Origin: Clostridia bacterium
GTDB lineage: Bacteria > Bacillota > Clostridia > Oscillospirales > Acutalibacteraceae
NCBI GenBank assembly: GCA_017550625.1
Contig: JAFZOL010000045.1
Span: 62,001 to 126,000, forward strand
Reading direction: 5' to 3'
DNA: 64,000 nucleotides
Shown here: positions 1-64,000 of the stretch, piece after piece
Layout: every line of letters begins with the position of its first letter
Numbering within the stretch: the stretch's first letter is position 1
Notes under the pieces: generated by a model
Told to the model about the DNA's origin: nothing
Databases searched by the model: none
Seen by the model: only the letters and a program-made list of their open reading frames with translations
Made by a program: the position numbers and the translations under genes

Positions 1-392
1 TCGGGCGCGCCGAGCGTGAGATCCTTTTCGTCCGTGAAGCGCCTGAGCACGGCTATGCTCTCGCCGCCGAGCTTCACGAGATACACGATCGCCGCTTCGC
101 CCGTGACGAAGCGCACGAGGCTCACGCTCATGATGTTCTTCACGTTGTGTTCCTCGGGGGACGCCAAAAGCCCCGGCGCTTTCGTCCACGTGCGCCCGTT
201 GTCGTCCGACAACGCGTACCCCACGCCGCAGGGCGCGTCGTCGTGCCCCGAGTCGGCGATATACTTTGAATAGGCGAATAAGAGCCGCCCGTCCGTGAGG
301 CGCAGAAAATCGCCCTCGGAGTTGCGGGGATTGCCCGCGCCGGGCGGGAACTCGCACACGCGCTTACTCGAAATGAGCTTCGGGGCTTCCAT
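1..392 (-). CDS. Sialidase-like BNR/Asp-box protein, N-terminal part (cut by window edge)
   Basis: The gene reads leftward and runs off the window, so only about 130 N-terminal residues are visible. The ATG at 392-390 follows AAAGGA at a normal distance. A second ATG five bases upstream is in another frame and gives a low-quality protein. The reading shows NPRNSEGDF, a LTDGRLLFAYSKY strand and the Asp-box motif SDDNGRTWT, which is typical of the six-bladed beta-propeller of exo-sialidases and related BNR-repeat hydrolases. No signal peptide is seen, so this copy may be cytoplasmic. The family assignment rests on the Asp box and propeller rhythm. The catalytic arginines and tyrosine would lie outside the window, so activity on sialic acid is not established. 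Confidence 0.7.
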   Translation of the reverse strand, partial: MEAPKLISSKRVCEFPPGAGNPRNSEGDFLRLTDGRLLFAYSKYIADSGHDDAPCGVGYALSDDNGRTWTKAPGLLASPEEHNVKNIMSVSLVRFVTGEAAIVYLVKLGGESIAVLRRFTDEKDLTLGAP

Positions 393-580
393 AGCATCGG
401 TCCTTTCGGTGTTTATGCTCCCATTTTAAAAAACGGGAGCGCGTTTGTCAAGGCTTCCGCTTGCATTTTGCGAAACGCTGTGTTATACTGTTGGCGGTTT
501 TTTGATGAAAATCGAAAAAACGGCAGAAATAATGCCGTTCCGAACGTATAATAAACGAAAACAAAAGTTGAGGTCCCGTT

Positions 581-1993
581 ATGAAAAAGCTCGTTTCCAT
601 CCTGCTCGCGCTCATCCTGCTGCTTTCGGCGGCGGGCTCTGCGCTTGCCGCCGATGACGACGAGCCCACGACCGGCGAGCCCGCGACGACCGAACCCGAA
701 GAGCCTACGACCGGCGAACCCGAAGAGCCTACGACCGGCGACCCGGACGAGCCCGGCGAGCCCGAGCCCACCGACGTGCCGGGCGACGCGGACGGCAGCG
801 GCGACGTCACGGCGGCAGACGCCCGCCTCATCCTGCGATATGCCGTGGATCTCGAGGTCTTTGCGGCGTGGCAGGAGCGTAACGCCGACCTTGACGAAGA
901 CGGCGAGGTCCGCGCCTCGGACGCGCGTCTGGCGCTGCGCCTTGCCGTGGGGCTGCCCCTCGGCGAGACCGAAGAGGAACGCCGCCGCCGCGAGGAACGC
1001 GAGCGCGAGGAAGAGGAGCGCCGCCGCGAGGAAGAGGAGCGTCAGAAGCAGGAAGAGGAAGAACGCCGCAAGCAGGAGGAGCTGCTCGCCTCGCAGGAGG
1101 GGCGCATGACGGAGCTCGCGTCACGCGTGAACAAAGAGAATCTCGCCGCGAATATGCGCACCCTCGTCAACGACCTGTCGGCACGCGCTCTCGGCGCGCC
1201 GCAGGGCGACGCCGCGGCCGACTGGCTCGAGCGCACGCTGAAGGGCTACGGCATCGACGACGTGCGCCGCTGGAGCCTGACCTACGACGGCAAGACCGGC
1301 GACAACGTGGTCGGCGTGGTCCACGCCGCGCGCGAGAACCCGCAGATTTTGCTGTTCATGGCGCATTACGACACCCACCTTACTACCGGCGGCGCCGTGG
1401 ACAATTCCTCAGGCGTCGCGCTGATGCTGGAGCTCGCCCGCATCCTCAACAGCACGGAGCTCAAGAGCGATTACGAGCTGCGTTTTCTGTTCACCACCGG
1501 CGAAGAGATCGGCTATATCGGCGCCTACCGCTACATCGGCTACGTGTCGTCCAGCGTCGGCTCGGCCGAGACCTTCTCGCGCCACGCCTTCGTGTTCAAC
1601 GCCGACATGGCGGGCGCGCCGATCGTGGGAGGACCCTGGTATCTCGCCGTGAGCACCGACTCGGTGCTTGAAGACACGTTCTCGGGCGCGAACCGCGGCT
1701 CGCGCGCCGTGGACCACGCGAAGACCCTTCTCGGGGACCTCGGCGAAGCGGGTTATTATTCCCCCGTGCGCGCCGGCAACACCGACATCCACCCCTTCCG
1801 CAAATACGGCAAGGAGTGCGTGAACATTTCGTGGCGGCAGATAAACCCCGCCCGCGCCAACGGCAGCGACTACGGCCTCGGCACGTGGGAATACATCCAC
1901 ACCTGGACCGACAGCCTCGAGAACTTCAACATGACGTCCCTTTACAACATGACGCGCCTCGCCGCCGCGGCGGCCGCGGAGCTTGCGTTCTGA
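581..1993 (+). CDS. Secreted dockerin-containing M28 zinc peptidase
   Basis: This 470-residue protein starts with a signal peptide (residues 1-24, ending SALA). Then come a Thr/Glu/Pro linker with repeated EEPTTG units (25-62) and a type I dockerin-like pair of calcium loops (DADGSGDVTAADARLILRY and DLDEDGEVRASDARLALRL, about 66-125). A Glu/Arg-rich straight helix follows (about 127-165), then an M28 aminopeptidase domain. Zinc and catalytic residues are visible: MAHYDTH and GGAVDNSSG near 260-275, TTGEEIG near 307, FNADMAG near 340, and a C-terminal HTWTD. It should cleave peptides outside the cell. A dockerin suggests docking to a cohesin scaffold, but no cohesin is in the window. The dockerin sits N-terminal to the enzyme. 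Two terminators follow the gene. Confidence 0.88.
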   Translation: MKKLVSILLALILLLSAAGSALAADDDEPTTGEPATTEPEEPTTGEPEEPTTGDPDEPGEPEPTDVPGDADGSGDVTAADARLILRYAVDLEVFAAWQERNADLDEDGEVRASDARLALRLAVGLPLGETEEERRRREEREREEEERRREEEERQKQEEEERRKQEELLASQEGRMTELASRVNKENLAANMRTLVNDLSARALGAPQGDAAADWLERTLKGYGIDDVRRWSLTYDGKTGDNVVGVVHAARENPQILLFMAHYDTHLTTGGAVDNSSGVALMLELARILNSTELKSDYELRFLFTTGEEIGYIGAYRYIGYVSSSVGSAETFSRHAFVFNADMAGAPIVGGPWYLAVSTDSVLEDTFSGANRGSRAVDHAKTLLGDLGEAGYYSPVRAGNTDIHPFRKYGKECVNISWRQINPARANGSDYGLGTWEYIHTWTDSLENFNMTSLYNMTRLAAAAAAELAF

Positions 1994-2011
1994 GAGGGAA
2001 CGAAAACCGGA

Positions 2012-2050
2012 TAAAACGACAGCAGACTTCTCTGCCGTCGTTTATTTTTT
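2012..2050 (+). terminator. Imperfect rho-independent terminator after the M28 gene
   Basis: AAACGAC/GTCGTTT plus GCAGA/TCTGC form a stem with one mismatch, followed by TATTTTTT. It lies 20 bases past the stop codon of the peptidase gene. Confidence 0.65.
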
Positions 2051-2089
2051 GGAACCGGTATACTGAGAGGAATAAACCTGCATAAAACA

Positions 2090-2124
2090 ATAAAAAAACG
2101 ACGGCGCTTCTGCCGTCGTTTTTC
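2090..2124. terminator. Bidirectional terminator hairpin
   Basis: AACGACGGC at 2097-2105 pairs with GCCGTCGTT at 2112-2120 around a six-base loop. It is flanked by A7 on the left and T5 on the right. It can stop the M28 gene from the left and the small gene at 2162-2263 from the right. Confidence 0.8.
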
Positions 2125-2161
2125 AGCCAGCTATTTTTAGAAATTCAAAAATAGGGAAAAA

Positions 2162-2263
2162 TTATTCCGCCTCTTCGCCGACCTTAATGCCGAGAGCCTC
2201 AAGCACGCCCTTCAGAGCATCAAAGAAAGCACGAATGATCGCAAGGATGCCTTCAATATCCAT
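2162..2263 (-). CDS. 33-residue amphipathic helical small protein
   Basis: This is a short gene with complete signals: a promoter (TTGTCT, 17 bases, TAATAT), the ribosome binding site GAAAGGAG eight bases before the ATG, a stop codon and a terminator. The product is MDIEGILAIIRAFFDALKGV followed by LEALGIKVGEEAE. Residues 4-24 form a strongly amphipathic helix with hydrophobic positions spaced i, i+3/4. The last nine residues are acidic. There is no signal peptide or TM segment. It resembles, in pattern only, the aromatic amphipathic tails of exported proteins elsewhere in this window (at 22571, 28849 and 42696). A membrane-active or membrane-binding peptide is possible, but the function is unknown. 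Confidence 0.65.
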   Translation of the reverse strand: MDIEGILAIIRAFFDALKGVLEALGIKVGEEAE

Positions 2264-2307
2264 AACCGGTCTCCTTTCTCAATAATCCCGCACCATGGTG
2301 CAGTATC

Positions 2308-2336
2308 ATATTATCATACAAAAACCGAAAAGACAA
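2308..2336 (-). promoter_or_regulatory. Promoter of the 33-residue small gene
   Basis: On the minus strand, TTGTCT (2336-2331) and TAATAT (2313-2308) are separated by exactly 17 bases, about 45 bases before the start codon of the gene ending at 2162. Confidence 0.65.
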
Positions 2337-2417
2337 TAGCCAACGGATAGATTTTTGAAAATTCAAAAAGATGTAATAATTCCGTTAAAATTGACGGTAT
2401 AACAAGTAAAATTGACG

Positions 2418-3182
2418 TCAGATCAGCGTCTCCAAAAGCCGGATGCCCCGCGATTTCGCGATCTCGACGCACGCCGCCGCGCCCTCGTCGTCTTCGAACA
2501 CCTTCGGAGAGTGGGCGTCGAGCCCCACGATCGCGGGCACGTCGGCCTCGGCCACGAGGTCCCAGAAGCGCGGGTTCGGATAATGCCTGCCCTCGTGCAC
2601 GCCGAGGCGGTTGATCTCGAGCGGCAGGCCCGTCTTTTTGATCTTTTGCAGAAAATCGCGCGTCAGCTCGTCGAACGCTGCCGTGTCGCCCACGTAATGG
2701 ATGACGTCGGGGTGCGCGATGTAGAGGAGCTCGCCGGTGTCGGCGGCCTCGAGCACGCAGCGGTAATAGTCCGAAAGAACGGTGGGGTCTTCGGTTGCCT
2801 TGAACGAGCCGGGCCCGCCGTTTTCTTCGTCATATACGAAATGCTGCCCCAAGATTTTGAAGTCGAGCGGGAACTGCCGCATGAAGGCGAGGTACTTTTC
2901 CCAGCACGCGGGGTAGTATTCCACCTCCACGCCGATGAGGATGCGTATGACGTCCCTGTATTCCTCCCTGAGCGCCAGAAGCGACTCGAAATAGCCCGCG
3001 GTCTCCTCAAGGTCCATCCGGAAGCCCGATTTATGGTCGGTGTTGAACACCATCGGCGAGTGGTCCGAAAAGCCGAGGGTCGTGATTCCCGCGGCGATAG
3101 CCGCCTCCACGTAGTCGCGATCTTGCCCGCCCGCGTGCTTGCAGCGGTAGGTATGCGTATGGTAATTCGATTTCAGGATCAT
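2418..3182 (-). CDS. PHP-family histidinol-phosphatase-like phosphoesterase
   Basis: The start used is the ATG at 3182 (MILKSNYHTHTYRCKH), preceded by GGAG. Upstream in-frame codons are low-complexity and lie over the promoter. The 254-residue protein has the PHP metal-site motifs in order: HTH near residue 8-10, GFSDHSPM, GVEVEY, GQHFVYD, IAHPDV, LEINRLG and GLDAHSP near the end. This matches the HisK/HisJ type of histidinol phosphatase, which removes phosphate from L-histidinol phosphate. No other his genes are nearby, so a different phosphoester substrate is possible. Length is normal for the family. It stands alone with its own promoter. Confidence 0.85.
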   Translation of the reverse strand: MILKSNYHTHTYRCKHAGGQDRDYVEAAIAAGITTLGFSDHSPMVFNTDHKSGFRMDLEETAGYFESLLALREEYRDVIRILIGVEVEYYPACWEKYLAFMRQFPLDFKILGQHFVYDEENGGPGSFKATEDPTVLSDYYRCVLEAADTGELLYIAHPDVIHYVGDTAAFDELTRDFLQKIKKTGLPLEINRLGVHEGRHYPNPRFWDLVAEADVPAIVGLDAHSPKVFEDDEGAAACVEIAKSRGIRLLETLI

Positions 3183-3225
3183 GTTGTTTCTCCGTTTCGC
3201 GCGCCGCGTCTCGCGGCGCCGCCTT

Positions 3226-3254
3226 ATTGTAGCACGTTCTTTTCGCGATTGCAA
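3226..3254 (-). promoter_or_regulatory. Promoter of the PHP phosphatase gene
   Basis: Minus strand TTGCAA (3254-3249) and TACAAT (3231-3226) with a 17-base spacer, 43 bases before the chosen ATG. It supports the shorter start at 3182. Confidence 0.7.
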
Positions 3255-3319
3255 TCGGGAACGCGGGGTTTTTCTTTCAAAATTCAACCGTAAATAGAAT
3301 TTTATCAACGATTCAACTA

Positions 3320-3348
3320 TTTACAGATCGTCCGTTTTGCGGTATGCT
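3320..3348 (+). promoter_or_regulatory. Promoter of the XRE regulator gene
   Basis: TTTACA (3320-3325) and TATGCT (3343-3348), 17-base spacer, 40 bases upstream of the ATG at 3388. Confidence 0.65.
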
Positions 3349-3387
3349 GAAAGCGACCCGGGAATATGAACGAAAGAAGGAACGTTT

Positions 3388-3927
3388 ATGGATATGATCA
3401 AGGTCGGCGGCTACATCCGCCGCCTGCGCAAGGACGCCGGCCTCACGCAGAAGGACCTCGCCGAAAAGCTCGGCGTGTCGTTTCAGGCGGTATCGAAGTG
3501 GGAAAACGGCGACGCCCTGCCCGACACGGGCCTCCTGCCGGCGCTGTGCGAGACCCTCAACACCACCGCCGACAATCTTTTGAACGGCGGCAGCCTGCTG
3601 CTCAAAAACCGCAAGCTGATGCGCGTGGACGACGTCATCGAGGGCTTCGAGCACATGGAGGCGATCGGCAGGGCCTTCGGCGAGCACTGCACTTTTTACA
3701 CCGGCATGGTCGAGGGCGTCAACCGCAGGATGGACATCGATCTCATTTCTTACCTCAGCCGCCCCGACCTGCGCGAGGTGCTGTGGGCGGAGGTGCTCAT
3801 CCAGGGCTTCATGGCAGGGCGCACCGTGGACATGGACGAGGTGCGCGCGCGCTTCACGAACGAAAAAATGGTGCGCGAGATCGAAAAGCGGGTCGAAAAG
3901 ACCGCCCGCGGCGCCCGCGCCGAATAA
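3388..3927 (+). CDS. XRE-family transcriptional regulator
   Basis: This 179-residue protein has an N-terminal HTH_3 domain (residues 5-62). The recognition-helix signature LTQKDLAEKLGVSFQAVSKW is followed by ENGDALPDT. The C-terminal about 110 residues (FEHMEAIGRAFGEHCTFY and onward) form a predicted helical domain without a recognised family name. It could sense a ligand or form dimers. GAAAGAAGGAA precedes the ATG. The gene is monocistronic, and the nitroreductase-like gene that follows has its own promoter. The target genes cannot be read from the sequence. Confidence 0.85.
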   Translation: MDMIKVGGYIRRLRKDAGLTQKDLAEKLGVSFQAVSKWENGDALPDTGLLPALCETLNTTADNLLNGGSLLLKNRKLMRVDDVIEGFEHMEAIGRAFGEHCTFYTGMVEGVNRRMDIDLISYLSRPDLREVLWAEVLIQGFMAGRTVDMDEVRARFTNEKMVREIEKRVEKTARGARAE

Positions 3928-3951
3928 AATACAAAAATCCCGTTCCGGATA

Positions 3952-3980
3952 TTGCTATTTATAAATAAATATGCTAAACT
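3952..3980 (+). promoter_or_regulatory. Promoter of the nitroreductase-like gene
   Basis: TTGCTA (3952-3957) and TAAACT (3975-3980) with a 17-base spacer. Confidence 0.65.
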
Positions 3981-4031
3981 GTGGATAATCACACGGCGGG
4001 GGACCGCCGCCGGAACGAAGGAGACGTGAAC

Positions 4032-4691
4032 ATGGACGTATTCGACCTGATGAAAGCCCGCCATTCGGTGCGGCGCTTTACCGACCGGCCGCTTGAGGCG
4101 GAAGCCGTCGCGGCGCTGGGCGCGGAGATCGACGCCTGCAACAAAGAGAGCGGCCTTCATATCCAGCTCGTCACCGACGAGCCCGAGGCCTTTCAGGCGG
4201 GCAAACCGACCTACGGGTCGTTTGGCGGGTGCAGAAACTATCTCGCGCTCGTGGGCCCGAAGGGCAGGGACGAGGCGTTCGGCTATTACGGCGAGCGCGT
4301 GGTGCTGAGAGCCCAGGAACTCGGTATCAACTCCTGCTGGGTGGCGCTGACCTATAAAAAGGGCAAGGCGAAAGCCGAAGTCGGCCCGGGCGAAAAGCTG
4401 CACATGGTGATCGCGCTGGGCTACGGCGAAACACAGGGCGTAGAGCACAAGTCGAAGTCCATAGCGGACGTGAGCGACTGTAAAGACGGCGACCCGGACT
4501 GGTACCGCCTTGGGATCGAGGCGGCGCTCCTCGCGCCCACAGCGATCAACCAGCAGAAGTTCCGTTTCGAGCGCAACGGCGACAAGGTGAAGGCCAGGCC
4601 CGGCTTCGGGGTCTGCGTGAAAACGGACCTCGGCATCGCGAAATACCACTTCGAGCTCGGTTCGGGCAAGGACCGTTCGGTCTGGGCGTAA
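4032..4691 (+). CDS. Nitroreductase-family flavoprotein (TM1586-like)
   Basis: The start at 4032 (MDVFDLMKARHSVRRF) sits eight bases after GAAGGAG. A longer in-frame start at 3981 falls on the promoter. The 219-residue protein begins with the family signature LMKARHSVRRFTDRPL, where the Arg-Ser-Arg cluster contacts FMN phosphate. It also has GGCRNYLALVG, SCWVALTYKKGKA and LAPTAINQQKF. The single-chain arrangement with two related halves fits the TM1586-type putative nitroreductases. It is likely an FMN-dependent NAD(P)H oxidoreductase. The substrate is unknown. It is followed by a strong terminator. Confidence 0.8.
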   Translation: MDVFDLMKARHSVRRFTDRPLEAEAVAALGAEIDACNKESGLHIQLVTDEPEAFQAGKPTYGSFGGCRNYLALVGPKGRDEAFGYYGERVVLRAQELGINSCWVALTYKKGKAKAEVGPGEKLHMVIALGYGETQGVEHKSKSIADVSDCKDGDPDWYRLGIEAALLAPTAINQQKFRFERNGDKVKARPGFGVCVKTDLGIAKYHFELGSGKDRSVWA

Positions 4692-4720
4692 GCGGCTGTA
4701 AATAGAACAGATCAAAACAA

Positions 4721-4746
4721 AAGGCGGGACACTTCCCGCCTTTTTT
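4721..4746 (+). terminator. Terminator after the nitroreductase-like gene
   Basis: GGCGGGA (4723-4729) pairs with TCCCGCC (4734-4740), followed by six T. Confidence 0.85.
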
Positions 4747-4770
4747 ATACGAAAATCAAAAAGAATGCGC

Positions 4771-4798
4771 TTGCCTTTTTCAGCGGGCGTGCTATAAT
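4771..4798 (+). promoter_or_regulatory. Promoter of the DUF3592-like gene and probably the 5.3-9.3 kb operon
   Basis: TTGCCT (4771-4776) and TATAAT (4793-4798), 16-base spacer, 29 bases before the ATG at 4828. Confidence 0.7.
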
Positions 4799-4827
4799 GG
4801 GAGTATCAAACGCAAAGGAGAATCCAA

Positions 4828-5244
4828 ATGAGCGCAAAAGTCAAAAAAATGATCGCGTTCCTTCTGGCCATCGTCGCCGGCGTCGTATTCATCGTGTTCG
4901 GCGCGCTGAGCCTCAAAGAGATCCGCGAATACACCAAAACGCCCGCCGTGGTGTCGCACGTGGCGTCCAGCTTCGTGCCGGACGGCGAGGGCGGCGAAAC
5001 GCAGGAGATCAAGATCTACGTCACCTACACCTTCGACGGCAAGGAATATAAGGACGTGGAGCTCCAGAACACGAAAACGAGCCTCAAAGAGGGCGACGAG
5101 CTCACCATCCTCGTGAACCCCGCCGATCCCACCAAGGCCTCGAACGCCACCAAGGGCATGGCCACGATCGAGATCGTCGCCGGCTGCGTGATCGGCTTCA
5201 TCGGCCTCGGCGGCCTCGCGCTGACCTTCATCAGACGCGGTTAA
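4828..5244 (+). CDS. DUF3592-like membrane protein
   Basis: This 138-residue protein has one N-terminal TM segment (about 8-28) and one C-terminal TM segment (about 112-132). Between them is an extracytoplasmic beta-rich domain (VVSHVASSF, IYVTYTFDGKEY, LKEGDELTILVNPADPTKA). The pattern matches DUF3592, a small fold of unknown function between two TM helices. GCAAAGGAG precedes the ATG. The next gene begins 61 bases downstream with no terminator between, so the two are probably co-transcribed. Confidence 0.7.
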   Translation: MSAKVKKMIAFLLAIVAGVVFIVFGALSLKEIREYTKTPAVVSHVASSFVPDGEGGETQEIKIYVTYTFDGKEYKDVELQNTKTSLKEGDELTILVNPADPTKASNATKGMATIEIVAGCVIGFIGLGGLALTFIRRG

Positions 5245-5305
5245 AAGATCCCGTCCCGCTGCGCCCGTACCCCGGGCGCAGCCGTGTTTTAAAGGAGATT
5301 TTCGC

Positions 5306-6220
5306 ATGATCAGCCAAAAAGTAACGGTCGGGGCGGGCACGAAGTATCCGCTTAGCGGCATGCTCACCCTGCCCGACGGCCTCTCGTCCCCCGCGCCGGC
5401 TGTCGTCACGGTGCACGGCTCGGGCCCGAGCGACATGGACGAGCGCGTGATGAAACTCACCCCCTTCAGGGATATCGCCGAGGGGCTCGCGAAACGCGGG
5501 ATCGCCACGCTTCGCTACGACAAGCGCACGTTCGCTTATAAAAAGGAGCTCGCGAAAGCGGACGTCACCGTGGAAGAAGAGACGGTCGAGGACGCCCTCG
5601 CCGCCGCGGAGCTCTTGAAAAACGACCCCCGCGTCGACCCCGCGCGGGTCTTCATCCTCGGGCACAGCATGGGCGCCATGCTCGCGCCGCGCATCGACGC
5701 CGAGGGCGCCGGCGCCGCCGGCCTCATTTTGCTGGCGGGCACGCCCTACCGGCTTGAGGAGGTCGTCGTGAAGCAGCTCGCCCGCGCGGGCGGCAAGTCG
5801 CCGCTCGGCCTTGTCGTGAAGCTCGAGCACAAGATCTTCGCGAAGAAGTTCGACGGCCTATATGAGATGAGCGACGACGAGGCGAAGAAAAAGAAGTTCG
5901 CGGGGAACCTCACGCTCTATTACTTCAAAGAGATGGGGCAAAAGACCGCGGCGGATTATCTGAAGGAGAGCGCCAAGCCCGTCCTTATCATGCAGGGCGA
6001 AAAGGACACGCAGGTGCTCGCCGCCGACGATTTCGAGGCGTTCAAAACGCAGCTCGCCGGGCGCGAAAACACGGAGTTCCGGCTCTATCCGGGGCTCAAC
6101 CACCTGTTCGTGGACGCCCTCACGACGAGCGTTTTGCAGGCGACGAAGGAATACGGCGCCGAGCGGCACATCGGCGACGCCGTTCTCGACGACATCGCAC
6201 AGTTTATCCTGAAAAATTGA
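5306..6220 (+). CDS. Alpha/beta hydrolase (esterase/peptidase-like)
   Basis: The 304-residue protein has the hydrolase landmarks: VTVHGSGPSD (oxyanion hole, near residue 35), GHSMGAM with the nucleophile serine near residue 121, IMQGEKDTQV with the acidic residue near 235, and GLNHLF with the histidine near 266. There is no signal peptide, so it is likely cytoplasmic. AAAGGAG precedes the ATG. It heads a run of three genes with an MFS transporter and a GH39-like glycosidase. A deacylase or esterase that unmasks a sugar substrate would fit, but this is inference from context. Confidence 0.82.
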   Translation: MISQKVTVGAGTKYPLSGMLTLPDGLSSPAPAVVTVHGSGPSDMDERVMKLTPFRDIAEGLAKRGIATLRYDKRTFAYKKELAKADVTVEEETVEDALAAAELLKNDPRVDPARVFILGHSMGAMLAPRIDAEGAGAAGLILLAGTPYRLEEVVVKQLARAGGKSPLGLVVKLEHKIFAKKFDGLYEMSDDEAKKKKFAGNLTLYYFKEMGQKTAADYLKESAKPVLIMQGEKDTQVLAADDFEAFKTQLAGRENTEFRLYPGLNHLFVDALTTSVLQATKEYGAERHIGDAVLDDIAQFILKN

Positions 6221-6253
6221 CCGAAAAACCGGACGAAACGGGAGGGAAGACCC

Positions 6254-7708
6254 ATGGCCGCGCGCGCAAAGGACCCCCGGCAGGCCGCCGAAAGGCGGGC
6301 TCTCAAAAAGCAGAAAGAGATCCGCAAATGGGAAAAGGAGAGGCTGCGCCCGAAGGGGCCGCGGTATCTCATTTATCTCGTGTTCATCATCAGCCTCGTC
6401 TACGTGACGGACGAGATCGCGTCGCAGATCGGCACGCTGATGAAAACCGAGATCGCGAACGACCTGATGGCGAGCTTCGGCGATAAAAGCGTCGGTATGC
6501 TCGACATCATCAGCTTCGTCGCGATCCCGTTCCAGGCGCTGTCGATCTTTTATAAGCCCCTGTCGGACCGCTTCGGGCGCAAGCTGTTTCTTGTGGTGAA
6601 CACCCTCGGCATGGCGCTGGGCATGATCGTGATCGCCCTCACGCACGGGATCGCGCTCTATATCGTCGGCTCGGTGCTCATCTTCTTCTTTGTGCCGCAC
6701 GACATGCAGGTGGTGTACGTGATGGAATCGGCGCCCCCGAAGCACCGCGCCAAGATCTTTTCGATGGTCAAATGCGTCGCCACCCTCGGCGTGATGCTCG
6801 TGCCGGTGTTCCGAAAGCTGTTGATGCACAGCGCCGCCGAGTGGCGCATGGTGTATCTCGCCCCGGCGCTCGTCGGGCTCGCCATCTCGTTCACGGCGCT
6901 GCTGCTGGCGCGCGAGACGGATTCGTTCGTGGAGTCGCGCCTCAATTATCTCAATATGACCGAAGAGGAGCTTCAAAGAGCGAAGGCAGAAAAAACCGAC
7001 AGGGACGCGCAGGGCGGCTTTTTCAAGGGCCTCAAGTTCGCGTTCCGCCACAGGCAGCTTAGGTGGGTGTTCATCACCACGGCGCTGTGTAACTGCGGTG
7101 CGATCATCACGATGCACTATCAGGTGGTCATGAGCTACGGCTTCGCCGAGGGGATTCTCGCCAAGGGCGCGGCCGACCTCGAGACCGCTTTGAATGAGGC
7201 GAGCGTCGGCCCCGTCACGGCGGCCCTGTTCATGTTCCCGATCGGCAGCGCATTGGCGCAGCTCGTTGTGGGCTTCGCCGCCGACGGCATCGGGCGCAAA
7301 AAAAGCGCCGTGCTGATGACTGCGGTCACGCTGACGACCTTCCTGCTCTTAGTCGCGGGCAGCCGCTTCGGCTGGTCGCCGTATCTCGTCGGCATCTGCT
7401 GCGGGGCGGCGGTCGGCAGCTACTGGGGCATGACCGACATCATGGGCATCCTCGTGTCGGAGTCGTCGCCCACGAACCTGCGCGCGTCGATGCTGTCGGC
7501 GATGTTTCTGCCGATGGGCGTGGGCTACGTCGTGGCCTACGGCGTCGGCCTGCCGCTCATCACGGCGCTCGGCAACGGGGCGGTGCCGGTCATCACCCTG
7601 TGCCTCGCGGTGCCCGGCATGGCGGCGGGGCTCGTGGTGATGGCGGCGAAGGTGCACGACACCAACGGCGTGGACCTCGATAAGGTGACCGGAACGGAGT
7701 GGGACTGA
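6254..7708 (+). CDS. MFS transporter, probably for a sugar or glycoside
   Basis: This 484-residue protein has about 12 TM segments. The basic N-terminus (AARAKDPRQAAERRALKKQK) precedes the first TM. The MFS loop motif between TM2 and TM3 reads SDRFGRKLF, and its repeat in the second half reads ADGIGRKKS. GGGAGGG precedes the ATG. A gap of one base separates it from the GH39-like gene, pointing to a shared transcript and import of the glycosidase substrate. It is a paralogue of the MFS protein at 36520-37920, which has the same layout and a similar C-terminal ending. Confidence 0.85.
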   Translation: MAARAKDPRQAAERRALKKQKEIRKWEKERLRPKGPRYLIYLVFIISLVYVTDEIASQIGTLMKTEIANDLMASFGDKSVGMLDIISFVAIPFQALSIFYKPLSDRFGRKLFLVVNTLGMALGMIVIALTHGIALYIVGSVLIFFFVPHDMQVVYVMESAPPKHRAKIFSMVKCVATLGVMLVPVFRKLLMHSAAEWRMVYLAPALVGLAISFTALLLARETDSFVESRLNYLNMTEEELQRAKAEKTDRDAQGGFFKGLKFAFRHRQLRWVFITTALCNCGAIITMHYQVVMSYGFAEGILAKGAADLETALNEASVGPVTAALFMFPIGSALAQLVVGFAADGIGRKKSAVLMTAVTLTTFLLLVAGSRFGWSPYLVGICCGAAVGSYWGMTDIMGILVSESSPTNLRASMLSAMFLPMGVGYVVAYGVGLPLITALGNGAVPVITLCLAVPGMAAGLVVMAAKVHDTNGVDLDKVTGTEWD

Positions 7709-7709
7709 T

Positions 7710-9266
7710 ATGGAAATACTGATCGACGAAAACACGCCGCTTTCGCGCTTTGACCATCACTGGAAATTCTGCGTGGGCTCGGCGCACGCCGCCTACGCAT
7801 TAAGGCACGACTACGTAAAACAGCTCGCCGAAGTGCACGATGACCTCGGCGTTGAGCGCGTGCGCTTTCACGGCGTCTTCGGCGACGACATGCGCACCCT
7901 CGTGAAGGCGACCGAGATCGTCCCGTTCCCGTTCGGCGGCGGCTACCGCGAGCAGAGCTTCAGGCAGTGCGCCGTTGCCTACGACAACGTGCTCGAGGCG
8001 GGCATGAAGCCCTTCGTGGAGCTCGGCTTCATGCCGAAGCTCCTCGCGAAGCTCCCGTTCGCGCGCGGGGCGTTCTTTTATAAGCCGATCGTCAGCCTGC
8101 CGAAAAGCATAGAGAAGTGGCAGGACTATATCCGCGCCTTCACGCGCTTTCTCATAGACCGCTACGGCAGAGAAGAGGTCGAAAGCTGGTATTTCGAGGT
8201 CTGGAACGAGCCGGACCTGCCGGTCGTGTTCTTCGACGGCGGGCAGAAGGACTATTTCAAACTCTACCGCGCCACCGCCGAGGCGGTGAAAAGCGCGGAC
8301 GAACATATCCGCGTCGGCGGCCCCGCCACCTCGGGCAGCAAGTGGATCGCCGCGTTCCTCGATTACTGCGAAAAGACCGGCGCGCCCGTGGATTTCGTTT
8401 CCACCCACCAATACGCGGGCGACCCGATCGGCGGGATCGAAAATAAAGAAAAAGGCCTCGGCCTCGATATCGACGTCTTCGCGGCTCTCACGAAGCGCGG
8501 GTCGCTGCGGCGCGACAATATCCTTGACCTCTACCGCGCCTTCATGGGCGTGGCGCGCGCGCCCGAAAAGCTCCGGGCGGACGCCCTGACCGAGAGCGCG
8601 AAAAACGTGAAGGCCCTCGCGGGGGACAAACCAGTGTTCTACACCGAGTGGAACATGTGCGCCTCGTTCTCGGCCCCCTGCAACGACACGCCGATGCCCG
8701 CGTGCTACCTGCTGCACACGGTCCTTCATTCGCAGGGCAGCGTGGACGGCTCGTCCGTGTGGTGCTTCTCGGACCTGTTCGAAGAGTTCCACCAGTTCCC
8801 CGAGGAGTTCCACGGCGGCTTCGGGCTGATGACCCAGTCCGGGATCAAAAAGCCGTCCTACCGCGCTTTGCAGTTCTTAAACGAGGCCGGGGACGAACGC
8901 TTCGATACCCCCGCCGCCGGGAACGCGGACGCGGCGGTATTCAAAAAAGAGAACGGTTTCCATATCCTCGCGTCGCTCCTCGACTTTGAAGAGAGCGGTA
9001 AGACAGAATCCGTCACCGTGAGGATCAAAGCCCCCGCGCCTTCGCGCGTGACGCTCACGCGCATCGACGAAACGCACTGCAACCCCCTCAGGCTCTGGCG
9101 GGAGGCGGGCTGCCCGCAGACGCCCCCGCCGCGGCTCATCGAGGAGCTGAAAACGCGCTCGGCCCCCGCCGAAGAGCCCGCGGATTACACGTATGAAGAC
9201 GGCTTCATCGTCATCCCGCTCACGGTCTCGTCCAACGAGATCAAACGCGTCGCGATCACCCTATAA
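7710..9266 (+). CDS. GH39-like beta-xylosidase family glycosidase
   Basis: The 518-residue protein shows the clan A (beta/alpha)8 landmarks. The acid/base Glu lies in YFEVWNEPDL (about residue 166) and the nucleophile Glu in VFYTEWNM (about 313). It also has VDFVSTHQYAGD and a C-terminal beta-domain. This agrees with GH39 beta-xylosidases and their relatives. There is no signal peptide, so it should act in the cytoplasm on sugars brought in by the adjacent MFS protein. It is followed at once by a bidirectional terminator. The exact substrate (xyloside or other) cannot be decided from sequence. Confidence 0.85.
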   Translation: MEILIDENTPLSRFDHHWKFCVGSAHAAYALRHDYVKQLAEVHDDLGVERVRFHGVFGDDMRTLVKATEIVPFPFGGGYREQSFRQCAVAYDNVLEAGMKPFVELGFMPKLLAKLPFARGAFFYKPIVSLPKSIEKWQDYIRAFTRFLIDRYGREEVESWYFEVWNEPDLPVVFFDGGQKDYFKLYRATAEAVKSADEHIRVGGPATSGSKWIAAFLDYCEKTGAPVDFVSTHQYAGDPIGGIENKEKGLGLDIDVFAALTKRGSLRRDNILDLYRAFMGVARAPEKLRADALTESAKNVKALAGDKPVFYTEWNMCASFSAPCNDTPMPACYLLHTVLHSQGSVDGSSVWCFSDLFEEFHQFPEEFHGGFGLMTQSGIKKPSYRALQFLNEAGDERFDTPAAGNADAAVFKKENGFHILASLLDFEESGKTESVTVRIKAPAPSRVTLTRIDETHCNPLRLWREAGCPQTPPPRLIEELKTRSAPAEEPADYTYEDGFIVIPLTVSSNEIKRVAITL

Positions 9267-9269
9267 CGC

Positions 9270-9299
9270 AAAAAAACCGGAGAAGCATCTCCGGTTTTT
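9270..9299. terminator. Bidirectional terminator between convergent genes
   Basis: CCGGAGA (9277-9283) pairs with TCTCCGG (9288-9294). A6 on the left and T5 on the right let it serve the GH39 gene and the convergent GDPD gene. Confidence 0.88.
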
Positions 9300-9313
9300 G
9301 TCTTGATCGGGCG

Positions 9314-10144
9314 TTATCCGCGGGAATTGAGATAAGCTTTCAGCATCCCCGGGCGGTCGGTCTGGATCACGTCGAAGCCCATGTCGGCGAGCCTGCCCCA
9401 CCCGGCTTCGGGGCCGTTCACGATCGAAACGTCGTCCGTGAACCCGGCCGAGATCACCGCCTTGTGGTCGTAGACCTCGGCGTTCGCGAACAGGATGAGC
9501 CCCTTTCCGTGCATCGCGTCGATATACTCCCTCGAGCAGCACGGCTCGTCGGCGGTCTTGAAGAGCACCTCCGCGCCGACGACGTTCACGCCCTGCTCCG
9601 AAAGCTTCGCGGTCACGTCGTCTTCTGATTTCACGATCGGCATGAACATGAAGTCCGACGCGTACTTTTTGACCTCGCCGAGCTCCTTTTCGGAGGTGCC
9701 GGTCTTCACCACGACCTGCTGTTCGACCCCGCATTCGCGGATGACGCGGCTGACGCCGGGCACGTCGGTCCAGAACTTGTCGACGTTGAGGTAACATTTG
9801 CCGCGCAGAAAGGCGAAGGCCTCCTCGAGCGTACTCACGCCGTACTGCGTCTTCGTGCCGTCGGGGTTATAGAGTTTCAGCTTTTCGACCTTTTTGGCGG
9901 GCATGAGCCGGATGAACGACCGCGTTTTGAGGTACGCCCGCTCCATGCCGGGATGAAAGACAAAATACTGTCCGTCGGCGCTTTTCGCCACGTCCAGCTC
10001 GATCATGTCCGCCCCCTCCGAAAGGGCCGCCGCGAACGAAGCGAGCGTGTTGCACGGGATATTGCCCGCCGCGCTGCCGCGGTGCGCGCAAACGAGGGGC
10101 GCGCGCCTTGCGTTTTCAAATATGCTTCTGCCGAGATCGACCAT
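9314..10144 (-). CDS. Glycerophosphodiester phosphodiesterase family protein with altered motifs
   Basis: This 276-residue protein has the GDPD TIM-barrel pattern: VCAHRGSAAGN (H21, R22), GADMIELDVAKSADGQY (E49, D51) and a C-terminal GFDVIQTDRPGML. Two normally conserved spots differ. The usual PEN after the HRG loop reads PCN, so a metal-binding Glu is missing. The usual HD after the first barrel strand reads FHPG. The enzyme may have changed metal use or substrate, or be catalytically weak. There is no signal peptide or TM. It has its own minus-strand promoter and ends at the shared terminator. Confidence 0.8.
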   Translation of the reverse strand: MVDLGRSIFENARRAPLVCAHRGSAAGNIPCNTLASFAAALSEGADMIELDVAKSADGQYFVFHPGMERAYLKTRSFIRLMPAKKVEKLKLYNPDGTKTQYGVSTLEEAFAFLRGKCYLNVDKFWTDVPGVSRVIRECGVEQQVVVKTGTSEKELGEVKKYASDFMFMPIVKSEDDVTAKLSEQGVNVVGAEVLFKTADEPCCSREYIDAMHGKGLILFANAEVYDHKAVISAGFTDDVSIVNGPEAGWGRLADMGFDVIQTDRPGMLKAYLNSRG

Positions 10145-10183
10145 AGTATCCTCTCCGTTCCCGCCGCGCGGTATTCTATCTTT

Positions 10184-10212
10184 ATCGTATCACGTCCGGC
10201 GAAAAACTTCAA
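10184..10212 (-). promoter_or_regulatory. Promoter of the GDPD gene
   Basis: Minus strand TTGAAG (10212-10207) and TACGAT (10189-10184), 17-base spacer. Confidence 0.6.
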
Positions 10213-10242
10213 CCGAAATGCGTGAATATTTACTGAATCCGG

Positions 10243-10271
10243 TTGAAGAACCGCGCGCGGGATGCTATAAT
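10243..10271 (+). promoter_or_regulatory. Promoter of the membrane-anchored hydrolase gene
   Basis: TTGAAG (10243-10248) and TATAAT (10266-10271), 17-base spacer. It is divergent from the GDPD promoter 31 bases away. Confidence 0.75.
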
Positions 10272-10327
10272 GGATCGTGGAAGGATATGCCCCCGGCATA
10301 TGAAACACCGCCCAAGGAGAAAACCGT

Positions 10328-11275
10328 ATGCAAGTCCTCTGGATCGTTCTCATCGTGATCGCCGCCCTGCTGGTCATTTTGCTGATCGTGGGGCTTCTCG
10401 CCACGTTCGCCCTCTTCTTCGTGTCGCCGAAGTTCGACCGCGAGAACCCCAAGCCCGACCCGCTGATGGGCGAGACCCTGCCCGCCTACGTCAAGGCGAC
10501 CGACAGGGAGGCTTCGCGCCTCAGGGCGGAATATCCGCACGAGCGCGTGGAGGTGAAAAGCCGCGACGGCCTCAGGCTCGTCGGCGACTTCTATATCAAC
10601 ACCGAAAAGACGGACAAGACCGTCCTGTGCGTGCACGGCTACAACTCCTGCGGCTACAGCGATTTCGCCCCCATGGTCGCGCCGATTCTGGCGCACGGCT
10701 GCAACTGCCTGCTGATCGACCAGCGGCACTACGGCGAAAGCGAGGGCAGCCACACGGGCTTCGGCCTTCTGGAGCGCCGCGACCTGCCCGTGTGGATCGA
10801 CCTCGTGAACGGGTATTTCCCCAAGGGTAAGATCGTGCTTTACGGCGTTTCGATGGGCGCCGCGACCGTGATGCTCGCGGGCGCCCTCGACCTGCCCGAA
10901 ACGGTGGTCGGCGTCGCGGAGGACTGCGGCTTCACCTCGTGCCGCGACACGTTCGCCGACGTGCTCAAACGGCTCACGCGCCTGCCGTCGTTCCCGCTCG
11001 TGCCGCTCGTGTCGGGCCTTGCCCGCCTGCTCCTGAAGCTCGACCTCAGAACGGACGCCCGCGACGCGGTTGCGAAGGCGAAAGTCCCGATGCTGTTCCT
11101 GCACGGCGACGCCGACGCGTTCATCCCGGTGTCGATGTGCAAGGCCCTGTATGAGGCCTGCGGCGGCGAAAAATACATGCACATTTACGAGGGCGCGGCG
11201 CACGCCCAGTCGCATTACCTGCGCCCCGAAGACTACGAGCGCGATTTCTTCGCGTTCATCGACGCGGTCATGTGA
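10328..11275 (+). CDS. Membrane-anchored alpha/beta hydrolase
   Basis: The 315-residue protein has an N-terminal TM helix (about 4-33) and then a serine hydrolase domain: VLCVHGYNSCG, LIDQRHYGESEGS, YGVSMGAAT (nucleophile Ser near 174), LFLHGDADAFIP (acid) and EGAAHAQSH (His). This is the abhydrolase type close to YfhR/BAAT-like peptidase-esterases (DUF1100/hydrolase_4). CCAAGGAG precedes the ATG. The catalytic domain is probably cytoplasmic or extracytoplasmic depending on TM orientation, which I cannot settle. The AT-rich zinc-ribbon gene begins 102 bases downstream and looks like a later insertion. Confidence 0.82.
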   Translation: MQVLWIVLIVIAALLVILLIVGLLATFALFFVSPKFDRENPKPDPLMGETLPAYVKATDREASRLRAEYPHERVEVKSRDGLRLVGDFYINTEKTDKTVLCVHGYNSCGYSDFAPMVAPILAHGCNCLLIDQRHYGESEGSHTGFGLLERRDLPVWIDLVNGYFPKGKIVLYGVSMGAATVMLAGALDLPETVVGVAEDCGFTSCRDTFADVLKRLTRLPSFPLVPLVSGLARLLLKLDLRTDARDAVAKAKVPMLFLHGDADAFIPVSMCKALYEACGGEKYMHIYEGAAHAQSHYLRPEDYERDFFAFIDAVM

Positions 11276-11377
11276 CGCGGTTGAGGTGAGATCCCGAGGA
11301 TTGAGTTCATTCTTTTTGGTTTAGTCAAAACTAGGAATCGTTCTCTGAATAAAGAACCAAAAGAACAGGTGTTTTGA

Positions 11378-13501
11378 ATGAGAAAAAAGACCCACAAAAA
11401 GTTTCTTGATGAAATGAATGCTATAAATCCCACCATTTCCTTTTTGGATGAGTATGATGGTGATGATAAAAAAATAAGGTGTATATGTACAGTATGTGGG
11501 AATCAATGGATGGCGACTCCAGGAAAGCTTCTTTGTGGTCGTGGGTGTCCGGAATGTGGTAAGAAAAAACAAGTTGAAAAACAACGGAAATCGCAGGAGC
11601 AATTTGTTTCAGAATTATCTTCGAAGAATCAAAACATAGAAGTCTTAGGGGTTTATGTTAATTCAAAAACGCATATTGAAGTAAAGTGTAAAAAATGCGG
11701 ATATATTTGGGCGCCATTCCCCAATAGTTTGTTGCGAGGGACTGGATGTCCACAGTGTGCAGGGAATAAAAAAAGAACACACGAAGAGTTTATTGATTTG
11801 CTTAAGGAAATCAATCCGGAAGTGGAAGTACTTGAAAACTATAAAAACACAGATGCAAAGATAAAAGTAAAATGCAAGAATTGCGGAAAAGAATGGTATA
11901 CCTCGCCAAATAATCTGTTAGATGGTCATGGTTGCGGTCGTTGTGTTGGAAGAAAGAATCACAACGATTTCGTTGAAGCACTAAAAACGATTAACCCAAA
12001 TGTTGAAGTAATTGGGCAGTATATAAATGGTAATACTCATATTGCAGTTAAATGTCGAGTTTGTGGAAACGAATGGAAAAGCAGACCAAGTCAATTACTA
12101 AAAGGGCGTGGATGCCTTAAATGCGGCAGGATAAAACAAGCGGATTCTCTTCGAAAAACACAGGAAGCTTTTGAAAAAGAAATAGAAGAAATCAATAAAA
12201 ATATATTCGTTGTAGGTCATTACATAAACAATATGACCCCCATTGAAGTAAAATGCAAAAAATGTGATTATGTGTGGCAGAGTCTTCCGGGTAACTTATT
12301 AAAAGGACAAGGGTGCCCAAAATGTGCGAAGTATTTACACACATCATTTCCCGAGCAAGCTGTTTTCTTTTATGTTAGAAAATCCTACCCGGATGCTATC
12401 AACGGATATAAAGGGTTATTAGCTAATAATATGGAACTTGATGTTTTCATTCCATCAAAAAGGGTTGGCATCGAGTATGATGGACGCGCTTGGCATAAAG
12501 GAAGTAAAGCAAACACGAATGAAATAAAAAAATATGAAGCCTGTAAAGAAAACAGCATAAAACTTGTCAGAATTAAGGAGTTTCAACAAGAAAGTGATTC
12601 TTTGACTGCTGATTTAATTCTGTATGCCGATGTAACTCTAGAAAAAACTTTGAAAAAAGTAGCTGAAATGCTCGGAGTAGAGTTTGATATTGATTTAGAG
12701 CGTGACAGAAATAAGATTTTTGATCAGTATAAGAACGTAAACAGTAATGATGAATTCATAAAAAAACTAAGTAATAAAAATCCCGATGTTATTCCTTTGT
12801 CTAAATATACTCTGAGCAATAATAAGATTTATTGCAAATGTAAAAAGTGTAGTTTCGAGTGGATGGCAACTCCGAATAAACTACTTGATGGAAGAGGTTG
12901 CCCAAAATGCTCCGGAAGAATGAGAAAAAACACAAAACAGTATATTGAAGATCTTGAGAGATTAAACCCAAATATTGAAGTAATAGGGGAATATAAAAAT
13001 AGCTCATCTCCGATTGATGTTAGATGTAAAACTTGTTGTTATGAATGGCGTCCAATTGCAAATAGCCTTCTTCGAGGAAATGGATGTCCGAGATGTTCGC
13101 ATCGTGAAAGAATATCACAAGAGCAGTTTATAAATGAACTAAGCATTGTTAATCCAAATATTTTGGTTTTAGGTGATTATAAAACAAAAAAGACTCCGAT
13201 TCTTGTGAAGTGTAAAAAGTGCGGAAGAGAATGGCAGCCGACACCGGATAGTCTCTTGCGTAATCATGGGTGTTCTAGATGTGCGGGTCAATTAAAAAAG
13301 ACCACGGAAGAGTTTGCGAACGAACTTAATAGAATTAACGATAGATTCCAAGTCATTGGTGAATATATCAATGCAAGAACAAAAATCAAAGTTATTTGTA
13401 GAGACTGTGGATTTGAGAGGAATGCGACTCCGGATAGTTTATTAAGAGGGCTCAGATGCCCTCAATGCGACAAAAAGAAACAATCGCAAACAAGAGATTA
13501 G
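11378..13501 (+). CDS. Nine-repeat zinc-ribbon protein with an embedded PD-(D/E)XK-type nuclease domain
   Basis: The 707-residue protein is far more AT-rich than its neighbours. It has nine copies of a unit of about 62 residues. Each copy carries a helix (F..EL...NPN), a strand pair (IEVLGEYKN) and two CxxC pairs (VKCKKCGYEW, then LLRGxGCPxC). Five copies come first (about 1-325). Then a nuclease-like core of about 110 residues follows, with FPEQAVFFYVRKSYP, MELDVFIPSKRVGIEYDGRA and WHKG, a Vsr/DUF559-like arrangement of E, D and ExD. Four more copies follow. This resembles the probable zinc-ribbon (DUF4379) proteins. DNA binding by the ribbons and cleavage by the core are inferred. AACAGGTG is a weak ribosome binding site. 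No partner gene is attached. Confidence 0.8.
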   Translation: MRKKTHKKFLDEMNAINPTISFLDEYDGDDKKIRCICTVCGNQWMATPGKLLCGRGCPECGKKKQVEKQRKSQEQFVSELSSKNQNIEVLGVYVNSKTHIEVKCKKCGYIWAPFPNSLLRGTGCPQCAGNKKRTHEEFIDLLKEINPEVEVLENYKNTDAKIKVKCKNCGKEWYTSPNNLLDGHGCGRCVGRKNHNDFVEALKTINPNVEVIGQYINGNTHIAVKCRVCGNEWKSRPSQLLKGRGCLKCGRIKQADSLRKTQEAFEKEIEEINKNIFVVGHYINNMTPIEVKCKKCDYVWQSLPGNLLKGQGCPKCAKYLHTSFPEQAVFFYVRKSYPDAINGYKGLLANNMELDVFIPSKRVGIEYDGRAWHKGSKANTNEIKKYEACKENSIKLVRIKEFQQESDSLTADLILYADVTLEKTLKKVAEMLGVEFDIDLERDRNKIFDQYKNVNSNDEFIKKLSNKNPDVIPLSKYTLSNNKIYCKCKKCSFEWMATPNKLLDGRGCPKCSGRMRKNTKQYIEDLERLNPNIEVIGEYKNSSSPIDVRCKTCCYEWRPIANSLLRGNGCPRCSHRERISQEQFINELSIVNPNILVLGDYKTKKTPILVKCKKCGREWQPTPDSLLRNHGCSRCAGQLKKTTEEFANELNRINDRFQVIGEYINARTKIKVICRDCGFERNATPDSLLRGLRCPQCDKKKQSQTRD

Positions 13502-13521
13502 CAACCAAACGGAGGCGCGTT

Positions 13522-13698
13522 ATGGGCGGACTGCTTAAAAAGTTATTGCTCTTCGCGGCGGGCGTCGCGGTGTGCGCGGTGATCTTGATCGCCGTGTTCG
13601 CGGTCGCGTCGAAACTGCCGGACGGCCTCGGCTTCATCGTGGCGGCGGCCGCCGCCGTGATCGCCGTCGTTGCCGCGATCAAACTGTTCACACGGTGA
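13522..13698 (+). CDS. Small two-TM membrane protein
   Basis: The ATG at 13522 follows GGAGG by six bases. In-frame codons further upstream belong to the end of the zinc-ribbon gene region and give no better start. The 58-residue product has a basic LLKK start and two hydrophobic stretches (about 6-29 and 35-55), ending KLFTR. GC-rich codon use returns to the chromosomal norm here. It is 47 bases upstream of the GxGYxYP gene and may be translated from the same message. I recognise no family. Confidence 0.6.
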   Translation: MGGLLKKLLLFAAGVAVCAVILIAVFAVASKLPDGLGFIVAAAAAVIAVVAAIKLFTR

Positions 13699-13745
13699 TA
13701 AAAAAGGCTCCCCGCGAGCCGACAAAGCGCAAAGGAGAGTGACCC

Positions 13746-15320
13746 ATGCAGATTTTGCAGCGAATCGTAACGTATCTTCTCACGCTTTTCCTCACCCTTA
13801 CGGGCGTCACGCCCGGCTTTTCCGGGACGGCGGCGGACTTTCCGCGCGCTTCGGTCGAAGCGAAGACCCTGCTGCTGACCGACGTGCCGTCGGACGGCTC
13901 GGCGCTCACGCTCGCCGCGATGCAGGGGCTGCTCGCTGACGTGAGCGACAAAAACCTCGTGTTCCGCGCCGGGAAATACCGCGAATGGATCCCGCGAACC
14001 GGCGCCGAGGCCCTTGAAACACAGCCCGACGGCTCGCCGTGGGATCTTGCCGCGCTGCTTCACGAATTCGCCCCGTTTTTCGACGGCTATATCCTCTGCG
14101 ACGAAGAAAGCGCCGCCGTGGCGCTGACGCTCGCGAATCCGAAAAACAGCGTCCCCGTCTATCCGGAATTCGAGGAGACCGCCAAAGCCGCCGGCCTTTC
14201 GATGACCCTCGACGTGCGCGGCTGGACGGACGTGAAACTCCGCGCGACCGAGGAATTCCGCGCCCTCCGGCGCGATATCGCGTTCGAGCAGCCGGCGTCC
14301 TTTTCGCCGAAGCTCGTGGACTACGCCGTCATGTGCGGGGCGTACGTGTGGTACGACAAAGACGCGAATCAGGCCGAGCACACGAACGCCTTCCGGTTCC
14401 TGAGCGACGGGGCGGTCGTGTTCGGCTGGAACAACGATATCGGTGAGTATAAGACCGTGCAGTCGTTCTCGCGCCTGAACGTCTGCATGGTCCCGGCCGA
14501 CCACGCCCATAACCTCTCGGTGCTCAGCGGCTTCGACCTCGGGCCGTTCGAACAGAAGACCGAATCCGCCGCCGAAGAGGGCGGGCGCACCGTCTGCCTC
14601 ATGATGTCCGACGGCGACAATCTGCAGTGGTTCCTCGGCTCTTACGACGACACTTCCCACTACGGTTCGCCCATCCGCGGCGAGTTCTCGTTCGCGTGGG
14701 GCGTGCCCGCGTCGGCGGCGGATCTGGCGTCCCCCGTGCTCAAAGGCTATTACGATCAGATGACCCCGAACGACGCCTTCGTGCTGTCCTTAAGCGGCCT
14801 CGGCTACACCTTCCCCTCGAAGTGGCCGAACCGCGTCGCCCTCAAACGGATGGCCCAAACGCTCGGAAAAAAGATGGAGGCGATGGACGTTCATGAGCTT
14901 CTTGTGCTCGACGACGGCGGGTTTTCGTCCCTTGCGCTCAACACGCTTCTCAAGGGCACGAACGCCGACGGCATCTTTTACATCGATTACAGCGACTACG
15001 CTCGTCTGCACGGCAAAACGCGGTTCGTGAACGGCAAGCCGATCGTGTCGGCGCGCTACCGGCTCTGGAACAACGCTTCGGGCGCGTCGCCCGAAGAGAT
15101 CGCCGCCGCGGTCAACGCTTTGCCCACCGACCCCAAAAACCCCGATTCCTACGCCTTCATCATCGTACACGCGTGGACGGGCCTGAGCGTTGACGGCGAG
15201 CTTGTTGAGGGCGGCAGCGCGATGCGGGCGGTCAAAAAGCTTGTGGATCTGCTCGACGCCGACACGCGGGTCGTCACGCCCGCCGAGTTCATCTCCCGCC
15301 TTGCTGAAAACTGCGGCTGA
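13746..15320 (+). CDS. Secreted GxGYxYP-family putative glycoside hydrolase
   Basis: This 524-residue protein has an N-terminal signal peptide (hydrophobic LLTLFLTLTGVTPGFSGTAA). The family name motif appears as SGLGYTFPSKW near residue 350. Other conserved pieces are MMSDGDNLQWFLGSY, FSFAWGVPASAADL, LVLDDGGF and FIIVHAWTGLS. GxGYxYP proteins are predicted glycosidases with no well-defined substrate. GCAAAGGAG precedes the ATG. The next genes encode a ChbG/YdjC deacetylase and an acyltransferase-like membrane protein, so the operon probably handles an acylated amino-sugar polymer at the surface. That role is inference. Confidence 0.82.
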   Translation: MQILQRIVTYLLTLFLTLTGVTPGFSGTAADFPRASVEAKTLLLTDVPSDGSALTLAAMQGLLADVSDKNLVFRAGKYREWIPRTGAEALETQPDGSPWDLAALLHEFAPFFDGYILCDEESAAVALTLANPKNSVPVYPEFEETAKAAGLSMTLDVRGWTDVKLRATEEFRALRRDIAFEQPASFSPKLVDYAVMCGAYVWYDKDANQAEHTNAFRFLSDGAVVFGWNNDIGEYKTVQSFSRLNVCMVPADHAHNLSVLSGFDLGPFEQKTESAAEEGGRTVCLMMSDGDNLQWFLGSYDDTSHYGSPIRGEFSFAWGVPASAADLASPVLKGYYDQMTPNDAFVLSLSGLGYTFPSKWPNRVALKRMAQTLGKKMEAMDVHELLVLDDGGFSSLALNTLLKGTNADGIFYIDYSDYARLHGKTRFVNGKPIVSARYRLWNNASGASPEEIAAAVNALPTDPKNPDSYAFIIVHAWTGLSVDGELVEGGSAMRAVKKLVDLLDADTRVVTPAEFISRLAENCG

Positions 15321-15335
15321 AAAGGAGCATAAAAT

Positions 15336-16232
15336 ATGCCACGCACCGACAAAACAAAAAAATACCTGATCGTGAACGCCGACGACTTCGGCATGTGCGA
15401 AGCCGCGAACGACGCGGTGATCGCCCTGTTCGAGGCGGGGCGCCTCAAGAGCTCCACGATCATGTTCCCGTGCAAGGCGAGCGACCGGGCGGCAAAATTC
15501 GCCGCCGCGCACCCCGAATACGCCATCGGCGTGCACCTGACGCTCACGAGCGAGTGGAAGACCCACCGCTGGGCGCCGCTGACCGACGGCAAGTCGCTCA
15601 TTGACCCCGACGGCTTCATGTGGCCGCGCACCGAGGACGTGGAAAAGCACGCGACGAACGAGGATATCCGCCGCGAGATAGGCGCGCAGTATGAAAAGGC
15701 GCTGTCTTACGGCATGACGCCCTCGCACGTCGACAACCACATGGGCACGCTCTACGGCAACCGCACCGGGCGGTTCGGGCTGCTTGCCCTCATCCTGCGC
15801 TGGGCAGGCGAGCGGGACCTCTCGTACCGCCTCTATACGAAGACGAGCAGATCGATGGTCCCGCGCGGCACGCCGTGGCCCGTGTACCGCCTGTCGGGGG
15901 TGTTCACGTCTTTTCTCGCGAAGAAAAACCGCGTGATTTTGCCGGACTATCTGCTGTTCCCGGACTGGACGCGGGAGCTCAGCGAAGGCGGGTATGACCA
16001 CTACCGCGACGAGATTCTGCGCCAATGGACCTCGATCCCGCCCGGCGTGACCGAGACCTTCGTGCACCCCGCCCTCGAAACGGAAGAACTCAAGGCCATC
16101 ACGCCCAACTGGTTCCAGCGGGTGTGGGAATATAATCTCATGAACGACCCCGCCACGCACGAATATCTCGCGGCGCACGGGGTGGAAATGATCTCCTACC
16201 GCGATTTGAGAAACCTGAAAAAGAAAGGATGA
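15336..16232 (+). CDS. ChbG/YdjC-family carbohydrate deacetylase
   Basis: The 298-residue protein has the YdjC metal-site motifs: IVNADDFGMCEA (Asp pair, residues 12-23), IGVHLTLTSEW (His near 69) and PSHVDNHMGTLYG (His-x3-His near 131-135). Members of this family remove N-acetyl groups from chito-oligosaccharides or related sugars. There is no signal peptide, so it is a cytoplasmic enzyme. AAAAGGAG precedes the ATG. It overlaps or abuts the downstream membrane protein gene and follows the GxGYxYP gene by 15 bases, which makes a tight operon. Confidence 0.85.
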   Translation: MPRTDKTKKYLIVNADDFGMCEAANDAVIALFEAGRLKSSTIMFPCKASDRAAKFAAAHPEYAIGVHLTLTSEWKTHRWAPLTDGKSLIDPDGFMWPRTEDVEKHATNEDIRREIGAQYEKALSYGMTPSHVDNHMGTLYGNRTGRFGLLALILRWAGERDLSYRLYTKTSRSMVPRGTPWPVYRLSGVFTSFLAKKNRVILPDYLLFPDWTRELSEGGYDHYRDEILRQWTSIPPGVTETFVHPALETEELKAITPNWFQRVWEYNLMNDPATHEYLAAHGVEMISYRDLRNLKKKG

Positions 16233-16237
16233 GCACC

Positions 16238-17536
16238 ATGTCTGAAACAACCGTGTCCCCGCTTCAGCGCGTCCCCTCCGTCGACCGGTTCCGCGGCTTC
16301 GTGATCTTTTGCATGATCATCTTCCAGTTCGCGGAAAAATTCCCGGCGCTCGGCGTCGTTTCAAGGCTCGCCGTGCACGCTCCGAAAGAAAACGGCATCT
16401 ATATCCTGCCGAACCTCACCCTCGCGGACCTCATCGCGCCCGCGTTCATCCTCGCCATCGGCCTCACCTACGTGCCCTCTCTGCAGCGGCGCATCGAAAA
16501 GAACGGCAAAAAAGAGGCCGTCCTGCATTTCGTCAAACGGTACCTGATGCTCATCGGCATCGGCATCACGATGGACGGCGTCAACGACATCATCGACGGC
16601 AAATTTGACGAGCCCCTGCCGCTGATGTTCATCGTGCTTTCGGTTCTCGTGCTGCTCGGCGGCCTCGCCGCCTTCATCCTGAAACTCGCGAAGGTCAAAA
16701 AGAGGGCGAAATACTACACGGTCCTCTCGTGGTACGTGGCGTTCGTGGGCGTCGTGGGCCTCGTCGTCGCCGCCGTGAACGCCGTGATGCTCGTCACCGG
16801 CAAAACGGACCGGTCGTTCGGCCACTGGGTGGTGCTGCACCACATCGGCTTCGCGGGCCTCATCGCCCTGCCGTTCGCCCTCATGAAGGGCGAGCGCGGC
16901 CACTGGCTGCGCCTTGTGTGCGGGTCGGTGATGTTCCTCCTCTACACCCTGTTCCACGAGGGCAACCTCGCGGGCGACCTCTTCAACTCCAACCGCGAGC
17001 TCATCGACGAGGTGGCGGACGGCGGCTTCATCGGCGGCTTCGCCTTCGGCTCGATGCTGATCCTCTATATGTTCTTCGCCGGGGAATTCCGCCGGCGCAA
17101 ACATAAATTCCTGCCGCCGGTCGCGCTCTGCGTGTTCGCCGCCGTCGTGGCGGGGGTGCTCGTCGGCGTGTTCAAGACCCTGCCCGCAGACACCCCGTGG
17201 CCCGGCGCGATCTCGGGCTTTCTGCCGATCAATAAGGGCAGCGAGAGCCCGTCCTACGTGCTGATCGCGGGCTTCATCTCGCTGTTCGCGTTCTATATCT
17301 TCGAGCTGTTCAACGGTCTGAAACTCAGCTTCGACCCCTTCGCGTGGTGGGGCAAGAACCCGATTTTGCTCTACTGCATCGAGTTCGCCGTGATCGGCGG
17401 CCTGAACGCCGCGCTCGAGGATACGTTCAAATCGATGTCCGCGCCCGTGGCGGCCGCCGTCGTGATCGTCGTGACGGTCGCGCTGACGGCGCTCGCGTAC
17501 CTGCTGCATAAGAAAAAGATCATCGTGAAGCTTTGA
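16238..17536 (+). CDS. Multi-TM acyltransferase-like membrane protein (DUF5009/YeiB/HGSNAT-like)
   Basis: Two in-frame starts exist. The ATG at 16238 is chosen because AAAGG lies nine bases upstream, whereas for the ATG at 16229 it is adjacent. The 432-residue protein begins RVPSVDRFRGFVIFCMII, the classic N-terminal signature of acyltransferase_3/DUF5009-type proteins, and has about 10-11 TM segments. HWVVLHHIGFAGLIALPF carries the paired histidines typical of the group. It may move acetyl groups across the membrane onto a sugar, which fits the adjacent deacetylase. It is followed by a bidirectional terminator. Confidence 0.75.
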   Translation: MSETTVSPLQRVPSVDRFRGFVIFCMIIFQFAEKFPALGVVSRLAVHAPKENGIYILPNLTLADLIAPAFILAIGLTYVPSLQRRIEKNGKKEAVLHFVKRYLMLIGIGITMDGVNDIIDGKFDEPLPLMFIVLSVLVLLGGLAAFILKLAKVKKRAKYYTVLSWYVAFVGVVGLVVAAVNAVMLVTGKTDRSFGHWVVLHHIGFAGLIALPFALMKGERGHWLRLVCGSVMFLLYTLFHEGNLAGDLFNSNRELIDEVADGGFIGGFAFGSMLILYMFFAGEFRRRKHKFLPPVALCVFAAVVAGVLVGVFKTLPADTPWPGAISGFLPINKGSESPSYVLIAGFISLFAFYIFELFNGLKLSFDPFAWWGKNPILLYCIEFAVIGGLNAALEDTFKSMSAPVAAAVVIVVTVALTALAYLLHKKKIIVKL

Positions 17537-17554
17537 ACCATCCGGTATCGACAA

Positions 17555-17590
17555 AAAGCGGGTCGCTCCTGTCGGAGCGGCCCGCTTTCT
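17555..17590. terminator. Bidirectional terminator between convergent genes
   Basis: AAAGCGGG and CGCTCC pair with GGAGCG and CCCGCTTT around a short loop, with A on the left and TTTCTT on the right. It separates the acyltransferase-like gene from the minus-strand lipoprotein gene. Confidence 0.85.
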
Positions 17591-17628
17591 TATCTGACCG
17601 AATGTATGCGCGGCGTGTCGGCGACCCC

Positions 17629-20600
17629 TTACAGCAGCGGCCTGATCACGCTGAGCAGGATGTTCGCGAAGCCGTCGCTGCGCATGTCCTTCGTGAGCTC
17701 AGAGCTCGCGAACGCCCGCGATTCCGCCGTGCCGCCGCTCATCAGGGCGGTCATGAGGCTCAATATGTTCGCGCCGCCCGCGACCGAGCCCACCGTCTTG
17801 CCGCCGGTGAAGAACAGCCAGAACACCAGCGCCTTGCCCGCGCCCGGATACGTCTCTTCGGCGCTCTTGATGGCGGGGGCGACTTCGGTGAGGTAGTTAT
17901 AGATGAAGTCGCTGAGCCCGAGCTGCTCCTTGGCGAACCGCAGATAGGCGGGGGTGTTCGCGGAGAACAGGATCTCTTTGAGCAGGAAGTCGTAAATGAC
18001 GGTCAGAATGTCGTTTTTGTTGATGCTCGCGGCGTTCACGCGCTGCCCCGTGCGGCCGTTCGCGGAGGTATAGCTCTCGGTCGTCCAGGCGTTCAGGTCG
18101 TCGTAAAGCGACGCTGCGGTAAAGCCGAGGCTCAGGTCCACGCCGAGCTTCTCTTTGAGGACCTTTTCGACGAGGCCGCAGACGAGATTGACGGGGTCGG
18201 TGTTCTCGAAGCGCAGGTCGAAGTCGATGACGCTGCGAAGGTCGAGATCATACACGGGCCTGATCGTCTCGAGCAGCACGTCGAGCGAATACAGCACGTT
18301 GTTCATCACGTCGCTGAGGCAGCCGCTGCGCAGGAACAGCAACAGCCCCGGCAGCAGGTTCATGAGCTCGCCGATCGGGTCGGTCTTCAATCTGTCTACC
18401 ATTTGGAACACGGCGTCGAGGACGTACGAAACGAGGGCCGTGCTGCTGCCGTTCAGGGCCGCGTTCGAGGGCGCGGCGACGCCGAGCGCCTCTAAGAGAG
18501 GGATGATCCCGGCGGTGTAGGCGTCGTAGCCCGGCAGCGAAATGAGATCAATTTCGGCGCCGCTCTCGCTCTCGAGCGGGACCGTGAAATTCCCGCCCAT
18601 CAGCAGATAGTCCGCGAGCGACTTTACCGGATAAATGAGGTCAAGCACGCCCTGCCTGAAGGCGGCGCGGTCGCCGTCTGCGAACGAGGCGCCGTAGCGG
18701 CCCCAGAAGCCGAGGTCGATGCCCGAGATCTCGCGCACGAGCGACGTCACCTTTTCGGGCAGGCCGACGCCGGAGAGGATCTCGGCGATCTTGGCGGAAA
18801 TCTTGTTCAGCGTGTCGGCCGAAACGATCATCCCCGCGATGCCGTCCACAAGCTCCGGCAGGCTGTCGGCCTTCACGCCGGCGATCTGCATGTCCGAGGC
18901 CGCGAGCAGCTCGTCCAAAAAGCCCGCGAGGTTGCGCACCATGTAATCGGCCTTCGCCGCGGTCCAGTAGTCCGTATAGAGGGCCGCGGCCTTGCCCGCT
19001 GCGGGCGTGAAGGACCGCCACGTAAGCCCCGCGGGGGCGGAATAGGTCTGCGGTAACAGCAGCTCCGTCACGGTCGCGATCGCGGCGTCCGGATCGGCGG
19101 CGAGACGGTCCAAAACCGTATACACGGCGTCGGGCAGCTCGGGCGCATCTTCGAGCAGCGAGAGCACTTTTTCGATCAGCTCCCGGTCGCCGAGCGCGCC
19201 GAAGAGATAGCGCATCATGAAGATCAGCACGTCCGCGCGGTTGCCCTCGATGCGCGGGGCCTGCCCGGCGGACCCGCCGGTATACACGCTGTCGGTGCGT
19301 TTCGAATCGTGCCACGTCAGCTCGCCGAGGGCGGCAAGGGTCGAAGCGTCGATGGGCGGCAGCGTGACGCCGAGCAGTTCGCCGACGGACCCCAAAAGCC
19401 CGTTGAGGGAACTGACGTCCAGCCCGAGGGCGTCGAGGTCCACGAGCTCGCCCACGTCCACGCGGATGGGCGCGGCGTTCTGATAGGCGTCGTTGAGCAC
19501 GCCGTCGCCCGCGATCGCGGCGGTGTAATAGGCGTTCGAGGTGAAGTTGATCTCAGTCTTCACCATCGACAAGAGCGGCTTCACGAGCCCCGCCTCCACG
19601 GCGTAGGCAAGGTGCGGCAGCACGCCCAGCAGGGTATAGAGCGGGGCGGCGAGGAGGGTATCGAGCAGCGCGTCCACGGGCGCCAAAAGCCCTTCCTCAA
19701 CAAATTGGCGCACGGTCGTAAAGCCGTTGCCGTCCGGCGGCGTGAGCCCGAACAGCTCGAAAACCGGGGCCAACGCGTTGTTGTAGCCGGGGTTCGGGTC
19801 GACGCGGAACACGAGCTCGATGCGGTTGACCGTGAGATCCAGCTTCACGGCGTTGCCGAGCACGTAGGCGTTGCCCGTGCCGACGCCGATGTCGCCGGTC
19901 CTGAGGCAGGGGATATTGCTCATGAGCGCCGTTAATAGAGGCTCAGCCCCGCCGAGCGCCGCGCACACCGCGTCCACGAAGCTTTCGCGGTCGGTCACGC
20001 CCCAATAAAGATCCAGCTTGCCGTTCTCGTCCAGCAGAACAGCGTCCTCCCACGCCGTGGTCAGGACGTCGGTTTCGGCGTCATAGGCCGAATGCGTGGC
20101 CGCGAGGCGCAGCTTCTCCTTTGCCTCGGCGTATTGATCCGGCAAAAAGTCGGCGAGGGTCGAGGGGAAGATATAAAAATCGATGGCGGTCAGCGCCTTT
20201 TCGATGTCGTCCAAACTGATCTGCGAAATGACGTTCGCCTTCGTGACCACCGGCATGCCCGTGGGCACGTCCGGGATCTCCAACTCGTCGGGGATCGTGA
20301 CCCACACCTTCTGGAACTCCCGCTCCACCATAGGCATCAGCATCTGCACGATCATGTTCACGGTCGCGTCCGAAAACACCTTTTCGAACACTTTGTCGAC
20401 AAACTTATCAATATCCAGCCCCAGCGCGCGCTGCGTCCCGGGCGAGGTGACCGCGGCGTCGAGCAGGGCGATGAGCGTTTCGGCCTTCTCGTCGTCCACC
20501 ACGTAGTCCTTGTCGCGCAGCTTATCGGTCGCGGCGGGCGCGCGCACGATGTCAGCAATTTCGGTGGGCGTGTAGCCGCTGATGTCCGCCTTCACCGCGG

Positions 20601-20742
20601 GCTTCGCCGTGTCGGTCCCCGCCGGCACGGCCCCTGCCTCCGTCGTGGAGACGTCGCCGTCCGTTTTGTTCTTTCCGCAGGCGGTCAGCGCCGGCAGAAC
20701 GACGAGCAGCAGCGCCAGAAGAATGCAAAGTCCTTTTTTCAT
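17629..20742 (-). CDS. Large lipoprotein of unknown function (1037 residues)
   Basis: The protein starts with a lipoprotein signal peptide (LLLVVLPALTACGK, Cys near residue 22) and a Thr/Ala-rich spacer. It is therefore anchored outside the membrane. The rest is long and mainly alpha-helical, rich in Leu/Ala/Asp. Local helical-repeat-like pieces recur (LLxxLPxLxxxVxxG; GVDLSLGFTAASLYDDLNAW; SVIDFDLRFENTDP). I see no catalytic motif and no family I can name. A scaffold or binding role is possible but unproven. It is transcribed alone from a promoter at about 20.8 kb. Codon use matches the surrounding chromosome. Confidence 0.75.
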   Translation of the reverse strand: MKKGLCILLALLLVVLPALTACGKNKTDGDVSTTEAGAVPAGTDTAKPAVKADISGYTPTEIADIVRAPAATDKLRDKDYVVDDEKAETLIALLDAAVTSPGTQRALGLDIDKFVDKVFEKVFSDATVNMIVQMLMPMVEREFQKVWVTIPDELEIPDVPTGMPVVTKANVISQISLDDIEKALTAIDFYIFPSTLADFLPDQYAEAKEKLRLAATHSAYDAETDVLTTAWEDAVLLDENGKLDLYWGVTDRESFVDAVCAALGGAEPLLTALMSNIPCLRTGDIGVGTGNAYVLGNAVKLDLTVNRIELVFRVDPNPGYNNALAPVFELFGLTPPDGNGFTTVRQFVEEGLLAPVDALLDTLLAAPLYTLLGVLPHLAYAVEAGLVKPLLSMVKTEINFTSNAYYTAAIAGDGVLNDAYQNAAPIRVDVGELVDLDALGLDVSSLNGLLGSVGELLGVTLPPIDASTLAALGELTWHDSKRTDSVYTGGSAGQAPRIEGNRADVLIFMMRYLFGALGDRELIEKVLSLLEDAPELPDAVYTVLDRLAADPDAAIATVTELLLPQTYSAPAGLTWRSFTPAAGKAAALYTDYWTAAKADYMVRNLAGFLDELLAASDMQIAGVKADSLPELVDGIAGMIVSADTLNKISAKIAEILSGVGLPEKVTSLVREISGIDLGFWGRYGASFADGDRAAFRQGVLDLIYPVKSLADYLLMGGNFTVPLESESGAEIDLISLPGYDAYTAGIIPLLEALGVAAPSNAALNGSSTALVSYVLDAVFQMVDRLKTDPIGELMNLLPGLLLFLRSGCLSDVMNNVLYSLDVLLETIRPVYDLDLRSVIDFDLRFENTDPVNLVCGLVEKVLKEKLGVDLSLGFTAASLYDDLNAWTTESYTSANGRTGQRVNAASINKNDILTVIYDFLLKEILFSANTPAYLRFAKEQLGLSDFIYNYLTEVAPAIKSAEETYPGAGKALVFWLFFTGGKTVGSVAGGANILSLMTALMSGGTAESRAFASSELTKDMRSDGFANILLSVIRPLL

Positions 20743-20783
20743 AATTTTCCCTTCCGTTTCATTCGTTCGGTCCGTCTGCTCCC

Positions 20784-20813
20784 ATTATAAACAGACCGCC
20801 GCCTCCATTACAA
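20784..20813 (-). promoter_or_regulatory. Promoter of the 1037-residue lipoprotein gene
   Basis: Minus strand TTGTAA (20813-20808) and TATAAT (20789-20784), 18-base spacer, about 40 bases before the ATG. Confidence 0.7.
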
Positions 20814-20919
20814 GCGAAAAATCCTGTTTTGCCTGCATTATTTTTCTTTTTTTCGACAGATAAAAAGAAATCTGTATGAAATTCACCGCCGGACGCCGTT
20901 CGCGTGGACGGCCCGCATC

Positions 20920-20952
20920 AAAAAAAGACGCCGTTCCGACGGCGTCTTTTGG
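20920..20952 (-). terminator. Terminator of the GPH-type transporter gene
   Basis: GACGCCGT (20927-20934) pairs with ACGGCGTC (20939-20946) around four bases. Read leftward it ends in seven T. Confidence 0.85.
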
Positions 20953-20964
20953 AATGTTGAGGGG

Positions 20965-22467
20965 TCACGGCGACGTTTCTTCCGCGTCGAAGCCGTTGAC
21001 GTAATCCGTCACCATGCGGTTACGCTGCTCGGCGAGCTCGTAATACATCTGCGCGCGCTTTTTCTTCGTGATCGGCCAGAAGAGCTTCGGCACGATGCCG
21101 AGCGCCCCGGTGATCGTGGGCATGATGGCGCACAAAATGAACTCCCAGCGCTTCGTCTTTTCGCTCTGCGTGCCGATTTTCAGTCCCTGCACGTAGCCGA
21201 TCTTTTTCATGATGACGTTGAACACCGAGGCGCGCACCACGTTCTGGAGCTTCAAGACAAGGCTCTTCGCCACGCCCGTGGTCGCCTCCATCCGGTAGCC
21301 CGATTTCCATTCGCAGTAGTCCATCGCCTCGTTCCAGAGGTCGGCGTTGATCACCTTGTTCACGCCGAAGAGGAGCTTGGCGAAGATCTCGCGGAAGCCG
21401 TAAACGATCAGCATGGGCATGAGCTTTTTGTAGTTGTTGTTGATCATGCCCACGGTAAAGAAGATCACGCACAGCACGTCGCCATAGACGTCCGCGCCCA
21501 CCCACAGGAACTTGGACGAAAACCGCTTTCTCAGCGGCTGCACGAAGGCGTAGGAGACGCTGCCCACGGGCCCCGACACGAGGCCAGCCACCGCGAGGGC
21601 GGAGTTGATCATCGTGTTTGCCCCGTGCACGTCGATCCAATAGTCGCGCTCGTTCATGCCCACGGCGAAATGGCCGAAGAAATCCGAAAGCGCCATCAGA
21701 AACACGGGGTAGTTCTTCACGATCGCCAAAAAGCCCTGCTTGATGTCGGGCCGCTCGATCGTCTGCGGCACGCGCTCTTTCGACACGAGGAAGAACCAGA
21801 ACGTGAACCAGCACGACACGGTCGCCGTGCCCGCGCCCATGAACACGAAGATGGACCTCAGCGGCGCCTTCCAGCGTCCGGTGGTCACGAAGTCGTAAAG
21901 GATGCCGAGGATGAAGGTCGGCATATCCTCGCCCATGTAGCCCGTGAGCAGCTCCGCGAGCGTGATGAGCCGTACGCGCTCGTTCGGGTTCGGGGTAACC
22001 GTGCTCATGTAGCCGGCCCGCGCGATGTCGGTGAAGGTGCCGGCGGTCTCGGTGACCACGCCGAACACGAAAAAGAAGATGAGCTTCGGCACGTAGGTGC
22101 CCGCCGTGTTCGGGAACATATAGGGCAGAAACCAATAAAGGATGCCGAGCAGGCTCAGCGGGATCTGCATCAGGATGAGATAGGGCCTGAATTTGCCGAG
22201 GCGCGTGCGGGTGCCGTCCACGAGCGCCGAGATGAACACGTCGTTTATCACGTCCCACACGCCGGTGAAGAGGCCCACGATGGCCTGGATGCCGAAGTCG
22301 ATCTTCACCACGTCCCAGATGAATCTGTTCTTGTAGCCGTTGATGTTGAAGCAGTTCGACCAGTCGTTGAACAGATACGCCACGGTCTCTTTCGTGCCGA
22401 CGTAGTTATAGCTGCGGTATACGTTGCCGTTTGCCGCATCCGCCGCGCGTTTCCCGTTTTCGTCCAT
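20965..22467 (-). CDS. GPH/MelB-type MFS sugar-cation symporter-like protein
   Basis: The 500-residue protein has about 11-12 hydrophobic segments. The GPH-type signature after the first segments appears as TGVWDVINDVFISALVDGTR followed by TRLGKFRPYL, typical of glycoside-pentoside-hexuronide transporters. A long hydrophilic C-terminal tail (KKKRAQMYYELAEQRNRM) is cytoplasmic. It is likely a symporter for a glycoside. It stands alone between its own promoter and terminator, next to secreted protein genes of unknown role. Its N-terminus (DENGKRAADAANGNVYRSYN) is longer than usual. Confidence 0.78.
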   Translation of the reverse strand: MDENGKRAADAANGNVYRSYNYVGTKETVAYLFNDWSNCFNINGYKNRFIWDVVKIDFGIQAIVGLFTGVWDVINDVFISALVDGTRTRLGKFRPYLILMQIPLSLLGILYWFLPYMFPNTAGTYVPKLIFFFVFGVVTETAGTFTDIARAGYMSTVTPNPNERVRLITLAELLTGYMGEDMPTFILGILYDFVTTGRWKAPLRSIFVFMGAGTATVSCWFTFWFFLVSKERVPQTIERPDIKQGFLAIVKNYPVFLMALSDFFGHFAVGMNERDYWIDVHGANTMINSALAVAGLVSGPVGSVSYAFVQPLRKRFSSKFLWVGADVYGDVLCVIFFTVGMINNNYKKLMPMLIVYGFREIFAKLLFGVNKVINADLWNEAMDYCEWKSGYRMEATTGVAKSLVLKLQNVVRASVFNVIMKKIGYVQGLKIGTQSEKTKRWEFILCAIMPTITGALGIVPKLFWPITKKKRAQMYYELAEQRNRMVTDYVNGFDAEETSP

Positions 22468-22501
22468 CCCGGCCGCCTCCGTTCTTCGGATGTATATCCC
22501 G

Positions 22502-22530
22502 ATTATAGCAAAGCCCGCGCGCGATTACAA
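22502..22530 (-). promoter_or_regulatory. Promoter of the GPH-type transporter gene
   Basis: Minus strand TTGTAA (22530-22525) and TATAAT (22507-22502), 17-base spacer. Confidence 0.75.
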
Positions 22531-22570
22531 GCGGGGCGGGCAATTTTTCATAAGGTCCGGCGTTCCGGCG

Positions 22571-23464
22571 TCAGTTCGTAAGGCGCACGAACGAGAACAG
22601 CCTGAAAAAGAAGTCCCTGAGGGCGACGAAAAAGGCCACGACTTTCGCGAGCGGGATGAAGGGGCTGCCGAACGGCACGCCGACGTCCACGAGGTCGCCG
22701 GTGGAGGGGATGTCGTCGCCCGTGATGAGGCCTTCGCGCAGGTTGCGGGCGTACATCTCTTCCGCCGTGACGACCGTGAGCGTTCTCACGGCGAGCTCTT
22801 TGCCGTTCTGCCGCACGGCGACCGAGAGCGTCCCCGTTTCGGCGACGGCGTAGGCGCGTTCCTGCATCTCGCCGCCGGGCAGGGCGGCGGCCCGTTCGCC
22901 GTTTATGAAGATCTCGACGGGATACAGGCCGCTGTAACCGATCCGCACGGTATCGCCGACGGCGACGGTGCCGTCTTCGCGCGCGTAATCGCGCAGCAGC
23001 AGGGCGCTGTAAACGTCGATCCCGGCGTAGCCCTCGGGGGGACGGTAGTCGGTCCCGTCGTCAAAATACACGCGCCCGTTGGCGTGCCCCGCGGCGTCCA
23101 GCACGCTGCCGGGCAAAAGGGCGAACATCATGTCGTAGCCCGGCACGCTCCCGTCCGGCACGGGGCAGGTGAACGTCAGCGCAAGGCGGGTCAGAGTCAC
23201 GCCGTCGAAATAATACGGGATCTCAACGGCTTCGGCGGCATAAACGCCGCTTTCGGCCTGCCCGGCGGTGAACACCGTTTCGAATTTCGCTTCGTCCGTC
23301 AGACGGACGTATTTCGCCGGCGCCACGACGGTCGCGGTGAAGGTCTCGCCGTCGTCTTCGGTATAGAGGATCCACACTTCGTCCCCGGTTTCGGCGAAAG
23401 CGGCGGGCGCCGCCCCGGCGAGCAGCACGAGGGCGAGCAGGAGAGCAAGGGCTTTTTTCAACAT
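22571..23464 (-). CDS. Secreted protein with aromatic amphipathic C-terminal tail
   Basis: The open frame extends another 1 kb upstream, but that part is the reverse of the nucleoside hydrolase gene. The real start is the ATG at 23464, preceded by AAAGGACG and a good promoter. The 297-residue product has a signal peptide (MLKKALALLLALVLLAGAAP, cleaved near AFA-E). Beta-rich domains follow (ETFTATVVAPAKYVRL; LTLTFTCPVPDGSVPGYDMMF, similar to cohesin/cadherin-like strands). A spacer with DDIPSTGDLVDVG comes next. The protein ends in VVAFFVALRDFFFRLFSFV and LTN, a Phe-rich amphipathic helix like the tails at 28849 and 42696. Its function is unknown; it is probably surface-associated. Confidence 0.75.
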   Translation of the reverse strand: MLKKALALLLALVLLAGAAPAAFAETGDEVWILYTEDDGETFTATVVAPAKYVRLTDEAKFETVFTAGQAESGVYAAEAVEIPYYFDGVTLTRLALTFTCPVPDGSVPGYDMMFALLPGSVLDAAGHANGRVYFDDGTDYRPPEGYAGIDVYSALLLRDYAREDGTVAVGDTVRIGYSGLYPVEIFINGERAAALPGGEMQERAYAVAETGTLSVAVRQNGKELAVRTLTVVTAEEMYARNLREGLITGDDIPSTGDLVDVGVPFGSPFIPLAKVVAFFVALRDFFFRLFSFVRLTN

Positions 23465-23494
23465 AAACAACGTCCTTTCGTTGTCTTCTTTTAC

Positions 23495-23523
23495 ATTATA
23501 CCATCCGGCGCGGCCGGAATCAA
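23495..23523 (-). promoter_or_regulatory. Promoter of the secreted tail protein gene
   Basis: Minus strand TTGATT (23523-23518) and TATAAT (23500-23495), 17-base spacer. It fixes the gene start at 23464. Confidence 0.8.
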
Positions 23524-23577
23524 CGGGATTTTGCGAAAAACCGCGGGGCGGCGCAATTGCCCTTCTCCGAAACGGAC

Positions 23578-23605
23578 TTGCAAAATCTTCAGAATCGTGT
23601 ATACT
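23578..23605 (+). promoter_or_regulatory. Promoter of the nucleoside hydrolase operon
   Basis: TTGCAA (23578-23583) and TATACT (23600-23605), 16-base spacer. It is divergent from the promoter at 23495-23523. Confidence 0.7.
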
Positions 23606-23656
23606 GAAAGCAGGATCATTCGTCCCCGCGCGAAGGGCGCGGGAGGGGAGGCGGCC

Positions 23657-24592
23657 ATGTTTTTCGACGACCTGAAAGCGGGCAGGGAGAAGCCCGTCCC
23701 GCTCATCTTCGGCACCGACTGGTGGACCGACTGCGACGACGTCGCGGCCCTTCACATCCTGCTCAAGGCGCACAACTCCGGCCTCATTGACCTCAAAGCG
23801 ATCGGCGTGAACAGCGTGATGCGCCATTCCGCCCCGTCGGTGAAAGCCGTGTGCGAGGAACAGGGGCTCAGTCAGATCCCGATCGGCCTCGATTCCAAGG
23901 CAAAACGCAGGGGCGCGTTCTGCCTCTATCAGAAGACCCTCGCGTCTTATTACAAATCCGGCCTCACGAACGAAAGCTGCCCCGAGGCATATAAGCTCTA
24001 CCGCAAGGCCCTCGCCGAGGCGGACGACAAATGCGTGATCGTCGACGTCGGCTTTCCGCAGATCGTCGCGGAGCTGCTGCGCTCTGAGCCGGATGAAATA
24101 AGCGGCCTCGACGGGCTCCGGCTCACCGAAAGCAAGGTCCGCGAGATCGTGCTGATGGGCGGGCGCTGGGACAAGCAAGAGGGCAGGGAGTATAACTTTT
24201 TCGCCTACAAGCTGAACCGCGAGGCGGCGGCATATATCTGTGAGACCTGCCCCGTGCCGCTCACGTTTTTGGGGTACGAGGTCGGCAAGGATATCGTCAC
24301 CGGCGGCAAGGACGTCCCCGGCCTCGTCGGCGCCGCCTACGAAGCGCACCTGAGCCCCCGCGGCAGGCCGTCGTGGGACCCGATGACCGCGCTCTACGCC
24401 CTGACGGGCGACGCGGAAACGGCGGGCTACAAAAAGGTGTACGGGCAGGCGAGCGTCGACCCCGCGACGGGCAAAAACAGCTTCGTCCCCCGCGAGGGCG
24501 GCCCGCACGCCTATCTCGTGAAAGAAAAAGAAGACGCGTTTTATAAAGAGCAGATCGACGCGATCCTGCGCATGACGGAGGCAAAACGATGA
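23657..24592 (+). CDS. Nucleoside hydrolase (inosine/uridine-preferring family)-like
   Basis: The ATG at 23657 follows GGGAGG, and the longer open frame upstream overlaps the divergent promoter region. The 311-residue protein has the calcium-binding Asp cluster as GTDWWTDCDDVAALHIL (residues 19-35; the classic form is DTDPGIDDA), then IVLMGGRWD, YNFFAYKLNREAAAYI and SWDPMTALYAL near the C-terminus. These features fit IUNH-type ribohydrolases that split N-glycosidic bonds of nucleosides. The first motif deviates (WWTDC in place of PGID), so substrate preference may differ. It overlaps the next gene by four bases. Confidence 0.8.
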   Translation: MFFDDLKAGREKPVPLIFGTDWWTDCDDVAALHILLKAHNSGLIDLKAIGVNSVMRHSAPSVKAVCEEQGLSQIPIGLDSKAKRRGAFCLYQKTLASYYKSGLTNESCPEAYKLYRKALAEADDKCVIVDVGFPQIVAELLRSEPDEISGLDGLRLTESKVREIVLMGGRWDKQEGREYNFFAYKLNREAAAYICETCPVPLTFLGYEVGKDIVTGGKDVPGLVGAAYEAHLSPRGRPSWDPMTALYALTGDAETAGYKKVYGQASVDPATGKNSFVPREGGPHAYLVKEKEDAFYKEQIDAILRMTEAKR

Positions 24593-25002
24593 CGTTCAAA
24601 GAGGGCATGGGCTGGAAGGCCGCTTGCGACGAAAAAACCGGGCGCTGTTTTGCCGAATACGGCGGCCCGGGGGCGTATCACCTCTATGAGATCACGAAAG
24701 AGATTTTCGGGGATCTGCGTAACGGCATGACCGAGGGCGACGCCGCGACGCTCATCATCGAGGGGCGCCACCTCTATATGGACGTAAACGACCGCTGCGG
24801 CCCGCCCTATACCGTCGTGTTCGACGACGATTATGGGGCGCTGTGCCCGTGGGCAAACGTCGTGTCGTCCGGCAGGGTGTGGCCCGACGCCCTGACCGAC
24901 GCCGCGGTGGAGCTCTTTGAATCCGAAAAACAAAACCGCGCGCAGCGCAGAAAAAAGCGCGAAGCGCGCAAACAACAAACGGCCACGGAACAGAAAGGAT
25001 GA
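24589..25002 (+). CDS. Hypothetical protein with basic C-terminal tail
   Basis: This 137-residue protein starts within the end of the nucleoside hydrolase gene (ATGA overlap), so the two are translationally coupled. It has a compact N-terminal domain (HLYEITKEIFGDLRNGMTEG, LIIEGRHLYMDV, YTVVFDDDYGALCPWANVV). A strongly basic Gln/Lys/Arg tail (NRAQRRKKREARKQQ, about 113-128) may bind nucleic acid. There is no signal peptide or TM. I do not recognise the family. The start of the next gene overlaps its stop codon region. Confidence 0.65.
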   Translation: MTFKEGMGWKAACDEKTGRCFAEYGGPGAYHLYEITKEIFGDLRNGMTEGDAATLIIEGRHLYMDVNDRCGPPYTVVFDDDYGALCPWANVVSSGRVWPDALTDAAVELFESEKQNRAQRRKKREARKQQTATEQKG

Positions 25003-25007
25003 TCAAT

Positions 25008-25544
25008 ATGAAAGCAGACGGCGTGTATCTCGCGCCCTTGACGCCCGACGACCGCGAGCGGTTCATCCGCGACAATCAGGAGGCGTTCAACTACGGCGCG
25101 CTGGAGGAATTCGGCCTCAGAGACGACCATTTTGAAGAAGAGGGCGAGATCATCTCCCGCGAGACGATCGAGCGCTCCATCGACGGGGGCGAAGCCTACC
25201 GCATCCTGCGCGGCGGCGAAAAGGTCGGCGGCGTGATCGTGAAGGTCGACGGCGAAAGAGGCGACCTCGAGATCCTTTTCGTTTCGCCGAAGGTCCACAG
25301 CAGGGGCATCGGTTGCGCCGCGTGGCGCGCGGTCGAGCGGCTGTATCCCGACGTGAAGGTGTGGGAAACGGTGACGCCGTATTTCGAGAAGCGCAACATC
25401 CATTTCTACGTCAACCGCTGCGGCTTTCACATCGTGGAGTTTTATAACAGCCACCATCCCGATCCCAACGATCCCGACGCGGCCGGGGAGCCCGACGGGC
25501 AGTTCCCGGACGGCATGTTCCGCTTCGAGAAGAGAATGGAATGA
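25008..25544 (+). CDS. GNAT-family N-acetyltransferase
   Basis: The ATG at 25008 has AAAGGATGATCAAT before it. An alternative in-frame ATG at 24999 overlaps the previous stop codon and is too close to AAAGG. The 178-residue protein shows the GNAT core: LEILFVSPKVHSRGIGCAAW with the acetyl-CoA loop (usually Q/RxxGxG/A) near residues 92-101. ETVTPYFEKRNIHFYVNRCG and FHIVEFY complete the last strand. It is cytoplasmic, and the acceptor is unknown. It sits in the nucleoside hydrolase operon, with 25 bases to the next gene. Confidence 0.8.
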   Translation: MKADGVYLAPLTPDDRERFIRDNQEAFNYGALEEFGLRDDHFEEEGEIISRETIERSIDGGEAYRILRGGEKVGGVIVKVDGERGDLEILFVSPKVHSRGIGCAAWRAVERLYPDVKVWETVTPYFEKRNIHFYVNRCGFHIVEFYNSHHPDPNDPDAAGEPDGQFPDGMFRFEKRME

Positions 25545-25569
25545 TCCCGGACCTGAGGAGGATCCCGTT

Positions 25570-25842
25570 ATGAAGAAGAGAATCGTCATCATCGCGGCGA
25601 TCGTGCTGCTCCTCGCCGTGCTGTTTGTTCCGATCCCGCGCGGGACGTACCGGGACGGCGGCACGAAGGACTACGCCGCCCTGACCTACCGGATCGTGGT
25701 CTGGAACAGGCTGACGGATGAGATCCCCGCGGACGGCGCGGACGGCCCCGGGGTGTATCACAGGACGTCCGTCTATTGGTTCCCCGATAACTTCAAGAGC
25801 GTCGACGGGCTCTGGGCGCTCGAGACCGGGCGGGCCGCGTGA
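25570..25842 (+). CDS. Small secreted or membrane-anchored protein
   Basis: The 90-residue protein has an N-terminal signal or anchor helix (MKKRIVIIAAIVLLLAVLFV). A short extracytoplasmic part follows: PIPRGTYRDGGTKDYAALTYRIVVW, then RTSVYWFPDNFKSVDGLWAL. TYRDGGTKDYxALTYxxVxWN recurs in small exported Firmicutes proteins, but I know no function. GAGGAG precedes the ATG at a normal distance. It lies between the GNAT gene and the NifX/FKBP gene on the same strand. Confidence 0.7.
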   Translation: MKKRIVIIAAIVLLLAVLFVPIPRGTYRDGGTKDYAALTYRIVVWNRLTDEIPADGADGPGVYHRTSVYWFPDNFKSVDGLWALETGRAA

Positions 25843-25888
25843 GCCCCGTTCCATCTAAACAGAAAAACAAAGTAAAGGAGATACAAAT

Positions 25889-26743
25889 ATGAAAATCGCG
25901 GTCACTTATGAAAACGGCGAGGTGTTTCAGCACTTCGGCCACACGCGGCAATTCAAGGTTTATGAGGTCGAAAACGGGCAGGTCACGTCAGCGTCGGTCA
26001 TCGGCTCGAACGGCAGCGGCCACGGCGCGCTGGCGGGGCTTCTGGCGGGCAAGGACGTCGACGTGCTGATCTGCGGCGGCATCGGCGGCGGGGCCGTGGC
26101 GGCGCTCGCCGAACAGGGCGTGCAGCTCTGCGCGGGCGCCTCGGGCAGCGCGGACGAGGCGGTGGCGGCGTATTTGCGCGGAGACCTCAAAAACACCGGC
26201 GCCAACTGCGACCATCACCACGACGGCGATCACGATTGCCATGACCATGGCGAGGACCACGCCTGCCCCGGGCATGAGAGCGCCTGCGGCGGCTGCAGGC
26301 CCGGTGCGAACGGGGGCAAAAACCGCGGCAAAACCGTGCGCACGCATTACCGCGGCACCTTCAACGACGGCACGCAGTTCGACTCGTCCTACGACCGCGG
26401 CGAGCCGCTCGAATTCGTCTGCAGCGCGGGCATGATGATCCCGGGCTTCGACGCTGCCGTGGCCGACATGGAGGTCGGGCAGACCGTAGAGGTCCATCTC
26501 ACGCCCGCCGAGGCCTACGGCGAAGCGGACCCCGCGGATGTATTCACGGTCGAAATTTCGCAGCTCCCGGGGGCGGAGGACCTCACCGTCGGGCAGCGCG
26601 TGTATCTGCAGGATACCTTCGGCAGGCCGATCCCGGTCAGGGTGGCGGCGAAGGACGACAACACGGTCACCTTCGACGCGAACCACGAGATGGCGGGCAA
26701 GGAGCTGAACTTCACGATCGAGCTTACCGAGGTGCTCGACTGA
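25889..26743 (+). CDS. Fusion of a NifX-like (FeMo-co family) domain, a His/Cys linker and a SlyD-type FKBP prolyl isomerase
   Basis: The 284-residue protein has three parts. Residues 1-105 (KIAVTYENGEVFQHFGHTRQ; DVDVLICGGIGGGAVAAL) match the dinitrogenase iron-molybdenum cofactor family. Residues 107-140 are a metal-binding-looking linker rich in His, Asp and Cys (CDHHHDGDHDCHDHGEDH, CGGC). Residues 145-284 are a FKBP-type peptidyl-prolyl isomerase with an inserted flap like SlyD (VRTHYRGTFNDGTQFDSSYD; MMIPGFDAAVADMEVG; AYGEADP). SlyD proteins deliver nickel, so metal handling or metallochaperone work is plausible. No nitrogenase genes are present. AAAGGAG precedes the ATG. Confidence 0.82.
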   Translation: MKIAVTYENGEVFQHFGHTRQFKVYEVENGQVTSASVIGSNGSGHGALAGLLAGKDVDVLICGGIGGGAVAALAEQGVQLCAGASGSADEAVAAYLRGDLKNTGANCDHHHDGDHDCHDHGEDHACPGHESACGGCRPGANGGKNRGKTVRTHYRGTFNDGTQFDSSYDRGEPLEFVCSAGMMIPGFDAAVADMEVGQTVEVHLTPAEAYGEADPADVFTVEISQLPGAEDLTVGQRVYLQDTFGRPIPVRVAAKDDNTVTFDANHEMAGKELNFTIELTEVLD

Positions 26744-26777
26744 GCCCGTTCCCGAAGACGCACAGCGAGGTGAAAAC

Positions 26778-28736
26778 ATGGAACATACGACAGTCAGCCG
26801 CGGCACGGTCGTCTTCCGACGGAACGAGGACGCGGTCAGAATCACGCCCTGCGGCCGGAACGCGATCCGTTTCGAGGCGTTCCCCGGCGGCGAGGTGTTT
26901 GATGAAAACTACACGCTGACGCCGCAGACGGCGGCGGCCGCGATCGAAGAAACGGAGCGCGACGTCACCATGACCGTGGGCGCGCTGCGCGTACGGCTGG
27001 AGCCAAGCGGCAAGGTCACGTTTTATAAAGACGGCAAAACGATCCTCGAAGAAAAGCCCGAGCTCGCGTTTCGCTCCGGCTTTCGGCATTACGAAAAAAA
27101 CGGGCGGGGCTCCTTTTCCGCGCGGGTGACCTTTCAGCCGAACGCGGGCGAGCATTTTTACGGTCTCGGGCACGAAGAGGGCGGTCTGTTCGACCTCAAG
27201 GGCTGCAGTGTCGACCTGCGCCACGTGAACGCCAAATGCACGGTCCCCGTCGTGTATTCCTCTCTCGGCTACGCTTTTCTGTGGAACGTCCCGGCCGTTG
27301 GCACGGCGGAGCTCTCCGCCAACCGCACACGCTTCGGCGTCGGCGCGGCGAAAAAGATCGATTACGTCGTGATCGCCGGCACGCCCAAAGAGGCCGTCGA
27401 AACGCTTGCCGACCTCACCGGGCACGCGCCCTTGATGCCGCACTGGGCCACGGGCTTCTGGCAGAGCCGCCTGCGATACGAAACGCAGGAGGATCTGCTT
27501 TCGATCGCGCGGCGGTATAAGGAAGAGGGGATCCCGCTCAGTGTGATCGTGTGCGATTATTTCCACTGGACGGAGCAGGGCGATTATAGGTTCGACCCCG
27601 CTTACTGGCCCGACCCGCGGGCGATGGCGGACGAACTGCACCGCATGGGCGTGAAGCTGGCCGTTTCCGTCTGGCCGACCGTGAACGAGAACAGCGAGAA
27701 TTATGCGTATATGCGCGAAAACGGCCTGCTGATCGGCACCGACGAGGGCGGCGGCAGGGTTTTCGATTTCTACGGGCCGCAGGCGGAGATCGACGTGACG
27801 AACCCGAAAACGCGGGATTTCGTGTTCTCAAAAATCAAAGAAAACTATCTCGACAACGGCGTCGACGCCCTGTGGTTCGACGAGGCGGAGCCCGAGATCC
27901 ACCCCGAAAACTTCACGAATCTCAATCTCTTTCTCGGCAAGGGCGACGAGGTCGGTTTGCTCTATCCCTATTATTACGTCAAAATGGCTTACGATGGGCT
28001 GACCGCGATCCGTGACGAGGTCCCGGTCACGCTGACGCGGGCGGCGTGGCTCGGCAGCCAGAAATACGGCGCGCTCGTGTGGAGCGGCGATATCCCCTCC
28101 ACCTTCGAGAGCCTTGCTTCGCAGGTGAGAACCGGGCTCAATATGGCGATGTGCGGCATCCCGTGGTGGAATACCGATATCGGCGGCTTCTGGGGCGGCG
28201 ACACAACGGGCGGCGAGTTCCGCGAGCTGATCGTGCGATGGTTCCAGTTCGGCGTGTTTTCTCCCGTCATGCGCCTGCACGGCGCGCGCGTCCGCCACGG
28301 CGAAAAAAAGCGCGACGTGAAAGAACCCACGGGCGACCCGAACGAGATCTGGAGCTTCGGCGAACGGGCTTTTCCGATCCTGAAGGACCTGATCCTGCTG
28401 CGCGAGCGCCTGAGACCCTATATCGAAAAGCAGATGCGCGCCGCCTCCGAAAAGGGCTGGCCCGTGATGCGCCCGATGTTCTTTGAATACCCCGAAGACG
28501 AGACCTGCTATTCCCTCGGCGAACAGTATCTGTTCGGCGACGAGATCCTCTTCGCGCCGATCGTCAGCCGCGGGCAGACGAAAAAGCGTGTCTACCTGCC
28601 CGAGGGCGGCTGGATCCTGACGAAGGACGGCAAACCCTATCCCGCCGGCTGGCACGAGATCACGGCCGAGCTTGACGAATTTATCGCGTTCGTGCGGCCC
28701 GGTTCGCCGGTCCTCGCCTGTTTCATAAAGGATTAA
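26778..28736 (+). CDS. GH31-family alpha-glycosidase
   Basis: This 652-residue cytoplasmic enzyme has GH31 motifs in order: FYGLGHEEGGLFDLKG, the PHWATGFWQSRLRY barrel start, ALWFDEAEPE (nucleophile Asp near residue 367), VWSGDIPSTFESL (acid/base Asp near 437) and MCGIPWWNTDIGGFWGG. It should cleave alpha-linked glucose or xylose. The ribosome binding site GAGGTG precedes the ATG, and the gene follows the NifX/FKBP gene by 34 bases. Substrate choice between alpha-glucosidase and alpha-xylosidase cannot be decided from these motifs. Length is on the short side for GH31, consistent with bacterial members lacking extra beta-domains. Confidence 0.88.
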   Translation: MEHTTVSRGTVVFRRNEDAVRITPCGRNAIRFEAFPGGEVFDENYTLTPQTAAAAIEETERDVTMTVGALRVRLEPSGKVTFYKDGKTILEEKPELAFRSGFRHYEKNGRGSFSARVTFQPNAGEHFYGLGHEEGGLFDLKGCSVDLRHVNAKCTVPVVYSSLGYAFLWNVPAVGTAELSANRTRFGVGAAKKIDYVVIAGTPKEAVETLADLTGHAPLMPHWATGFWQSRLRYETQEDLLSIARRYKEEGIPLSVIVCDYFHWTEQGDYRFDPAYWPDPRAMADELHRMGVKLAVSVWPTVNENSENYAYMRENGLLIGTDEGGGRVFDFYGPQAEIDVTNPKTRDFVFSKIKENYLDNGVDALWFDEAEPEIHPENFTNLNLFLGKGDEVGLLYPYYYVKMAYDGLTAIRDEVPVTLTRAAWLGSQKYGALVWSGDIPSTFESLASQVRTGLNMAMCGIPWWNTDIGGFWGGDTTGGEFRELIVRWFQFGVFSPVMRLHGARVRHGEKKRDVKEPTGDPNEIWSFGERAFPILKDLILLRERLRPYIEKQMRAASEKGWPVMRPMFFEYPEDETCYSLGEQYLFGDEILFAPIVSRGQTKKRVYLPEGGWILTKDGKPYPAGWHEITAELDEFIAFVRPGSPVLACFIKD

Positions 28737-28739
28737 AAA

Positions 28740-28775
28740 CCAGCACCCCCGCTCGGAACGAGCGGGGGTGCTGTA
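28740..28775 (-). terminator. Terminator hairpin, mainly for the minus strand
   Basis: CAGCACCCCCGCTCG pairs with CGAGCGGGGGTGCTG (28741-28773). Read leftward it is followed by GGTTTTTAA. Read rightward there is no T-tract, so it mainly serves the CotH-like gene. Confidence 0.7.
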
Positions 28776-28848
28776 TATCTTATGCTTCTTGTTTTCTTGG
28801 GGTCTCCGGTTTCAACCCCCTGGCCTCTGGCCCCTGGCCTCTACCTCA

Positions 28849-31155
28849 TCATCCGATCCGGAACACGCGGCGGAAGAAGTCCGCGATCCTGCGTAGAAGC
28901 TGCTTCAGGAAGTCCCAAAGGCTCCCGAGCGAGGCGCCGCCGCCGTTGTCGTCACCGGTCTCTTCGGCGGCCTCCGCCTCGCGCTGCGCCTGCAGGGCGG
29001 GGTCCAGCGCGCCGAGGATATCTTCGATCGCGGCGAGGTTCTCTTCGAGCGTCTTCGTTTCATCGTAGCTGAGCGCCGCAATGGACGCTTTCGCGTTTTC
29101 GATGAGCTGCCGTGAAGCGTCGCTGTCGTCGGGCAGGGCTCTCCGGTCTGCGGCGGCCACGGCGTCGGCCTTCGCCGTTTCAAAGGCCGCTTTGTCCGCG
29201 GCGAGCTGGGCGGCGGCCTCGATGGCGTCGATCTCGGCCTGCGTCTTCCACACGGCGTAAAGCACCGTGCATTCGCCCGCGAGCGTCAGCGTGTCGCCCG
29301 GGAAATAGGCCGTGCCGCTCTCGTCGGCGGCGGTGTTCCAGCAATAGAACTTCTTGCCGGAGGGCGCGTTGACCGTGCCGTTGCCGGTGATGTTGCGCAC
29401 CGTCACGCTGTCGCCGATCTCGCTGATCACCGAAACGGTGGCCCAGCTGCCGGAGTTCGCGCCGTTCACGTCGTAATAGAGATATGCGCCGTTCACGCCG
29501 AGGCCCTTGTTGAGTTCGGCGGTGCGGTCGCGCACGAAGCCCATGCTGATGTCGCGGTTCTGTTCCCACTTCGCGGCGGCGACTGCCCCGTCGGCGGTGC
29601 TGAACAGGTTCCAGCGCACGCCGTTCATGGCGGCGCTCTCTTTGAGCGTCGCGGCGATGGCGGCGATTTTGCTGTTCACGGCGTCAAATTTACCGTTTGC
29701 AACGCACTGCGCCCATTTTTCACGCACCAGCGCGCGGAAATCCGCGTGGCGGTTCGCGGCGGCGAGCACGGTGGGAATGCCGTGATACGCCAGCTGATTG
29801 GCCCACCACAGGTTCGTGGTGATGAGCGGCACGTTCATGTTCGTCTGGCGGCTGCCGAAGGCGTTGTCCATGTCCCACACGGGGCCGAACACCACCTTGC
29901 TGTTTTCGCCCTCGGGCTTATACGCGAAAAAGCTCGAAAGGGCGGCGTCGAAGTTCATCGAGATCTCCTGCGTCAGATACGCCGCAGCGAGCGAATCCAC
30001 GTCGAAATACTCGCTGTAATGCTTGCCCTCGGCGTTATAGCCCGTTGCGGAATACAGCGCCTCGGTGCCCGCGTCCATGAAGTCCGCGATGTAGGTGACC
30101 TCGGCGCGCGAGGCCTGTTCGGGCGACTTGATCACGATCGGCTGGCCGTTTTTCGTCACGAAGCCGCTCAGCTCGGGATCATACCGGCCGCCGTATTCGT
30201 ATTCCATCAGATATCCGCCGGTCACGTCCGCCGGGTCGTTCGGGATCTCCACCCACTTGCGCGAGCCCTTGGCGGAAGACGACTGCACCGTGTTGTTCGC
30301 GCCGGTGCCGCCGCGCGGCAGGCTGTCGAAATCGTCAACGTCGGGGTTCGCGTTTTCGTTGGCCTTTTCAAGGTCGGCGATGTCCACGCGGTTCTCGCCG
30401 ATCTCAACGCTCTCGCAGATCACGTAGTTGCCCTTGTAGTCGCCGTTGATATACAGGTCCACGTAGGTGTATTCGCTCGTATAGGTCATGCCGAAGGCCT
30501 TGGCGAACTCCCAGCCGTAGGCGTTGTGGATCAGCGGCAGGTCGCGGTAGTTCGCGAGCAGGGTCCATTTTTTCGCCTTGCCCATGCCGAACAGGTCGGT
30601 CTTCTTGTCGAACTTGATGTTATACGGCTTCTTCGGATAGCCCCAGGTCGCGTTGCCGCGGCCCTTGATCTGCTTAAGATCCTTGTCGAGGGTCTTCACG
30701 CCGTTCTCGTAAACGCGGATCTTGCCGGGCTCCTTGTTCTCTTTGTTGGCGTGGATGTAGCTCAAGCTCCCGCTCTCGGTCGTGATATACACCGCCGGCA
30801 GGTTTGCCGAGAACATCACGTTGAGCGTATAGGTCTTCGCGCCGCAGTTAAGCGTGTGCGCGCCCGCGGTCAGGCCCGCCGCAGCCCCGCCGGACGTGAT
30901 CGGCGCGCCGTCGAGCGTCACGCCGTCCGACGCGGTGAAATAGACGATAGCCGCGTCCATATCGAGGTCCGCCGGCAGAAACAGATAATACTGCCCGGAG
31001 GTGGAATACCACGACACCGTGTCCATGGCGTCCTCGGCCCCGCCGTAGGGGTTCACGGCGAAGGCGCCGATCCCGGCGGCGTCCTCGGCGACGACCGGCG
31101 ACAGGACCGAAAGAAGCAGCAGCAGCGCGAGCGCCGCGGATAACAGTTTCTTCAT
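28849..31155 (-). CDS. Secreted CotH-kinase-like protein with aromatic amphipathic C-terminal tail
   Basis: The 768-residue protein has a signal peptide (LLSAALALLLLLSVLSPVVA). The CotH kinase domain (about 110-480) carries IKGRGNATWGYPKKPYNIKF, WTLLANYRDLPLIHNAYGWE, GNYVICESVEIG and FGPVWDMDNAFGS, the metal-binding DMD. CotH proteins phosphorylate secreted or spore-coat proteins. A repeat-like domain with FYCWNTAADESGTAYFPGDT (listerial InlB-type B repeat fragment) and a helical region follow. After an acidic EETGDDNGGG spacer, the protein ends in LWDFLKQLLRRIADFFRRVF and RIG. The tail resembles those at 22571 and 42696. Confidence 0.83.
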   Translation of the reverse strand: MKKLLSAALALLLLLSVLSPVVAEDAAGIGAFAVNPYGGAEDAMDTVSWYSTSGQYYLFLPADLDMDAAIVYFTASDGVTLDGAPITSGGAAAGLTAGAHTLNCGAKTYTLNVMFSANLPAVYITTESGSLSYIHANKENKEPGKIRVYENGVKTLDKDLKQIKGRGNATWGYPKKPYNIKFDKKTDLFGMGKAKKWTLLANYRDLPLIHNAYGWEFAKAFGMTYTSEYTYVDLYINGDYKGNYVICESVEIGENRVDIADLEKANENANPDVDDFDSLPRGGTGANNTVQSSSAKGSRKWVEIPNDPADVTGGYLMEYEYGGRYDPELSGFVTKNGQPIVIKSPEQASRAEVTYIADFMDAGTEALYSATGYNAEGKHYSEYFDVDSLAAAYLTQEISMNFDAALSSFFAYKPEGENSKVVFGPVWDMDNAFGSRQTNMNVPLITTNLWWANQLAYHGIPTVLAAANRHADFRALVREKWAQCVANGKFDAVNSKIAAIAATLKESAAMNGVRWNLFSTADGAVAAAKWEQNRDISMGFVRDRTAELNKGLGVNGAYLYYDVNGANSGSWATVSVISEIGDSVTVRNITGNGTVNAPSGKKFYCWNTAADESGTAYFPGDTLTLAGECTVLYAVWKTQAEIDAIEAAAQLAADKAAFETAKADAVAAADRRALPDDSDASRQLIENAKASIAALSYDETKTLEENLAAIEDILGALDPALQAQREAEAAEETGDDNGGGASLGSLWDFLKQLLRRIADFFRRVFRIG

Positions 31156-31190
31156 CTCAGATGCATCTCCTTTTGATATTTTACGATATA

Positions 31191-31219
31191 ATTATATCTC
31201 AGCTTTTGAAAAACTGCAA
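31191..31219 (-). promoter_or_regulatory. Promoter of the CotH-like gene, over a palindrome
   Basis: Minus strand TTGCAG (31219-31214) and TATAAT (31196-31191), 17-base spacer. The -10 region lies in the perfect palindrome GATATAATTATATC (31186-31199), a possible operator. Confidence 0.75.
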
Positions 31220-31274
31220 GCCCCTCCGCCGAAATTTCGGGACGGGCGATTTCGCGCGAAACGGAAAACAAATC

Positions 31275-31304
31275 TTGCAATCCCGCCGGGCCCCATTGTA
31301 TAAT
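31275..31304 (+). promoter_or_regulatory. Promoter of the flavodoxin operon
   Basis: TTGCAA (31275-31280) and TATAAT (31299-31304), 18-base spacer, divergent from the CotH-like promoter. Confidence 0.75.
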
Positions 31305-31336
31305 AAGAGCAGAAAACAGATGAAGGGAGCATGCGT

Positions 31337-31816
31337 ATGAAAACGATCGTCGTGTATTATTCCATGGAGGGCAACACCGACCTCGCCGCGAAAAAGATCG
31401 CCGAAAAGACCGGCGCGGACTTATTGCGCCTCGAGCCCGAAAAGGCGTATCCCGACAGCGGTTTCCGCAAGTTTTTCTGGGGCGGCAAAAGCGCCGTCAT
31501 GGCCGAAACGCCCGCGCTGAAGGCCTACGCCTTCGACCCCGCCGCGTATGAGAGAATCGTCTTCGGCTTTCCGGTGTGGGCGAGCAACGTGACCCCGCCG
31601 CTGCGCACGTTCATCAAGGATAACGACCTCGGCGGCAAGCGCTTCGCCGCCTTCGCCTGCGAGGGCGGCTCCGGGGCGGAAAAGGCCTTCGCGAAGCTGA
31701 AGGCGGCGCTCGGGGTCGACAAATTCGACGCCGAGCTCATCCTGATCGACCCGAAAACGAAACCGAACGCCGAAAACGACGAAAAGATCGACGCGTTCTG
31801 CGCCGCCCTGCGATGA
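31337..31816 (+). CDS. Flavodoxin-like protein
   Basis: The ATG at 31337 is preferred because GAAGGGAG lies eight bases upstream. The ATG at 31331 is only two bases from it. The 159-residue protein begins KTIVVYYSMEGNTDLAAKKI, the phosphate-binding loop of flavodoxins. It continues with VFGFPVWASNVTPPLRTFI, where the Trp packs on the FMN ring, and FAAFACEGGSG. It is a one-electron carrier or NAD(P)H:quinone-type small flavoprotein. It heads an operon with a GNAT protein, a DUF4832-type protein and a beta-propeller hydrolase-like protein. Confidence 0.85.
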   Translation: MKTIVVYYSMEGNTDLAAKKIAEKTGADLLRLEPEKAYPDSGFRKFFWGGKSAVMAETPALKAYAFDPAAYERIVFGFPVWASNVTPPLRTFIKDNDLGGKRFAAFACEGGSGAEKAFAKLKAALGVDKFDAELILIDPKTKPNAENDEKIDAFCAALR

Positions 31817-31851
31817 CGGCGGCGCTGCGGATCCCCGGAAAAGGAGAACGG

Positions 31852-32625
31852 ATGACAACGCAAAACATGCTTCACATCGCCATGGCGCAGTCGGCGGAGG
31901 ACGTCGGCTGCAAGGCGGAGGACTTTCTGTCAGAGCGCAGCCTCGTGGTCCCGCTGAAGCCCGGCGCGAACGTAAAAAAGTATTATAAGCCCCCGATCGG
32001 GTGCAATTTCATCTCATACGGGAACAACGTCGTGGCGGCCGCCGCCGACGGCTTTTACGACGTCGTGCAAGCGTATGTGGAGCGGTTCGATTTCCGGCAT
32101 TGTTTTGAAACGCCGAACATGTACTGGCTGAATCAAAAGCTGGAGCCGCTCGGGCAGACGGTCTGCTTCATGGCGGAGTATTTTCTGCCCGACTTGAACA
32201 AACTCAAACCCCTGCCGTGCCCGTATGAGACGCGGCTTTTGGAGAAGCCCGACTTTGAGGAGCTGTATCTGCCGGAGTGGTCGAACGCCCTGTGCGCCGC
32301 CAGAAAGCATCTGGACGTTCTGGCGGCCGGGGCTTACGACGGCGGCAGGCTCGTCGGTCTGGCCGGCTGCTCGGCGGACGCCGAAGAAATGCGGCAGATC
32401 GGCGTGGACGTGCTGCCGGCATACCGCAGGCAGGGGATCGCCGCGGCCCTCACGTCAAGGCTGGCGACCGAGATCCTCGCCCGCGGCAAGGTCCCGTTTT
32501 ATTGCGCTGCGTGGTCCAACATCCGGTCGGTCAGAAACGCCCTGAAGAGCGGCTTTGTCCCGGCGTGGGTCGAGATGACGGTGAAGCCGATCGCGGTCGT
32601 GGAAGAAATGAACGAAGAAAAATGA
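31852..32625 (+). CDS. GNAT-family acetyltransferase with N-terminal extension
   Basis: The start at 31852 has AAAAGGAG eight bases before it. A start at 31813 overlapping the flavodoxin stop codon would add 13 residues without a ribosome binding site. The 257-residue protein has an N-terminal part of about 150 residues (NVVAAAADGFYDVVQAYVER; YWLNQKLEPLGQTVCF), which is DUF-like. The GNAT core near 165-240 reads GLAGCSADAEEMRQIGVDVL followed by PAYRRQGIAAAL, with RRQGIAAA as the acetyl-CoA loop. The acceptor is unknown. It overlaps the next gene by four bases. Confidence 0.8.
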   Translation: MTTQNMLHIAMAQSAEDVGCKAEDFLSERSLVVPLKPGANVKKYYKPPIGCNFISYGNNVVAAAADGFYDVVQAYVERFDFRHCFETPNMYWLNQKLEPLGQTVCFMAEYFLPDLNKLKPLPCPYETRLLEKPDFEELYLPEWSNALCAARKHLDVLAAGAYDGGRLVGLAGCSADAEEMRQIGVDVLPAYRRQGIAAALTSRLATEILARGKVPFYCAAWSNIRSVRNALKSGFVPAWVEMTVKPIAVVEEMNEEK

Positions 32626-33962
32626 TCAGGATCCCAACGAAAACACAGAAATTTGAAGCGGCGGACGGGCCGGTTTCCAATCCGTATATCGGGTTTACGA
32701 GCTTTCAGCGGTTCCGCCGGGACCCGCTGTTCGCCGACGTGGTCGTGCGCCCAGAAAACAACCGCACGGAGACCGAAGAGACCGAGTGCTATCCGGTGGC
32801 CGAAAAGGCCGTCCGGCACGGCGGCGGCGGGTATTATCCCGACACGAACGTGGCGTATATCCGTCTGTTGTGGAAGGATTTCGAGCCCCGGCGCGGCGAG
32901 TTCGACTGTGCGAAGATCGGGGACGTCCTTCAAAAGGCGCGAGAGAACGGCCAGACCGTGATGCTGCGCCTGATGCCGCATTCCACAAGAGCGTCCGACG
33001 ACGTGCCGGACTGGCTAAAAGCGATCATCCCGTGCCCCGCGCGGCCCGACGGACAGCGCGTGAAGGAGTCGCCCGCCGACCCCGTGTACCTTAAATACTT
33101 CGGCGAGGCAATCGAAGCCCTCGCCGAAAAGTTCGACCCCGATCCCACCCTCGACGCGATGGACATCTCCATCACCGGGGCGTGGGGCGAGGGCCACAGG
33201 TGCGACGCCTACCCCCGCGAGGCGCTCACGGCGCTCGCGGACGTCTACACGCGCTCGTTCCAAAACACCTGCCTCATCGGGCAGGCCGCCGCGCCGTGGC
33301 TGTCCGAATACGTAAGCAAAACGAAGCCCTGCGGCTGGCGGGGCGACGGCGTGGGCGAAGCCTACCACATGAACGTCAAATACCCCAAGGTCGCCGCCGC
33401 CCACCCCGACCTGTGGAAGACCGCCCCGGTCTCGTTCGAGTGCTTCTGGTGGCTCTGCGAATGGCGGCGGCAGGGCTGGGACCTCGACGAGATCATCGAA
33501 AAGACCCTCTCGTGGCACCTTTCCACCTTCAACGCCAAGAGCTTTCCGATCCCGGATGAATGGAGGCCGAAGATCGAAAACTGGATCGGCAGAATGGGCT
33601 ACCATTTCGTGCCGCGTCAATTTGATTATCCCGAAACCGCCGGCGCCGGGGACGTTCTGCGCTTCTCCCTGCGCGTCGAAAACCGCGGCGTCGCGCCGAT
33701 CTATCACAATATCCCGCTGCGCCTCAGGCTGAAAGCGGCAGACAAAGAATTTGTTTTTACGGCCGGCGTTGACATCCGCGCGTGGCTGCCGGGCGAACAT
33801 ACTCAAACGTTTGAAGTCCGACTGCCCGGCGACGTCCCCGCCGGGGAATACGCGCTCGGGCTTTCGGTCTCGGGCGAAACCGCCCCCGCCGTGGCGTGGG
33901 AAACCAAGGGCGAAACGGACGGCCTGTTCCTGACCGCCGGAATGCTGTCGATCGCCCGGTAA
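32622..33962 (+). CDS. DUF4832/DUF4874-like putative glycoside hydrolase
   Basis: A longer open frame upstream is the shifted reading of the GNAT gene. The correct start is the ATG at 32622, in an ATGA overlap. The 446-residue protein has SNPYIGFTSFQRF near the N-terminus (the NPxxGF motif of DUF4874). It also has TIM-barrel pieces (YIRLLWKDFEPRRGEFD; MDISITGAWGEGHRCDAY with Glu as a possible acid/base) and a C-terminal beta-sandwich (FSLRVENRGVAPIYHNIPLR). These proteins are predicted hydrolases of unknown substrate. There is no signal peptide. It is followed after 12 bases by a beta-propeller gene, which supports joint action on a glycan. Confidence 0.75.
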   Translation: MIRIPTKTQKFEAADGPVSNPYIGFTSFQRFRRDPLFADVVVRPENNRTETEETECYPVAEKAVRHGGGGYYPDTNVAYIRLLWKDFEPRRGEFDCAKIGDVLQKARENGQTVMLRLMPHSTRASDDVPDWLKAIIPCPARPDGQRVKESPADPVYLKYFGEAIEALAEKFDPDPTLDAMDISITGAWGEGHRCDAYPREALTALADVYTRSFQNTCLIGQAAAPWLSEYVSKTKPCGWRGDGVGEAYHMNVKYPKVAAAHPDLWKTAPVSFECFWWLCEWRRQGWDLDEIIEKTLSWHLSTFNAKSFPIPDEWRPKIENWIGRMGYHFVPRQFDYPETAGAGDVLRFSLRVENRGVAPIYHNIPLRLRLKAADKEFVFTAGVDIRAWLPGEHTQTFEVRLPGDVPAGEYALGLSVSGETAPAVAWETKGETDGLFLTAGMLSIAR

Positions 33963-33974
33963 ACGGAGGAATCT

Positions 33975-34931
33975 ATGCAAGACCTGTCGCTGTCACAGCT
34001 CAAAAACGCGGCCTTCGTGGTGCGCCCCGAACCGGTGCTGCGGCCCTTTGGGGGCTCGTTCGTCGTCGCCGACCCGTCGCTGCTGCTCCCAAACGAAACG
34101 CCGGACGGGAGATTCCATCTCTTCTTCCACACCACGTTCGGCGTGTGGGAGGCCGTCTCGGACGACGGGATCGCTTTTACAAGGCGCAAAAAGCTCCTCT
34201 CCCGGGCGATGCGCCCGAACGTCAACCTGATCGACGGGCGTTACGTCCTGTTTTTCGAGCGCACGCGCCCGCTCTTTTTCAACGCCTTGAACCTCGTGAA
34301 CGCCGCGAAATGGAAGAGCGAAATTTACGCGACCGAAAGCGCCGATCTCGTCAGCTGGACGGCCCCGAAGCCCGTCCTCAGCCACACGCGGGACTATGAA
34401 GAAAGCGAGCGCGGCGTTTCGCTCTCGAACCCCTTTTATCTCCGGGACGGGAATGTGAGCCGCCTCTATTACTCCTGCGGCCTGACCTTCATCAAAGACT
34501 GCGGCTTCTGCGAGCCGACTTTCGTGAGCTTTGCCGAAAGCGACGACACCCTGTCGGGCTACCGCGCGGCGCCCGCCCCGATCCTCTCGCCGGACGAAAC
34601 CGACCCTTATCTCAACCTCTGCTCCGGCTGCCTGAAGGTCTATAAGCTGAGCGACGGCTTCATCGGCGTCCAGAACGGCATCTTTGAGAAGGACGGCAAA
34701 AGCGCGTCCGCGATTTTGCTGCTCTCGTCGGACGACGGCCTGAAATTCCGCTTCGAGAAGACGCTCGTCGAGCCCAAAAACGACGGGAGCTGGATGAGTC
34801 AGTTCGTCTACGCGAGCCATCTCGTGCGCGTCGGCGACTGTCTTCGCCTCTATTTCAACGCCAGGAACGTTTCGAACCCCCTTCTGGGGCGCGAGTGCAT
34901 CGGCTTCGCCGAGGCAAAGCTCGCTCCCTGA
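33975..34931 (+). CDS. Five-bladed beta-propeller glycosidase-like protein (GH43/GH130-like)
   Basis: The 318-residue cytoplasmic protein repeats a blade pattern: VVADPSLLLPNETPDGRFHL, FHTTFGVWEAVSDDGIAFTR, IYATESADLVSWTAPKPVLS, SNPFYLRDGNVSRLYYSCG and YFNARNVSNPLLGRE. The ADPSLL opening and SxDGxxFTR blades are typical of GH32/43/68/130 propellers. The catalytic acid triad cannot be fixed with confidence, so activity (hydrolase or phosphorylase) is open. The ribosome binding site CGGAGG precedes the ATG. It closes the flavodoxin operon before a strong terminator. Confidence 0.72.
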   Translation: MQDLSLSQLKNAAFVVRPEPVLRPFGGSFVVADPSLLLPNETPDGRFHLFFHTTFGVWEAVSDDGIAFTRRKKLLSRAMRPNVNLIDGRYVLFFERTRPLFFNALNLVNAAKWKSEIYATESADLVSWTAPKPVLSHTRDYEESERGVSLSNPFYLRDGNVSRLYYSCGLTFIKDCGFCEPTFVSFAESDDTLSGYRAAPAPILSPDETDPYLNLCSGCLKVYKLSDGFIGVQNGIFEKDGKSASAILLLSSDDGLKFRFEKTLVEPKNDGSWMSQFVYASHLVRVGDCLRLYFNARNVSNPLLGRECIGFAEAKLAP

Positions 34932-34963
34932 CGAACGCGCGAACAACAAATCGACAATCAAAA

Positions 34964-34998
34964 CAGAGCCCGTTTCCGCGCGGAAACGGGCTCTTGTC
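34964..34998. terminator. Bidirectional terminator between convergent operons
   Basis: AGAGCCCGTTTCCG pairs with CGGAAACGGGCTCT (34965-34994), with A-rich sequence on the left and TTGTCGTTTT on the right. It separates the propeller gene from the CrtI-like gene. Confidence 0.85.
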
Positions 34999-35017
34999 GT
35001 TTTATAGGGGAATCGGG

Positions 35018-36523
35018 TCATCCGACGGTCTCGCGCCATTGTTCGTAGGCCTGCACCGCGCCGGTGCACACGGCGGCCACGCCGCCGCCGTTCTCGCTCT
35101 GCTGTCCCACGAAAACAAGGTTTTTCACGGGCGTAAGATGCGCCGGCGTCGGCAGGTCGCGCACGGGCACCGTGCCGCCGAACGACGATTTTTTCATATG
35201 CGTGAACGCGCGGTAGTCCTCCGCCGTCACGATCAGCTCGGTCACGATATGCTCCGAAAGCCCCGGCAGGTGCTCTTCGGCAAGGCGGACGAGCTCTTTG
35301 GCGTACGCCTCTTTCCGGCTCTCCCAGTCGCCGTCGCCGAGGCGGTCGGGGCACACGGTGTAGATCGTGACGCAGTGGCAGCCCTCGGGCGCGAAGGCCG
35401 GGGCGTGCCGGTCCGGGAAATAGATGAGATACCCGTCGGCCCCGTTGTGATACACGCCCCCGCGCAGCTTTTCGACCGCCGCGTGCAGGTCGTAGCTCCG
35501 GTAATAATAACACAGGCTCTGCTTCTGATATGCCGAGGGGTCGTAATCCACGCCCAGATGCACCATGAACACCGCCTCCATGGGCAGGAATTCGTTCAGG
35601 ATCTTTCTGTACGCGTCGTCGAGATGCTCGAGGCCCACGGCGTCGGTAAAGAAATCGCGCGCGCTGCCGCAGCCGACCACGGCGTCCGCCTCGATCGTGC
35701 GCCCGTCCGCGAGCAGCACGCCCGTGACGCGCCCGTCTTCGATCAGCACCTTTTCGGCGACCGTTTTCGAAAGGAACGTGCCGCCGCGCTCCAGGATATA
35801 CCCGCACAGCGCCTCGGGCAGCTTCTGGCAGCCGCCGACGAAATACCGGTAGCTCGGATAATAGAGCTTTTTGCCGCGTTCGACCGGGATGCGCTCGTCG
35901 AACGCCGTTTCGGTGTTCACGAACGGCAGCGTGAAGCACCCCACTTCTTCGGGATCGGCGCAGAAATCCGCCAGGATGCCGTTGAACACGAGCCTGAGGC
36001 GCGGGTCTGAAAACAGCTTTTCGGTGAACTCTTTGCAGTTCAGTTTTTCGTATTTTTTGATCCCCGAAAAAGCCGCGAGCATACGCAGTTTGTTCAAAGG
36101 CGTTTGCTTCTGCCCGCCCAAAAACCGCAGCTTCATCAGGGCTTCATAAAACCGGTAATACTCGTCGATGCCTTTCGCGTCCTGCGGGAACAGCTCCTTG
36201 AGCCGGCGTTTGCGCCAGTCGGGCCCCTCGTAGTTCTCCGGGCGGATCAGATCGAAATCCGGGGTGGAAATGCCGCGGTCGCTCCGGACCGTTTCGAGCC
36301 GGATGCCGAGGCTCTGCAAAAAGGCGCCCACGGATTCTTCCGGCAGCAGGTCCGTCAGGATCAGCGGCCCCTGCTCGAACGAGAAGCCGTCTTTTTTCGC
36401 TGGCGCCATCACGCCGCCGGGCGCTTCGTTTTTGTCGATCAGGACCACCTTGTGCCCGTCCCGCGCGGCGCGCGCGCCGAACGACAGGCCCCCGAGTCCC
36501 GCGCCGATGACCGCTATCTTCAT
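35018..36523 (-). CDS. Phytoene-desaturase-like FAD-dependent oxidoreductase
   Basis: The 501-residue protein starts with a dinucleotide-binding fold MKIAVIGAGLGGLSFGARAA (GxGxxG) and the ADP-ribose acidic end VVLIDKNEAPGG. It ends with NLVFVGQQSENGGGVAAVC, the second FAD-contact motif of CrtI/amine-oxidase-type enzymes. Members desaturate or isomerise carotenoids and other lipids. No carotenoid genes are nearby, so the substrate is unknown. Its start overlaps the MFS stop codon by four bases, so it is the last gene of the minus-strand glycan operon. Confidence 0.8.
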   Translation of the reverse strand: MKIAVIGAGLGGLSFGARAARDGHKVVLIDKNEAPGGVMAPAKKDGFSFEQGPLILTDLLPEESVGAFLQSLGIRLETVRSDRGISTPDFDLIRPENYEGPDWRKRRLKELFPQDAKGIDEYYRFYEALMKLRFLGGQKQTPLNKLRMLAAFSGIKKYEKLNCKEFTEKLFSDPRLRLVFNGILADFCADPEEVGCFTLPFVNTETAFDERIPVERGKKLYYPSYRYFVGGCQKLPEALCGYILERGGTFLSKTVAEKVLIEDGRVTGVLLADGRTIEADAVVGCGSARDFFTDAVGLEHLDDAYRKILNEFLPMEAVFMVHLGVDYDPSAYQKQSLCYYYRSYDLHAAVEKLRGGVYHNGADGYLIYFPDRHAPAFAPEGCHCVTIYTVCPDRLGDGDWESRKEAYAKELVRLAEEHLPGLSEHIVTELIVTAEDYRAFTHMKKSSFGGTVPVRDLPTPAHLTPVKNLVFVGQQSENGGGVAAVCTGAVQAYEQWRETVG

Positions 36524-37920
36524 GCGTTATCCTCCGTTATCGTCTCGTAGTCCACGCCCATGGTCTCGTTCACCTTGCGCTGGAGCAGGAACACCGAGAT
36601 CAGAATGCAGGGCAGGGCGAACAGGCTGCAGATGAGCCACAGGGGGGCGATCAGGATGCCGATGTTCACGAACGCGAAGCCCACGGCCATGCCGATGTAA
36701 ACCAGCAGCCCCTCCGCGCCGATGATCGAGGCGCGGATGTGCGTGGGCACCATTTCGGTGGAGATGATCTCCATATAGTCGCGGCCGATCCAGTAGCCGC
36801 CGAGGTAAAGCCCGTAGCCCAGGCCGACCACGGCCGGGTGCCACAGGCCGTTCGCGCTCACGATGAACAGCACGAACGACGCCGCGCTGATCAGGCCGAA
36901 CAGGAACACCGTTTTCTTGCGGCCGATCCTGTCCGCGAGAAAGCCCGAAACGATCACCGCCCCGCAATACAGGAAGGGATAATAGAACTCGGCGGTGGTG
37001 ATGTCCTCGGTCGTCATGTTCGCGCGGTACATGATGGATTCGTAGTTGGTCATCGCGATGATGGCCGCGTCGAACAGCATTTTGATGAGGATCAGCGTGC
37101 GCAGGTCTTTATGCCGCCAGATATATCTGATCGCGGGCACGATGCCGGCGCGCGCCTCCGTCTTTTTCGCGGAGGCGTCGGGGGCGGCCTCCGGCGTCCG
37201 GCGCCCCTGCAGGGTGGAGATCCGCTTGTCGAGAAACACGTGCGTCTCTTTGACGAAAAGCACGATCAGCACCGTGACCGCCAGGCCGAACAGCCCCGGC
37301 AGGAGATACACGTTGCGCCACTTGGTGGGGTCGTTTTCCATGAGCGTGGCGCGCATGGCAGGGATCGCCACCGACGAAAGCCCGCCGAGCCCTTTTAACA
37401 GGCTGTAAACCGTGGCGCGCTTTTCCTTCGGCGCCTCCTCGAGCACGTACAGAATCTGGATGTCGCTGCCGATGAAGAACGAGAGCATGAAGCTGCCGAT
37501 CAGAAAAACGGGGTAGCTCTTGCAGATGAAAATGACCAGCAGACTAAGCGCCATCCCGAGCGCCGACATCGCGAACAGCGGCTTGCGGCCGATCCGGTCC
37601 GCCAGCGATTTGTAAAACGGCGCCAACAGCGCGAGCACGTATCCGATGAGGCTTATCGTGTTGTGCAGCGCCAGCCCCGACTCGTATTCGTAGCTCTTGC
37701 CGAACACGGTGCCGTTTACGAAAAACTCGGTGATGAAGCTCGAGGTCATGTTGCCGCCCACGTTCGTCGCGAGATTGTCGAGAACGTCCGTGAGCACGAT
37801 GATGATCAGCAGCACCGCGAAATACCCGGCGTAGCGTTTTTTGGAACGCAGAGCCTCAAGGCGGGTCAGCTCCCTCGATTCCCGCAGCGCCGTTTTTTCG
37901 GCGTTTTTCGGTTGTTTCAT
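36520..37920 (-). CDS. MFS transporter, paralogue of the one at 6254
   Basis: The 466-residue protein has about 12 TM segments and a long basic N-terminal stretch (MKQPKNAEKTALRESREL then RSKKR). The inter-TM loop motifs are SLADRIGRKPLF and LADRIGRKKTVF. The arrangement and C-terminal ending (VNETMGVDYETITE) parallel the MFS protein at 6254 (VHDTNGVDLDKVTG), so the two are paralogues. Both occur next to sugar-acting genes. It lies 41 bases downstream of a secreted GH43-like gene and overlaps the oxidoreductase gene, which points to uptake of the released sugar. Confidence 0.83.
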   Translation of the reverse strand: MKQPKNAEKTALRESRELTRLEALRSKKRYAGYFAVLLIIIVLTDVLDNLATNVGGNMTSSFITEFFVNGTVFGKSYEYESGLALHNTISLIGYVLALLAPFYKSLADRIGRKPLFAMSALGMALSLLVIFICKSYPVFLIGSFMLSFFIGSDIQILYVLEEAPKEKRATVYSLLKGLGGLSSVAIPAMRATLMENDPTKWRNVYLLPGLFGLAVTVLIVLFVKETHVFLDKRISTLQGRRTPEAAPDASAKKTEARAGIVPAIRYIWRHKDLRTLILIKMLFDAAIIAMTNYESIMYRANMTTEDITTAEFYYPFLYCGAVIVSGFLADRIGRKKTVFLFGLISAASFVLFIVSANGLWHPAVVGLGYGLYLGGYWIGRDYMEIISTEMVPTHIRASIIGAEGLLVYIGMAVGFAFVNIGILIAPLWLICSLFALPCILISVFLLQRKVNETMGVDYETITEDNA

Positions 37921-37961
37921 AACGCGCCTCCTTCTTTTATCCGTTCAAACGGTCTCTTTTT

Positions 37962-39344
37962 TTATTCGGTCACGTGCACCACAAAGCTGTCCGAAAACCC
38001 GTGCCAGTGCACGTAGACGCGGGTATCGCCCGGTGACACCGGGATCACGAGCGTGCCGACGATCCGGATGACGGACGTGTCGTAGCCGTCGAACCACACG
38101 CCGGACAGCAGCGGGAAGCAGAAGCCGTCCGTGTCGAACGCCACGACCCAGATCTGCTCGCTCTTGTTGATGGTGTAGATCAGCTCCTGCGTCTTCACGG
38201 CCGTCACCTCGGGCACGATGCTGACCTTGCGCGGGGTCACGACGGCGTCGGAGTGGGTGAGAACCGACAGATCCTCCATCGGTGCGTCGGCGAGCGAGAG
38301 CGTGACTTTATGCATCCGCGTGGACCAGTTCGCCCAGCTGCCCGTCGCGTCCGCCCCGGCGTAGGCGTAAGAGAGATACACGGGGTCGCCCGCGCCGATA
38401 TGGCCGTCGGCCCTGCCCGAGATGCCGCAGTTGTGCAGCTTCTTGCAGGTGTTGTCTTTGATGAAGCCGCTGCGGCGGAACGTGAGGCCGTCGAACGACT
38501 CCCACACGGCCACGTAGCTGTCGTCCGTGAACCGCCGCTCGGTGAACACGGCGATAAAGCGCCCGTATTCGTCAAGGTATTTCACGTCGGCGGAGTCGCC
38601 CCCGTTTTTCGGCGGGATGCATTCGCCGTGATGCACGATGGTCGCGGGCCAGTTTTCGTCCGTCGCGTCGGCCGTTGCCACGCGCGTTGCCGGGCCGTGT
38701 TCGTCCCACCACGTGTAGAAGATATAAAGGGTGTCGCCCATCACCACGAAGCAGGGCTCGGCCGCGCCGAAATAGCCCGGCGTGCCGTCGTAGGTGATGA
38801 TCGGCGCGGGGTCCACGCCCCAGCCGTCGCCGGTCCATTTTTCAAAGAACGGCCCCTCGGGGTTCCGGCTGCGTGCTACGCACGTCATGTTCGTCGAATA
38901 AGCGACGTAATACCAGCCGCCGAATTTGATCACGCCCGGGTCGCAGGCGCAGGGTACGGGATCGCAGTCGTAGGTCCCGGCCGTCGGCGTCACGGCGGTT
39001 ATTTCTTTCGTGCTCGTCTTGAAGTCGGCGGAATAGCGCTTGTAGTTCACCACGTCGATGTAGTCCCCGGGGCCGTTCGAGGCGCTCCACACGTCAAGGC
39101 TGCCGTCGGTGTTGAGGATCATCGACTGCCCGTAGCGGTAGCCGGCGTAGCCCTCGAACCCCACGGGCTGAAACACGTCGAAGCCCTCGTCCGGCGCTTC
39201 GATCTGCACGTATTTCGTCTCGTCGCCCGAGGGGACGGGCGCGCTCGGCGCGAAGTCGCCGCCCGCGATTTTCGGCGCGAAGAACTGCTCGAGGCTGAAC
39301 ACCGCCACGAAGATCATTTTGAGGATCTGATATACCGTTTCCAT
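37962..39344 (-). CDS. Exported GH43-like beta-propeller protein with unusual N-terminus
   Basis: The 460-residue protein is a repeated-blade propeller (YGQSMILNTDGSLDVWSASN, CDPGVIKFGGWYYVAYSTNM, GYFGAAEPCFVVMGDTLYIF, YLDEYGRFIAVFTERRF) like GH43/GH32 enzymes. It has a C-terminal beta-domain (VVAFDTDGFCFPLLSG). The first 24 residues (METVYQILKMIFVAVFSLEQ, then FFAP) lack the basic start of a signal peptide and look like an amphipathic or hydrophobic membrane helix. It may therefore be anchored rather than freely secreted. AAGGGAGG precedes the ATG. It follows another GH43-type gene by 33 bases. Confidence 0.7.
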   Translation of the reverse strand: METVYQILKMIFVAVFSLEQFFAPKIAGGDFAPSAPVPSGDETKYVQIEAPDEGFDVFQPVGFEGYAGYRYGQSMILNTDGSLDVWSASNGPGDYIDVVNYKRYSADFKTSTKEITAVTPTAGTYDCDPVPCACDPGVIKFGGWYYVAYSTNMTCVARSRNPEGPFFEKWTGDGWGVDPAPIITYDGTPGYFGAAEPCFVVMGDTLYIFYTWWDEHGPATRVATADATDENWPATIVHHGECIPPKNGGDSADVKYLDEYGRFIAVFTERRFTDDSYVAVWESFDGLTFRRSGFIKDNTCKKLHNCGISGRADGHIGAGDPVYLSYAYAGADATGSWANWSTRMHKVTLSLADAPMEDLSVLTHSDAVVTPRKVSIVPEVTAVKTQELIYTINKSEQIWVVAFDTDGFCFPLLSGVWFDGYDTSVIRIVGTLVIPVSPGDTRVYVHWHGFSDSFVVHVTE

Positions 39345-39377
39345 ACGTTTGCCTCCCTTGATAAGTTCCCGGACCGG

Positions 39378-40730
39378 TCACCGGACGCGCAGGCGGCCGT
39401 CGTCGAGGACGTCGATCGCGGCGATGCCGGGGCGTTCGCCCAGCGGCCCGCTGAAGAGCGTGGTATAAAGCGTGCCGTCGTGCGCGACGAACAGATTGCC
39501 GTGCCCGCCGTTGACGAGCAGCAGCCGCCGCTCGCTGTACGACCCCTGAAAGCGGTTCGACACCGCGTAATAGCTGTCGTAGGTCTGATACGACGTGCCG
39601 TCCGCGCGGTAGTGCGTGGTGTAAGAAGCGGAGCAGAGATAGTATAGCCCGTTGAGTTTTATAACGCAGCAGCCCTCGAAGCCCACGGGCTGGCCGCTCT
39701 CGCTTTTAAGCGACCGCCTGACGGTAAGGGAGTATTTCAGGTCGCGGCTCATTTTCGTATAGTGGCCGTCGCCGCGGATGGCGTACACCGAGCCGTCGTC
39801 GTCGACGAAAAAGGTGGAATCGATCTCGTCGAAGACCGCGCTATTCCGCACGTCCTCATACGGCCCCTCCGGCAGGCCCGAAACGCTTTTCAGCACCGAG
39901 CCGTTCATCGCGCCCCAGCCGAGGGAATAGCAGATGTAATAGTTGCCGTTGATATAATGGAGCTCCGGCGCCCAGATCGGCGACGAGCCGTCCGTGAGAA
40001 GCTTTTTCTGCCACGTCGCGTCCCGCTCGAAGTTCCACACGGCGCCGAGATCCTGCCACGAAGTAAGGTCAACGGAGCGGTACACGTGGATCTCCTTCGT
40101 GTTCGACCAGTCAACGGGGTCGTAGGTCCCGGTCATGTAGTAGTTCCCGTCCGGACCGGCCATGATATAGGGGTCGCGCAGGTGGATGTCCGTCGGGGGC
40201 TTGATCTCCTCAGACGGCACGCCGCCGAACGACGGGTAGTTCACCGAGAGCTTATATTCGGAATCCGCCTCAAACGAAGGGGAGTCCCCCTCTTGATACG
40301 CGAACGCGACGTCGATGCGGTAAAACACGTTCTTCTTGAACGCCGTGACCGGCGAATAGCGTTCGGACCTGAGTTCGTTATAATGCACGGTGATCTCGGC
40401 GTTTTTCGCGCCGCGGACCTTGAGGCGCTGATTGCCGTCTTCGGCGAACGCGATATAGGCGGCGTATTTCACGTACCCCGCTTCGGCGAGCTCGGCGCAT
40501 GCGGGCAGGGCGCACAGGTCGTCCGCCGTGCCGGTCCAGAGCGGCGTCGCGTCGTCCTTCGTTTTACAGAGTGAAACGGCAGCCCCGTGGGAATACTGCA
40601 GATATTCGTCCAGCAGAGCAATTTCCTCTTCGGTGTAGGACATGACCGCCTCCGGCGCGGGGCTTGTCAGCCCGAAAACCGCCAGCACGGATAACAACAG
40701 CGACAATAACCGCATGAAATAATACGCCAT
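39378..40730 (-). CDS. Secreted GH43-family glycosidase
   Basis: The open frame extends to 40826, but the ATG at 40730 has GGGAGGG upstream and starts a good signal peptide (YFMRLLSLLLSVLAVFGLTS). Longer starts would overlap the promoter. The 450-residue protein has a leading domain of about 140 residues, then the GH43 propeller. Its first catalytic Asp lies in DIHLRDPYIMAGPDGNYYMT (near 168), the modulator site in WAPELHYINGNYYICYS, and the acid in GFEGCCVIKLNGLYYLCS. Arabinan- or xylan-type side chains are common substrates for the family. It is the first gene of a four-gene operon. Confidence 0.85.
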   Translation of the reverse strand: MAYYFMRLLSLLLSVLAVFGLTSPAPEAVMSYTEEEIALLDEYLQYSHGAAVSLCKTKDDATPLWTGTADDLCALPACAELAEAGYVKYAAYIAFAEDGNQRLKVRGAKNAEITVHYNELRSERYSPVTAFKKNVFYRIDVAFAYQEGDSPSFEADSEYKLSVNYPSFGGVPSEEIKPPTDIHLRDPYIMAGPDGNYYMTGTYDPVDWSNTKEIHVYRSVDLTSWQDLGAVWNFERDATWQKKLLTDGSSPIWAPELHYINGNYYICYSLGWGAMNGSVLKSVSGLPEGPYEDVRNSAVFDEIDSTFFVDDDGSVYAIRGDGHYTKMSRDLKYSLTVRRSLKSESGQPVGFEGCCVIKLNGLYYLCSASYTTHYRADGTSYQTYDSYYAVSNRFQGSYSERRLLLVNGGHGNLFVAHDGTLYTTLFSGPLGERPGIAAIDVLDDGRLRVR

Positions 40731-40764
40731 ACGCCGACCCTCCCGATGATCCTCTGATACTTCT

Positions 40765-40793
40765 ACTATACACCGCCCCGGCGGGAAAAACAA
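40765..40793 (-). promoter_or_regulatory. Promoter of the minus-strand GH43 operon
   Basis: Minus strand TTGTTT (40793-40788) and TATAGT (40770-40765), 17-base spacer, 35 bases before the ATG at 40730. Confidence 0.7.
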
Positions 40794-40885
40794 GAAACAA
40801 TCCATCCGAACAATAAAAAATATCATACGGTGGGCAGTACGCCGTAAACGCAGCGGTCTATTCCCTTTTTGTAATGTTTAGTACC

Positions 40886-40914
40886 TTGCGCATATGAAAG
40901 CTTTCGGGTAAAAT
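40886..40914 (+). promoter_or_regulatory. Promoter of XRE-sigma4 module copy 1
   Basis: TTGCGC (40886-40891) and TAAAAT (40909-40914), 17-base spacer. The upstream in-frame ATG at 40913 lies inside the -10 box, so translation must start later. Confidence 0.7.
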
Positions 40915-40933
40915 GGAAGTGCAGCCGGAGGTG

Positions 40934-41401
40934 ATGAATTTCTTGCAGACCGGTCAAATAATACAAAAGCTGCGGATGGATGCGGAGCTGACACAGGAAC
41001 AGCTGGCAGACCAATTGTTTGTTTCAAGAGAATTGGTATCAAAATGGGAATTGGGGCAGCGCAGGCCCAATATACGGGAGCTGCGGGAAATGGCAAGCCT
41101 GTTCCGCGTCGGGATCGACGATCTGATCGATACGAACGGGCTGTGGGATGAGCTTGCCTCCTGTTTTCCTGCCGGGCGGCAATTGAGCGCGGCGCGTTTC
41201 TCCGCCCTGCTCGATCCGTTTCTCCGCACCTTATCCGAACGCGAACGCGGTGTTTTTATCCGACGCTATTACAGCCTGGAGGACGTGAGCGATATCAGTA
41301 CGGCATTTGATATCACAAACAATCACGTCCGCGTTATTCTGTCGAGAACACGCAAAAAGCTGAAAGAATACCTGAAAGGAGCAGCCAATGAACGGCAATG
41401 A
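40934..41401 (+). CDS. XRE helix-turn-helix fused to a sigma-70 region 4-like domain (module copy 1)
   Basis: The ATG at 40934 lies two bases after GGAGG. A TTG at 40943, aligned with the start of the copy at 48818, is also possible. The ATG at 40913 falls in the -10 box and is rejected. The 155-residue protein has an N-terminal XRE domain (LTQEQLADQLFVSRELVSKW) and a C-terminal region (LDPFLRTLSERERGVFIRRY, SDISTAFDITNNHVRVILSR) matching sigma region 4/LuxR-type HTH of ECF sigma factors. It has no region 2, so it cannot act as a full sigma factor. It overlaps the membrane-protein gene by 14 bases. The pair is very likely regulator and signal receiver. Confidence 0.82.
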   Translation: MNFLQTGQIIQKLRMDAELTQEQLADQLFVSRELVSKWELGQRRPNIRELREMASLFRVGIDDLIDTNGLWDELASCFPAGRQLSAARFSALLDPFLRTLSERERGVFIRRYYSLEDVSDISTAFDITNNHVRVILSRTRKKLKEYLKGAANERQ

Positions 41402-42485
41402 TTATATTCTGGCTTTTGCCGATATCCATGACGATCTGATCCGTGCGGCATCGGATGACGCGGCGGTGTGCAGGGCCTTCCGGCAATACAGAGCGCGCAG
41501 GAATAAAACGATCGGCGCGCTGTGCTGCTGTGCTGTCATCGCGATGGTCGCGGTTGGATTCGGTTTGAAAAACCGGTTCGGAAAACAGCCGTCGGTCGTT
41601 TCAAATGAACCAGCGGCAACGGATCGTTTGCCGACGGAGCCGGACGGAACCGAGCTGCCGGACCAACCCGGCGTGATCCCGCAGGAACAGACCTCGTCGA
41701 CGGTTGAAACGCCGTCTTCCGACGATACCGAACCGTTTGTCCCTGAGACGGAAACGCCGACGCAGGATACGCCTGTCCCGCAGGATGATGATTCCGTGAT
41801 TTGGGGAGATACGCACGGCACGTTGCCCAGCGCTTATGTTTTGTGGAACGGCAAACAGATCGATTACTATTTGTGGACAGTCCTGCAAAGTGATACCTCG
41901 GGCAAAGTGATCGCGATCGTTGCATCGCCGGCGATCGATTACCAATTCGTTTATGACGGCAAAACGATCGCCCGATATGAAGCGGAAGCTTATGAAGAGA
42001 GATTGCTTCCGGAAAAACTGCAGCGGCTTCTGAAAGAGGGCGAAACGTTAAAATACGGGGAAGATTTATATACGATCGGCACACCGGACGGAGAAAAATG
42101 GGCGAAGAGCCTGTATGAAGAAAAGATCGCTTATTACGGCGAGGAGCTTTTGTCGAGGTATATCGTCAACGGCGATTTTCTCTCAGATCGAGTCGCGGCG
42201 GATATCCCGCCTGCCGAGGCGGATACAAGCGCCAAAGACGCGTATGACAAAGCGATCGGGGCTTTTTATGCACAAACCGTTTCGTCCGCGGCTTCCGCGA
42301 TCTCCGCGGCGGGCCTGTCCTGTTCGGTCACCGAACGCGGCGCACTCCTGTTCTTTGCTTCGGCAGAGCGTTTCGTGAGTCTGACGGCTCCCGAAGATGC
42401 CGAATGGTATTATTCGCTTGCAGAGAAAGACGCGGACGGGACCGTGCCAACAAGGGAATGCTCAGATATGAGGGTGTCAGGTTGA
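41388..42485 (+). CDS. Single-pass membrane protein partnering XRE-sigma4 (module copy 1)
   Basis: The 365-residue protein has a short cytoplasmic segment (MNGNDYILAFADIHDDLIRA), a basic stop-transfer region, one TM helix (about 41-60) and a long Pro/Thr/Glu/Asp-rich stalk (about 68-135). An extracellular domain follows (LPSAYVLWNGKQIDYYLWTV; YQFVYDGKTIARYEAEAYEE; GDFLSDRVAADIPPAE). The N-terminal segment aligns with that of the protein at 49270 (MTGRDLLCAIAGIDDSIVLA), as in an anti-sigma-like tether. The ectodomain family is unknown to me. Translation is coupled to the regulator gene, and a terminator follows. Confidence 0.78.
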   Translation: MNGNDYILAFADIHDDLIRAASDDAAVCRAFRQYRARRNKTIGALCCCAVIAMVAVGFGLKNRFGKQPSVVSNEPAATDRLPTEPDGTELPDQPGVIPQEQTSSTVETPSSDDTEPFVPETETPTQDTPVPQDDDSVIWGDTHGTLPSAYVLWNGKQIDYYLWTVLQSDTSGKVIAIVASPAIDYQFVYDGKTIARYEAEAYEERLLPEKLQRLLKEGETLKYGEDLYTIGTPDGEKWAKSLYEEKIAYYGEELLSRYIVNGDFLSDRVAADIPPAEADTSAKDAYDKAIGAFYAQTVSSAASAISAAGLSCSVTERGALLFFASAERFVSLTAPEDAEWYYSLAEKDADGTVPTRECSDMRVSG

Positions 42486-42500
42486 TCCTGACAAGTCAAT

Positions 42501-42549
42501 AAGCGGTGCCGGTCTGAAGCGCACTTCAGACCGGCACTGTTTTTTTCTT
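42501..42549 (+). terminator. Terminator of module copy 1
   Basis: GTGCCGGTCTGAAG pairs with CTTCAGACCGGCAC, followed by TGTTTTTTTC. It is a long, nearly perfect stem. Confidence 0.88.
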
Positions 42550-42695
42550 TTCTGCGTATTTTATAAGTTGAAAAATCATCGCGTTTCAGGTATGATCATA
42601 ATATACAGAAAACATAAGCAAAAATGATTTATGGATATTCTGTTCCGTGCCGGTTTTGTATGCGACGATGCTGTTGTCGTACAAATCCCGGATGA

Positions 42696-42953
42696 TTGAA
42701 AGGTACAGAAAGTCTTTCTATGCGTCCGTCGAAGCAGCCGAAGATCATCGCCCCGAACCCCGACGGCACCTATACGATCCCGGCAGGCGAAGGCTACACG
42801 ATGGTCACGATCGTGGGCGCGTCGCAGAGCGACAGCGAGGGCTCACCCGCCGATGAAACGCCCGGCGCGAGCGCCGGCAAAACGAGCTTCTGGGATGCCC
42901 TCGCGGCGTTCTTCCAGAAGATTGCGAGCTTCTTCAGCAATCTGTTCAGATAA
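42696..42953 (+). pseudogene. Fragment of an exported protein with amphipathic C-terminal tail
   Basis: An open frame of 85 codons without signal peptide or clear ribosome binding site. Its content (PKIIAPNPDGTYTIPAGEGY, then TMVTIVGASQ, then an acidic Ser/Pro spacer) reads like the last part of a surface protein. It ends in FWDALAAFFQKIASFFSNLF and R, the same kind of tail as at 28849. I take it as the 3' remnant of a lost gene, left at the edge of the accessory region. A short independent gene is possible but less likely. GC content is high, unlike the neighbouring elements. Confidence 0.55.
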
Positions 42954-43198
42954 GCAGGGCCGCAGGGTGATCCCCGCCGTCCGCGCCGGTCCCCGAACGG
43001 GAACGGTGAGAACGGATCCATAAAAACAACAGTCTCCCGCAGCAGCGCAAGGCCTGCCGCGGGGGGCTTTGTTCTTGGCGGCGTCAGCCCCGCGGGGGGG
43101 GCTTTTGTTTTCCGTGTTCTGTGATCCGTTATTTTACAGGCGCCGCGCTTTCGGCTACAAGCGGCGGGCGACCTGTAGCTTTGGCTACATGTAAAGAG
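42954..43198. other. Intergenic stretch with GC-rich hairpins
   Basis: I see no gene here. Two GC-rich inverted repeats around 43025-43100 (GCCTGCCGCGGGGGGC; CAGCCCCGCGGGGGGGGCTT) precede T-rich ends and could act as terminators of the truncated gene upstream. Confidence 0.4.
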
Positions 43199-43219
43199 AG
43201 AATCGTCAACCTGCTCATT
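43199..43219 (-). repeat. Degenerate tRNA-Thr 3'-half fragment (att-like site Z)
   Basis: AGAATCGTCAACCTGCTCATT matches the tRNA-Thr fragment at 48475-48519 with six bases missing after AGAATCG. It is followed by the same style of sequence as the other sites: TTTTCAC, AAGGGATTTCGGGCATTTT, and TGGGCACAAAATGGGCAC near 43345. Confidence 0.5.
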
Positions 43220-43432
43220 CACACAGCTTTTCACAAATGCTCACAAATGGCTCTGTATAAGGGATTTCGGGCATTTTCGCCTCTTCACTTCACGGATGCA
43301 TGTTTGTGCCCACAAAAATACGCGGATTTACACACGTTTGGGCACAAAATGGGCACAGCTTGACACTTTTAAAAAACCGCTTTTTTACCCCGAAACGGCG
43401 CTCTTTTCCAACTGCTGTTTTCATGGAGTTTG

Positions 43433-43460
43433 GTAGAAAATACTATATAGTATTTTCTAC
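43433..43460. repeat. 28-base perfect palindrome
   Basis: GTAGAAAATACTAT is followed directly by its reverse complement, with no spacer (centre between 43446 and 43447). No gene covers it. It could be an operator, a cruciform-forming site or the remnant of a palindromic element. Confidence 0.75.
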
Positions 43461-43500
43461 GTTATGCCCCCCTTGGCGTTTCCATAAGAATAAGACATAG

Positions 43501-43546
43501 ATTTCGGCAGATTTTTAGAATTATAAAAAATCTGCCGATTTTTATG
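43501..43546 (+). terminator. Long inverted repeat, terminator-like
   Basis: CGGCAGATTTTT and AAAAATCTGCCG form a 12-pair stem around about 10 bases, followed by ATTTTTATG. It ends just before the -35 box of the ATPase gene. Confidence 0.65.
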
Positions 43547-43575
43547 TTGACTATTCGTTTGATTCGGGATATACT
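43547..43575 (+). promoter_or_regulatory. Promoter of the AAA_14/DUF4143 gene
   Basis: TTGACT (43547-43552) and TATACT (43570-43575), 17-base spacer. Confidence 0.75.
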
Positions 43576-43619
43576 GTAAATGTGTTATTGTTGAGAATCT
43601 TCGTTTATAGGTGGTGCGT

Positions 43620-44849
43620 ATGGAATATATCAACCGACATTTGGAGAATAAGATCCTTAATATCAGCAAATCGTTTTCGGCGATCCTGCTGACCGGGCCG
43701 CGGCAGTCCGGCAAAACGACTATGCTGCGGAGGTTGGCGGAAAAGGAGAACATCGGACGCAGCTATGTCACGCTGGACGATCTTGCCGAGCGGGATATGG
43801 CGAAGAACGATCCCAATATGTTCCTGCAGCTCCATAAGCCCCCGGTTCTGATCGATGAAGTTCAGTATGCGCCGGAGCTGTTCTCTTATATCAAGATCCA
43901 CATTGATACCTATCACAACCCCGGCGACTTCTGGATGACAGGCTCGCAGATCTTTCGTTTGATGCGCGGTGTGCAGGAATCGATGGCCGGGCGCGTTGCG
44001 CTGCTCCACATGTCGCCGCTGTCACAGCGGGAGATCCTCGGCGCGCCTTGCGTACCGTTTGACACCGATCTGGACCGCCTGATAGCGGAGAAAGATCAGA
44101 TTCCCGCCGTTACCGCACCGGATCTGTTCGCCCGCCTGTGGCAAGGTTCCATGCCCGGTCTCGTCAGCGGACAGTACCCGGACCGCAGTGTGTTTTATTC
44201 CTCCTATCTCTCCACCTGCGTGGAGCGCGATGTTCGTGAGCTCTCCGGCAACGTAGACGCGCTGAAGTTCAACCGTTTCGTCACCGCCGCCGCCGCCCGC
44301 TGTTCACAACTGCTGAATTACAACGCCCTTGCCGAGGATGCCGATATCGACATACAGACCTCCAAGGCATGGATCAACATTCTGGAAACGCTGGGAATCA
44401 TCTTCCTGCTGCATCCCTATTCAAATAATGTGCTGAAGCGCACCATCAAAACGCCGAAGCTGTATTTTTACGACACAGGACTCGTTTGTTACCTGACCAG
44501 ATGGTCTTCGCCGGAGGTTGCGGAAATCGGCGCCATGAGCGGTGCTCTGCTCGAAAACTACGCTGTTTCGGAAATCATGAAAAGCTACCAGAACGCGGGA
44601 CGAGAGCCATTCATCTGCTTTTACCGTGACCGTGACGCTAAAGAGATCGATGTGATCCTTGAGCGTGACGGACAGTTGCACCCACTGGAAATCAAAAAGG
44701 CTTCCTTGCCGGAAAAACGTATCACCCGCGTTTTCGGTGTCATTGACAGAGGCCCCTTGCAGCGCGGTACCGGCGCTGTCCTCTGCATGGCTGACCATTT
44801 CAGCGCATTTGACCGTGATAACTTGATCATACCGATTTGGATGATATAG
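43620..44849 (+). CDS. AAA_14 + DUF4143 ATPase
   Basis: The ATG at 43620 lies five bases after AGGTGG. Upstream GTG codons are less suitable. The 409-residue protein has Walker A GPRQSGKTT (near residue 28), Walker B VLIDEVQYAPEL (near 80) and sensor-like FWMTGSQIF. The DUF4143 helical-nuclease-like C-terminal part follows (ALLENYAVSEIMKSY; YRDRDAKEIDVILERDGQLH with a PD-(D/E)xK-like DxxE/K; LEIKKA). This is a very common family of unknown role, often in accessory DNA. The next gene overlaps its end only if its upstream start is used. It begins the segment between att-like sites Z and A. Confidence 0.85.
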   Translation: MEYINRHLENKILNISKSFSAILLTGPRQSGKTTMLRRLAEKENIGRSYVTLDDLAERDMAKNDPNMFLQLHKPPVLIDEVQYAPELFSYIKIHIDTYHNPGDFWMTGSQIFRLMRGVQESMAGRVALLHMSPLSQREILGAPCVPFDTDLDRLIAEKDQIPAVTAPDLFARLWQGSMPGLVSGQYPDRSVFYSSYLSTCVERDVRELSGNVDALKFNRFVTAAAARCSQLLNYNALAEDADIDIQTSKAWINILETLGIIFLLHPYSNNVLKRTIKTPKLYFYDTGLVCYLTRWSSPEVAEIGAMSGALLENYAVSEIMKSYQNAGREPFICFYRDRDAKEIDVILERDGQLHPLEIKKASLPEKRITRVFGVIDRGPLQRGTGAVLCMADHFSAFDRDNLIIPIWMI

Positions 44850-44893
44850 AATTTATAATTAAGGATCTTAAACGAAAGGAACGCAGTCGTCTT

Positions 44894-47650
44894 ATGGGAA
44901 GAAGAAAAAAACATATGCTTTTTACGGCCGTTATTCTTATCCTGTTATCGCTTTCTGCGTGCGGCAAAGAAATGTCCGTGACGTATTTCACAACGGACGA
45001 CGTCCGGGAGGCCTACGGAGAAGCGGTCGCCGCGATCAACGAATACGTCGATTACGGTTTTGCCGAGGTACAGGAAAAACCCCTTGCAGACGTTTCCTTT
45101 GACGATATTGACAGTCTTGATGGACTGAATTCGGAAAGTATCAGTCTGTCGGACGCGTCCGGCGCTCAGTTGGTCACGGGCCGCTTCGGGCTGCGTCACG
45201 CGCTGGAGCTTACGTCACCCGATACTTATCTCTCGCTGCCCGATATGGGAGAACAGGACGCGCTGACGATCTCTATGTGGGTCAACGTCCGCGATCTGCA
45301 AACAAGAGAGAACGTGGACGAACCGCGCGTCAGCACGCTGCTGGATACCAAAGCCGGCGAGGGGCGCGTTTCGCTCAAATTCGTGCATACCGGCACGCCG
45401 TCTTATACGGATCCCGAAAGCGGCGAGGCCGTGATGGGCACCAACAGCACGAGGCTTGTGCTCGCCGTCGAAGGCAACGGCGGCGGCCAGTATGCGGAAA
45501 ACGCGGTCTGCGCGAACAACACGCAGTTTTGCAATTTCGAGTATACCCTATGGGAAGATTTCGTGGGCGTGCAGGACGACTGGGTCGTTCACCCGGAGGG
45601 ACACTGCTGGTTCCATATCGGCGTCGTTTACGAGCCGGATAAGGGCGACGTGACCTTTTACCATTGCGGCAAATTCGATTCCACGAAGCATTTTGAAACG
45701 GCTGTGAAGCCCGTGCTGGACGGCGTGCGCATCGGCGCCGGCTATAATGAAAACGACTTTTTTGACGGCATGGTGGACGATATCCGCATCTACGGGCAGG
45801 CGCTCACGCAGGCGGATATGGATATCCTCGCGGATTACGAGCGGGATATGTGGGTCAACCGCACCAAAACCGATTGGGAAGAAAGCAAGACCGTGCTTTA
45901 CGTCAACGGCGCGACCGGCAGCGACGAAAACCCCGGCACAAGAGAAGCACCCTTCGCCACCGTCAAAAAGGGCGTGGGATCCATTGATTCTCCCGGCACA
46001 AGGCTGATCATCGCTCCCGGTGTCTATCACGAAACGGGCGTCGACCTGAACGCGGGCGGCTCGGAATTGCAGCCCGTGATCATCGAAGCGCAGGAGCCCG
46101 GCAAAACCGTGATCACCGGCGCCGTTCCCTTTGACGGGTGGAGAAAGACAGAAGAACCGAACGTATATGAAAACGACTGGAGTTATGATTATCCTTTCCG
46201 CTCCGGCACGCCCGGCAACGAGATCATCGGCAGAAGCGATCTTCTGATCGTTGACGGTAAACCGATCGAGCCCGTCCTCACGCGGGAGGAGCTGAAAAAC
46301 AGCGCTTATTATATCGACGAGGCGGCAGGTATAATCTACCTGAAAACAGAAAAAGATCCCGCAGAGTGCGCGATCGAGCGGGCGACGCCCGGTGAAAACG
46401 GCGCGGGCGCATATATTCTTAATACGAACAGCAGCGATTACGTTGTCCTGCGCGGGCTGACCTTTACGGGCTGCGCCTCTCTTATTTGGGACAGATGCAT
46501 GGTACACATGGGAAAACCGCAGCACGTTCTGGTGGAGGACTGTGTATTCAACAATTCCGGCACCGGCGGGTTGGGTTTTGACCATGGCTCCAACGACAGA
46601 ACGGTCGAGGACGTGCTCATCCGCCGCTGTTCCTTTGACAACGACGGTACCGGCGGTATCAGCGCGGGCTTCCGGAGCATGAATTTTGTGGTGGAGGACT
46701 GCGAATTTACCAACGTCGGCAAAAAGATCGACTGGGGCAAATATGATTCTCCCGACCCCGCCACGACGAAAATGATGGTCAGCAAGAATATCACCTGGCG
46801 CGGATGCTATTTTGCCCACAACATCTCGAACGATCTGTGGTTTGACAATTTCAACTGGAACATCGACGTGGACAACTGCAGCTTTTACGATAACGATTCG
46901 GGCATTGCGGTCCACATTGAGATAGATATACCGGGCGTCCGCGTCAGAAACAGCGTGCTGGACGGCGGCATCCGCTTCGCAAGCGCCGAGGGCGCCATCC
47001 TTGACAATAACGTCATTTTTGCCAAAGGCAATCCGGTGATAGACCACTGGGGACCCGAATACCGGTTCGGAACCCTTGGCCCCGTCTATTCCTGGAAAAA
47101 TACGGTTATGACGAACAACACCTTCTATTGCGAAAAAGATTGGGGCTCATTCTTCATTTTCGATCTGCCTCCTCACGCATCCTTCTATGATATGTACGCC
47201 GACGGCAACCGCTTCTTTGTCAAGGGGGGCTTAGCCGTCGAAAAATCTTACAAAGCGATAGAGAATAAAGAGCTCACCTATAGTAAGTTTATCTCCCTGA
47301 TCGGAGATAAAAACGCAAAATACCTGTGGAGAGATCCGTTTAAAAACGATGGAACGATAACGGTTGGTTTTGCAGATCAGGCGTCCGTCTCAAACGGCTG
47401 CGGCGCCGGTAACCGCGTGCCGATAGAACTGTCAAGGCCCATGAATGAAGCATGCACCGTGTATTATACCGTTTGGGATTACGACGCAGGTAAGATTTTG
47501 CGGACCGGAGAGCTGTGTTTTGAGCGGTTCGAAACCCGCAAAACGATCTATGTCGGTGAATATGACCGCAACGTTCTGATCGAGCTGAGCGGCGTACAAA
47601 ATATCATCCGCGGTGAAACGTATTATCACTTCCGCGCAAGCGCGATTTAA
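44894..47650 (+). CDS. Lipoprotein with LamG domain and right-handed parallel beta-helix
   Basis: The ATG at 44894 is used. An in-frame ATG at 44837 would overlap the ATPase gene and bury the signal peptide. A GAAAGGA lies 13 bases upstream, which is long. The 918-residue protein has a lipoprotein signal (LLSLSACGK), a LamG-like sandwich (about 80-280: DALTISMWVNVRDLQ; DDIRIYGQALTQADMDIL) and a beta-helix with the opening LYVNGATGSDENPGTREAPF. Turn repeats follow (VVLRGLTFTGC; VLVEDCVFNNSGTGG; FVVEDCEFTN; RVRNSVLDGGI). A C-terminal beta-domain closes it. Such proteins bind or cleave polysaccharides at the cell surface. Catalytic residues are not evident. Confidence 0.8.
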   Translation: MGRRKKHMLFTAVILILLSLSACGKEMSVTYFTTDDVREAYGEAVAAINEYVDYGFAEVQEKPLADVSFDDIDSLDGLNSESISLSDASGAQLVTGRFGLRHALELTSPDTYLSLPDMGEQDALTISMWVNVRDLQTRENVDEPRVSTLLDTKAGEGRVSLKFVHTGTPSYTDPESGEAVMGTNSTRLVLAVEGNGGGQYAENAVCANNTQFCNFEYTLWEDFVGVQDDWVVHPEGHCWFHIGVVYEPDKGDVTFYHCGKFDSTKHFETAVKPVLDGVRIGAGYNENDFFDGMVDDIRIYGQALTQADMDILADYERDMWVNRTKTDWEESKTVLYVNGATGSDENPGTREAPFATVKKGVGSIDSPGTRLIIAPGVYHETGVDLNAGGSELQPVIIEAQEPGKTVITGAVPFDGWRKTEEPNVYENDWSYDYPFRSGTPGNEIIGRSDLLIVDGKPIEPVLTREELKNSAYYIDEAAGIIYLKTEKDPAECAIERATPGENGAGAYILNTNSSDYVVLRGLTFTGCASLIWDRCMVHMGKPQHVLVEDCVFNNSGTGGLGFDHGSNDRTVEDVLIRRCSFDNDGTGGISAGFRSMNFVVEDCEFTNVGKKIDWGKYDSPDPATTKMMVSKNITWRGCYFAHNISNDLWFDNFNWNIDVDNCSFYDNDSGIAVHIEIDIPGVRVRNSVLDGGIRFASAEGAILDNNVIFAKGNPVIDHWGPEYRFGTLGPVYSWKNTVMTNNTFYCEKDWGSFFIFDLPPHASFYDMYADGNRFFVKGGLAVEKSYKAIENKELTYSKFISLIGDKNAKYLWRDPFKNDGTITVGFADQASVSNGCGAGNRVPIELSRPMNEACTVYYTVWDYDAGKILRTGELCFERFETRKTIYVGEYDRNVLIELSGVQNIIRGETYYHFRASAI

Positions 47651-47945
47651 GAAACTAAAGAGAGCGGAATCGTGAGTTAAATGAACAACATCCGCGACAG
47701 CGCCACGGAGACCGGGATCTTGTTTTTGCTTGATGCTTTCGGCAACAGCAAAAGAAGCTTGGAGTCACGCTTTTAGGGGCTGAGAAGCCTTGAAAAATAA
47801 GGGCTTTCAGAGCCGATTTCAGGGAGGAGCATATAAGTATATTCCCGAAATCGTTTTTTCTCCGGAATCGGCTCTGTACAAGGGTTTATAGCTTTTTGAA
47901 AAGCGTTACCAAGACGTTTGCCTGTTTCTGAAACGGAGGAAAACG
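47651..47945. other. Intergenic stretch with a weak 31-codon frame and an inverted repeat
   Basis: A 31-codon frame at 47681-47776 has no ribosome binding site and is not called as a gene. Around 47810-47875, CAGAGCCGATTTC and GAATCGGCTCTG can pair over a long loop. I see nothing else. Confidence 0.35.
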
Positions 47946-48059
47946 ATGTTTGAAAAAGAAGTCGAAAAACGGAGTTATTCTTCATCTTTATTAAGTATCG
48001 CGAAAAGACTGGATTTCCTAATCAACAGGCGGGACGAGACCGAAGAATCATCCGGATAG
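47946..48059 (+). CDS. Possible 37-residue small protein
   Basis: The ATG follows CGGAGGAAAACG, a good ribosome binding site at seven bases. The product is MFEKEVEKRSYSSSLLSIAK followed by RLDFLINRRDETEESSG, a charged helical peptide without a signal. An imperfect hairpin rich in GAAGGCAGAAAG/CTTCTGTCTTC and a T-run follow at 48072-48117. I recognise no family. Support comes only from the ribosome binding site and the terminator-like end. Confidence 0.4.
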   Translation: MFEKEVEKRSYSSSLLSIAKRLDFLINRRDETEESSG

Positions 48060-48261
48060 GTAAAAAAACGGAGAAGGCAGAAAGAAATCTTCTGTCTTCT
48101 TCGGGCTTTTTTTCGTTTATATCGGTCTATAAAAAGGAGGGCTTTTCCGTGCGTTTGCTTCAACAAAATCCGGGCAATTTCGGACACGTAAAAATTTTAC
48201 TGGGCATAAAAATGGGCACAAACGCGTTTTCCGGTCGATTTCCGGCCTTTTTCAGCAAGGC

Positions 48262-48326
48262 ATAAAAAAGCCGCAACCCCTTGATATACAAGGGATTGCG
48301 GGGGTGGAGCTGGTGGTCAGAATCGA
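48262..48326 (-). repeat. tRNA-Thr 3' fragment with terminator (att-like site A)
   Basis: Read leftward, TCGATTCTGACCACCAGCTC and CA (48326-48305) is the T-loop-to-CCA end of tRNA-Thr(CGU). It is followed by a hairpin CCGCAATCCCTTG/CAAGGGGTTGCGG and six T. The copy is broken at the T-loop. GTTGTCAGTTCGATTCT recurs in opposite orientation at about 48409-48425, suggesting a rearranged junction. Confidence 0.7.
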
Positions 48327-48446
48327 GCCGCTTTGGCGCTTCGCGCCGCGCGGCAGAGATTGAAAAACGCCTCGGTTTTCCGCCTTCGCGGAAAAACCGA
48401 GATGCGAAGTTGTCAGTTCGATTCTTCCGGATCACAGAAAAAGACG

Positions 48447-48519
48447 GGATGACCAAAAGGCCATCCCGTCTTTCTGGAGCTGGTGGTCAGAATCGAACTG
48501 ACAACCTGCTCATTACGAA
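48447..48519 (-). repeat. tRNA-Thr(CGU) 3' half with terminator (att-like site B)
   Basis: Read leftward, positions 48519-48475 contain an anticodon loop TTCGTAA (anticodon CGU), the stem TGAGC, variable loop AGGTT, T arm GTCAG-TTCGATT-CTGAC, acceptor CACCAGC, discriminator T and encoded CCA. No 5' half precedes it. A terminator GACGGGATGGCC/GGTCATCCCGTC follows. The 45 bases are identical to site D at 53797-53841. Confidence 0.85.
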
Positions 48520-48765
48520 CACTTACTTGGCAGTTTTCACGGATCAATACATCTTCACACAAGGCCAAAAAAATGCGATGGTATCAAGGTTTTTTCGCCC
48601 TTTTATGTTTTCACAGATTAACACAGATTAACGCAAGAAAAGAAAAAAAGGGGTGCAAAATTTTTGGAGACTGTCATTTTTATTTTCTCCAAAAAACATC
48701 AGTTGCTCTACTCCGAAAGTCAAGTCGTCAACCCCGATCCCTCAAATGTGGTTACGTTCTTTCCC
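48520..48765. other. Att-adjacent non-coding stretch
   Basis: No gene is called. It contains TTTTCACGGAT, CACAGATTAACACAGATTAAC and one GGGGTGCAAA (48650 region), the same short motifs found beside sites C and D. They may be recombinase arm sites. Confidence 0.45.
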
Positions 48766-48794
48766 TTGAACGCAAAAAAAACCTACATTATAAT
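48766..48794 (+). promoter_or_regulatory. Promoter of XRE-sigma4 module copy 2
   Basis: TTGAAC (48766-48771) and TATAAT (48789-48794), 17-base spacer with an A-tract, 24 bases before the ATG. Confidence 0.78.
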
Positions 48795-48817
48795 ATACTT
48801 GCAACAGGAGGTGTCGC

Positions 48818-49273
48818 ATGTTGAAGACCGGTCAAACAATTGCAGCACTTCGGACAAAAGCAAATATGACGCAGGAACAATTGGCGGCGAGATTATTTGT
48901 CTCTCGTGACCTCGTTTCCAAATGGGAAACAGGCAAAAGTCCTCCGAACTATAGAATGATTCTGAAACTGGCAGAACTGTTTTCTGTCGGGGTCGATACG
49001 TTATTCGATAAGGATCAAATCCTTACGGATGAGCTCTCAACATGCATTCCGACAGGGGATAATATTGATTCGGAGAGTTTGAGAGAGGCGGTAAATACCT
49101 TTTTGTATTCCTTATCGGAGCGGGACAGGTTTATTTTTGTCCGAAGGTATTATTTCTTTGAGGATGCTTCTGAAATCAGCGCTGAATATGGTGTGAGCGA
49201 GGGACATGTCCGAACGATACTGATGCGAACCAGAAAAAAACTGAAAAAATATCTGAAAGGAGCATTATCATGA
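48818..49273 (+). CDS. XRE helix-turn-helix fused to a sigma-70 region 4-like domain (module copy 2)
   Basis: AGGAGG lies six bases before the ATG. The 151-residue protein is a paralogue of the one at 40934: KTGQTIAALRTKANMTQEQL and FVSRDLVSKWETGKSPPNY form the XRE domain, then a linker with TDELSTCIPTGDN follows. The C-terminal sigma4-like part is LYSLSERDRFIFVRRYYFFE plus ISAEYGVSEGHVRTILMRTR. There is no sigma region 2. Its stop codon overlaps the start of the membrane-protein gene (ATGA). Whether it binds RNA polymerase, DNA or both cannot be told from sequence. Confidence 0.83.
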   Translation: MLKTGQTIAALRTKANMTQEQLAARLFVSRDLVSKWETGKSPPNYRMILKLAELFSVGVDTLFDKDQILTDELSTCIPTGDNIDSESLREAVNTFLYSLSERDRFIFVRRYYFFEDASEISAEYGVSEGHVRTILMRTRKKLKKYLKGALS

Positions 49274-50259
49274 CCGGCAGGGATTTGTTATGCGCAATTG
49301 CGGGGATCGACGACAGTATTGTGTTGGCGTCGGGACAGTTTTCCGCGGTTGAATCAAGCATAAAGACTGATCGAAAAAAAATACGGCACCGCTTTACTGC
49401 AATCGGTATTGCCGTTGTAATTTGTATTGCGGTTTTCGGTGCGGTGAAGTTTATGCCGAAAAACCTTCCTCTGTTCACGCCATCCGGCACGACAGAGTTG
49501 CAAACGCCTGGCGTACATGACCCGTCTGAATCTGGTGATATCTCGGTGCTTCCAGATCCCGGTACAACTACGGAAGAAGAGATTGGCACCACCCCGTCCG
49601 GAGAACGGGATCCCAATTCTGTGAAAGAAACCGAAGTGCCTTCATCAATCACTGGGAATAATTCACAAACTTCACCGACAAGCAATTCGGATCAGCTTGA
49701 AACACAAATGCCGCCGACCGAAACACCGACCACGGCAACCAATCATGAAACTCCAACAGCCCCTTCGGATGTTCCCTCGTCGGCTGAGCAGTCTGTCGCC
49801 CCCTCAACCGTAGCAACGACGACCGTTGATATTCCGGACGCGCCAAGGGAGGTTTATCAGGACATCATCGTTGATTATGCGACGGCAAGAGAAAAATTCG
49901 GTTACCCGATCAAATCATGCGGAAGAAGTAATTTTACCAATTACAGGGCAGTTATCGTCTGTATGGACGGAGATATCAACGCAAGCGGGGCGTATTGCGC
50001 TTGGGTGACTTATGTTTTTACAAATGGATCCATTGATCTTCGTGATCAGAACAGAATGGCAGATGGGATTACCCCCACGGGAAATGCTTATGAATATCAA
50101 GGCAGGACTTTTTATGTGCACCTTCCTGAGTTTAACGGTGATCGGGTTCGTGTTGAGTATTTCCCAACCGGGAAAAGCGGCATCGCGTATCAAGCATTTT
50201 TTGACAGACAAGCAGACGTCAATGAGATTATGGATTTGATATTGTCCATCGAAATATAA
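49270..50259 (+). CDS. Single-pass membrane protein partnering XRE-sigma4 (module copy 2)
   Basis: The 329-residue protein has the conserved cytoplasmic start MTGRDLLCAIAGIDDSIVLA, one TM helix (about 42-60), a Thr/Ser/Pro/Glu-rich stalk (about 70-195) and a small C-terminal domain. That domain (VYQDIIVDYATAREKFGYPI; NYRAVIVCMDGDINASGAYC; VRVEYFPTGKSGIAYQAFFD) differs from that of the copy-1 partner. The unit thus keeps its inside and varies its outside. It shares a transcript with the regulator gene. A remnant of a third regulator follows directly. Confidence 0.78.
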   Translation: MTGRDLLCAIAGIDDSIVLASGQFSAVESSIKTDRKKIRHRFTAIGIAVVICIAVFGAVKFMPKNLPLFTPSGTTELQTPGVHDPSESGDISVLPDPGTTTEEEIGTTPSGERDPNSVKETEVPSSITGNNSQTSPTSNSDQLETQMPPTETPTTATNHETPTAPSDVPSSAEQSVAPSTVATTTVDIPDAPREVYQDIIVDYATAREKFGYPIKSCGRSNFTNYRAVIVCMDGDINASGAYCAWVTYVFTNGSIDLRDQNRMADGITPTGNAYEYQGRTFYVHLPEFNGDRVRVEYFPTGKSGIAYQAFFDRQADVNEIMDLILSIEI

Positions 50260-50280
50260 TACGTTTGCTGAAAAAGGATC

Positions 50281-50529
50281 CTTGATCCGTTCCTCCGCAC
50301 GTTATCCGAACGCGAACGCAATGTTTTTATTCATCGTTACTTCAGTTTGGAGGACATGAATGAAATCAGCGAGGCGTTTGATATCACAGTAAATCACGTC
50401 CGCGTCATATTGACGAGAACACGCAAAAAGCTGATCTATCTTCCGTTTTGGATTATATCATACCCATACAGGAAGCAAACGGGGAAGAATAATGCTTTGA
50501 TTATTCCGAGAGCGATAACAAAATGCTAA
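50281..50529 (+). pseudogene. Remnant of a third XRE-sigma4 regulator
   Basis: From 50281 the frame reads LDPFLRTLSERERNVFIHRY followed by FSLEDMNEISEAFDITVNHV and RVILTRTRKKL. This is close to the C-terminal half of the copy-1 regulator (LDPFLRTLSERERGVFIRRY) and more similar to it than to copy 2. The XRE half is missing. After KKL the frame continues into an unrelated tail and stops at 50529. It is a decayed copy, joined at its right edge to a carboxypeptidase fragment. Confidence 0.8.
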
Positions 50530-50545
50530 TCCCTTAATCATTGTA
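50526..50545. repeat. 20-base direct repeat, left copy
   Basis: CTAATCCCTTAATCATTGTA is repeated perfectly at 53349-53368, bracketing 2.8 kb that holds the carboxypeptidase fragment, a lipoprotein gene and a membrane-protein gene. Confidence 0.8.
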
Positions 50546-51035
50546 TTGTATTGCGGTAAACGTGGCGCGATCTCTCTATCCGGGGATTTCAGATAAAGAA
50601 GCCGTAAACAAATTTGTGGGGCTTATGAATCAGACTGCCGATGCCATCGGAATGCAAAACAGCCATTTTCTGAATCCGGACGGTTATGACGCGGACGGCC
50701 AATATTCTACCGCGGAGGATCTTCTTCTGCTTGCAAAAACGGCGCTGGAGTACTCCGCGATCAGAACGATATGCGGGAAGTATCGAATTGAGGCATATCT
50801 TGCTAATGGAAAAGGCGTGACTTGGTACAATACGAACAGAATGTTGAATCCGAACGATGCGTTTTATCATTCTGCGGTTACCGGTCTGAAAACCGGCAGC
50901 ACAGCCGCCGCTGGAAATTGTATCATCGTATCGTTTAACCATGCCGGAAGAGAAATGATCGCGGTGATCCTTGGCGCTGCTTCCGACGAGGAAAGATACA
51001 AATCCGTCGAGGAATTGATAAACGCTTTACCGTAA
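50541..51035 (+). pseudogene. C-terminal fragment of an S11 D-Ala-D-Ala carboxypeptidase
   Basis: The frame reads FVGLMNQTADAIGMQNSHFL, NPDGYDADGQYSTAEDLLLL and, near the end, HSAVTGLKTGSTAAAGNCII. These are the S11 helix, the NPxGY turn and the KTG box. The SxxK nucleophile and the SxN motif are absent because the N-terminal half is gone. The break coincides with the 20-base repeat. It was probably the extracellular domain of a third module partner or a stand-alone carboxypeptidase. An inverted-repeat terminator follows at about 51050-51080. Confidence 0.78.
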
Positions 51036-51048
51036 CCAATATACCTTA

Positions 51049-51083
51049 AGCAAAGCGGACTCCTTGCGGGGGCCGCTTTGTTA
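51049..51083 (+). terminator. Terminator after the carboxypeptidase fragment
   Basis: AAAGCGGACTCC/GGGGGCCGCTTT pair imperfectly, followed by GTTACTG. It is similar in sequence to the terminator at 53257-53284 (CGGACTCCTTGCGGGG in both). Confidence 0.6.
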
Positions 51084-51284
51084 CTGTACCAAATGAAACT
51101 CCATAAAACGCTTTCCTTGACTTTTCATCTTTGATTGAATATACTGAAAACAGCATGATTCCATAGAAACATTCAATAATCCGGGATGTGTTTTTTCGTG
51201 GATTAAACTATTTTTTTTCCGGCGGGTCCGGTATTTCGCAACAATAGCCGCTTGAAAAGAGTCTTATATAAAGAGGTGATTTAC

Positions 51285-52217
51285 TTGACCGTAAAGAAAA
51301 CGCTGTTTATCGTAGCCATTTGTTTGTTTTTGATAATGACCGGATGTACCGCTCCGAAAACGGACAATAACGAAACCGGGAATACCATGTTGAATCCGCA
51401 AAAGATTGTTTCCATGGTATCGGTGTCTTCTCTGCCGGAAGGATATCAGTATTCTTTTTCGACGGAGGATGCCATAGAAACAATAACCAGTTATATAAAT
51501 TCCCTTGAACTCACAAGTGATTATTCTGAAAACCCGGATGAGTACGCCGGAATGACATGGGTTGTGGAAATCCTATTCGATGACGGCAGCAAACAGAGCA
51601 TTTATCACTTCGGGAATATGTTTATAAAGGATGAAAACGGGCCGTGGTTTAAGATGCAATATAAACAGGCAAGCCGGTTCGATTCTGTACTAGAGGAAGC
51701 TGCGGCATTGCAGTCGACTGGCGTTTCAGACAAAACAGAACCGCATTTGATAGAGACAAAAACAGCATATGCAAACTGGTCAGAGGATGAAACGATCTAT
51801 AAAGATTGTTTGAACCGGGATAAGGTCTCGTCCGCTGCACGCGGTCATTTCCCTGTATATCTGATGGATACAAAAGCGGATCTGGAGAGTTTTAAGACCA
51901 CACTTGGTGACATTCTCTTGATGGATCAGGGATGTGACGAGACACCTTCTTTCAATGAGATTGTCAAATCGTATGATGATTCCTTCTTCTCTGAACGCGC
52001 GTTGATTATCGTATATGTAACCTCCTCAAGCGGATCGTTCCGGTTTGACGTGCGTGATGTTACTGTTGAAGACGCTGTTTTCTGTCTGAACGTCATTCAA
52101 ACGAATCATCCGGAAGTGTATACCTGTGATATGGCCGGTTGGTATATTGTTGTTGAGGTCATGGATTCTGACATCTCAGATATAAAGGATTATGACGCGG
52201 TGTTGGTTCAATCATAA
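51285..52217 (+). CDS. Lipoprotein of unknown function
   Basis: A TTG start at 51285 is chosen. AAGAGGTG lies seven bases before it, and the protein then begins with a proper lipoprotein signal (TVKKTLFIVAICLFLIMTGC). A TTG at 51252 has no ribosome binding site. The 310-residue product is acidic and has two globular parts. One is near 60-130 (SFSTEDAIETITSYINSLEL; WVVEILFDDGSKQSIYHFGN). The other is near 190-310 (HFPVYLMDTKADLESFKTTL; RALIIVYVTSSSGSFRFDVR; GWYIVVEVMDSDI). I recognise no family for either. It is followed 44 bases later by a membrane-protein gene. Confidence 0.72.
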   Translation: MTVKKTLFIVAICLFLIMTGCTAPKTDNNETGNTMLNPQKIVSMVSVSSLPEGYQYSFSTEDAIETITSYINSLELTSDYSENPDEYAGMTWVVEILFDDGSKQSIYHFGNMFIKDENGPWFKMQYKQASRFDSVLEEAAALQSTGVSDKTEPHLIETKTAYANWSEDETIYKDCLNRDKVSSAARGHFPVYLMDTKADLESFKTTLGDILLMDQGCDETPSFNEIVKSYDDSFFSERALIIVYVTSSSGSFRFDVRDVTVEDAVFCLNVIQTNHPEVYTCDMAGWYIVVEVMDSDISDIKDYDAVLVQS

Positions 52218-52261
52218 TTACCAGGATTATTCTGGGAACAGGAGATACAGGAGGTGCAGTC

Positions 52262-53233
52262 ATGAAAAACAATCTCCTTACAAAGTTTTACATTGGTATG
52301 CTCGCAGGTATAGTTGTCACCACGGCGTACCCCATCTATATGGGTATCTCCCTTCTCGTCCACATGCTGCGGGACGGCGCGATCCCGATAGAAGCGTATC
52401 CGAAATATGTGATCCCGTATACCCCCATCGCGTTGGCGTTGATCGTCGGCGCACTCCTGGTGCCGCTGTTTCAGAAGCTGACGGAAAAGAAAGCGCTGCT
52501 TCCCGGCGCGGCCGTTTCCGTTGCGGTGTTCTTTCTGACAGAACGTTTTATGGAAACAAGGATCCTTGTGCAGACGCAGGAGCTTGTGCCGCTGGAAAGC
52601 TGGCAGATGTCGCTTTGTTACGTGCCGCCGGAAATGTATGAAACGCGTACGTGGGAGGCGGTGGACGTGCTACTCGGCGGTTACAGTCCCGCTTTTAAAC
52701 TGCATTTCTATCTGATTTCCGTTATTATCATTTTATCTCTTCTGAACTGTATTTACGGTTATGCAAAGATGATCCGAACCGGGGATAAAAGCAGAAAAAA
52801 AGCGCTGATCATACAGACCGTAACAAGCCTGTCTTTTCTCGGTATGTGCATCTGGGCATGCTTTACGGCGTTTTATCGGACGGGAGAAATCATGGTATCC
52901 GCCGTTTCCGCTGTACTGATGACCGTATTCTTTGTTCTTCTCGGCGTCACCACCGGCGTCTTTCTTGCTTCCTTTACGCTGAAAAAACGCAGATTTCTTT
53001 CCGTAACGCTTCCGGCGATCCTTGCCGCCGCAACCACCCTTGCCATGTATATCGGCGAGATGATTCTGCTCAGCGGCAACCTCTACCGGTTCGGATCCGG
53101 CGTGTTCTTTAACGGCATGGGCAAATTGGTCCTTGCTCCGGTGGATTTATACGTCATAATCGCTTCCGGAGGTATTACTTTACTCATAGCCTCAGCGCTT
53201 AAACGGAATCCGCAGCGCGCGCATAAAAGTTGA
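52262..53233 (+). CDS. Multi-pass membrane protein of unknown function
   Basis: The ribosome binding site ACAGGAGGTG lies five bases before the ATG. The 323-residue protein has about 7-8 hydrophobic segments (for example residues 9-32, 55-72, 80-96, 148-168 and 185-300). One extracellular loop of about 55 residues follows the third segment (RILVQTQELVPLESWQMSLC; YVPPEMYETRTWEAV). It has no transporter motif or catalytic pattern that I know. It forms a two-gene unit with the upstream lipoprotein gene and ends at a terminator. The pair lies inside the segment bracketed by the 20-base repeats. Confidence 0.7.
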   Translation: MKNNLLTKFYIGMLAGIVVTTAYPIYMGISLLVHMLRDGAIPIEAYPKYVIPYTPIALALIVGALLVPLFQKLTEKKALLPGAAVSVAVFFLTERFMETRILVQTQELVPLESWQMSLCYVPPEMYETRTWEAVDVLLGGYSPAFKLHFYLISVIIILSLLNCIYGYAKMIRTGDKSRKKALIIQTVTSLSFLGMCIWACFTAFYRTGEIMVSAVSAVLMTVFFVLLGVTTGVFLASFTLKKRRFLSVTLPAILAAATTLAMYIGEMILLSGNLYRFGSGVFFNGMGKLVLAPVDLYVIIASGGITLLIASALKRNPQRAHKS

Positions 53234-53256
53234 GATCGATAGAAAACAATTTTCAA

Positions 53257-53284
53257 TTCGGACTCCTTGCGGGGTCCGTTTTTT
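53257..53284 (+). terminator. Terminator of the lipoprotein/membrane-protein unit
   Basis: CGGACTCC pairs with GGGGTCCG around CTTGC, followed by TTTTTTG. Confidence 0.8.
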
Positions 53285-53348
53285 GATGTTACGTTCTGTC
53301 CATTGTGCCATATGGTGAGGTTTTGAATCCCGAGAACAATATAAAACA

Positions 53349-53368
53349 CTAATCCCTTAATCATTGTA
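53349..53368. repeat. 20-base direct repeat, right copy
   Basis: CTAATCCCTTAATCATTGTA is identical to 50526-50545. The five bases before each copy are also similar (AAATG and AAACA). Confidence 0.8.
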
Positions 53369-53414
53369 AAAGAGCTCGTTTTCTTGTGGAGAACGAGTTC
53401 TTTTATGTCATAAA

Positions 53415-53443
53415 GGGGTGCAAAGGGGTGCAAAGGGGTGCAA
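53415..53443. repeat. Tandem GGGGTGCAAA repeats beside site C
   Basis: Three copies of GGGGTGCAAA (the last without its final A) in direct tandem with a 10-base period, about one helical turn. They lie about 50 bases from the terminator of site C. Confidence 0.85.
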
Positions 53444-53485
53444 GTTGTTTTTTTTTCAGTGAAAATAGCCTTTTCTGCGTTATTC

Positions 53486-53571
53486 ATAAAAAGCCGGAAA
53501 CCCTTACTTTACAAGGGTTTCCGGGATGGAGCTGATGTTCAGAATCGAACTGACGACCAACTCATTATGAG
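53486..53571 (-). repeat. tRNA-Met(CAU) 3' half with terminator (att-like site C)
   Basis: Read leftward, positions 53571-53527 give an anticodon loop CTCATAA (CAU), stem TGAGT, variable TGGTC, T arm GTCAG-TTCGATT-CTGAA, acceptor CATCAGC, T and CCA. The 5' half is absent. A terminator CCGGAAACCCTTG/TAAGGGTTTCCGG and a T-run follow. It is related to sites A, B and D, but comes from a different tRNA. Confidence 0.78.
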
Positions 53572-53684
53572 AACTTGCTTATCAGTTTTTGCTTGTGTTT
53601 AGGAATTAAAACATGCCAAAACTGTTTCGGACCATTCTTGATTATCACAGATAAACACATATCTTCACAAAATAGAGAAAAAAG

Positions 53685-53714
53685 GGGTGCAAAGGGGTGC
53701 AAAAGGGGTGCAAG
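53685..53714. repeat. Tandem GGGGTGCAAA repeats beside site D
   Basis: Three direct copies of GGGGTGCAA(A/AA) with 10- and 11-base periods, about 40 bases left of the terminator of site D. Confidence 0.85.
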
Positions 53715-53756
53715 TGATAGTTTTTGGGCAAAAATCACGCTGAAACGAGCACCCAT

Positions 53757-53841
53757 AAAAAAGCCGAAAACCCTTGCTACACAAGGGTTTTCGGAATGGA
53801 GCTGGTGGTCAGAATCGAACTGACAACCTGCTCATTACGAA
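53757..53841 (-). repeat. tRNA-Thr(CGU) 3' half with terminator (att-like site D)
   Basis: Positions 53841-53797, read leftward, are identical to site B over 45 bases: from the anticodon loop TTCGTAA to the encoded CCA. A terminator CCGAAAACCCTTG/CAAGGGTTTTCGG with six T follows. No 5' half precedes it, so this is not a working tRNA gene. Sites B and D bracket 48520-53796. Confidence 0.87.
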
Positions 53842-54071
53842 AGCCGGATCGAGCCGTTTTCACGTGTGTGCACATGTGCCCGCAAGCGGCTGTACGTAAG
53901 GGTTTTCGGGCATTTTGGCCTTTTCACGGATTCACGCAAATTTCCGCGAAAAACCGCAAAAGTGGCAACAAGAATCACTTTTGCGGGTGTGTTCAGCTTG
54001 GCGATTTTCCCGGGAATCTCAAAAAATCATCTGAAAAAACAAACGGAAGATCGCTGAACAAAAAAACCGTA
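53842..54071. other. Att-adjacent non-coding stretch
   Basis: No gene is seen. Motifs TTTTCACG, GTAAGGGTTTTCGGGCATTTT and TTTTCACGGATTCACG match those near site Z (about 43230-43300). The convergent hipT gene ends at 54072. Confidence 0.45.
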
Positions 54072-55025
54072 TTATTCCCCGGAAAGCGTTTGGCAACGTT
54101 TTGTAATGAGCGCCCGGAAGACCTGTTTCATTTCCTCCGGAAGCAATGAACCGTCGCACAGTGTAAGCAGTTTCTGTTCTTTCGCAAGCAGCCGGGCGAT
54201 CATTTTTTCCGCGGCGGTGCGGGAGATACCGCAGGCGTCGGCGAATTTCAGGAAATCGCCCCTGCGCAGATTTGCTTTCTTGCCGTTCATCGTGAGGGCG
54301 AACTGCTCTTTGTCCTCCGGCATGATCACGTTGACGGGCAGCAGGTCGTATGCGGGCGAAAGGATATATTCGCCGCTGTTTTCCGCCGTCTCGATCAGGG
54401 AAAAATTCTTGAGGTGCATATCGGAGTTCCCGGTCATAAAGCAGAACACAAGACGTGCGAAAAGCTCCGCCAGATCGAACGCCCTGCGCGAGGAATACCG
54501 CTCTATGATCTTCGCGCAGCGCTCATAGGAGCCCTTATACTTATCCGCGGTCAGACGCAGATCAAGCTGGCAGAAATCCTCCATGGCGAGCATAGAAACG
54601 GCGCTCTTTTCTATCACACGGTCCACACGTTTTGTGATATACGCGCAGCTGCCTCCTTCTGTGATCAGCGCGTGCGGAACGGTCGCGATCCCGCAGACGT
54701 CAGCCATGTGCATCACAAGCTGTTCCGATTCCGGCAGCGCGGTGAACTCCTCCGTTTGCGGTTTCAGGATATAACCGGTCGGGAAGTTTACCAGGGTCAG
54801 CCGCGGCTTTTCCCCATCCGAAAACAGATGCAGGGACAGCTTTTTCTGTACGCCGGGAACGGTCAGTCCCTTGCCGACGCTTTCTGTGACGATGGATTCC
54901 AATGTTTGATTGTCGATTTCGATCTCCGGAAGCACAGGGGTACCGAAAAACCGCTTGATACAGCTTTTGTGCCACCCGGAGCCGTCGTCGGCTTTCAGCG
55001 GTTTCCCGCAGCATAAACAGTTCAT
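54072..55025 (-). CDS. hipT: HipT-like serine/threonine kinase toxin (HipA C-terminal part)
   Basis: The ATG at 55025 overlaps the hipS stop codon by four bases. The open frame further upstream is a shifted reading of hipS. The 317-residue protein has a small zinc-binding-looking start (CLCCGKP, then WHKSC). A glycine-rich loop follows (GLTVPGVQKKLSL, 53-65), then a HipA kinase core with catalytic GNSDMHLKNF (D202, N207) and metal-binding AYDLLP (D227). It lacks the N-terminal subdomain of full HipA, which is encoded separately. HipA-type kinases phosphorylate aminoacyl-tRNA synthetases and stop translation. Growth arrest by this one is inferred from family and gene order. Confidence 0.85.
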   Translation of the reverse strand: MNCLCCGKPLKADDGSGWHKSCIKRFFGTPVLPEIEIDNQTLESIVTESVGKGLTVPGVQKKLSLHLFSDGEKPRLTLVNFPTGYILKPQTEEFTALPESEQLVMHMADVCGIATVPHALITEGGSCAYITKRVDRVIEKSAVSMLAMEDFCQLDLRLTADKYKGSYERCAKIIERYSSRRAFDLAELFARLVFCFMTGNSDMHLKNFSLIETAENSGEYILSPAYDLLPVNVIMPEDKEQFALTMNGKKANLRRGDFLKFADACGISRTAAEKMIARLLAKEQKLLTLCDGSLLPEEMKQVFRALITKRCQTLSGE

Positions 55026-55351
55026 ATGCGTTCCTCCCTGATCTGAACGTTGCCGACGGCGTCTTTGCATGCGACAAGCAGCAGCCCGAAACGGTCGTCC
55101 CGGCTGATCTTCCAGTTGCGGCTTACTACGCCGAGCAGCCAACCTTCGGGGATCAGGCCGTCAAAAAACGAAAACAGCGTTTTGGAAGTATACGGCTCAG
55201 CCGACAACGGCAGCGTCAGAGAAACCGCGCATGCATTCTCATTGTCGAGATATTGCGGATCATAGGCGAAGGCGTAGCCCTCGTCCGTTTCTGCCAGCGT
55301 CCCAGCAAATGCGCCGCGAACATATACATAAGCGGTACGAAGTGCGCTCAT
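55022..55351 (-). CDS. hipS: HipS-like protein (HipA N-subdomain as a separate gene)
   Basis: The 109-residue protein matches the HipA N-terminal subdomain 1 (couple_hipA): ALRTAYVYVRGAFAGTLAET, GYAFAYDPQYL, then AVSLTLPLSAEPYTSKTLFS and FFDGLIPEGWLL, where LPEGxLR-like residues are typical. In classical HipA this is fused to the kinase. Here it is a separate gene, as in HipBST systems, where HipS acts as the antitoxin. Its ends overlap both hipB (four bases) and hipT (four bases), so the three are translated together. Confidence 0.85.
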   Translation of the reverse strand: MSALRTAYVYVRGAFAGTLAETDEGYAFAYDPQYLDNENACAVSLTLPLSAEPYTSKTLFSFFDGLIPEGWLLGVVSRNWKISRDDRFGLLLVACKDAVGNVQIREERI

Positions 55352-55563
55352 GCTTCCTCATCCTTTCGCTCGCTTTTTCCCGGCACGGCTTCCATACCGA
55401 ACATGCCCAGTGCAACGTTGACCTTATCCATCCGGACGGTCTCTTTGCCTTGCTCCAGCTCACGCACAAAACGCAGACCGAGGCCGGAGCGGGCGGCAAA
55501 TTCCTCCTGCGTCAGCCCGGCGGCGCGGCGGCTGTTTTTGATGTACTCTGCGATCTTATTCAC
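55348..55563 (-). CDS. hipB: HipB-like DNA-binding protein
   Basis: The 71-residue protein is an XRE-type HTH (IAEYIKNSRRAAGLTQEEFA; SGLGLRFVRELEQGKETVRM) followed by a short charged tail. It is the first gene of the operon. Three 18-base near-palindromes lie in and upstream of its promoter, so it very likely represses the operon. It matches HipB in size and order. In three-gene HipBST systems HipB enhances HipS antitoxin action. Confidence 0.87.
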   Translation of the reverse strand: MNKIAEYIKNSRRAAGLTQEEFAARSGLGLRFVRELEQGKETVRMDKVNVALGMFGMEAVPGKSERKDEEA

Positions 55564-55597
55564 ACAAAAATGATCCTCTCGTCTTTATTACATCCAC

Positions 55598-55626
55598 AGA
55601 ATACACCCTTTAGGGTATAATGTCAA
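55598..55626 (-). promoter_or_regulatory. Promoter of the hipBST operon
   Basis: Minus strand TTGACA (55626-55621) and TATTCT (55603-55598), 17-base spacer. The first operator lies inside the spacer. Confidence 0.85.
55602..55619. promoter_or_regulatory. HipB operator 1
   Basis: TACACCCTTTAGGGTATA, an 18-base near-palindrome between the -10 and -35 boxes. Binding would block RNA polymerase directly. Confidence 0.75.
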
Positions 55627-55643
55627 GAAAAAATTGCAAGTAA

Positions 55644-55661
55644 TACACCCGATAAGGTATA
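55644..55661. promoter_or_regulatory. HipB operator 2
   Basis: TACACCCGATAAGGTATA, the least symmetric copy. It starts 42 bases from operator 1, about four helical turns. Confidence 0.65.
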
Positions 55662-55684
55662 TATCGCAGATCTCATACTGCTAT

Positions 55685-55702
55685 TATACCCATTCGGGTG
55701 TA
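55685..55702. promoter_or_regulatory. HipB operator 3
   Basis: TATACCCATTCGGGTGTA, starting 41 bases from operator 2. The even spacing puts all three sites on one face of the helix. The rest of 55564-55877 holds no gene I can support. Confidence 0.7.
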
Positions 55703-55877
55703 AATTATTCTTGTGATATATCAATAAGCTCAGGGCGATTCACACAACCTGCGTTTCGTCTGTTGTTATGCAAAAATCAACAAGGAATTGAAGTAAAAAA
55801 TAAATTTTTCGCACATTCGACAGCCCTCCCCTTGTTTTGGTATGATCAAGGCACAAAAGAAACGGAGGTTTTGTTTT

Positions 55878-56306
55878 ATGGAAAAGACGATCATCGACGA
55901 ACGCACCGGTTGGGAATATGAATGGAAAGGCGAACAGTATTACCCGACCGGCCGAGTTGTGAAGAACGGCGTTATGACGCCTGCAGAGATACCGGAAGAT
56001 AACGCTCCGGAAGAGGAATCTCGTATCCTCGGAATCTGGGCACAACGACATCTGAATTACATCCGGCGGAACAAGAAATCCTTGTATCTCGACCTGTACA
56101 TGTCCGGCAGGCTGAACGCATACCTTGCAGAAATCAACGCCCAAGCCGAAGATCTCTTCATTCGGACGGTAAAAGAAATGGCTGCGTTGGAAGGCGTTAC
56201 AGAAAAGCTGAAAGCGGAGGATCAAATGGAATGGGTCGGGCGGATGAACAACATTCGCAACAGAGCGGAAGAAATCGTAAGCCGGGAATTGATCTTTGCA
56301 TCATAA
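55878..56306 (+). CDS. tnpV: Transposon-encoded protein TnpV
   Basis: The ATG at 55878 is used, with CGGAGG about ten bases upstream. A longer in-frame start has no ribosome binding site. The 142-residue protein matches the TnpV family: IIDERTGWEYEWKGEQYYPT at the start, LGIWAQRHLNYIRRNKKSLY, LNAYLAEINAQAEDLF and, near the end, EDQMEWVGRMNNIRNRAEEI. TnpV is found in Clostridia integrative elements and its role is not clear. It marks this region as mobile DNA, but no transposase or integrase accompanies it here. Confidence 0.85.
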   Translation: MEKTIIDERTGWEYEWKGEQYYPTGRVVKNGVMTPAEIPEDNAPEEESRILGIWAQRHLNYIRRNKKSLYLDLYMSGRLNAYLAEINAQAEDLFIRTVKEMAALEGVTEKLKAEDQMEWVGRMNNIRNRAEEIVSRELIFAS

Positions 56307-56414
56307 ATTATTGTCTGCAAATGAAGAGCGGGGCCGCGTGCTCCGCTCTTTCTACGCAATACGAAAATCATGACGTTGATGGTCTGAAATATCTGTTTTT
56401 TCGAGAATAATCCC

Positions 56415-56443
56415 TTGACGCTTCGTTAAAAATAATGTATATT
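56415..56443 (+). promoter_or_regulatory. Promoter of the DUF6088-like gene
   Basis: TTGACG (56415-56420) and TATATT (56438-56443), 17-base spacer. CGTTAAAA at 56424-56431 and TTTTAACG at 56446-56453 form an inverted repeat over the -10 box, a likely autorepression site. Confidence 0.8.
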
Positions 56444-56463
56444 AATTTTAACGAGGTAACAGT

Positions 56464-57069
56464 ATGGACAGACCGGATTATTTAAACGAAATCAGGAACC
56501 GAATCAAAGCCGAGAAATACGGCTCTGTTTTTGTTGCAACAGATTTTGCAGACATAACGGAAAATGTAAAGATCGGCGTATGCTTATCACGGTTGGAGGA
56601 AGAGAAAACGCTGCTCCGTATCATGCGCGGCGTATATTACAAACCGGAATACAGCAGTTTGCTCGGCGAGTATATCGCCCCGGCGCCGGATGCAGTCGCG
56701 CACGCCATCGCACGCAACTTCGGCTGGACCATCGTCCCCTGCGGCGATACGGCGCTGAACCTTCTCGGTCTTTCCACGCAGGTCCCCGCCGCGTGGGTAT
56801 ACGTTAGCGACGGACCATATAAAGAATATGCCTACGGTGATGTCGTAATCAAATTCAAACGGACGGCGAATAAAGATATATCCCACCTCTCATTCAAAAC
56901 CGCTTTGACGATTCAGGCCCTAAAAGCGCTCGGAAAAGAGCATATCACCGATTCTGTGACAGAAAGACTCAAACGAATTTTGTCAGAAAAAGAACAGATA
57001 AAAATGCTTATCGAAGCAAAAGCTACAACAGCGTGGGTATACAAAATCATCAAAACAATATGCAGTTAG
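56464..57069 (+). CDS. AbiEi/DUF6088-like antitoxin (orphan)
   Basis: The 201-residue protein has a winged-helix N-terminal part (GSVFVATDFADITENVKIGV; CLSRLEEEKTLLRIMRGVYY) as in DUF6088/AbiEi type IV antitoxin-like regulators. A domain with PDAVAHAIARNFGWTIVPCG and DTALNLLGLSTQVPAAWVYV follows. GAGGT precedes the ATG. In complete systems an AbiEii nucleotidyltransferase toxin follows. Here the next gene is an HTH and a methyltransferase, so the toxin is missing. The inverted repeat at the promoter fits negative autoregulation. Confidence 0.78.
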   Translation: MDRPDYLNEIRNRIKAEKYGSVFVATDFADITENVKIGVCLSRLEEEKTLLRIMRGVYYKPEYSSLLGEYIAPAPDAVAHAIARNFGWTIVPCGDTALNLLGLSTQVPAAWVYVSDGPYKEYAYGDVVIKFKRTANKDISHLSFKTALTIQALKALGKEHITDSVTERLKRILSEKEQIKMLIEAKATTAWVYKIIKTICS

Positions 57070-57190
57070 GATTATTACCACTCAAGATAAGTTATTTAAT
57101 CTCTGCAGGATATTTTCTGAAAGGGGTAGAAATATACAAATCCTCATGTTATAATACTGTTATAACTTTGCAAGACGAATGAGGTACATC

Positions 57191-57406
57191 ATGGGTTTTT
57201 GTGATGATATAAGAGAAATACGCAAAAAGTGTTTTTTCTCACAGGAAGCATTTGCAAAAGAGCTTGGCGTATCATTTGCCACTGTCAACAGATGGGAATC
57301 AGGCAAAACGAAGCCAACTTATAAGACAATGAAATTAATTGATGATTTTTGCAAAAGCAGAAACATTGAGTTTGATGTTCGTCTTGAATTGGAGGGGCAA
57401 GCATGA
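57191..57406 (+). CDS. Small HTH regulator, possible restriction-modification controller
   Basis: The ATG at 57191 follows GAGGT. The 71-residue protein is a single XRE-type HTH (IRKKCFFSQEAFAKELGVSF, then ATVNRWESGKTKP) with a short tail. It overlaps the first methyltransferase gene by four bases. Upstream, two GTTATAA(T/C) octamers at 57148-57155 and 57159-57166 straddle a TATAAT and could be its binding sites. Size, position and overlap resemble controller (C) proteins of restriction-modification systems, but that role is inferred. Confidence 0.72.
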   Translation: MGFCDDIREIRKKCFFSQEAFAKELGVSFATVNRWESGKTKPTYKTMKLIDDFCKSRNIEFDVRLELEGQA

Positions 57407-58326
57407 GCAAGGGGTTATTTCCTACAGTCGACCTTTTTTGCGGCTGTGGCGGATTGTCTCTCGGTTTTCTACGCGCAGGGTTCGATATAATCGCAGCGTA
57501 TGACAATTGGCAGCCTGCAATAAGTGTATATGAAAAAAACTTTACCCATCCTGTATTTAAGCGCGATCTGGGATCTGAATCTGTCCAGCAAGAAGTCATT
57601 CAGCTTAATCCTCGTATTATAATTGGCGGACCTCCTTGTCAGGATTTTTCGACAGCGGGTCATATGGATGAGGGGCTTGGACGGGCTCAACTATCCGTTG
57701 CATTCAGCAATATCGTTTCACAAGCAAAACCTGAGTACTTTGTTATGGAGAATGTTGCGAGGGCTCGCACAAGCAAAGCGTATCAAATGGCCATATCACG
57801 GTTTGCCGAAGCTGGATATGGTATGACAAAGATCATTTTGGACGCTTGCTTTTGTAATGTTCCCCAGCAGCGCAAAAGGTATTTTGTAATCGGACATCTT
57901 GGAGATGTTGATAATTTTTTGGATTCATACCTTCTCTCTCATCTTTCCAGTAAACCAATGACAATTTATGATTACCTTGGGGATGAATTGGGCACGGAGT
58001 ATTATTTTCGAGTTCCCACCAATTATAGTCGGCGGGGGGTCTATAGCATTCACGAACCGGCTATGACGGTAAGAGGAATAGATCGTCCAATCCCCAAGGG
58101 CTACAAAAAACATCCTCAAGATCCAGTAGAAATTGGACCGCTTGTGCGTGCCTTGACTGTTAAAGAGCGTAGTTATTTGCAAACATTCCCGAAAGAATTT
58201 ATTTTTGAAGGCACAAAAACAGATTTAAATACAATGATCGGAAATGCAGTCCCTGTTAATTTAGCTCAATATGTTGCTGACGCTTTAATGAAGTATATAT
58301 TGGGTTATACAAAGAGTGGTGAATAA
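57403..58326 (+). CDS. DNA cytosine-C5 methyltransferase 1
   Basis: This 307-residue enzyme has the motifs in order: I (VDLFCGCGGLSLGF), IV (GGPPCQDFS, catalytic C79), VI (EYFVMENVAR, E116), VIII (QQRKRYFVIG) and X (MIGNAVPVNLAQYV). The target-recognition region between VIII and X is short, so the recognised site is probably short. It is AT-rich. It is followed after one base by a second, similar methyltransferase gene, which suggests a duplicated pair for an asymmetric site or two strands. Confidence 0.92.
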   Translation: MSKGLFPTVDLFCGCGGLSLGFLRAGFDIIAAYDNWQPAISVYEKNFTHPVFKRDLGSESVQQEVIQLNPRIIIGGPPCQDFSTAGHMDEGLGRAQLSVAFSNIVSQAKPEYFVMENVARARTSKAYQMAISRFAEAGYGMTKIILDACFCNVPQQRKRYFVIGHLGDVDNFLDSYLLSHLSSKPMTIYDYLGDELGTEYYFRVPTNYSRRGVYSIHEPAMTVRGIDRPIPKGYKKHPQDPVEIGPLVRALTVKERSYLQTFPKEFIFEGTKTDLNTMIGNAVPVNLAQYVADALMKYILGYTKSGE

Positions 58327-58327
58327 G

Positions 58328-59230
58328 ATGAGAGTAGTAGATTTATTTTGCGGGTGCGGCGGAATGTCTCTCGGTTTTCAAAAAGCCGGGTTTGATGTGG
58401 TTGCCGCATATGATAATTGGGATCCCGCAGTTAACATATATAAACTGAATTTTTCTCATCCTGTTATTAAGAAAAATCTGATGGAAGATGACTCTGTAGA
58501 GAATATACTTCAATTTAGACCGGAAATGATAGTGGGGGGGCCACCTTGCCAGGATTTTTCAATTTCTGGAAAAAGAAACTTTGAAGGGAAGCGAGCTAAT
58601 CTTACAACGCGTTTTGCAGAAATAGTTTCTTCAATCAAGCCGCAATGGTTTGTAATGGAAAATGTTTATAATATTGAGAAGAGTCCTGTTTTACCAGCCG
58701 CAATCGAAACCCTTCGTAATGCCGGTTACGGAATGACCAAACGCGTTTTAGACGCGAGCTTCTGTGGTGTTCCACAGGCAAGAAAACGGTTTTTCCTTAT
58801 CGGCCATTTAGGGGATGATATTGGTGCCCTTGACGATATTATCAATACGCATTTGTCTGCAAAGAGAATGACCGTATATGATTATCTTGGTAATAGTCTT
58901 AATACGGAATACTACTATATGCATCCAAGAAACTATTCTCGTAGAGCAGTATTCAGTATTCATGAGCCAAGCGCTACGATTCGAGGTATTAACAGACCTA
59001 TACCACTTAACTATAAAAAGCACCCTGCGGATAAAGCAGATATTTCCGACGAGGTTCGATGCTTAACAACAAAAGAAAGGAGTTATATTCAAACCTTCCC
59101 AGATTCTTTCCGATTTGACGGAGCAAAAACAGACGTTGAATTAGCAATCGGAAACGCAGTGCCAGTCAATCTTGCAAAATATGTGGGAATGTGTATTGCG
59201 GAGTATATTGCGAAATCTAAGAAAGGATAA
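58328..59230 (+). CDS. DNA cytosine-C5 methyltransferase 2 (paralogue of 1)
   Basis: An ATG at 58328 starts MRVVDLFCGCGGMSLGF; an upstream GTG is also in frame. The 300-residue enzyme has motif I, motif IV GGPPCQDFSISG (C74), VI (WFVMENVYNIEK), VIII (QARKRFFLIGHLG) and X (AIGNAVPVNLAKYV). It is clearly similar to its upstream neighbour along the whole length, including the ends of the target-recognition region (YDYLGxxLxTEYY). The difference between the two lies mainly in the middle. It belongs to one operon with methyltransferase 1 and the MmeI-like gene. Confidence 0.92.
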   Translation: MRVVDLFCGCGGMSLGFQKAGFDVVAAYDNWDPAVNIYKLNFSHPVIKKNLMEDDSVENILQFRPEMIVGGPPCQDFSISGKRNFEGKRANLTTRFAEIVSSIKPQWFVMENVYNIEKSPVLPAAIETLRNAGYGMTKRVLDASFCGVPQARKRFFLIGHLGDDIGALDDIINTHLSAKRMTVYDYLGNSLNTEYYYMHPRNYSRRAVFSIHEPSATIRGINRPIPLNYKKHPADKADISDEVRCLTTKERSYIQTFPDSFRFDGAKTDVELAIGNAVPVNLAKYVGMCIAEYIAKSKKG

Positions 59231-59242
59231 AGTGCGTGCCAT

Positions 59243-61951
59243 ATGAGGTTGACATGGGCTCAAATTCGAGACAATGCGATTGTCTTTCAAGACAGATGGA
59301 AAAACACGACCGGCAATGAAAGGGCAGAAGCTCAAACATTTGTATATGAGCTTTTACGAGATGTATTTGGAATTGATCCAAGGCGCGTAGCAACCTTTGA
59401 ACAAAAAGTACATCCGACGTCTGATACCAATGGTTATATTGACATGCTTTGGCCGGGCAGAATTTTAATCGAAATGAAATCCAAGGGAAAGTCTCTTGAT
59501 AAAGCCCATGATCAAGCCCGTAAATATGCCTTCGCGATTCCAAACGATGAAGATTTGCCCTTGATTATCATGGTTTGCGATTTTTTCAATATCAGGTTAT
59601 ACAACCTGCTGACGAATCAGGTGGTGGAATTCAAGACCTGTGATTTATCCGAGAATGTTCACTATTTGGATATTCTTACGGAACAAGCCACACAGGTTGG
59701 ATTGGTTGCCGACAAGGAACTGAATACCGAAGCGGCTTATAAAATGGCTAAGCTTCATGACAAGTTGAAAGAAAACCGCTATACAGGGCATGATCTTGAG
59801 GTATATCTTGTCCGTATCCTATTTTGCCTTTTTGCAGATCATACTGGTATCTTCAGCAAGTATCAGTTTCATAAATATATTCTTGCCTCTAAACAAGACG
59901 GCAGCGATTTGGCGGGAAGAATTACTTTGTTATTCGAAGTGCTAAATACTTCCCGAGAGAACAGGATGGCTACGCTCTCCCCTGAGCTTTTGGATTTCCC
60001 CTATGTTGACGGCACACTTTTCGAGAATACTATTCGCTCCGCCGCATTTGATAGTGAGATGAGAAACCTCCTTTTGGAATGCTGTGAGTTTGATTGGTCA
60101 AATATTTCGCCTGCGATATTTGGCGCTATGTTCCAAACCGTAATGGATCCTGTAAAGCGGACGGCGTTAGGAGAGCAGTATACGCCACAATTCATTATTC
60201 AAAAACTATTGAAACCGTTAATGATTGATGAATTATATGCCGAGTTTGAATCCTGCAAAAATCATTCTGTAAAACTGGAGGCGTTCCATCAAAAACTGAC
60301 TACGATTCGCATACTGGATCCTGCCTGTGGTTGTGGAAATTTCTTGATTGTTGCATATGCTCTTCTACGCAAACTTGAAATCGAGGTCATTCGTGCCAAG
60401 TATCCTAAAAATGAGAATATGCCGGAAGCATTTGACTTAAGCAGCGAGATTCACGTCAATGTCAACCAATTTTATGGTTTTGATATTGAAGATTTCCCTT
60501 GTCAAATTGCTATTGCCGGCATGTGGTTAATTGATCACAAAATGAATGTCGAAGCTGCCAAGGAATTTGGGCGTCCATTTATCCGAATTCCCTTAAGCGA
60601 AAAGGCAAATATATTTAACATTAACGCGTTAAAAACCGAATGGTCGTCTATTGTTGATAGTAGCTTGATTTCTTATATAGTAGGAAACCCGCCGTATATC
60701 GGAGCAAAAAAGCCTGATTATCCTCGTGATGATATGAAGCGTCTGTTTGATGGATACTCGAATGCAGGATTATTAGATGCTGTGGCGGGATGGTACATAA
60801 GCGCTGCAAAATTTATGCAGGGGACAAAAATCAAGGCAGCTTTCGTATCAACTAATTCCATCATCCAGGGTGAGCAGGTCTCCGTTCTTTGGGAACCCTT
60901 GATTAAACATCTTAACATTGAACTGCTTTTTGGATACCGGCCTTTTAAATGGACGAATGAAGCGCGCGACGTGGCTGTGGTTCACTGTGTCATAATTGGT
61001 TTTCAGGCTTTTCATTCCGATCAAGCAAAATTCATATTTGATAGTGAAGGCACCCCCCACAGTGTTGAACTCGTCAATCCTTATCTGGATGGTCTTCCTG
61101 AGATAACTTTTTTGTACAGACGAAGCACACCGCTCTGCAATGTGCCGGCTATAGGTATTGGGAATAAACCAATTGATAATGGCAGATATCTATTCAAAAA
61201 AAGCGAAATGGAAGCTTTTATTCAAGAAGAACCCCTTTCTGCAAAATGGTTCAAAAAATGGTATGGCGCACAAGAATTCTTGATGAAGTCACCGCGTTAT
61301 TGTTTGTGGGTGGGAGAATGCTCTCCAGAGGATCTATCCAAAATGCCAAAAGTTCAGGAACGGATAGAAGAAGTTCGGTTGTTCAGAAAAAAAAGTTCTG
61401 ATTCTGGAACACGAGCATTAGCCAATCACCCGCGAAGGTTTCATGTGGAAAACATGCCGAGCGTTCCATATCTTGTAATTCCTGAAGTATCCGGGGAAAC
61501 GCGCGACTACATTCCAATGGGGTTTATGACTCCCGATGTTCTTTGTAGCAACCTTGTGAAATTGATGCCGGGGGCAACTTTATACCACTTTGGTATTTTA
61601 ACATCAAGTGTTCACATGATTTGGATGCGCGCAGTTTGCGGTAGACTTGAAGAACGTTATAGGTATTCTGAAAAGATAGTTTATAACAATTTCCCATGGC
61701 CCAATGCTACTGAATCACAGAAACAGAAAGTGGAAATGCTCGCAAAGGCAATTCTTGACATCCGTGACAAATATCTCGCCACATCGTATAAACTGTTATA
61801 TAATAAGCAAACGATGCCAGATGATTTGCAATCTGCACATAACAAGCTGGATAAGTATGTAATGGGTCTTTACGGCTTATCTCAAACAGCATCAGAAAGA
61901 GATTGTATGATTGCATTATTTAAGCGATATAGGGAACTGACAAACCAGTGA
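59243..61951 (+). CDS. MmeI-like type IIL restriction-modification fusion enzyme
   Basis: This 902-residue protein has the MmeI layout. An N-terminal nuclease has GYIDMLWPGRILIEMKSKG (D67, E77, K79; D-x9-ExK). A helical spacer follows (about 150-330). The m6A methyltransferase has motif I LDPACGCGNFLIV (near 355) and motif IV GNPPYIGAK (near 480). Next is a target-recognition region (about 600-800), then a C-terminal helical domain. Such enzymes cut about 20 bases outside the site and methylate adenine themselves. It ends the operon of the two C5 methyltransferases, 12 bases after the second. All catalytic residues look intact. Confidence 0.87.
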   Translation: MRLTWAQIRDNAIVFQDRWKNTTGNERAEAQTFVYELLRDVFGIDPRRVATFEQKVHPTSDTNGYIDMLWPGRILIEMKSKGKSLDKAHDQARKYAFAIPNDEDLPLIIMVCDFFNIRLYNLLTNQVVEFKTCDLSENVHYLDILTEQATQVGLVADKELNTEAAYKMAKLHDKLKENRYTGHDLEVYLVRILFCLFADHTGIFSKYQFHKYILASKQDGSDLAGRITLLFEVLNTSRENRMATLSPELLDFPYVDGTLFENTIRSAAFDSEMRNLLLECCEFDWSNISPAIFGAMFQTVMDPVKRTALGEQYTPQFIIQKLLKPLMIDELYAEFESCKNHSVKLEAFHQKLTTIRILDPACGCGNFLIVAYALLRKLEIEVIRAKYPKNENMPEAFDLSSEIHVNVNQFYGFDIEDFPCQIAIAGMWLIDHKMNVEAAKEFGRPFIRIPLSEKANIFNINALKTEWSSIVDSSLISYIVGNPPYIGAKKPDYPRDDMKRLFDGYSNAGLLDAVAGWYISAAKFMQGTKIKAAFVSTNSIIQGEQVSVLWEPLIKHLNIELLFGYRPFKWTNEARDVAVVHCVIIGFQAFHSDQAKFIFDSEGTPHSVELVNPYLDGLPEITFLYRRSTPLCNVPAIGIGNKPIDNGRYLFKKSEMEAFIQEEPLSAKWFKKWYGAQEFLMKSPRYCLWVGECSPEDLSKMPKVQERIEEVRLFRKKSSDSGTRALANHPRRFHVENMPSVPYLVIPEVSGETRDYIPMGFMTPDVLCSNLVKLMPGATLYHFGILTSSVHMIWMRAVCGRLEERYRYSEKIVYNNFPWPNATESQKQKVEMLAKAILDIRDKYLATSYKLLYNKQTMPDDLQSAHNKLDKYVMGLYGLSQTASERDCMIALFKRYRELTNQ

Positions 61952-62060
61952 AAATATTTCGTTGTCATCTAACACAAAATCCTTTTTGATTATGGGAAAA
62001 TCTGTGAATCATTAAACAAAAGCACATATGCTTAATTAGGCAAAAAAGGAAGTATTCGAT

Positions 62061-62492
62061 ATGGCAGATATATTCTCAAAAGAGAAAAGGTCCAGCGTTA
62101 TGGCTCGGGTGAAAGCATCAGGCAATAAAACGACCGAGTTAAAGTTGATTGAGTATTTCTCCGCAAACAATATAACCGGCTGGAGGAGAAACTACAAGGT
62201 CAAAGGACATCCTGATTTTGTTTTCCTTGATCGAAAAATTGCCATCTTTGTCGACGGTTGTTTCTGGCATGGGCATGATTGCAGAAACACACGCCCTGCC
62301 GATAACGCCGATTATTGGAACAAGAAACGAGAAAAGAACATCCAACACGATAAAGAAATCACCGCACTATTCGAACGGCGCGGTTGGACGGTCATTCGTA
62401 TTTGGGAATGCGAATTGAAGAAGAAAAACCTAGACATTTTAGTTTCAAAACTATCATTTTTACTAGAAAAGGAAAAAGTTGCGTTGAAATAG
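62061..62492 (+). CDS. vsr: Very short patch repair endonuclease Vsr
   Basis: The 143-residue protein matches Vsr: MADIFSKEKRSSVMARVKAS at the start, then GHPDFVFLDRKIAIFVDGCF and WHGHDC, with the metal Asp (D52) and the paired His near residues 70-72. RRGWTVIRIWECEL follows near the end. Vsr nicks beside T:G mismatches that arise from deamination of 5-methylcytosine, so it protects genomes with C5 methyltransferases. AAGGAAG precedes the ATG. It stands between the type IIL gene and a third C5 methyltransferase gene and may belong with either. Confidence 0.92.
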   Translation: MADIFSKEKRSSVMARVKASGNKTTELKLIEYFSANNITGWRRNYKVKGHPDFVFLDRKIAIFVDGCFWHGHDCRNTRPADNADYWNKKREKNIQHDKEITALFERRGWTVIRIWECELKKKNLDILVSKLSFLLEKEKVALK

Positions 62493-62550
62493 ATAGGTAA
62501 ATTAAAATCCAACAATAAAAAGACAACAAACCTATTTGGAGTGATATTAT

Positions 62551-63609
62551 ATGAAAAATTGCTATGCCGTTGATTTGTTTTGTGGAATTGGAGGCTTAAC
62601 TAAGGGTCTGGAACAATCCGGAATAAACGTTGTGGCGGGAGTAGATTTTGAGGCAAGTTGCAAATATGCATATGAAAGCAACAATAAAGCGAAGTTTATT
62701 AACGCAGATGTTACGAAGACAAAACCTGAGGAAATCCAGAAACTATTTCCTAATGAAGGGATAAAAGTTTTGGCTGGTTGTGCTCCTTGCCAACCGTTTT
62801 CGAGGTATACTCAAAGATATAGAAAAGATGGATATAAAGATGACAAATGGAGATTATTATACTATTTTGGGAAAATAGCCAAGGAAATAGAACCAGATAT
62901 CATAGCAATGGAAAATGTACCAGAATTAAGAAATGCGGAAATATATAAAGAGTTTATAAAAAATCTAAAAGAATCTAATTATTATATTCAATATCAAGTT
63001 GTTTACTGTCCTGATTATGGAGTTCCACAAAACAGGAAGAGATTGGTTCTTTTGGCTTCCAAATTCTCTCCGATTTCGTTGTTGATCCCTACTCATAGTA
63101 AAGATAATTATAAAACGGTAAGACAAGCTATTGGAAGTTTACCAAAAATAGCAAGCGGTGAAACAGATGCAACCGATTCGATGCATACATGTACCAAATT
63201 AAGCCCTCTTAACCTAAAACGGATAAAAGCATCAAAACCCGGAGGTACTTGGCGCGATTGGCCCAAGGATATTCAGTTAAAATGTCATAAAAAGAACAGC
63301 GGTAAGAGTTATCCATCTGTATATGGACGAATGAACTGGGACGAGCCGTCGCCAACAATAACAACACAGTTTTATGGATATGGCAACGGCAGATTCGGTC
63401 ATCCTGAGCAAGATAGAGCACTTTCATTGCGAGAAGGCGCCCTTCTTCAATCCTTTCCGCCGAATTATCAATTTATTGATCCGGATAGCCCGATGAACAC
63501 AAGGAAACTTGGCGTTCAAATTGGAAACGCAGTTCCTGTTGAATTGGGGAGAATAATAGGATTATCAATTTTACAACATATAGAGGAGAATGAAAATGAG
63601 AAAATCTAA
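62551..63609 (+). CDS. DNA cytosine-C5 methyltransferase 3
   Basis: The 352-residue enzyme has motif I (VDLFCGIGGLTKGL), motif IV (AGCAPCQPFSRY, C80), VI (IIAMENVPELRN), VIII (PQNRKRLVLLASKF) and X (VQIGNAVPVELGRI). It has a target-recognition region of normal length between VIII and X. It is not closely related to methyltransferases 1 and 2 and differs at motif IV (APC instead of PPC). TTTGGAG lies before the ATG. A start for the DUF262 gene overlaps its end by 14 bases, so the two form a pair. Confidence 0.92.
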   Translation: MKNCYAVDLFCGIGGLTKGLEQSGINVVAGVDFEASCKYAYESNNKAKFINADVTKTKPEEIQKLFPNEGIKVLAGCAPCQPFSRYTQRYRKDGYKDDKWRLLYYFGKIAKEIEPDIIAMENVPELRNAEIYKEFIKNLKESNYYIQYQVVYCPDYGVPQNRKRLVLLASKFSPISLLIPTHSKDNYKTVRQAIGSLPKIASGETDATDSMHTCTKLSPLNLKRIKASKPGGTWRDWPKDIQLKCHKKNSGKSYPSVYGRMNWDEPSPTITTQFYGYGNGRFGHPEQDRALSLREGALLQSFPPNYQFIDPDSPMNTRKLGVQIGNAVPVELGRIIGLSILQHIEENENEKI

Positions 63610-64000
63610 AATAACGCAAGAAATGCGCGAAACAGCAGAAATCCAAATTAAGAATTTACAAAAGCAAATTGAATATGATACAAAGGATTATACGCTTGAA
63701 TTACTAATCTCAAAATTCAAAAAGGGCGACTTTTTTATTCCAGAATATCAAAGAAAATTTGTATGGAAACCTAAAAATAAGTCTTTGTTTATTGAATCCG
63801 TGATACTTGGTCTTCCTATACCGTTTATGTTCTTTGCGGGATGTGAAGACGGTCGCTTAGAAATAATAGATGGCGCACAACGAATTCAAACTATAATTGA
63901 GTTTGCGGAAAATAACTTAAAATTGACGAATTTGCAAAAATTGACAACCCTAAATTCTTTTAGATATGAAGACCTTTCATCCGCTCAAAAAAGAAAATTT
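63596..64000 (+). CDS. DUF262-domain protein, N-terminal part (cut by window edge)
   Basis: The ATG at 63596 follows AGAGGAG and lies inside the end of the methyltransferase gene. The visible 135 residues show FKKGDFFIPEYQRKFVWKPK, FIESVILGLPIPFMFF and LEIIDGAQRIQTIIEF. These are the ParB-like fold of DUF262, where the usual DGQQR motif reads DGAQR. DUF262 is the GmrS-like half of GmrSD enzymes that attack modified DNA, and similar nucleases are paired with methyltransferases. Whether a DUF1524 HNH nuclease half follows cannot be seen. Confidence 0.85.
   Translation, partial: MRKSKITQEMRETAEIQIKNLQKQIEYDTKDYTLELLISKFKKGDFFIPEYQRKFVWKPKNKSLFIESVILGLPIPFMFFAGCEDGRLEIIDGAQRIQTIIEFAENNLKLTNLQKLTTLNSFRYEDLSSAQKRKF

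Follow-up and report, generated by a model that had tools for sequence, protein, structure and literature searches.

How can a regulator that carries sigma region 4 without region 2 act on transcription, and what part does the membrane protein encoded beside it play? The question arises from a 64,000-nucleotide stretch of a Clostridia bacterium genome (hereafter the window; contig JAFZOL010000045.1, positions 62,001 to 126,000), in which such a gene pair occurs twice. The original prediction had an XRE helix-turn-helix (HTH) joined to sigma region 4 and held by a membrane partner until an outside signal is sensed, in a family of exchangeable sensors. We propose that the two proteins act as a membrane signalling switch (probability about 0.6): the regulator would be a lambda-cI-like class II activator with its own region 4, working with the housekeeping RNA polymerase and restrained by its membrane partner.

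Two regulator-partner pairs and a remnant in the window

The genes of the two copies and the debris that follows them are:

40934..41401, forward strand: regulator 1, XRE HTH, linker and sigma region 4 (AF2 pLDDT 87.6)
41388..42485, forward strand: partner 1, N-terminal motif, transmembrane segment (TM), Pro/Thr/Glu stalk, ectodomain
48818..49273, forward strand: regulator 2, XRE HTH, linker and sigma region 4
49270..50259, forward strand: partner 2, N-terminal motif, TM, stalk, ectodomain
50281..50442, forward strand: remnant of a third regulator, reduced to region 4 (2.2e-9)
50541..51035, forward strand: fragment with the C-terminal half of a D-Ala-D-Ala carboxypeptidase (Peptidase_S11, covering profile positions 120-238 of 239)

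Both regulators, which are 53% identical, matched above the Pfam gathering scores HTH_3, the domain of XRE transcription regulators, and Sigma70_r4 (2.2e-12 and 1.1e-12 for regulator 1; 2.3e-13 and 7.5e-13 for regulator 2). The XRE HTH makes up the N-terminal ~65 residues of each, and TIGR02937, the sigma70-ECF model, matched above its cut-off at residues 80-147 of regulator 1 (1.6e-14) and 79-146 of regulator 2 (1.1e-15). No Pfam model of sigma region 2 matched either protein at E up to 1, confirming the predicted domain make-up; set beside ECF (group IV) sigmas, the two regulators have region 4 and lack region 2. The only match at E up to 0.001 in a Foldseek search was to an XRE repressor (Stl, in its dUTPase complex); a region 4 match, 3hug, had E 0.031. 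The C-terminal part is related to sigma region 4 by profile and by fold, the fold match being weaker in the Foldseek search, as the prediction required. Among the matches listed, no solved chain was close to both halves, and chains spanning both fitted loosely. The likelier start codon of copy 1 is TTG 40943 and not ATG 40934, since GGAGGTG (40927-40933) lies 9 nt upstream of the TTG, whereas no spacer separates it from the ATG. Across the window's genome (80 contigs, 97.5% complete) a search gave 17 matches; beyond both copies and the remnant, the other 14 cover a single domain.

Each regulator gene overlaps a gene for a single-TM protein, by 14 bases in copy 1 and by 4 bases in copy 2, as had been read from the sequence. 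The likeness claimed for the two partners also stood: both begin in the form M-x-G-x-D...A-x-A-x-I-x-D and have their TM near residues 41-43, after which they are little alike. Pfam detected no anti-sigma domain in either at E up to 1. The ectodomain of partner 1 is without relative among 93 ectodomains compared, and that of partner 2 recurs at four other loci (L101, L102, L103, L104). A predicted structure of partner 2 (5 rows) had a mean pLDDT of 40.1 and was set aside. The third regulator, thought to survive as a remnant joined to a carboxypeptidase fragment, is indeed reduced to region 4, 78% identical to copy 1, and the C-terminal half of Peptidase_S11 that comes after it is probably debris outside the module.

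A patchy family and its ECF relatives

The repeated gene pair is present in some gut Clostridia, where we catalogued 101 distinct ORFs for XRE + region 4 regulators, a real, patchy family. A gene for a single-TM protein lies next downstream in 93 of the 96 loci with at least 100 nt of downstream sequence (91 found by script, 2 by eye), so the downstream genes are not random, and the partner is encoded with its sigma-like regulator as membrane anti-sigmas are. The 93 partner ectodomains fell into 37 BLAST clusters, one of which spans regulator subfamilies, supporting the idea of exchangeable sensors. Genomes such as G470 and G1018 have 6-13 copies. Profile searches assigned 83 of 94 partners to families at 0.001, and no Pfam anti-sigma domain was among the 18 families listed for them. 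Serpin, von Willebrand A or alpha-2-macroglobulin domains occur in some of the sensors, and by this domain content some may sense proteases or surfaces.

A matrix built on the partner N-terminus picked out 14 of the 15 ECF sigma partners scored, but none of 43 genes that follow XRE-only genes, and the linker and region 4 of the XRE regulators match those of clostridial ECF sigmas (16 distinct ECFs). On these two grounds, the module looks, by sequence, like an ECF sigma/anti-sigma type in which region 2 has been exchanged for an XRE head. The XRE-only genes served as control in place of a 99% level drawn from 1465 ORFs, which is contaminated by alternative partner starts and ECF partners; just 45 of 65 modules and 1 of 15 ECF partners reach it. 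In two of these modules (L252 and L275) the partner scores -17.6, probably through a wrong start picked by the script. Two counts weigh against the switch proposed here: outside the motif training set, only 7 of 25 partners score 15.6 or more, and on the main motif 35 of 67 later modules fall short of a 99% level.

Clostridial ECF/membrane partner pairs resemble the modules in linker, region 4, short gene overlap and partner N-terminal motif; they differ in having ECF region 2 where the module regulators have the XRE HTH and, by eye in several, in a CGTC-like -10 and a TGTAAC -35 where the modules have TATAAT and a different -35. The anti-sigmas RseA, RslA and RsiW are likewise membrane proteins encoded directly after a sigma-like gene, but the module partners are without a listed Pfam anti-sigma domain and their cytoplasmic motif is only ~25 residues long. 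Two independent losses of region 2 were considered, because the tree placed a five-member group between ECF sequences, and given up, as a single clade is not rejected (AU p 0.296). Another candidate, a natural regulator-partner fusion at L289, was also dropped: its frame enters a partner-like motif and then stops, so that it looks decayed, and the partner fragments shown there had been aligned by MAFFT on the last region 4 helix, not on the tail.

Covariation between partner and regulator over 90 pairs reached 0.331, against 0.171 when permuted, and apparently tracks subfamilies; within the 65 main pairs the top value of 0.226 was barely above the 0.211 of 60 permutations, and this weakness counts against the proposed switch. 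Co-occurrence of linker and partner motifs (61/10/2/18) follows the subfamily split and is therefore no independent evidence.

The module promoter and the proposed switch

The modules have a conserved promoter, which is new here. It consists of TGCGWTTTGTMCCTTKAC and TATAAT at a spacing of 17-18 nt, and an imperfect inverted repeat lies near -43. Of 61 main-type representatives, 50 have it upstream, a count that takes in the training set. Its elements in the window are:

40873..40890, forward strand: predicted operator and -35 region of copy 1, AATGTTTAGTACCTTGCG (leave-one-out PWM score 15.3)
40909..40914, forward strand: -10 element of copy 1, TAAAAT (5/6)
48753..48770, forward strand: predicted operator and -35 region of copy 2, TACGTTCTTTCCCTTGAA (leave-one-out PWM score 19.5)
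48789..48794, forward strand: -10 element of copy 2, TATAAT (6/6)

The top score among 1020 shuffles was 14.0. The axis of the repeat lies 31 bp before the -10 hexamer, or at about -43 for inferred start sites that place the start of the hexamer at -12, close to the -42 at which class II activators have their operator centre, and the distance from predicted operator to -10 is nearly fixed. The palindrome is weak: single sites form between 0 and 5 of the 5 pairs, and pairing is close to the independent-column expectation; a purely asymmetric operator was our first reading, given up for this weak inverted repeat. The motif also precedes some exported-protein genes, which are candidate targets. 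Strong non-module sites number 14, five of them without an ORF led by a ribosome-binding site, a point against the switch described next.

In the switch that we favour, the XRE head, a DNA-binding domain of the phage-repressor type, would bind the inverted repeat in the class II position and so place region 4 over the -35 region and the RNA polymerase. The TATAAT element would then be opened by the housekeeping sigma, a role we assign to it because the regulator has no melting domain. Driven in this way would be the module's own operon and a few exported-protein genes. The short cytoplasmic N-terminus of the partner would dock on the linker/region 4 half, the half common to ECF sigmas, and keep the regulator sequestered there until something sensed by the ectodomain leads to its release from the membrane. 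The predicted holding is better grounded than before, since the same N-terminal motif is found on partners of ECF sigmas; the holding itself we infer by analogy.

Lambda cI contacts the polymerase's own region 4. The module regulators are like cI and P22 c2 in their XRE fold and in an operator centred near -43 that adjoins the -35, and differ in bringing their own region 4 and in having a membrane partner.

XRE proteins are often autorepressors, and in the main-type promoters the predicted operator adjoins a usable -35. The XRE head might therefore occlude the -35 of its own promoter, in which case region 4 would be no more than an additional DNA-reading part, and repression would be lifted by the membrane protein. 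We consider this unlikely, though worth keeping in view: most subfamily-2 promoters lack a TTGACA-like -35 that could be occluded (in 16 of 20, 3 or fewer of 6 positions match), and the nearly fixed distance from site to -10 also speaks against it. Main-type -35 elements match TTGACA at 4 or 5 of 6 positions in 54 of 71 promoters; such a -35 should serve the housekeeping sigma reasonably well and would suit a repressor too, which counts against an activator.

The absence of region 2 from the regulator also calls to mind SigO and RsoA of Bacillus subtilis, in which, according to PMC8103513, region 4 and region 2 lie on different proteins. By that precedent the regulator would join core RNA polymerase with a separate region-2 protein. 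We think this improbable. Unlike SigO-RsoA, the module has an XRE head and a membrane partner, and its neighbouring gene is that partner (93/96 loci) and not a region 2 gene. None of the 20 region 2 matches in the window's genome, none of them inside the window, stands out as a region-2-only gene, since all lie in open frames of at least 172 residues; and the -10 is TATAAT, whereas several ECF relatives, inspected by eye, have a -10 of the CGTC type. The short gene overlaps suggest co-translation only, which would also agree with a partner that is a co-activator or localiser of the ToxR/ToxS kind in place of an inhibitor. This nevertheless seems doubtful to us, the N-terminus being that of ECF sigma partners, which by analogy would be anti-sigmas.

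Implications for sigma factors and gut Clostridia

In the literature searched, mainly titles and the openings of abstracts together with parts of PMC8103513, PMC8999054 and PMC1524751, we found no description of a protein that joins an XRE HTH to region 4 and is paired with a membrane protein. Tentatively, the modules may represent a new class of switch, a possibility we rate at somewhat less than even: an XRE head with its own region 4 would dock at promoters with a housekeeping -10 and lend that region 4 to the housekeeping polymerase, a sigma appropriation by a chromosomal regulator that is gated by a membrane sensor, with up to 13 copies per lineage carrying different sensors and matching operators.

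Beyond the original prediction, the analysis adds the conserved promoter, the relationship to ECF sigmas, candidate targets and the likely use of a housekeeping -10. The module is a natural domain-swap experiment. It suggests that sigma region 4 can be useful without region 2, and to which of the two halves of an ECF sigma the membrane partner responds. Most modules have a readable promoter of their own, and regulator, operator, sensor and candidate targets can therefore be paired from sequence, which makes the supply of region 4 in trans to the housekeeping polymerase testable. The modules also offer components with which genes of gut Clostridia could be linked to external signals.

Two modules and a remnant in the window

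Domain profile scans identified an XRE helix-turn-helix (HTH) and a sigma-70 region 4 in both window regulators, which are 53% identical to each other, and returned no region 2 match in either. Each regulator gene overlaps the gene of a membrane protein:

40934-41401, regulator of copy 1
41388-42485, membrane partner of copy 1, overlap 14 bases
48818-49273, regulator of copy 2
49270-50259, membrane partner of copy 2, overlap 4 bases

Judging from Shine-Dalgarno spacing, copy 1 probably starts at TTG 40943. A third copy is a remnant with region 4 alone, and a search of the window's genome produced 17 matches: the two copies, this remnant and 14 single-domain matches. An AF2 model of regulator 1 (pLDDT 87.6, pTM 0.64; 58 rows) matched XRE repressors over residues 2-68, region 4 of sigmaE from the RseA complex over residues 81-152, and sigmaL over residues 83-154. 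Foldseek aligned it to region 4 of sigmaL from the RslA complex (68 columns, 2.0 A), although the E-value is 0.031. Sequence-profile matches to solved chains, among the best 60 of 77 rows, covered one half each.

Copy 2 and the remnants sit in a debris-rich stretch, 47000-53500, with a G+C content of about 43-50% versus about 60-65% across most of the first 40 kb; low G+C and debris together suggest that this may be foreign or decaying DNA. Other low-G+C stretches lie at 11-14 kb and 57-64 kb. An operator-like site, TACGTTCTGTCCATTGTG (53290-53307, score 17.2), has no -10 at the proper distance and may be the trace of a lost module; it adjoins a repeat, ctaatcccttaatcattgta, that occurs again near 50525. 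The element agctg-tg-tcagaatcgaactgac, repeated at 48480-48520, 53530-53565 and 53800-53840 with short tandem 'ggggtgcaaa' copies close by, looks like a tRNA T-arm read in reverse complement, although ARAGORN called no tRNA.

Distribution of the family and its membrane partners

Searches with a profile built from nine regulators separated strong from single-domain matches well, both in the same family (E <=1e-30 versus >=7e-23) and in the same order (<=1e-30 versus >=4e-23). Strong matches occurred in at least 8 of 398 genomes of the family, 9 of 394 of the order, 4 of 291 of the class and 1 of 398 in a phylum sample, counting the window's own genome each time (the sole one in the last); these are lower bounds because mostly 9 to 13 candidates were scored per genome in the large searches. 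Within another order of the same class, 14 of 31 genomes had a strong match at a cut-off of 1e-28, the clear gap having been established for the family and order searches rather than there. At this cut-off, single genomes carried up to 13 copies (G1018, one truncated), followed by 8 (G1056), 7 (G896) and 6 (G470); the genomes given such handles span two orders of one class. Named full-length relatives come from metagenome-assembled genomes of Ruminococcaceae, Clostridia and Ruminococcus flavefaciens; several of these genomes originate from the rumen or omasum of goats. The catalogue holds 101 distinct regulator ORFs, including truncated ones and the window's two, with 96 full-length and 84 at 80% identity. 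One locus, L301 (G1018:C24), has three nearly identical operators at contig positions 33451, 36329 and 40461 and an intact regulator close to a truncated copy, which suggests a recent tandem duplication.

Setting aside five of the 101 regulators at contig ends, a script called a single-TM partner for 91 of the 96 with at least 100 nt downstream. Inspection by eye added two real partners, at L235 (97 residues, under the script's cut-off) and L294 (TM masked by N, N-terminus common to L295). The three exceptions are L258, with no partner downstream of its regulator; L238, a truncated regulator close to its intact paralogue L229; and L289, a decayed locus. Regulator and partner genes overlap by 4 bases in 49 of the 91 pairs. 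The 93 partner ectodomains, near-copies counted, form 37 BLAST clusters, one of them common to regulators of the main type and of subfamily 2. Pfam families in the 83 of 94 partners scanned were VWA_4 (5), serpin (3) and Big_5 (2), plus families seen once each, among them alpha-2-macroglobulin and cyclophilin-like domains. The partners with a serpin-like ectodomain, which come from three different families, are presumably those at L164, L168 and L279, as these loci were assigned through a signature pattern.

Promoter, operator and candidate targets

Upstream of the first 34 modules we found TGCGWTTTGTMCCTTKAC, then 17-18 nt (a gap of 17 or 18 in 30 of 34), then TATAAT. In leave-one-out scoring of this set, which contains four near-duplicate pairs, 30 of 34 modules scored above 14.0, the maximum reached by 1020 shuffles; the window copies had 15.3 and 19.5, and L023, L025, L161 and L159 failed. 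Applied unchanged to later modules, the matrix placed 32 of 67 above the 99% shuffle level. Among non-redundant representatives, training members counted, 50 of the 61 belonging to the main type passed, as did 2 of the 23 belonging to subfamily 2. Subfamily 2 has a version of its own, about AACnTTTTGTGRCAAAA followed by TATAAT, mostly without a TTGACA-like -35. As controls, 16 ECF relatives (ECF sigmas resembling the regulators in linker and region 4) reached at most 9.7, some having, by eye, TGTAAC and CGTC upstream instead, and 142 upstreams of XRE-only genes gave a top score of 23.3 at L137, itself a module interrupted where its contig stops, with 13.9 next. Across 71 sites, the best symmetry axis had 53% complementary arms versus 24.5% over all axes; the element is therefore an inverted repeat, though an imperfect one, with its centre near -43.

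A pattern search allowing up to three mismatches found 44 sites in 17 module genomes versus 5 with the reversed pattern, and 12 versus 0 in three further genomes; many sites are the modules themselves, and some three-mismatch sites are likely chance. Within the compared loci, with L137 set aside, 14 strong non-module sites scored at least 16.8 with a -10 at four or more of six positions. An RBS-led ORF lay within 200 nt at nine of these and at none of L160 (4474), L191, L192, L204 and L261. Eight of the nine start like exported or lipoproteins (read by eye, without a signal-peptide program), the exception being L087. The candidate targets of L190 and L267, loci from different orders, are homologous. 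Further candidates are a trypsin-like protein adjoining the module at L248 and, in the window's genome, a secreted DUF5060/apiosidase-like protein downstream of a weaker site (14.9).

Relation to ECF sigma factors and mode of action

Sixteen distinct ECF sigmas, a set chosen for profile resemblance rather than as a survey, match the regulator profile in linker and region 4, and downstream of them there is nearly always a protein with the module partners' N-terminal motif. A matrix trained solely on 65 main-type partners gave at least 15.6 for 62 of them in leave-one-out and for 14 of 15 ECF partners (the other, -1.7), versus a maximum of -4.2 for 43 genes following XRE-only genes. Among 25 other module partners, mostly of subfamily 2, 7 reached 15.6 and 18 exceeded -4.2, so the motif has drifted in this group. 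Homology between regulators and ECF sigmas starts in the linker, at E-L-x-x-C-I-P, placing the apparent swap point between region 2 and linker. A short tree (90 columns) is compatible with one swap without demonstrating it. In it, linker and region 4 of five XRE-region 4 regulators (L256, L257, L259, L280 and L234) fall among ECF sigmas, which may reflect another region 2 swap that took place independently; part of this group's upstreams have a clearer inverted repeat, GTGACA...TGTCAC.

The N-terminal motif that module partners have in common with ECF partners, taken with the regulator half that is likewise shared, suggests that the partner would dock on linker/region 4. Covariation tends in this direction, with 28 of the top 40 pairs in linker or region 4 versus 85 of 148 columns, but the signal is too weak to serve as support. 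For the regulator itself, we favour activation with the housekeeping polymerase over repression, because the promoters suggest it: a class II position, near-fixed spacing, a TATAAT -10 and a -35 missing in most subfamily-2 promoters. That the regulator instead works as a split sigma, with a separate region-2 protein, is improbable: all 20 region 2 matches in the window's genome are in frames of at least 172 residues, none within the window, and no region-2-only gene stands out in that genome, a result that slightly lowers the odds of this reading and leaves those of the others unchanged.

Literature searches found no published description of an XRE-region 4 fusion with a membrane partner. As far as those searches reach, the module joins parts of known kinds into a new combination with its own promoter.
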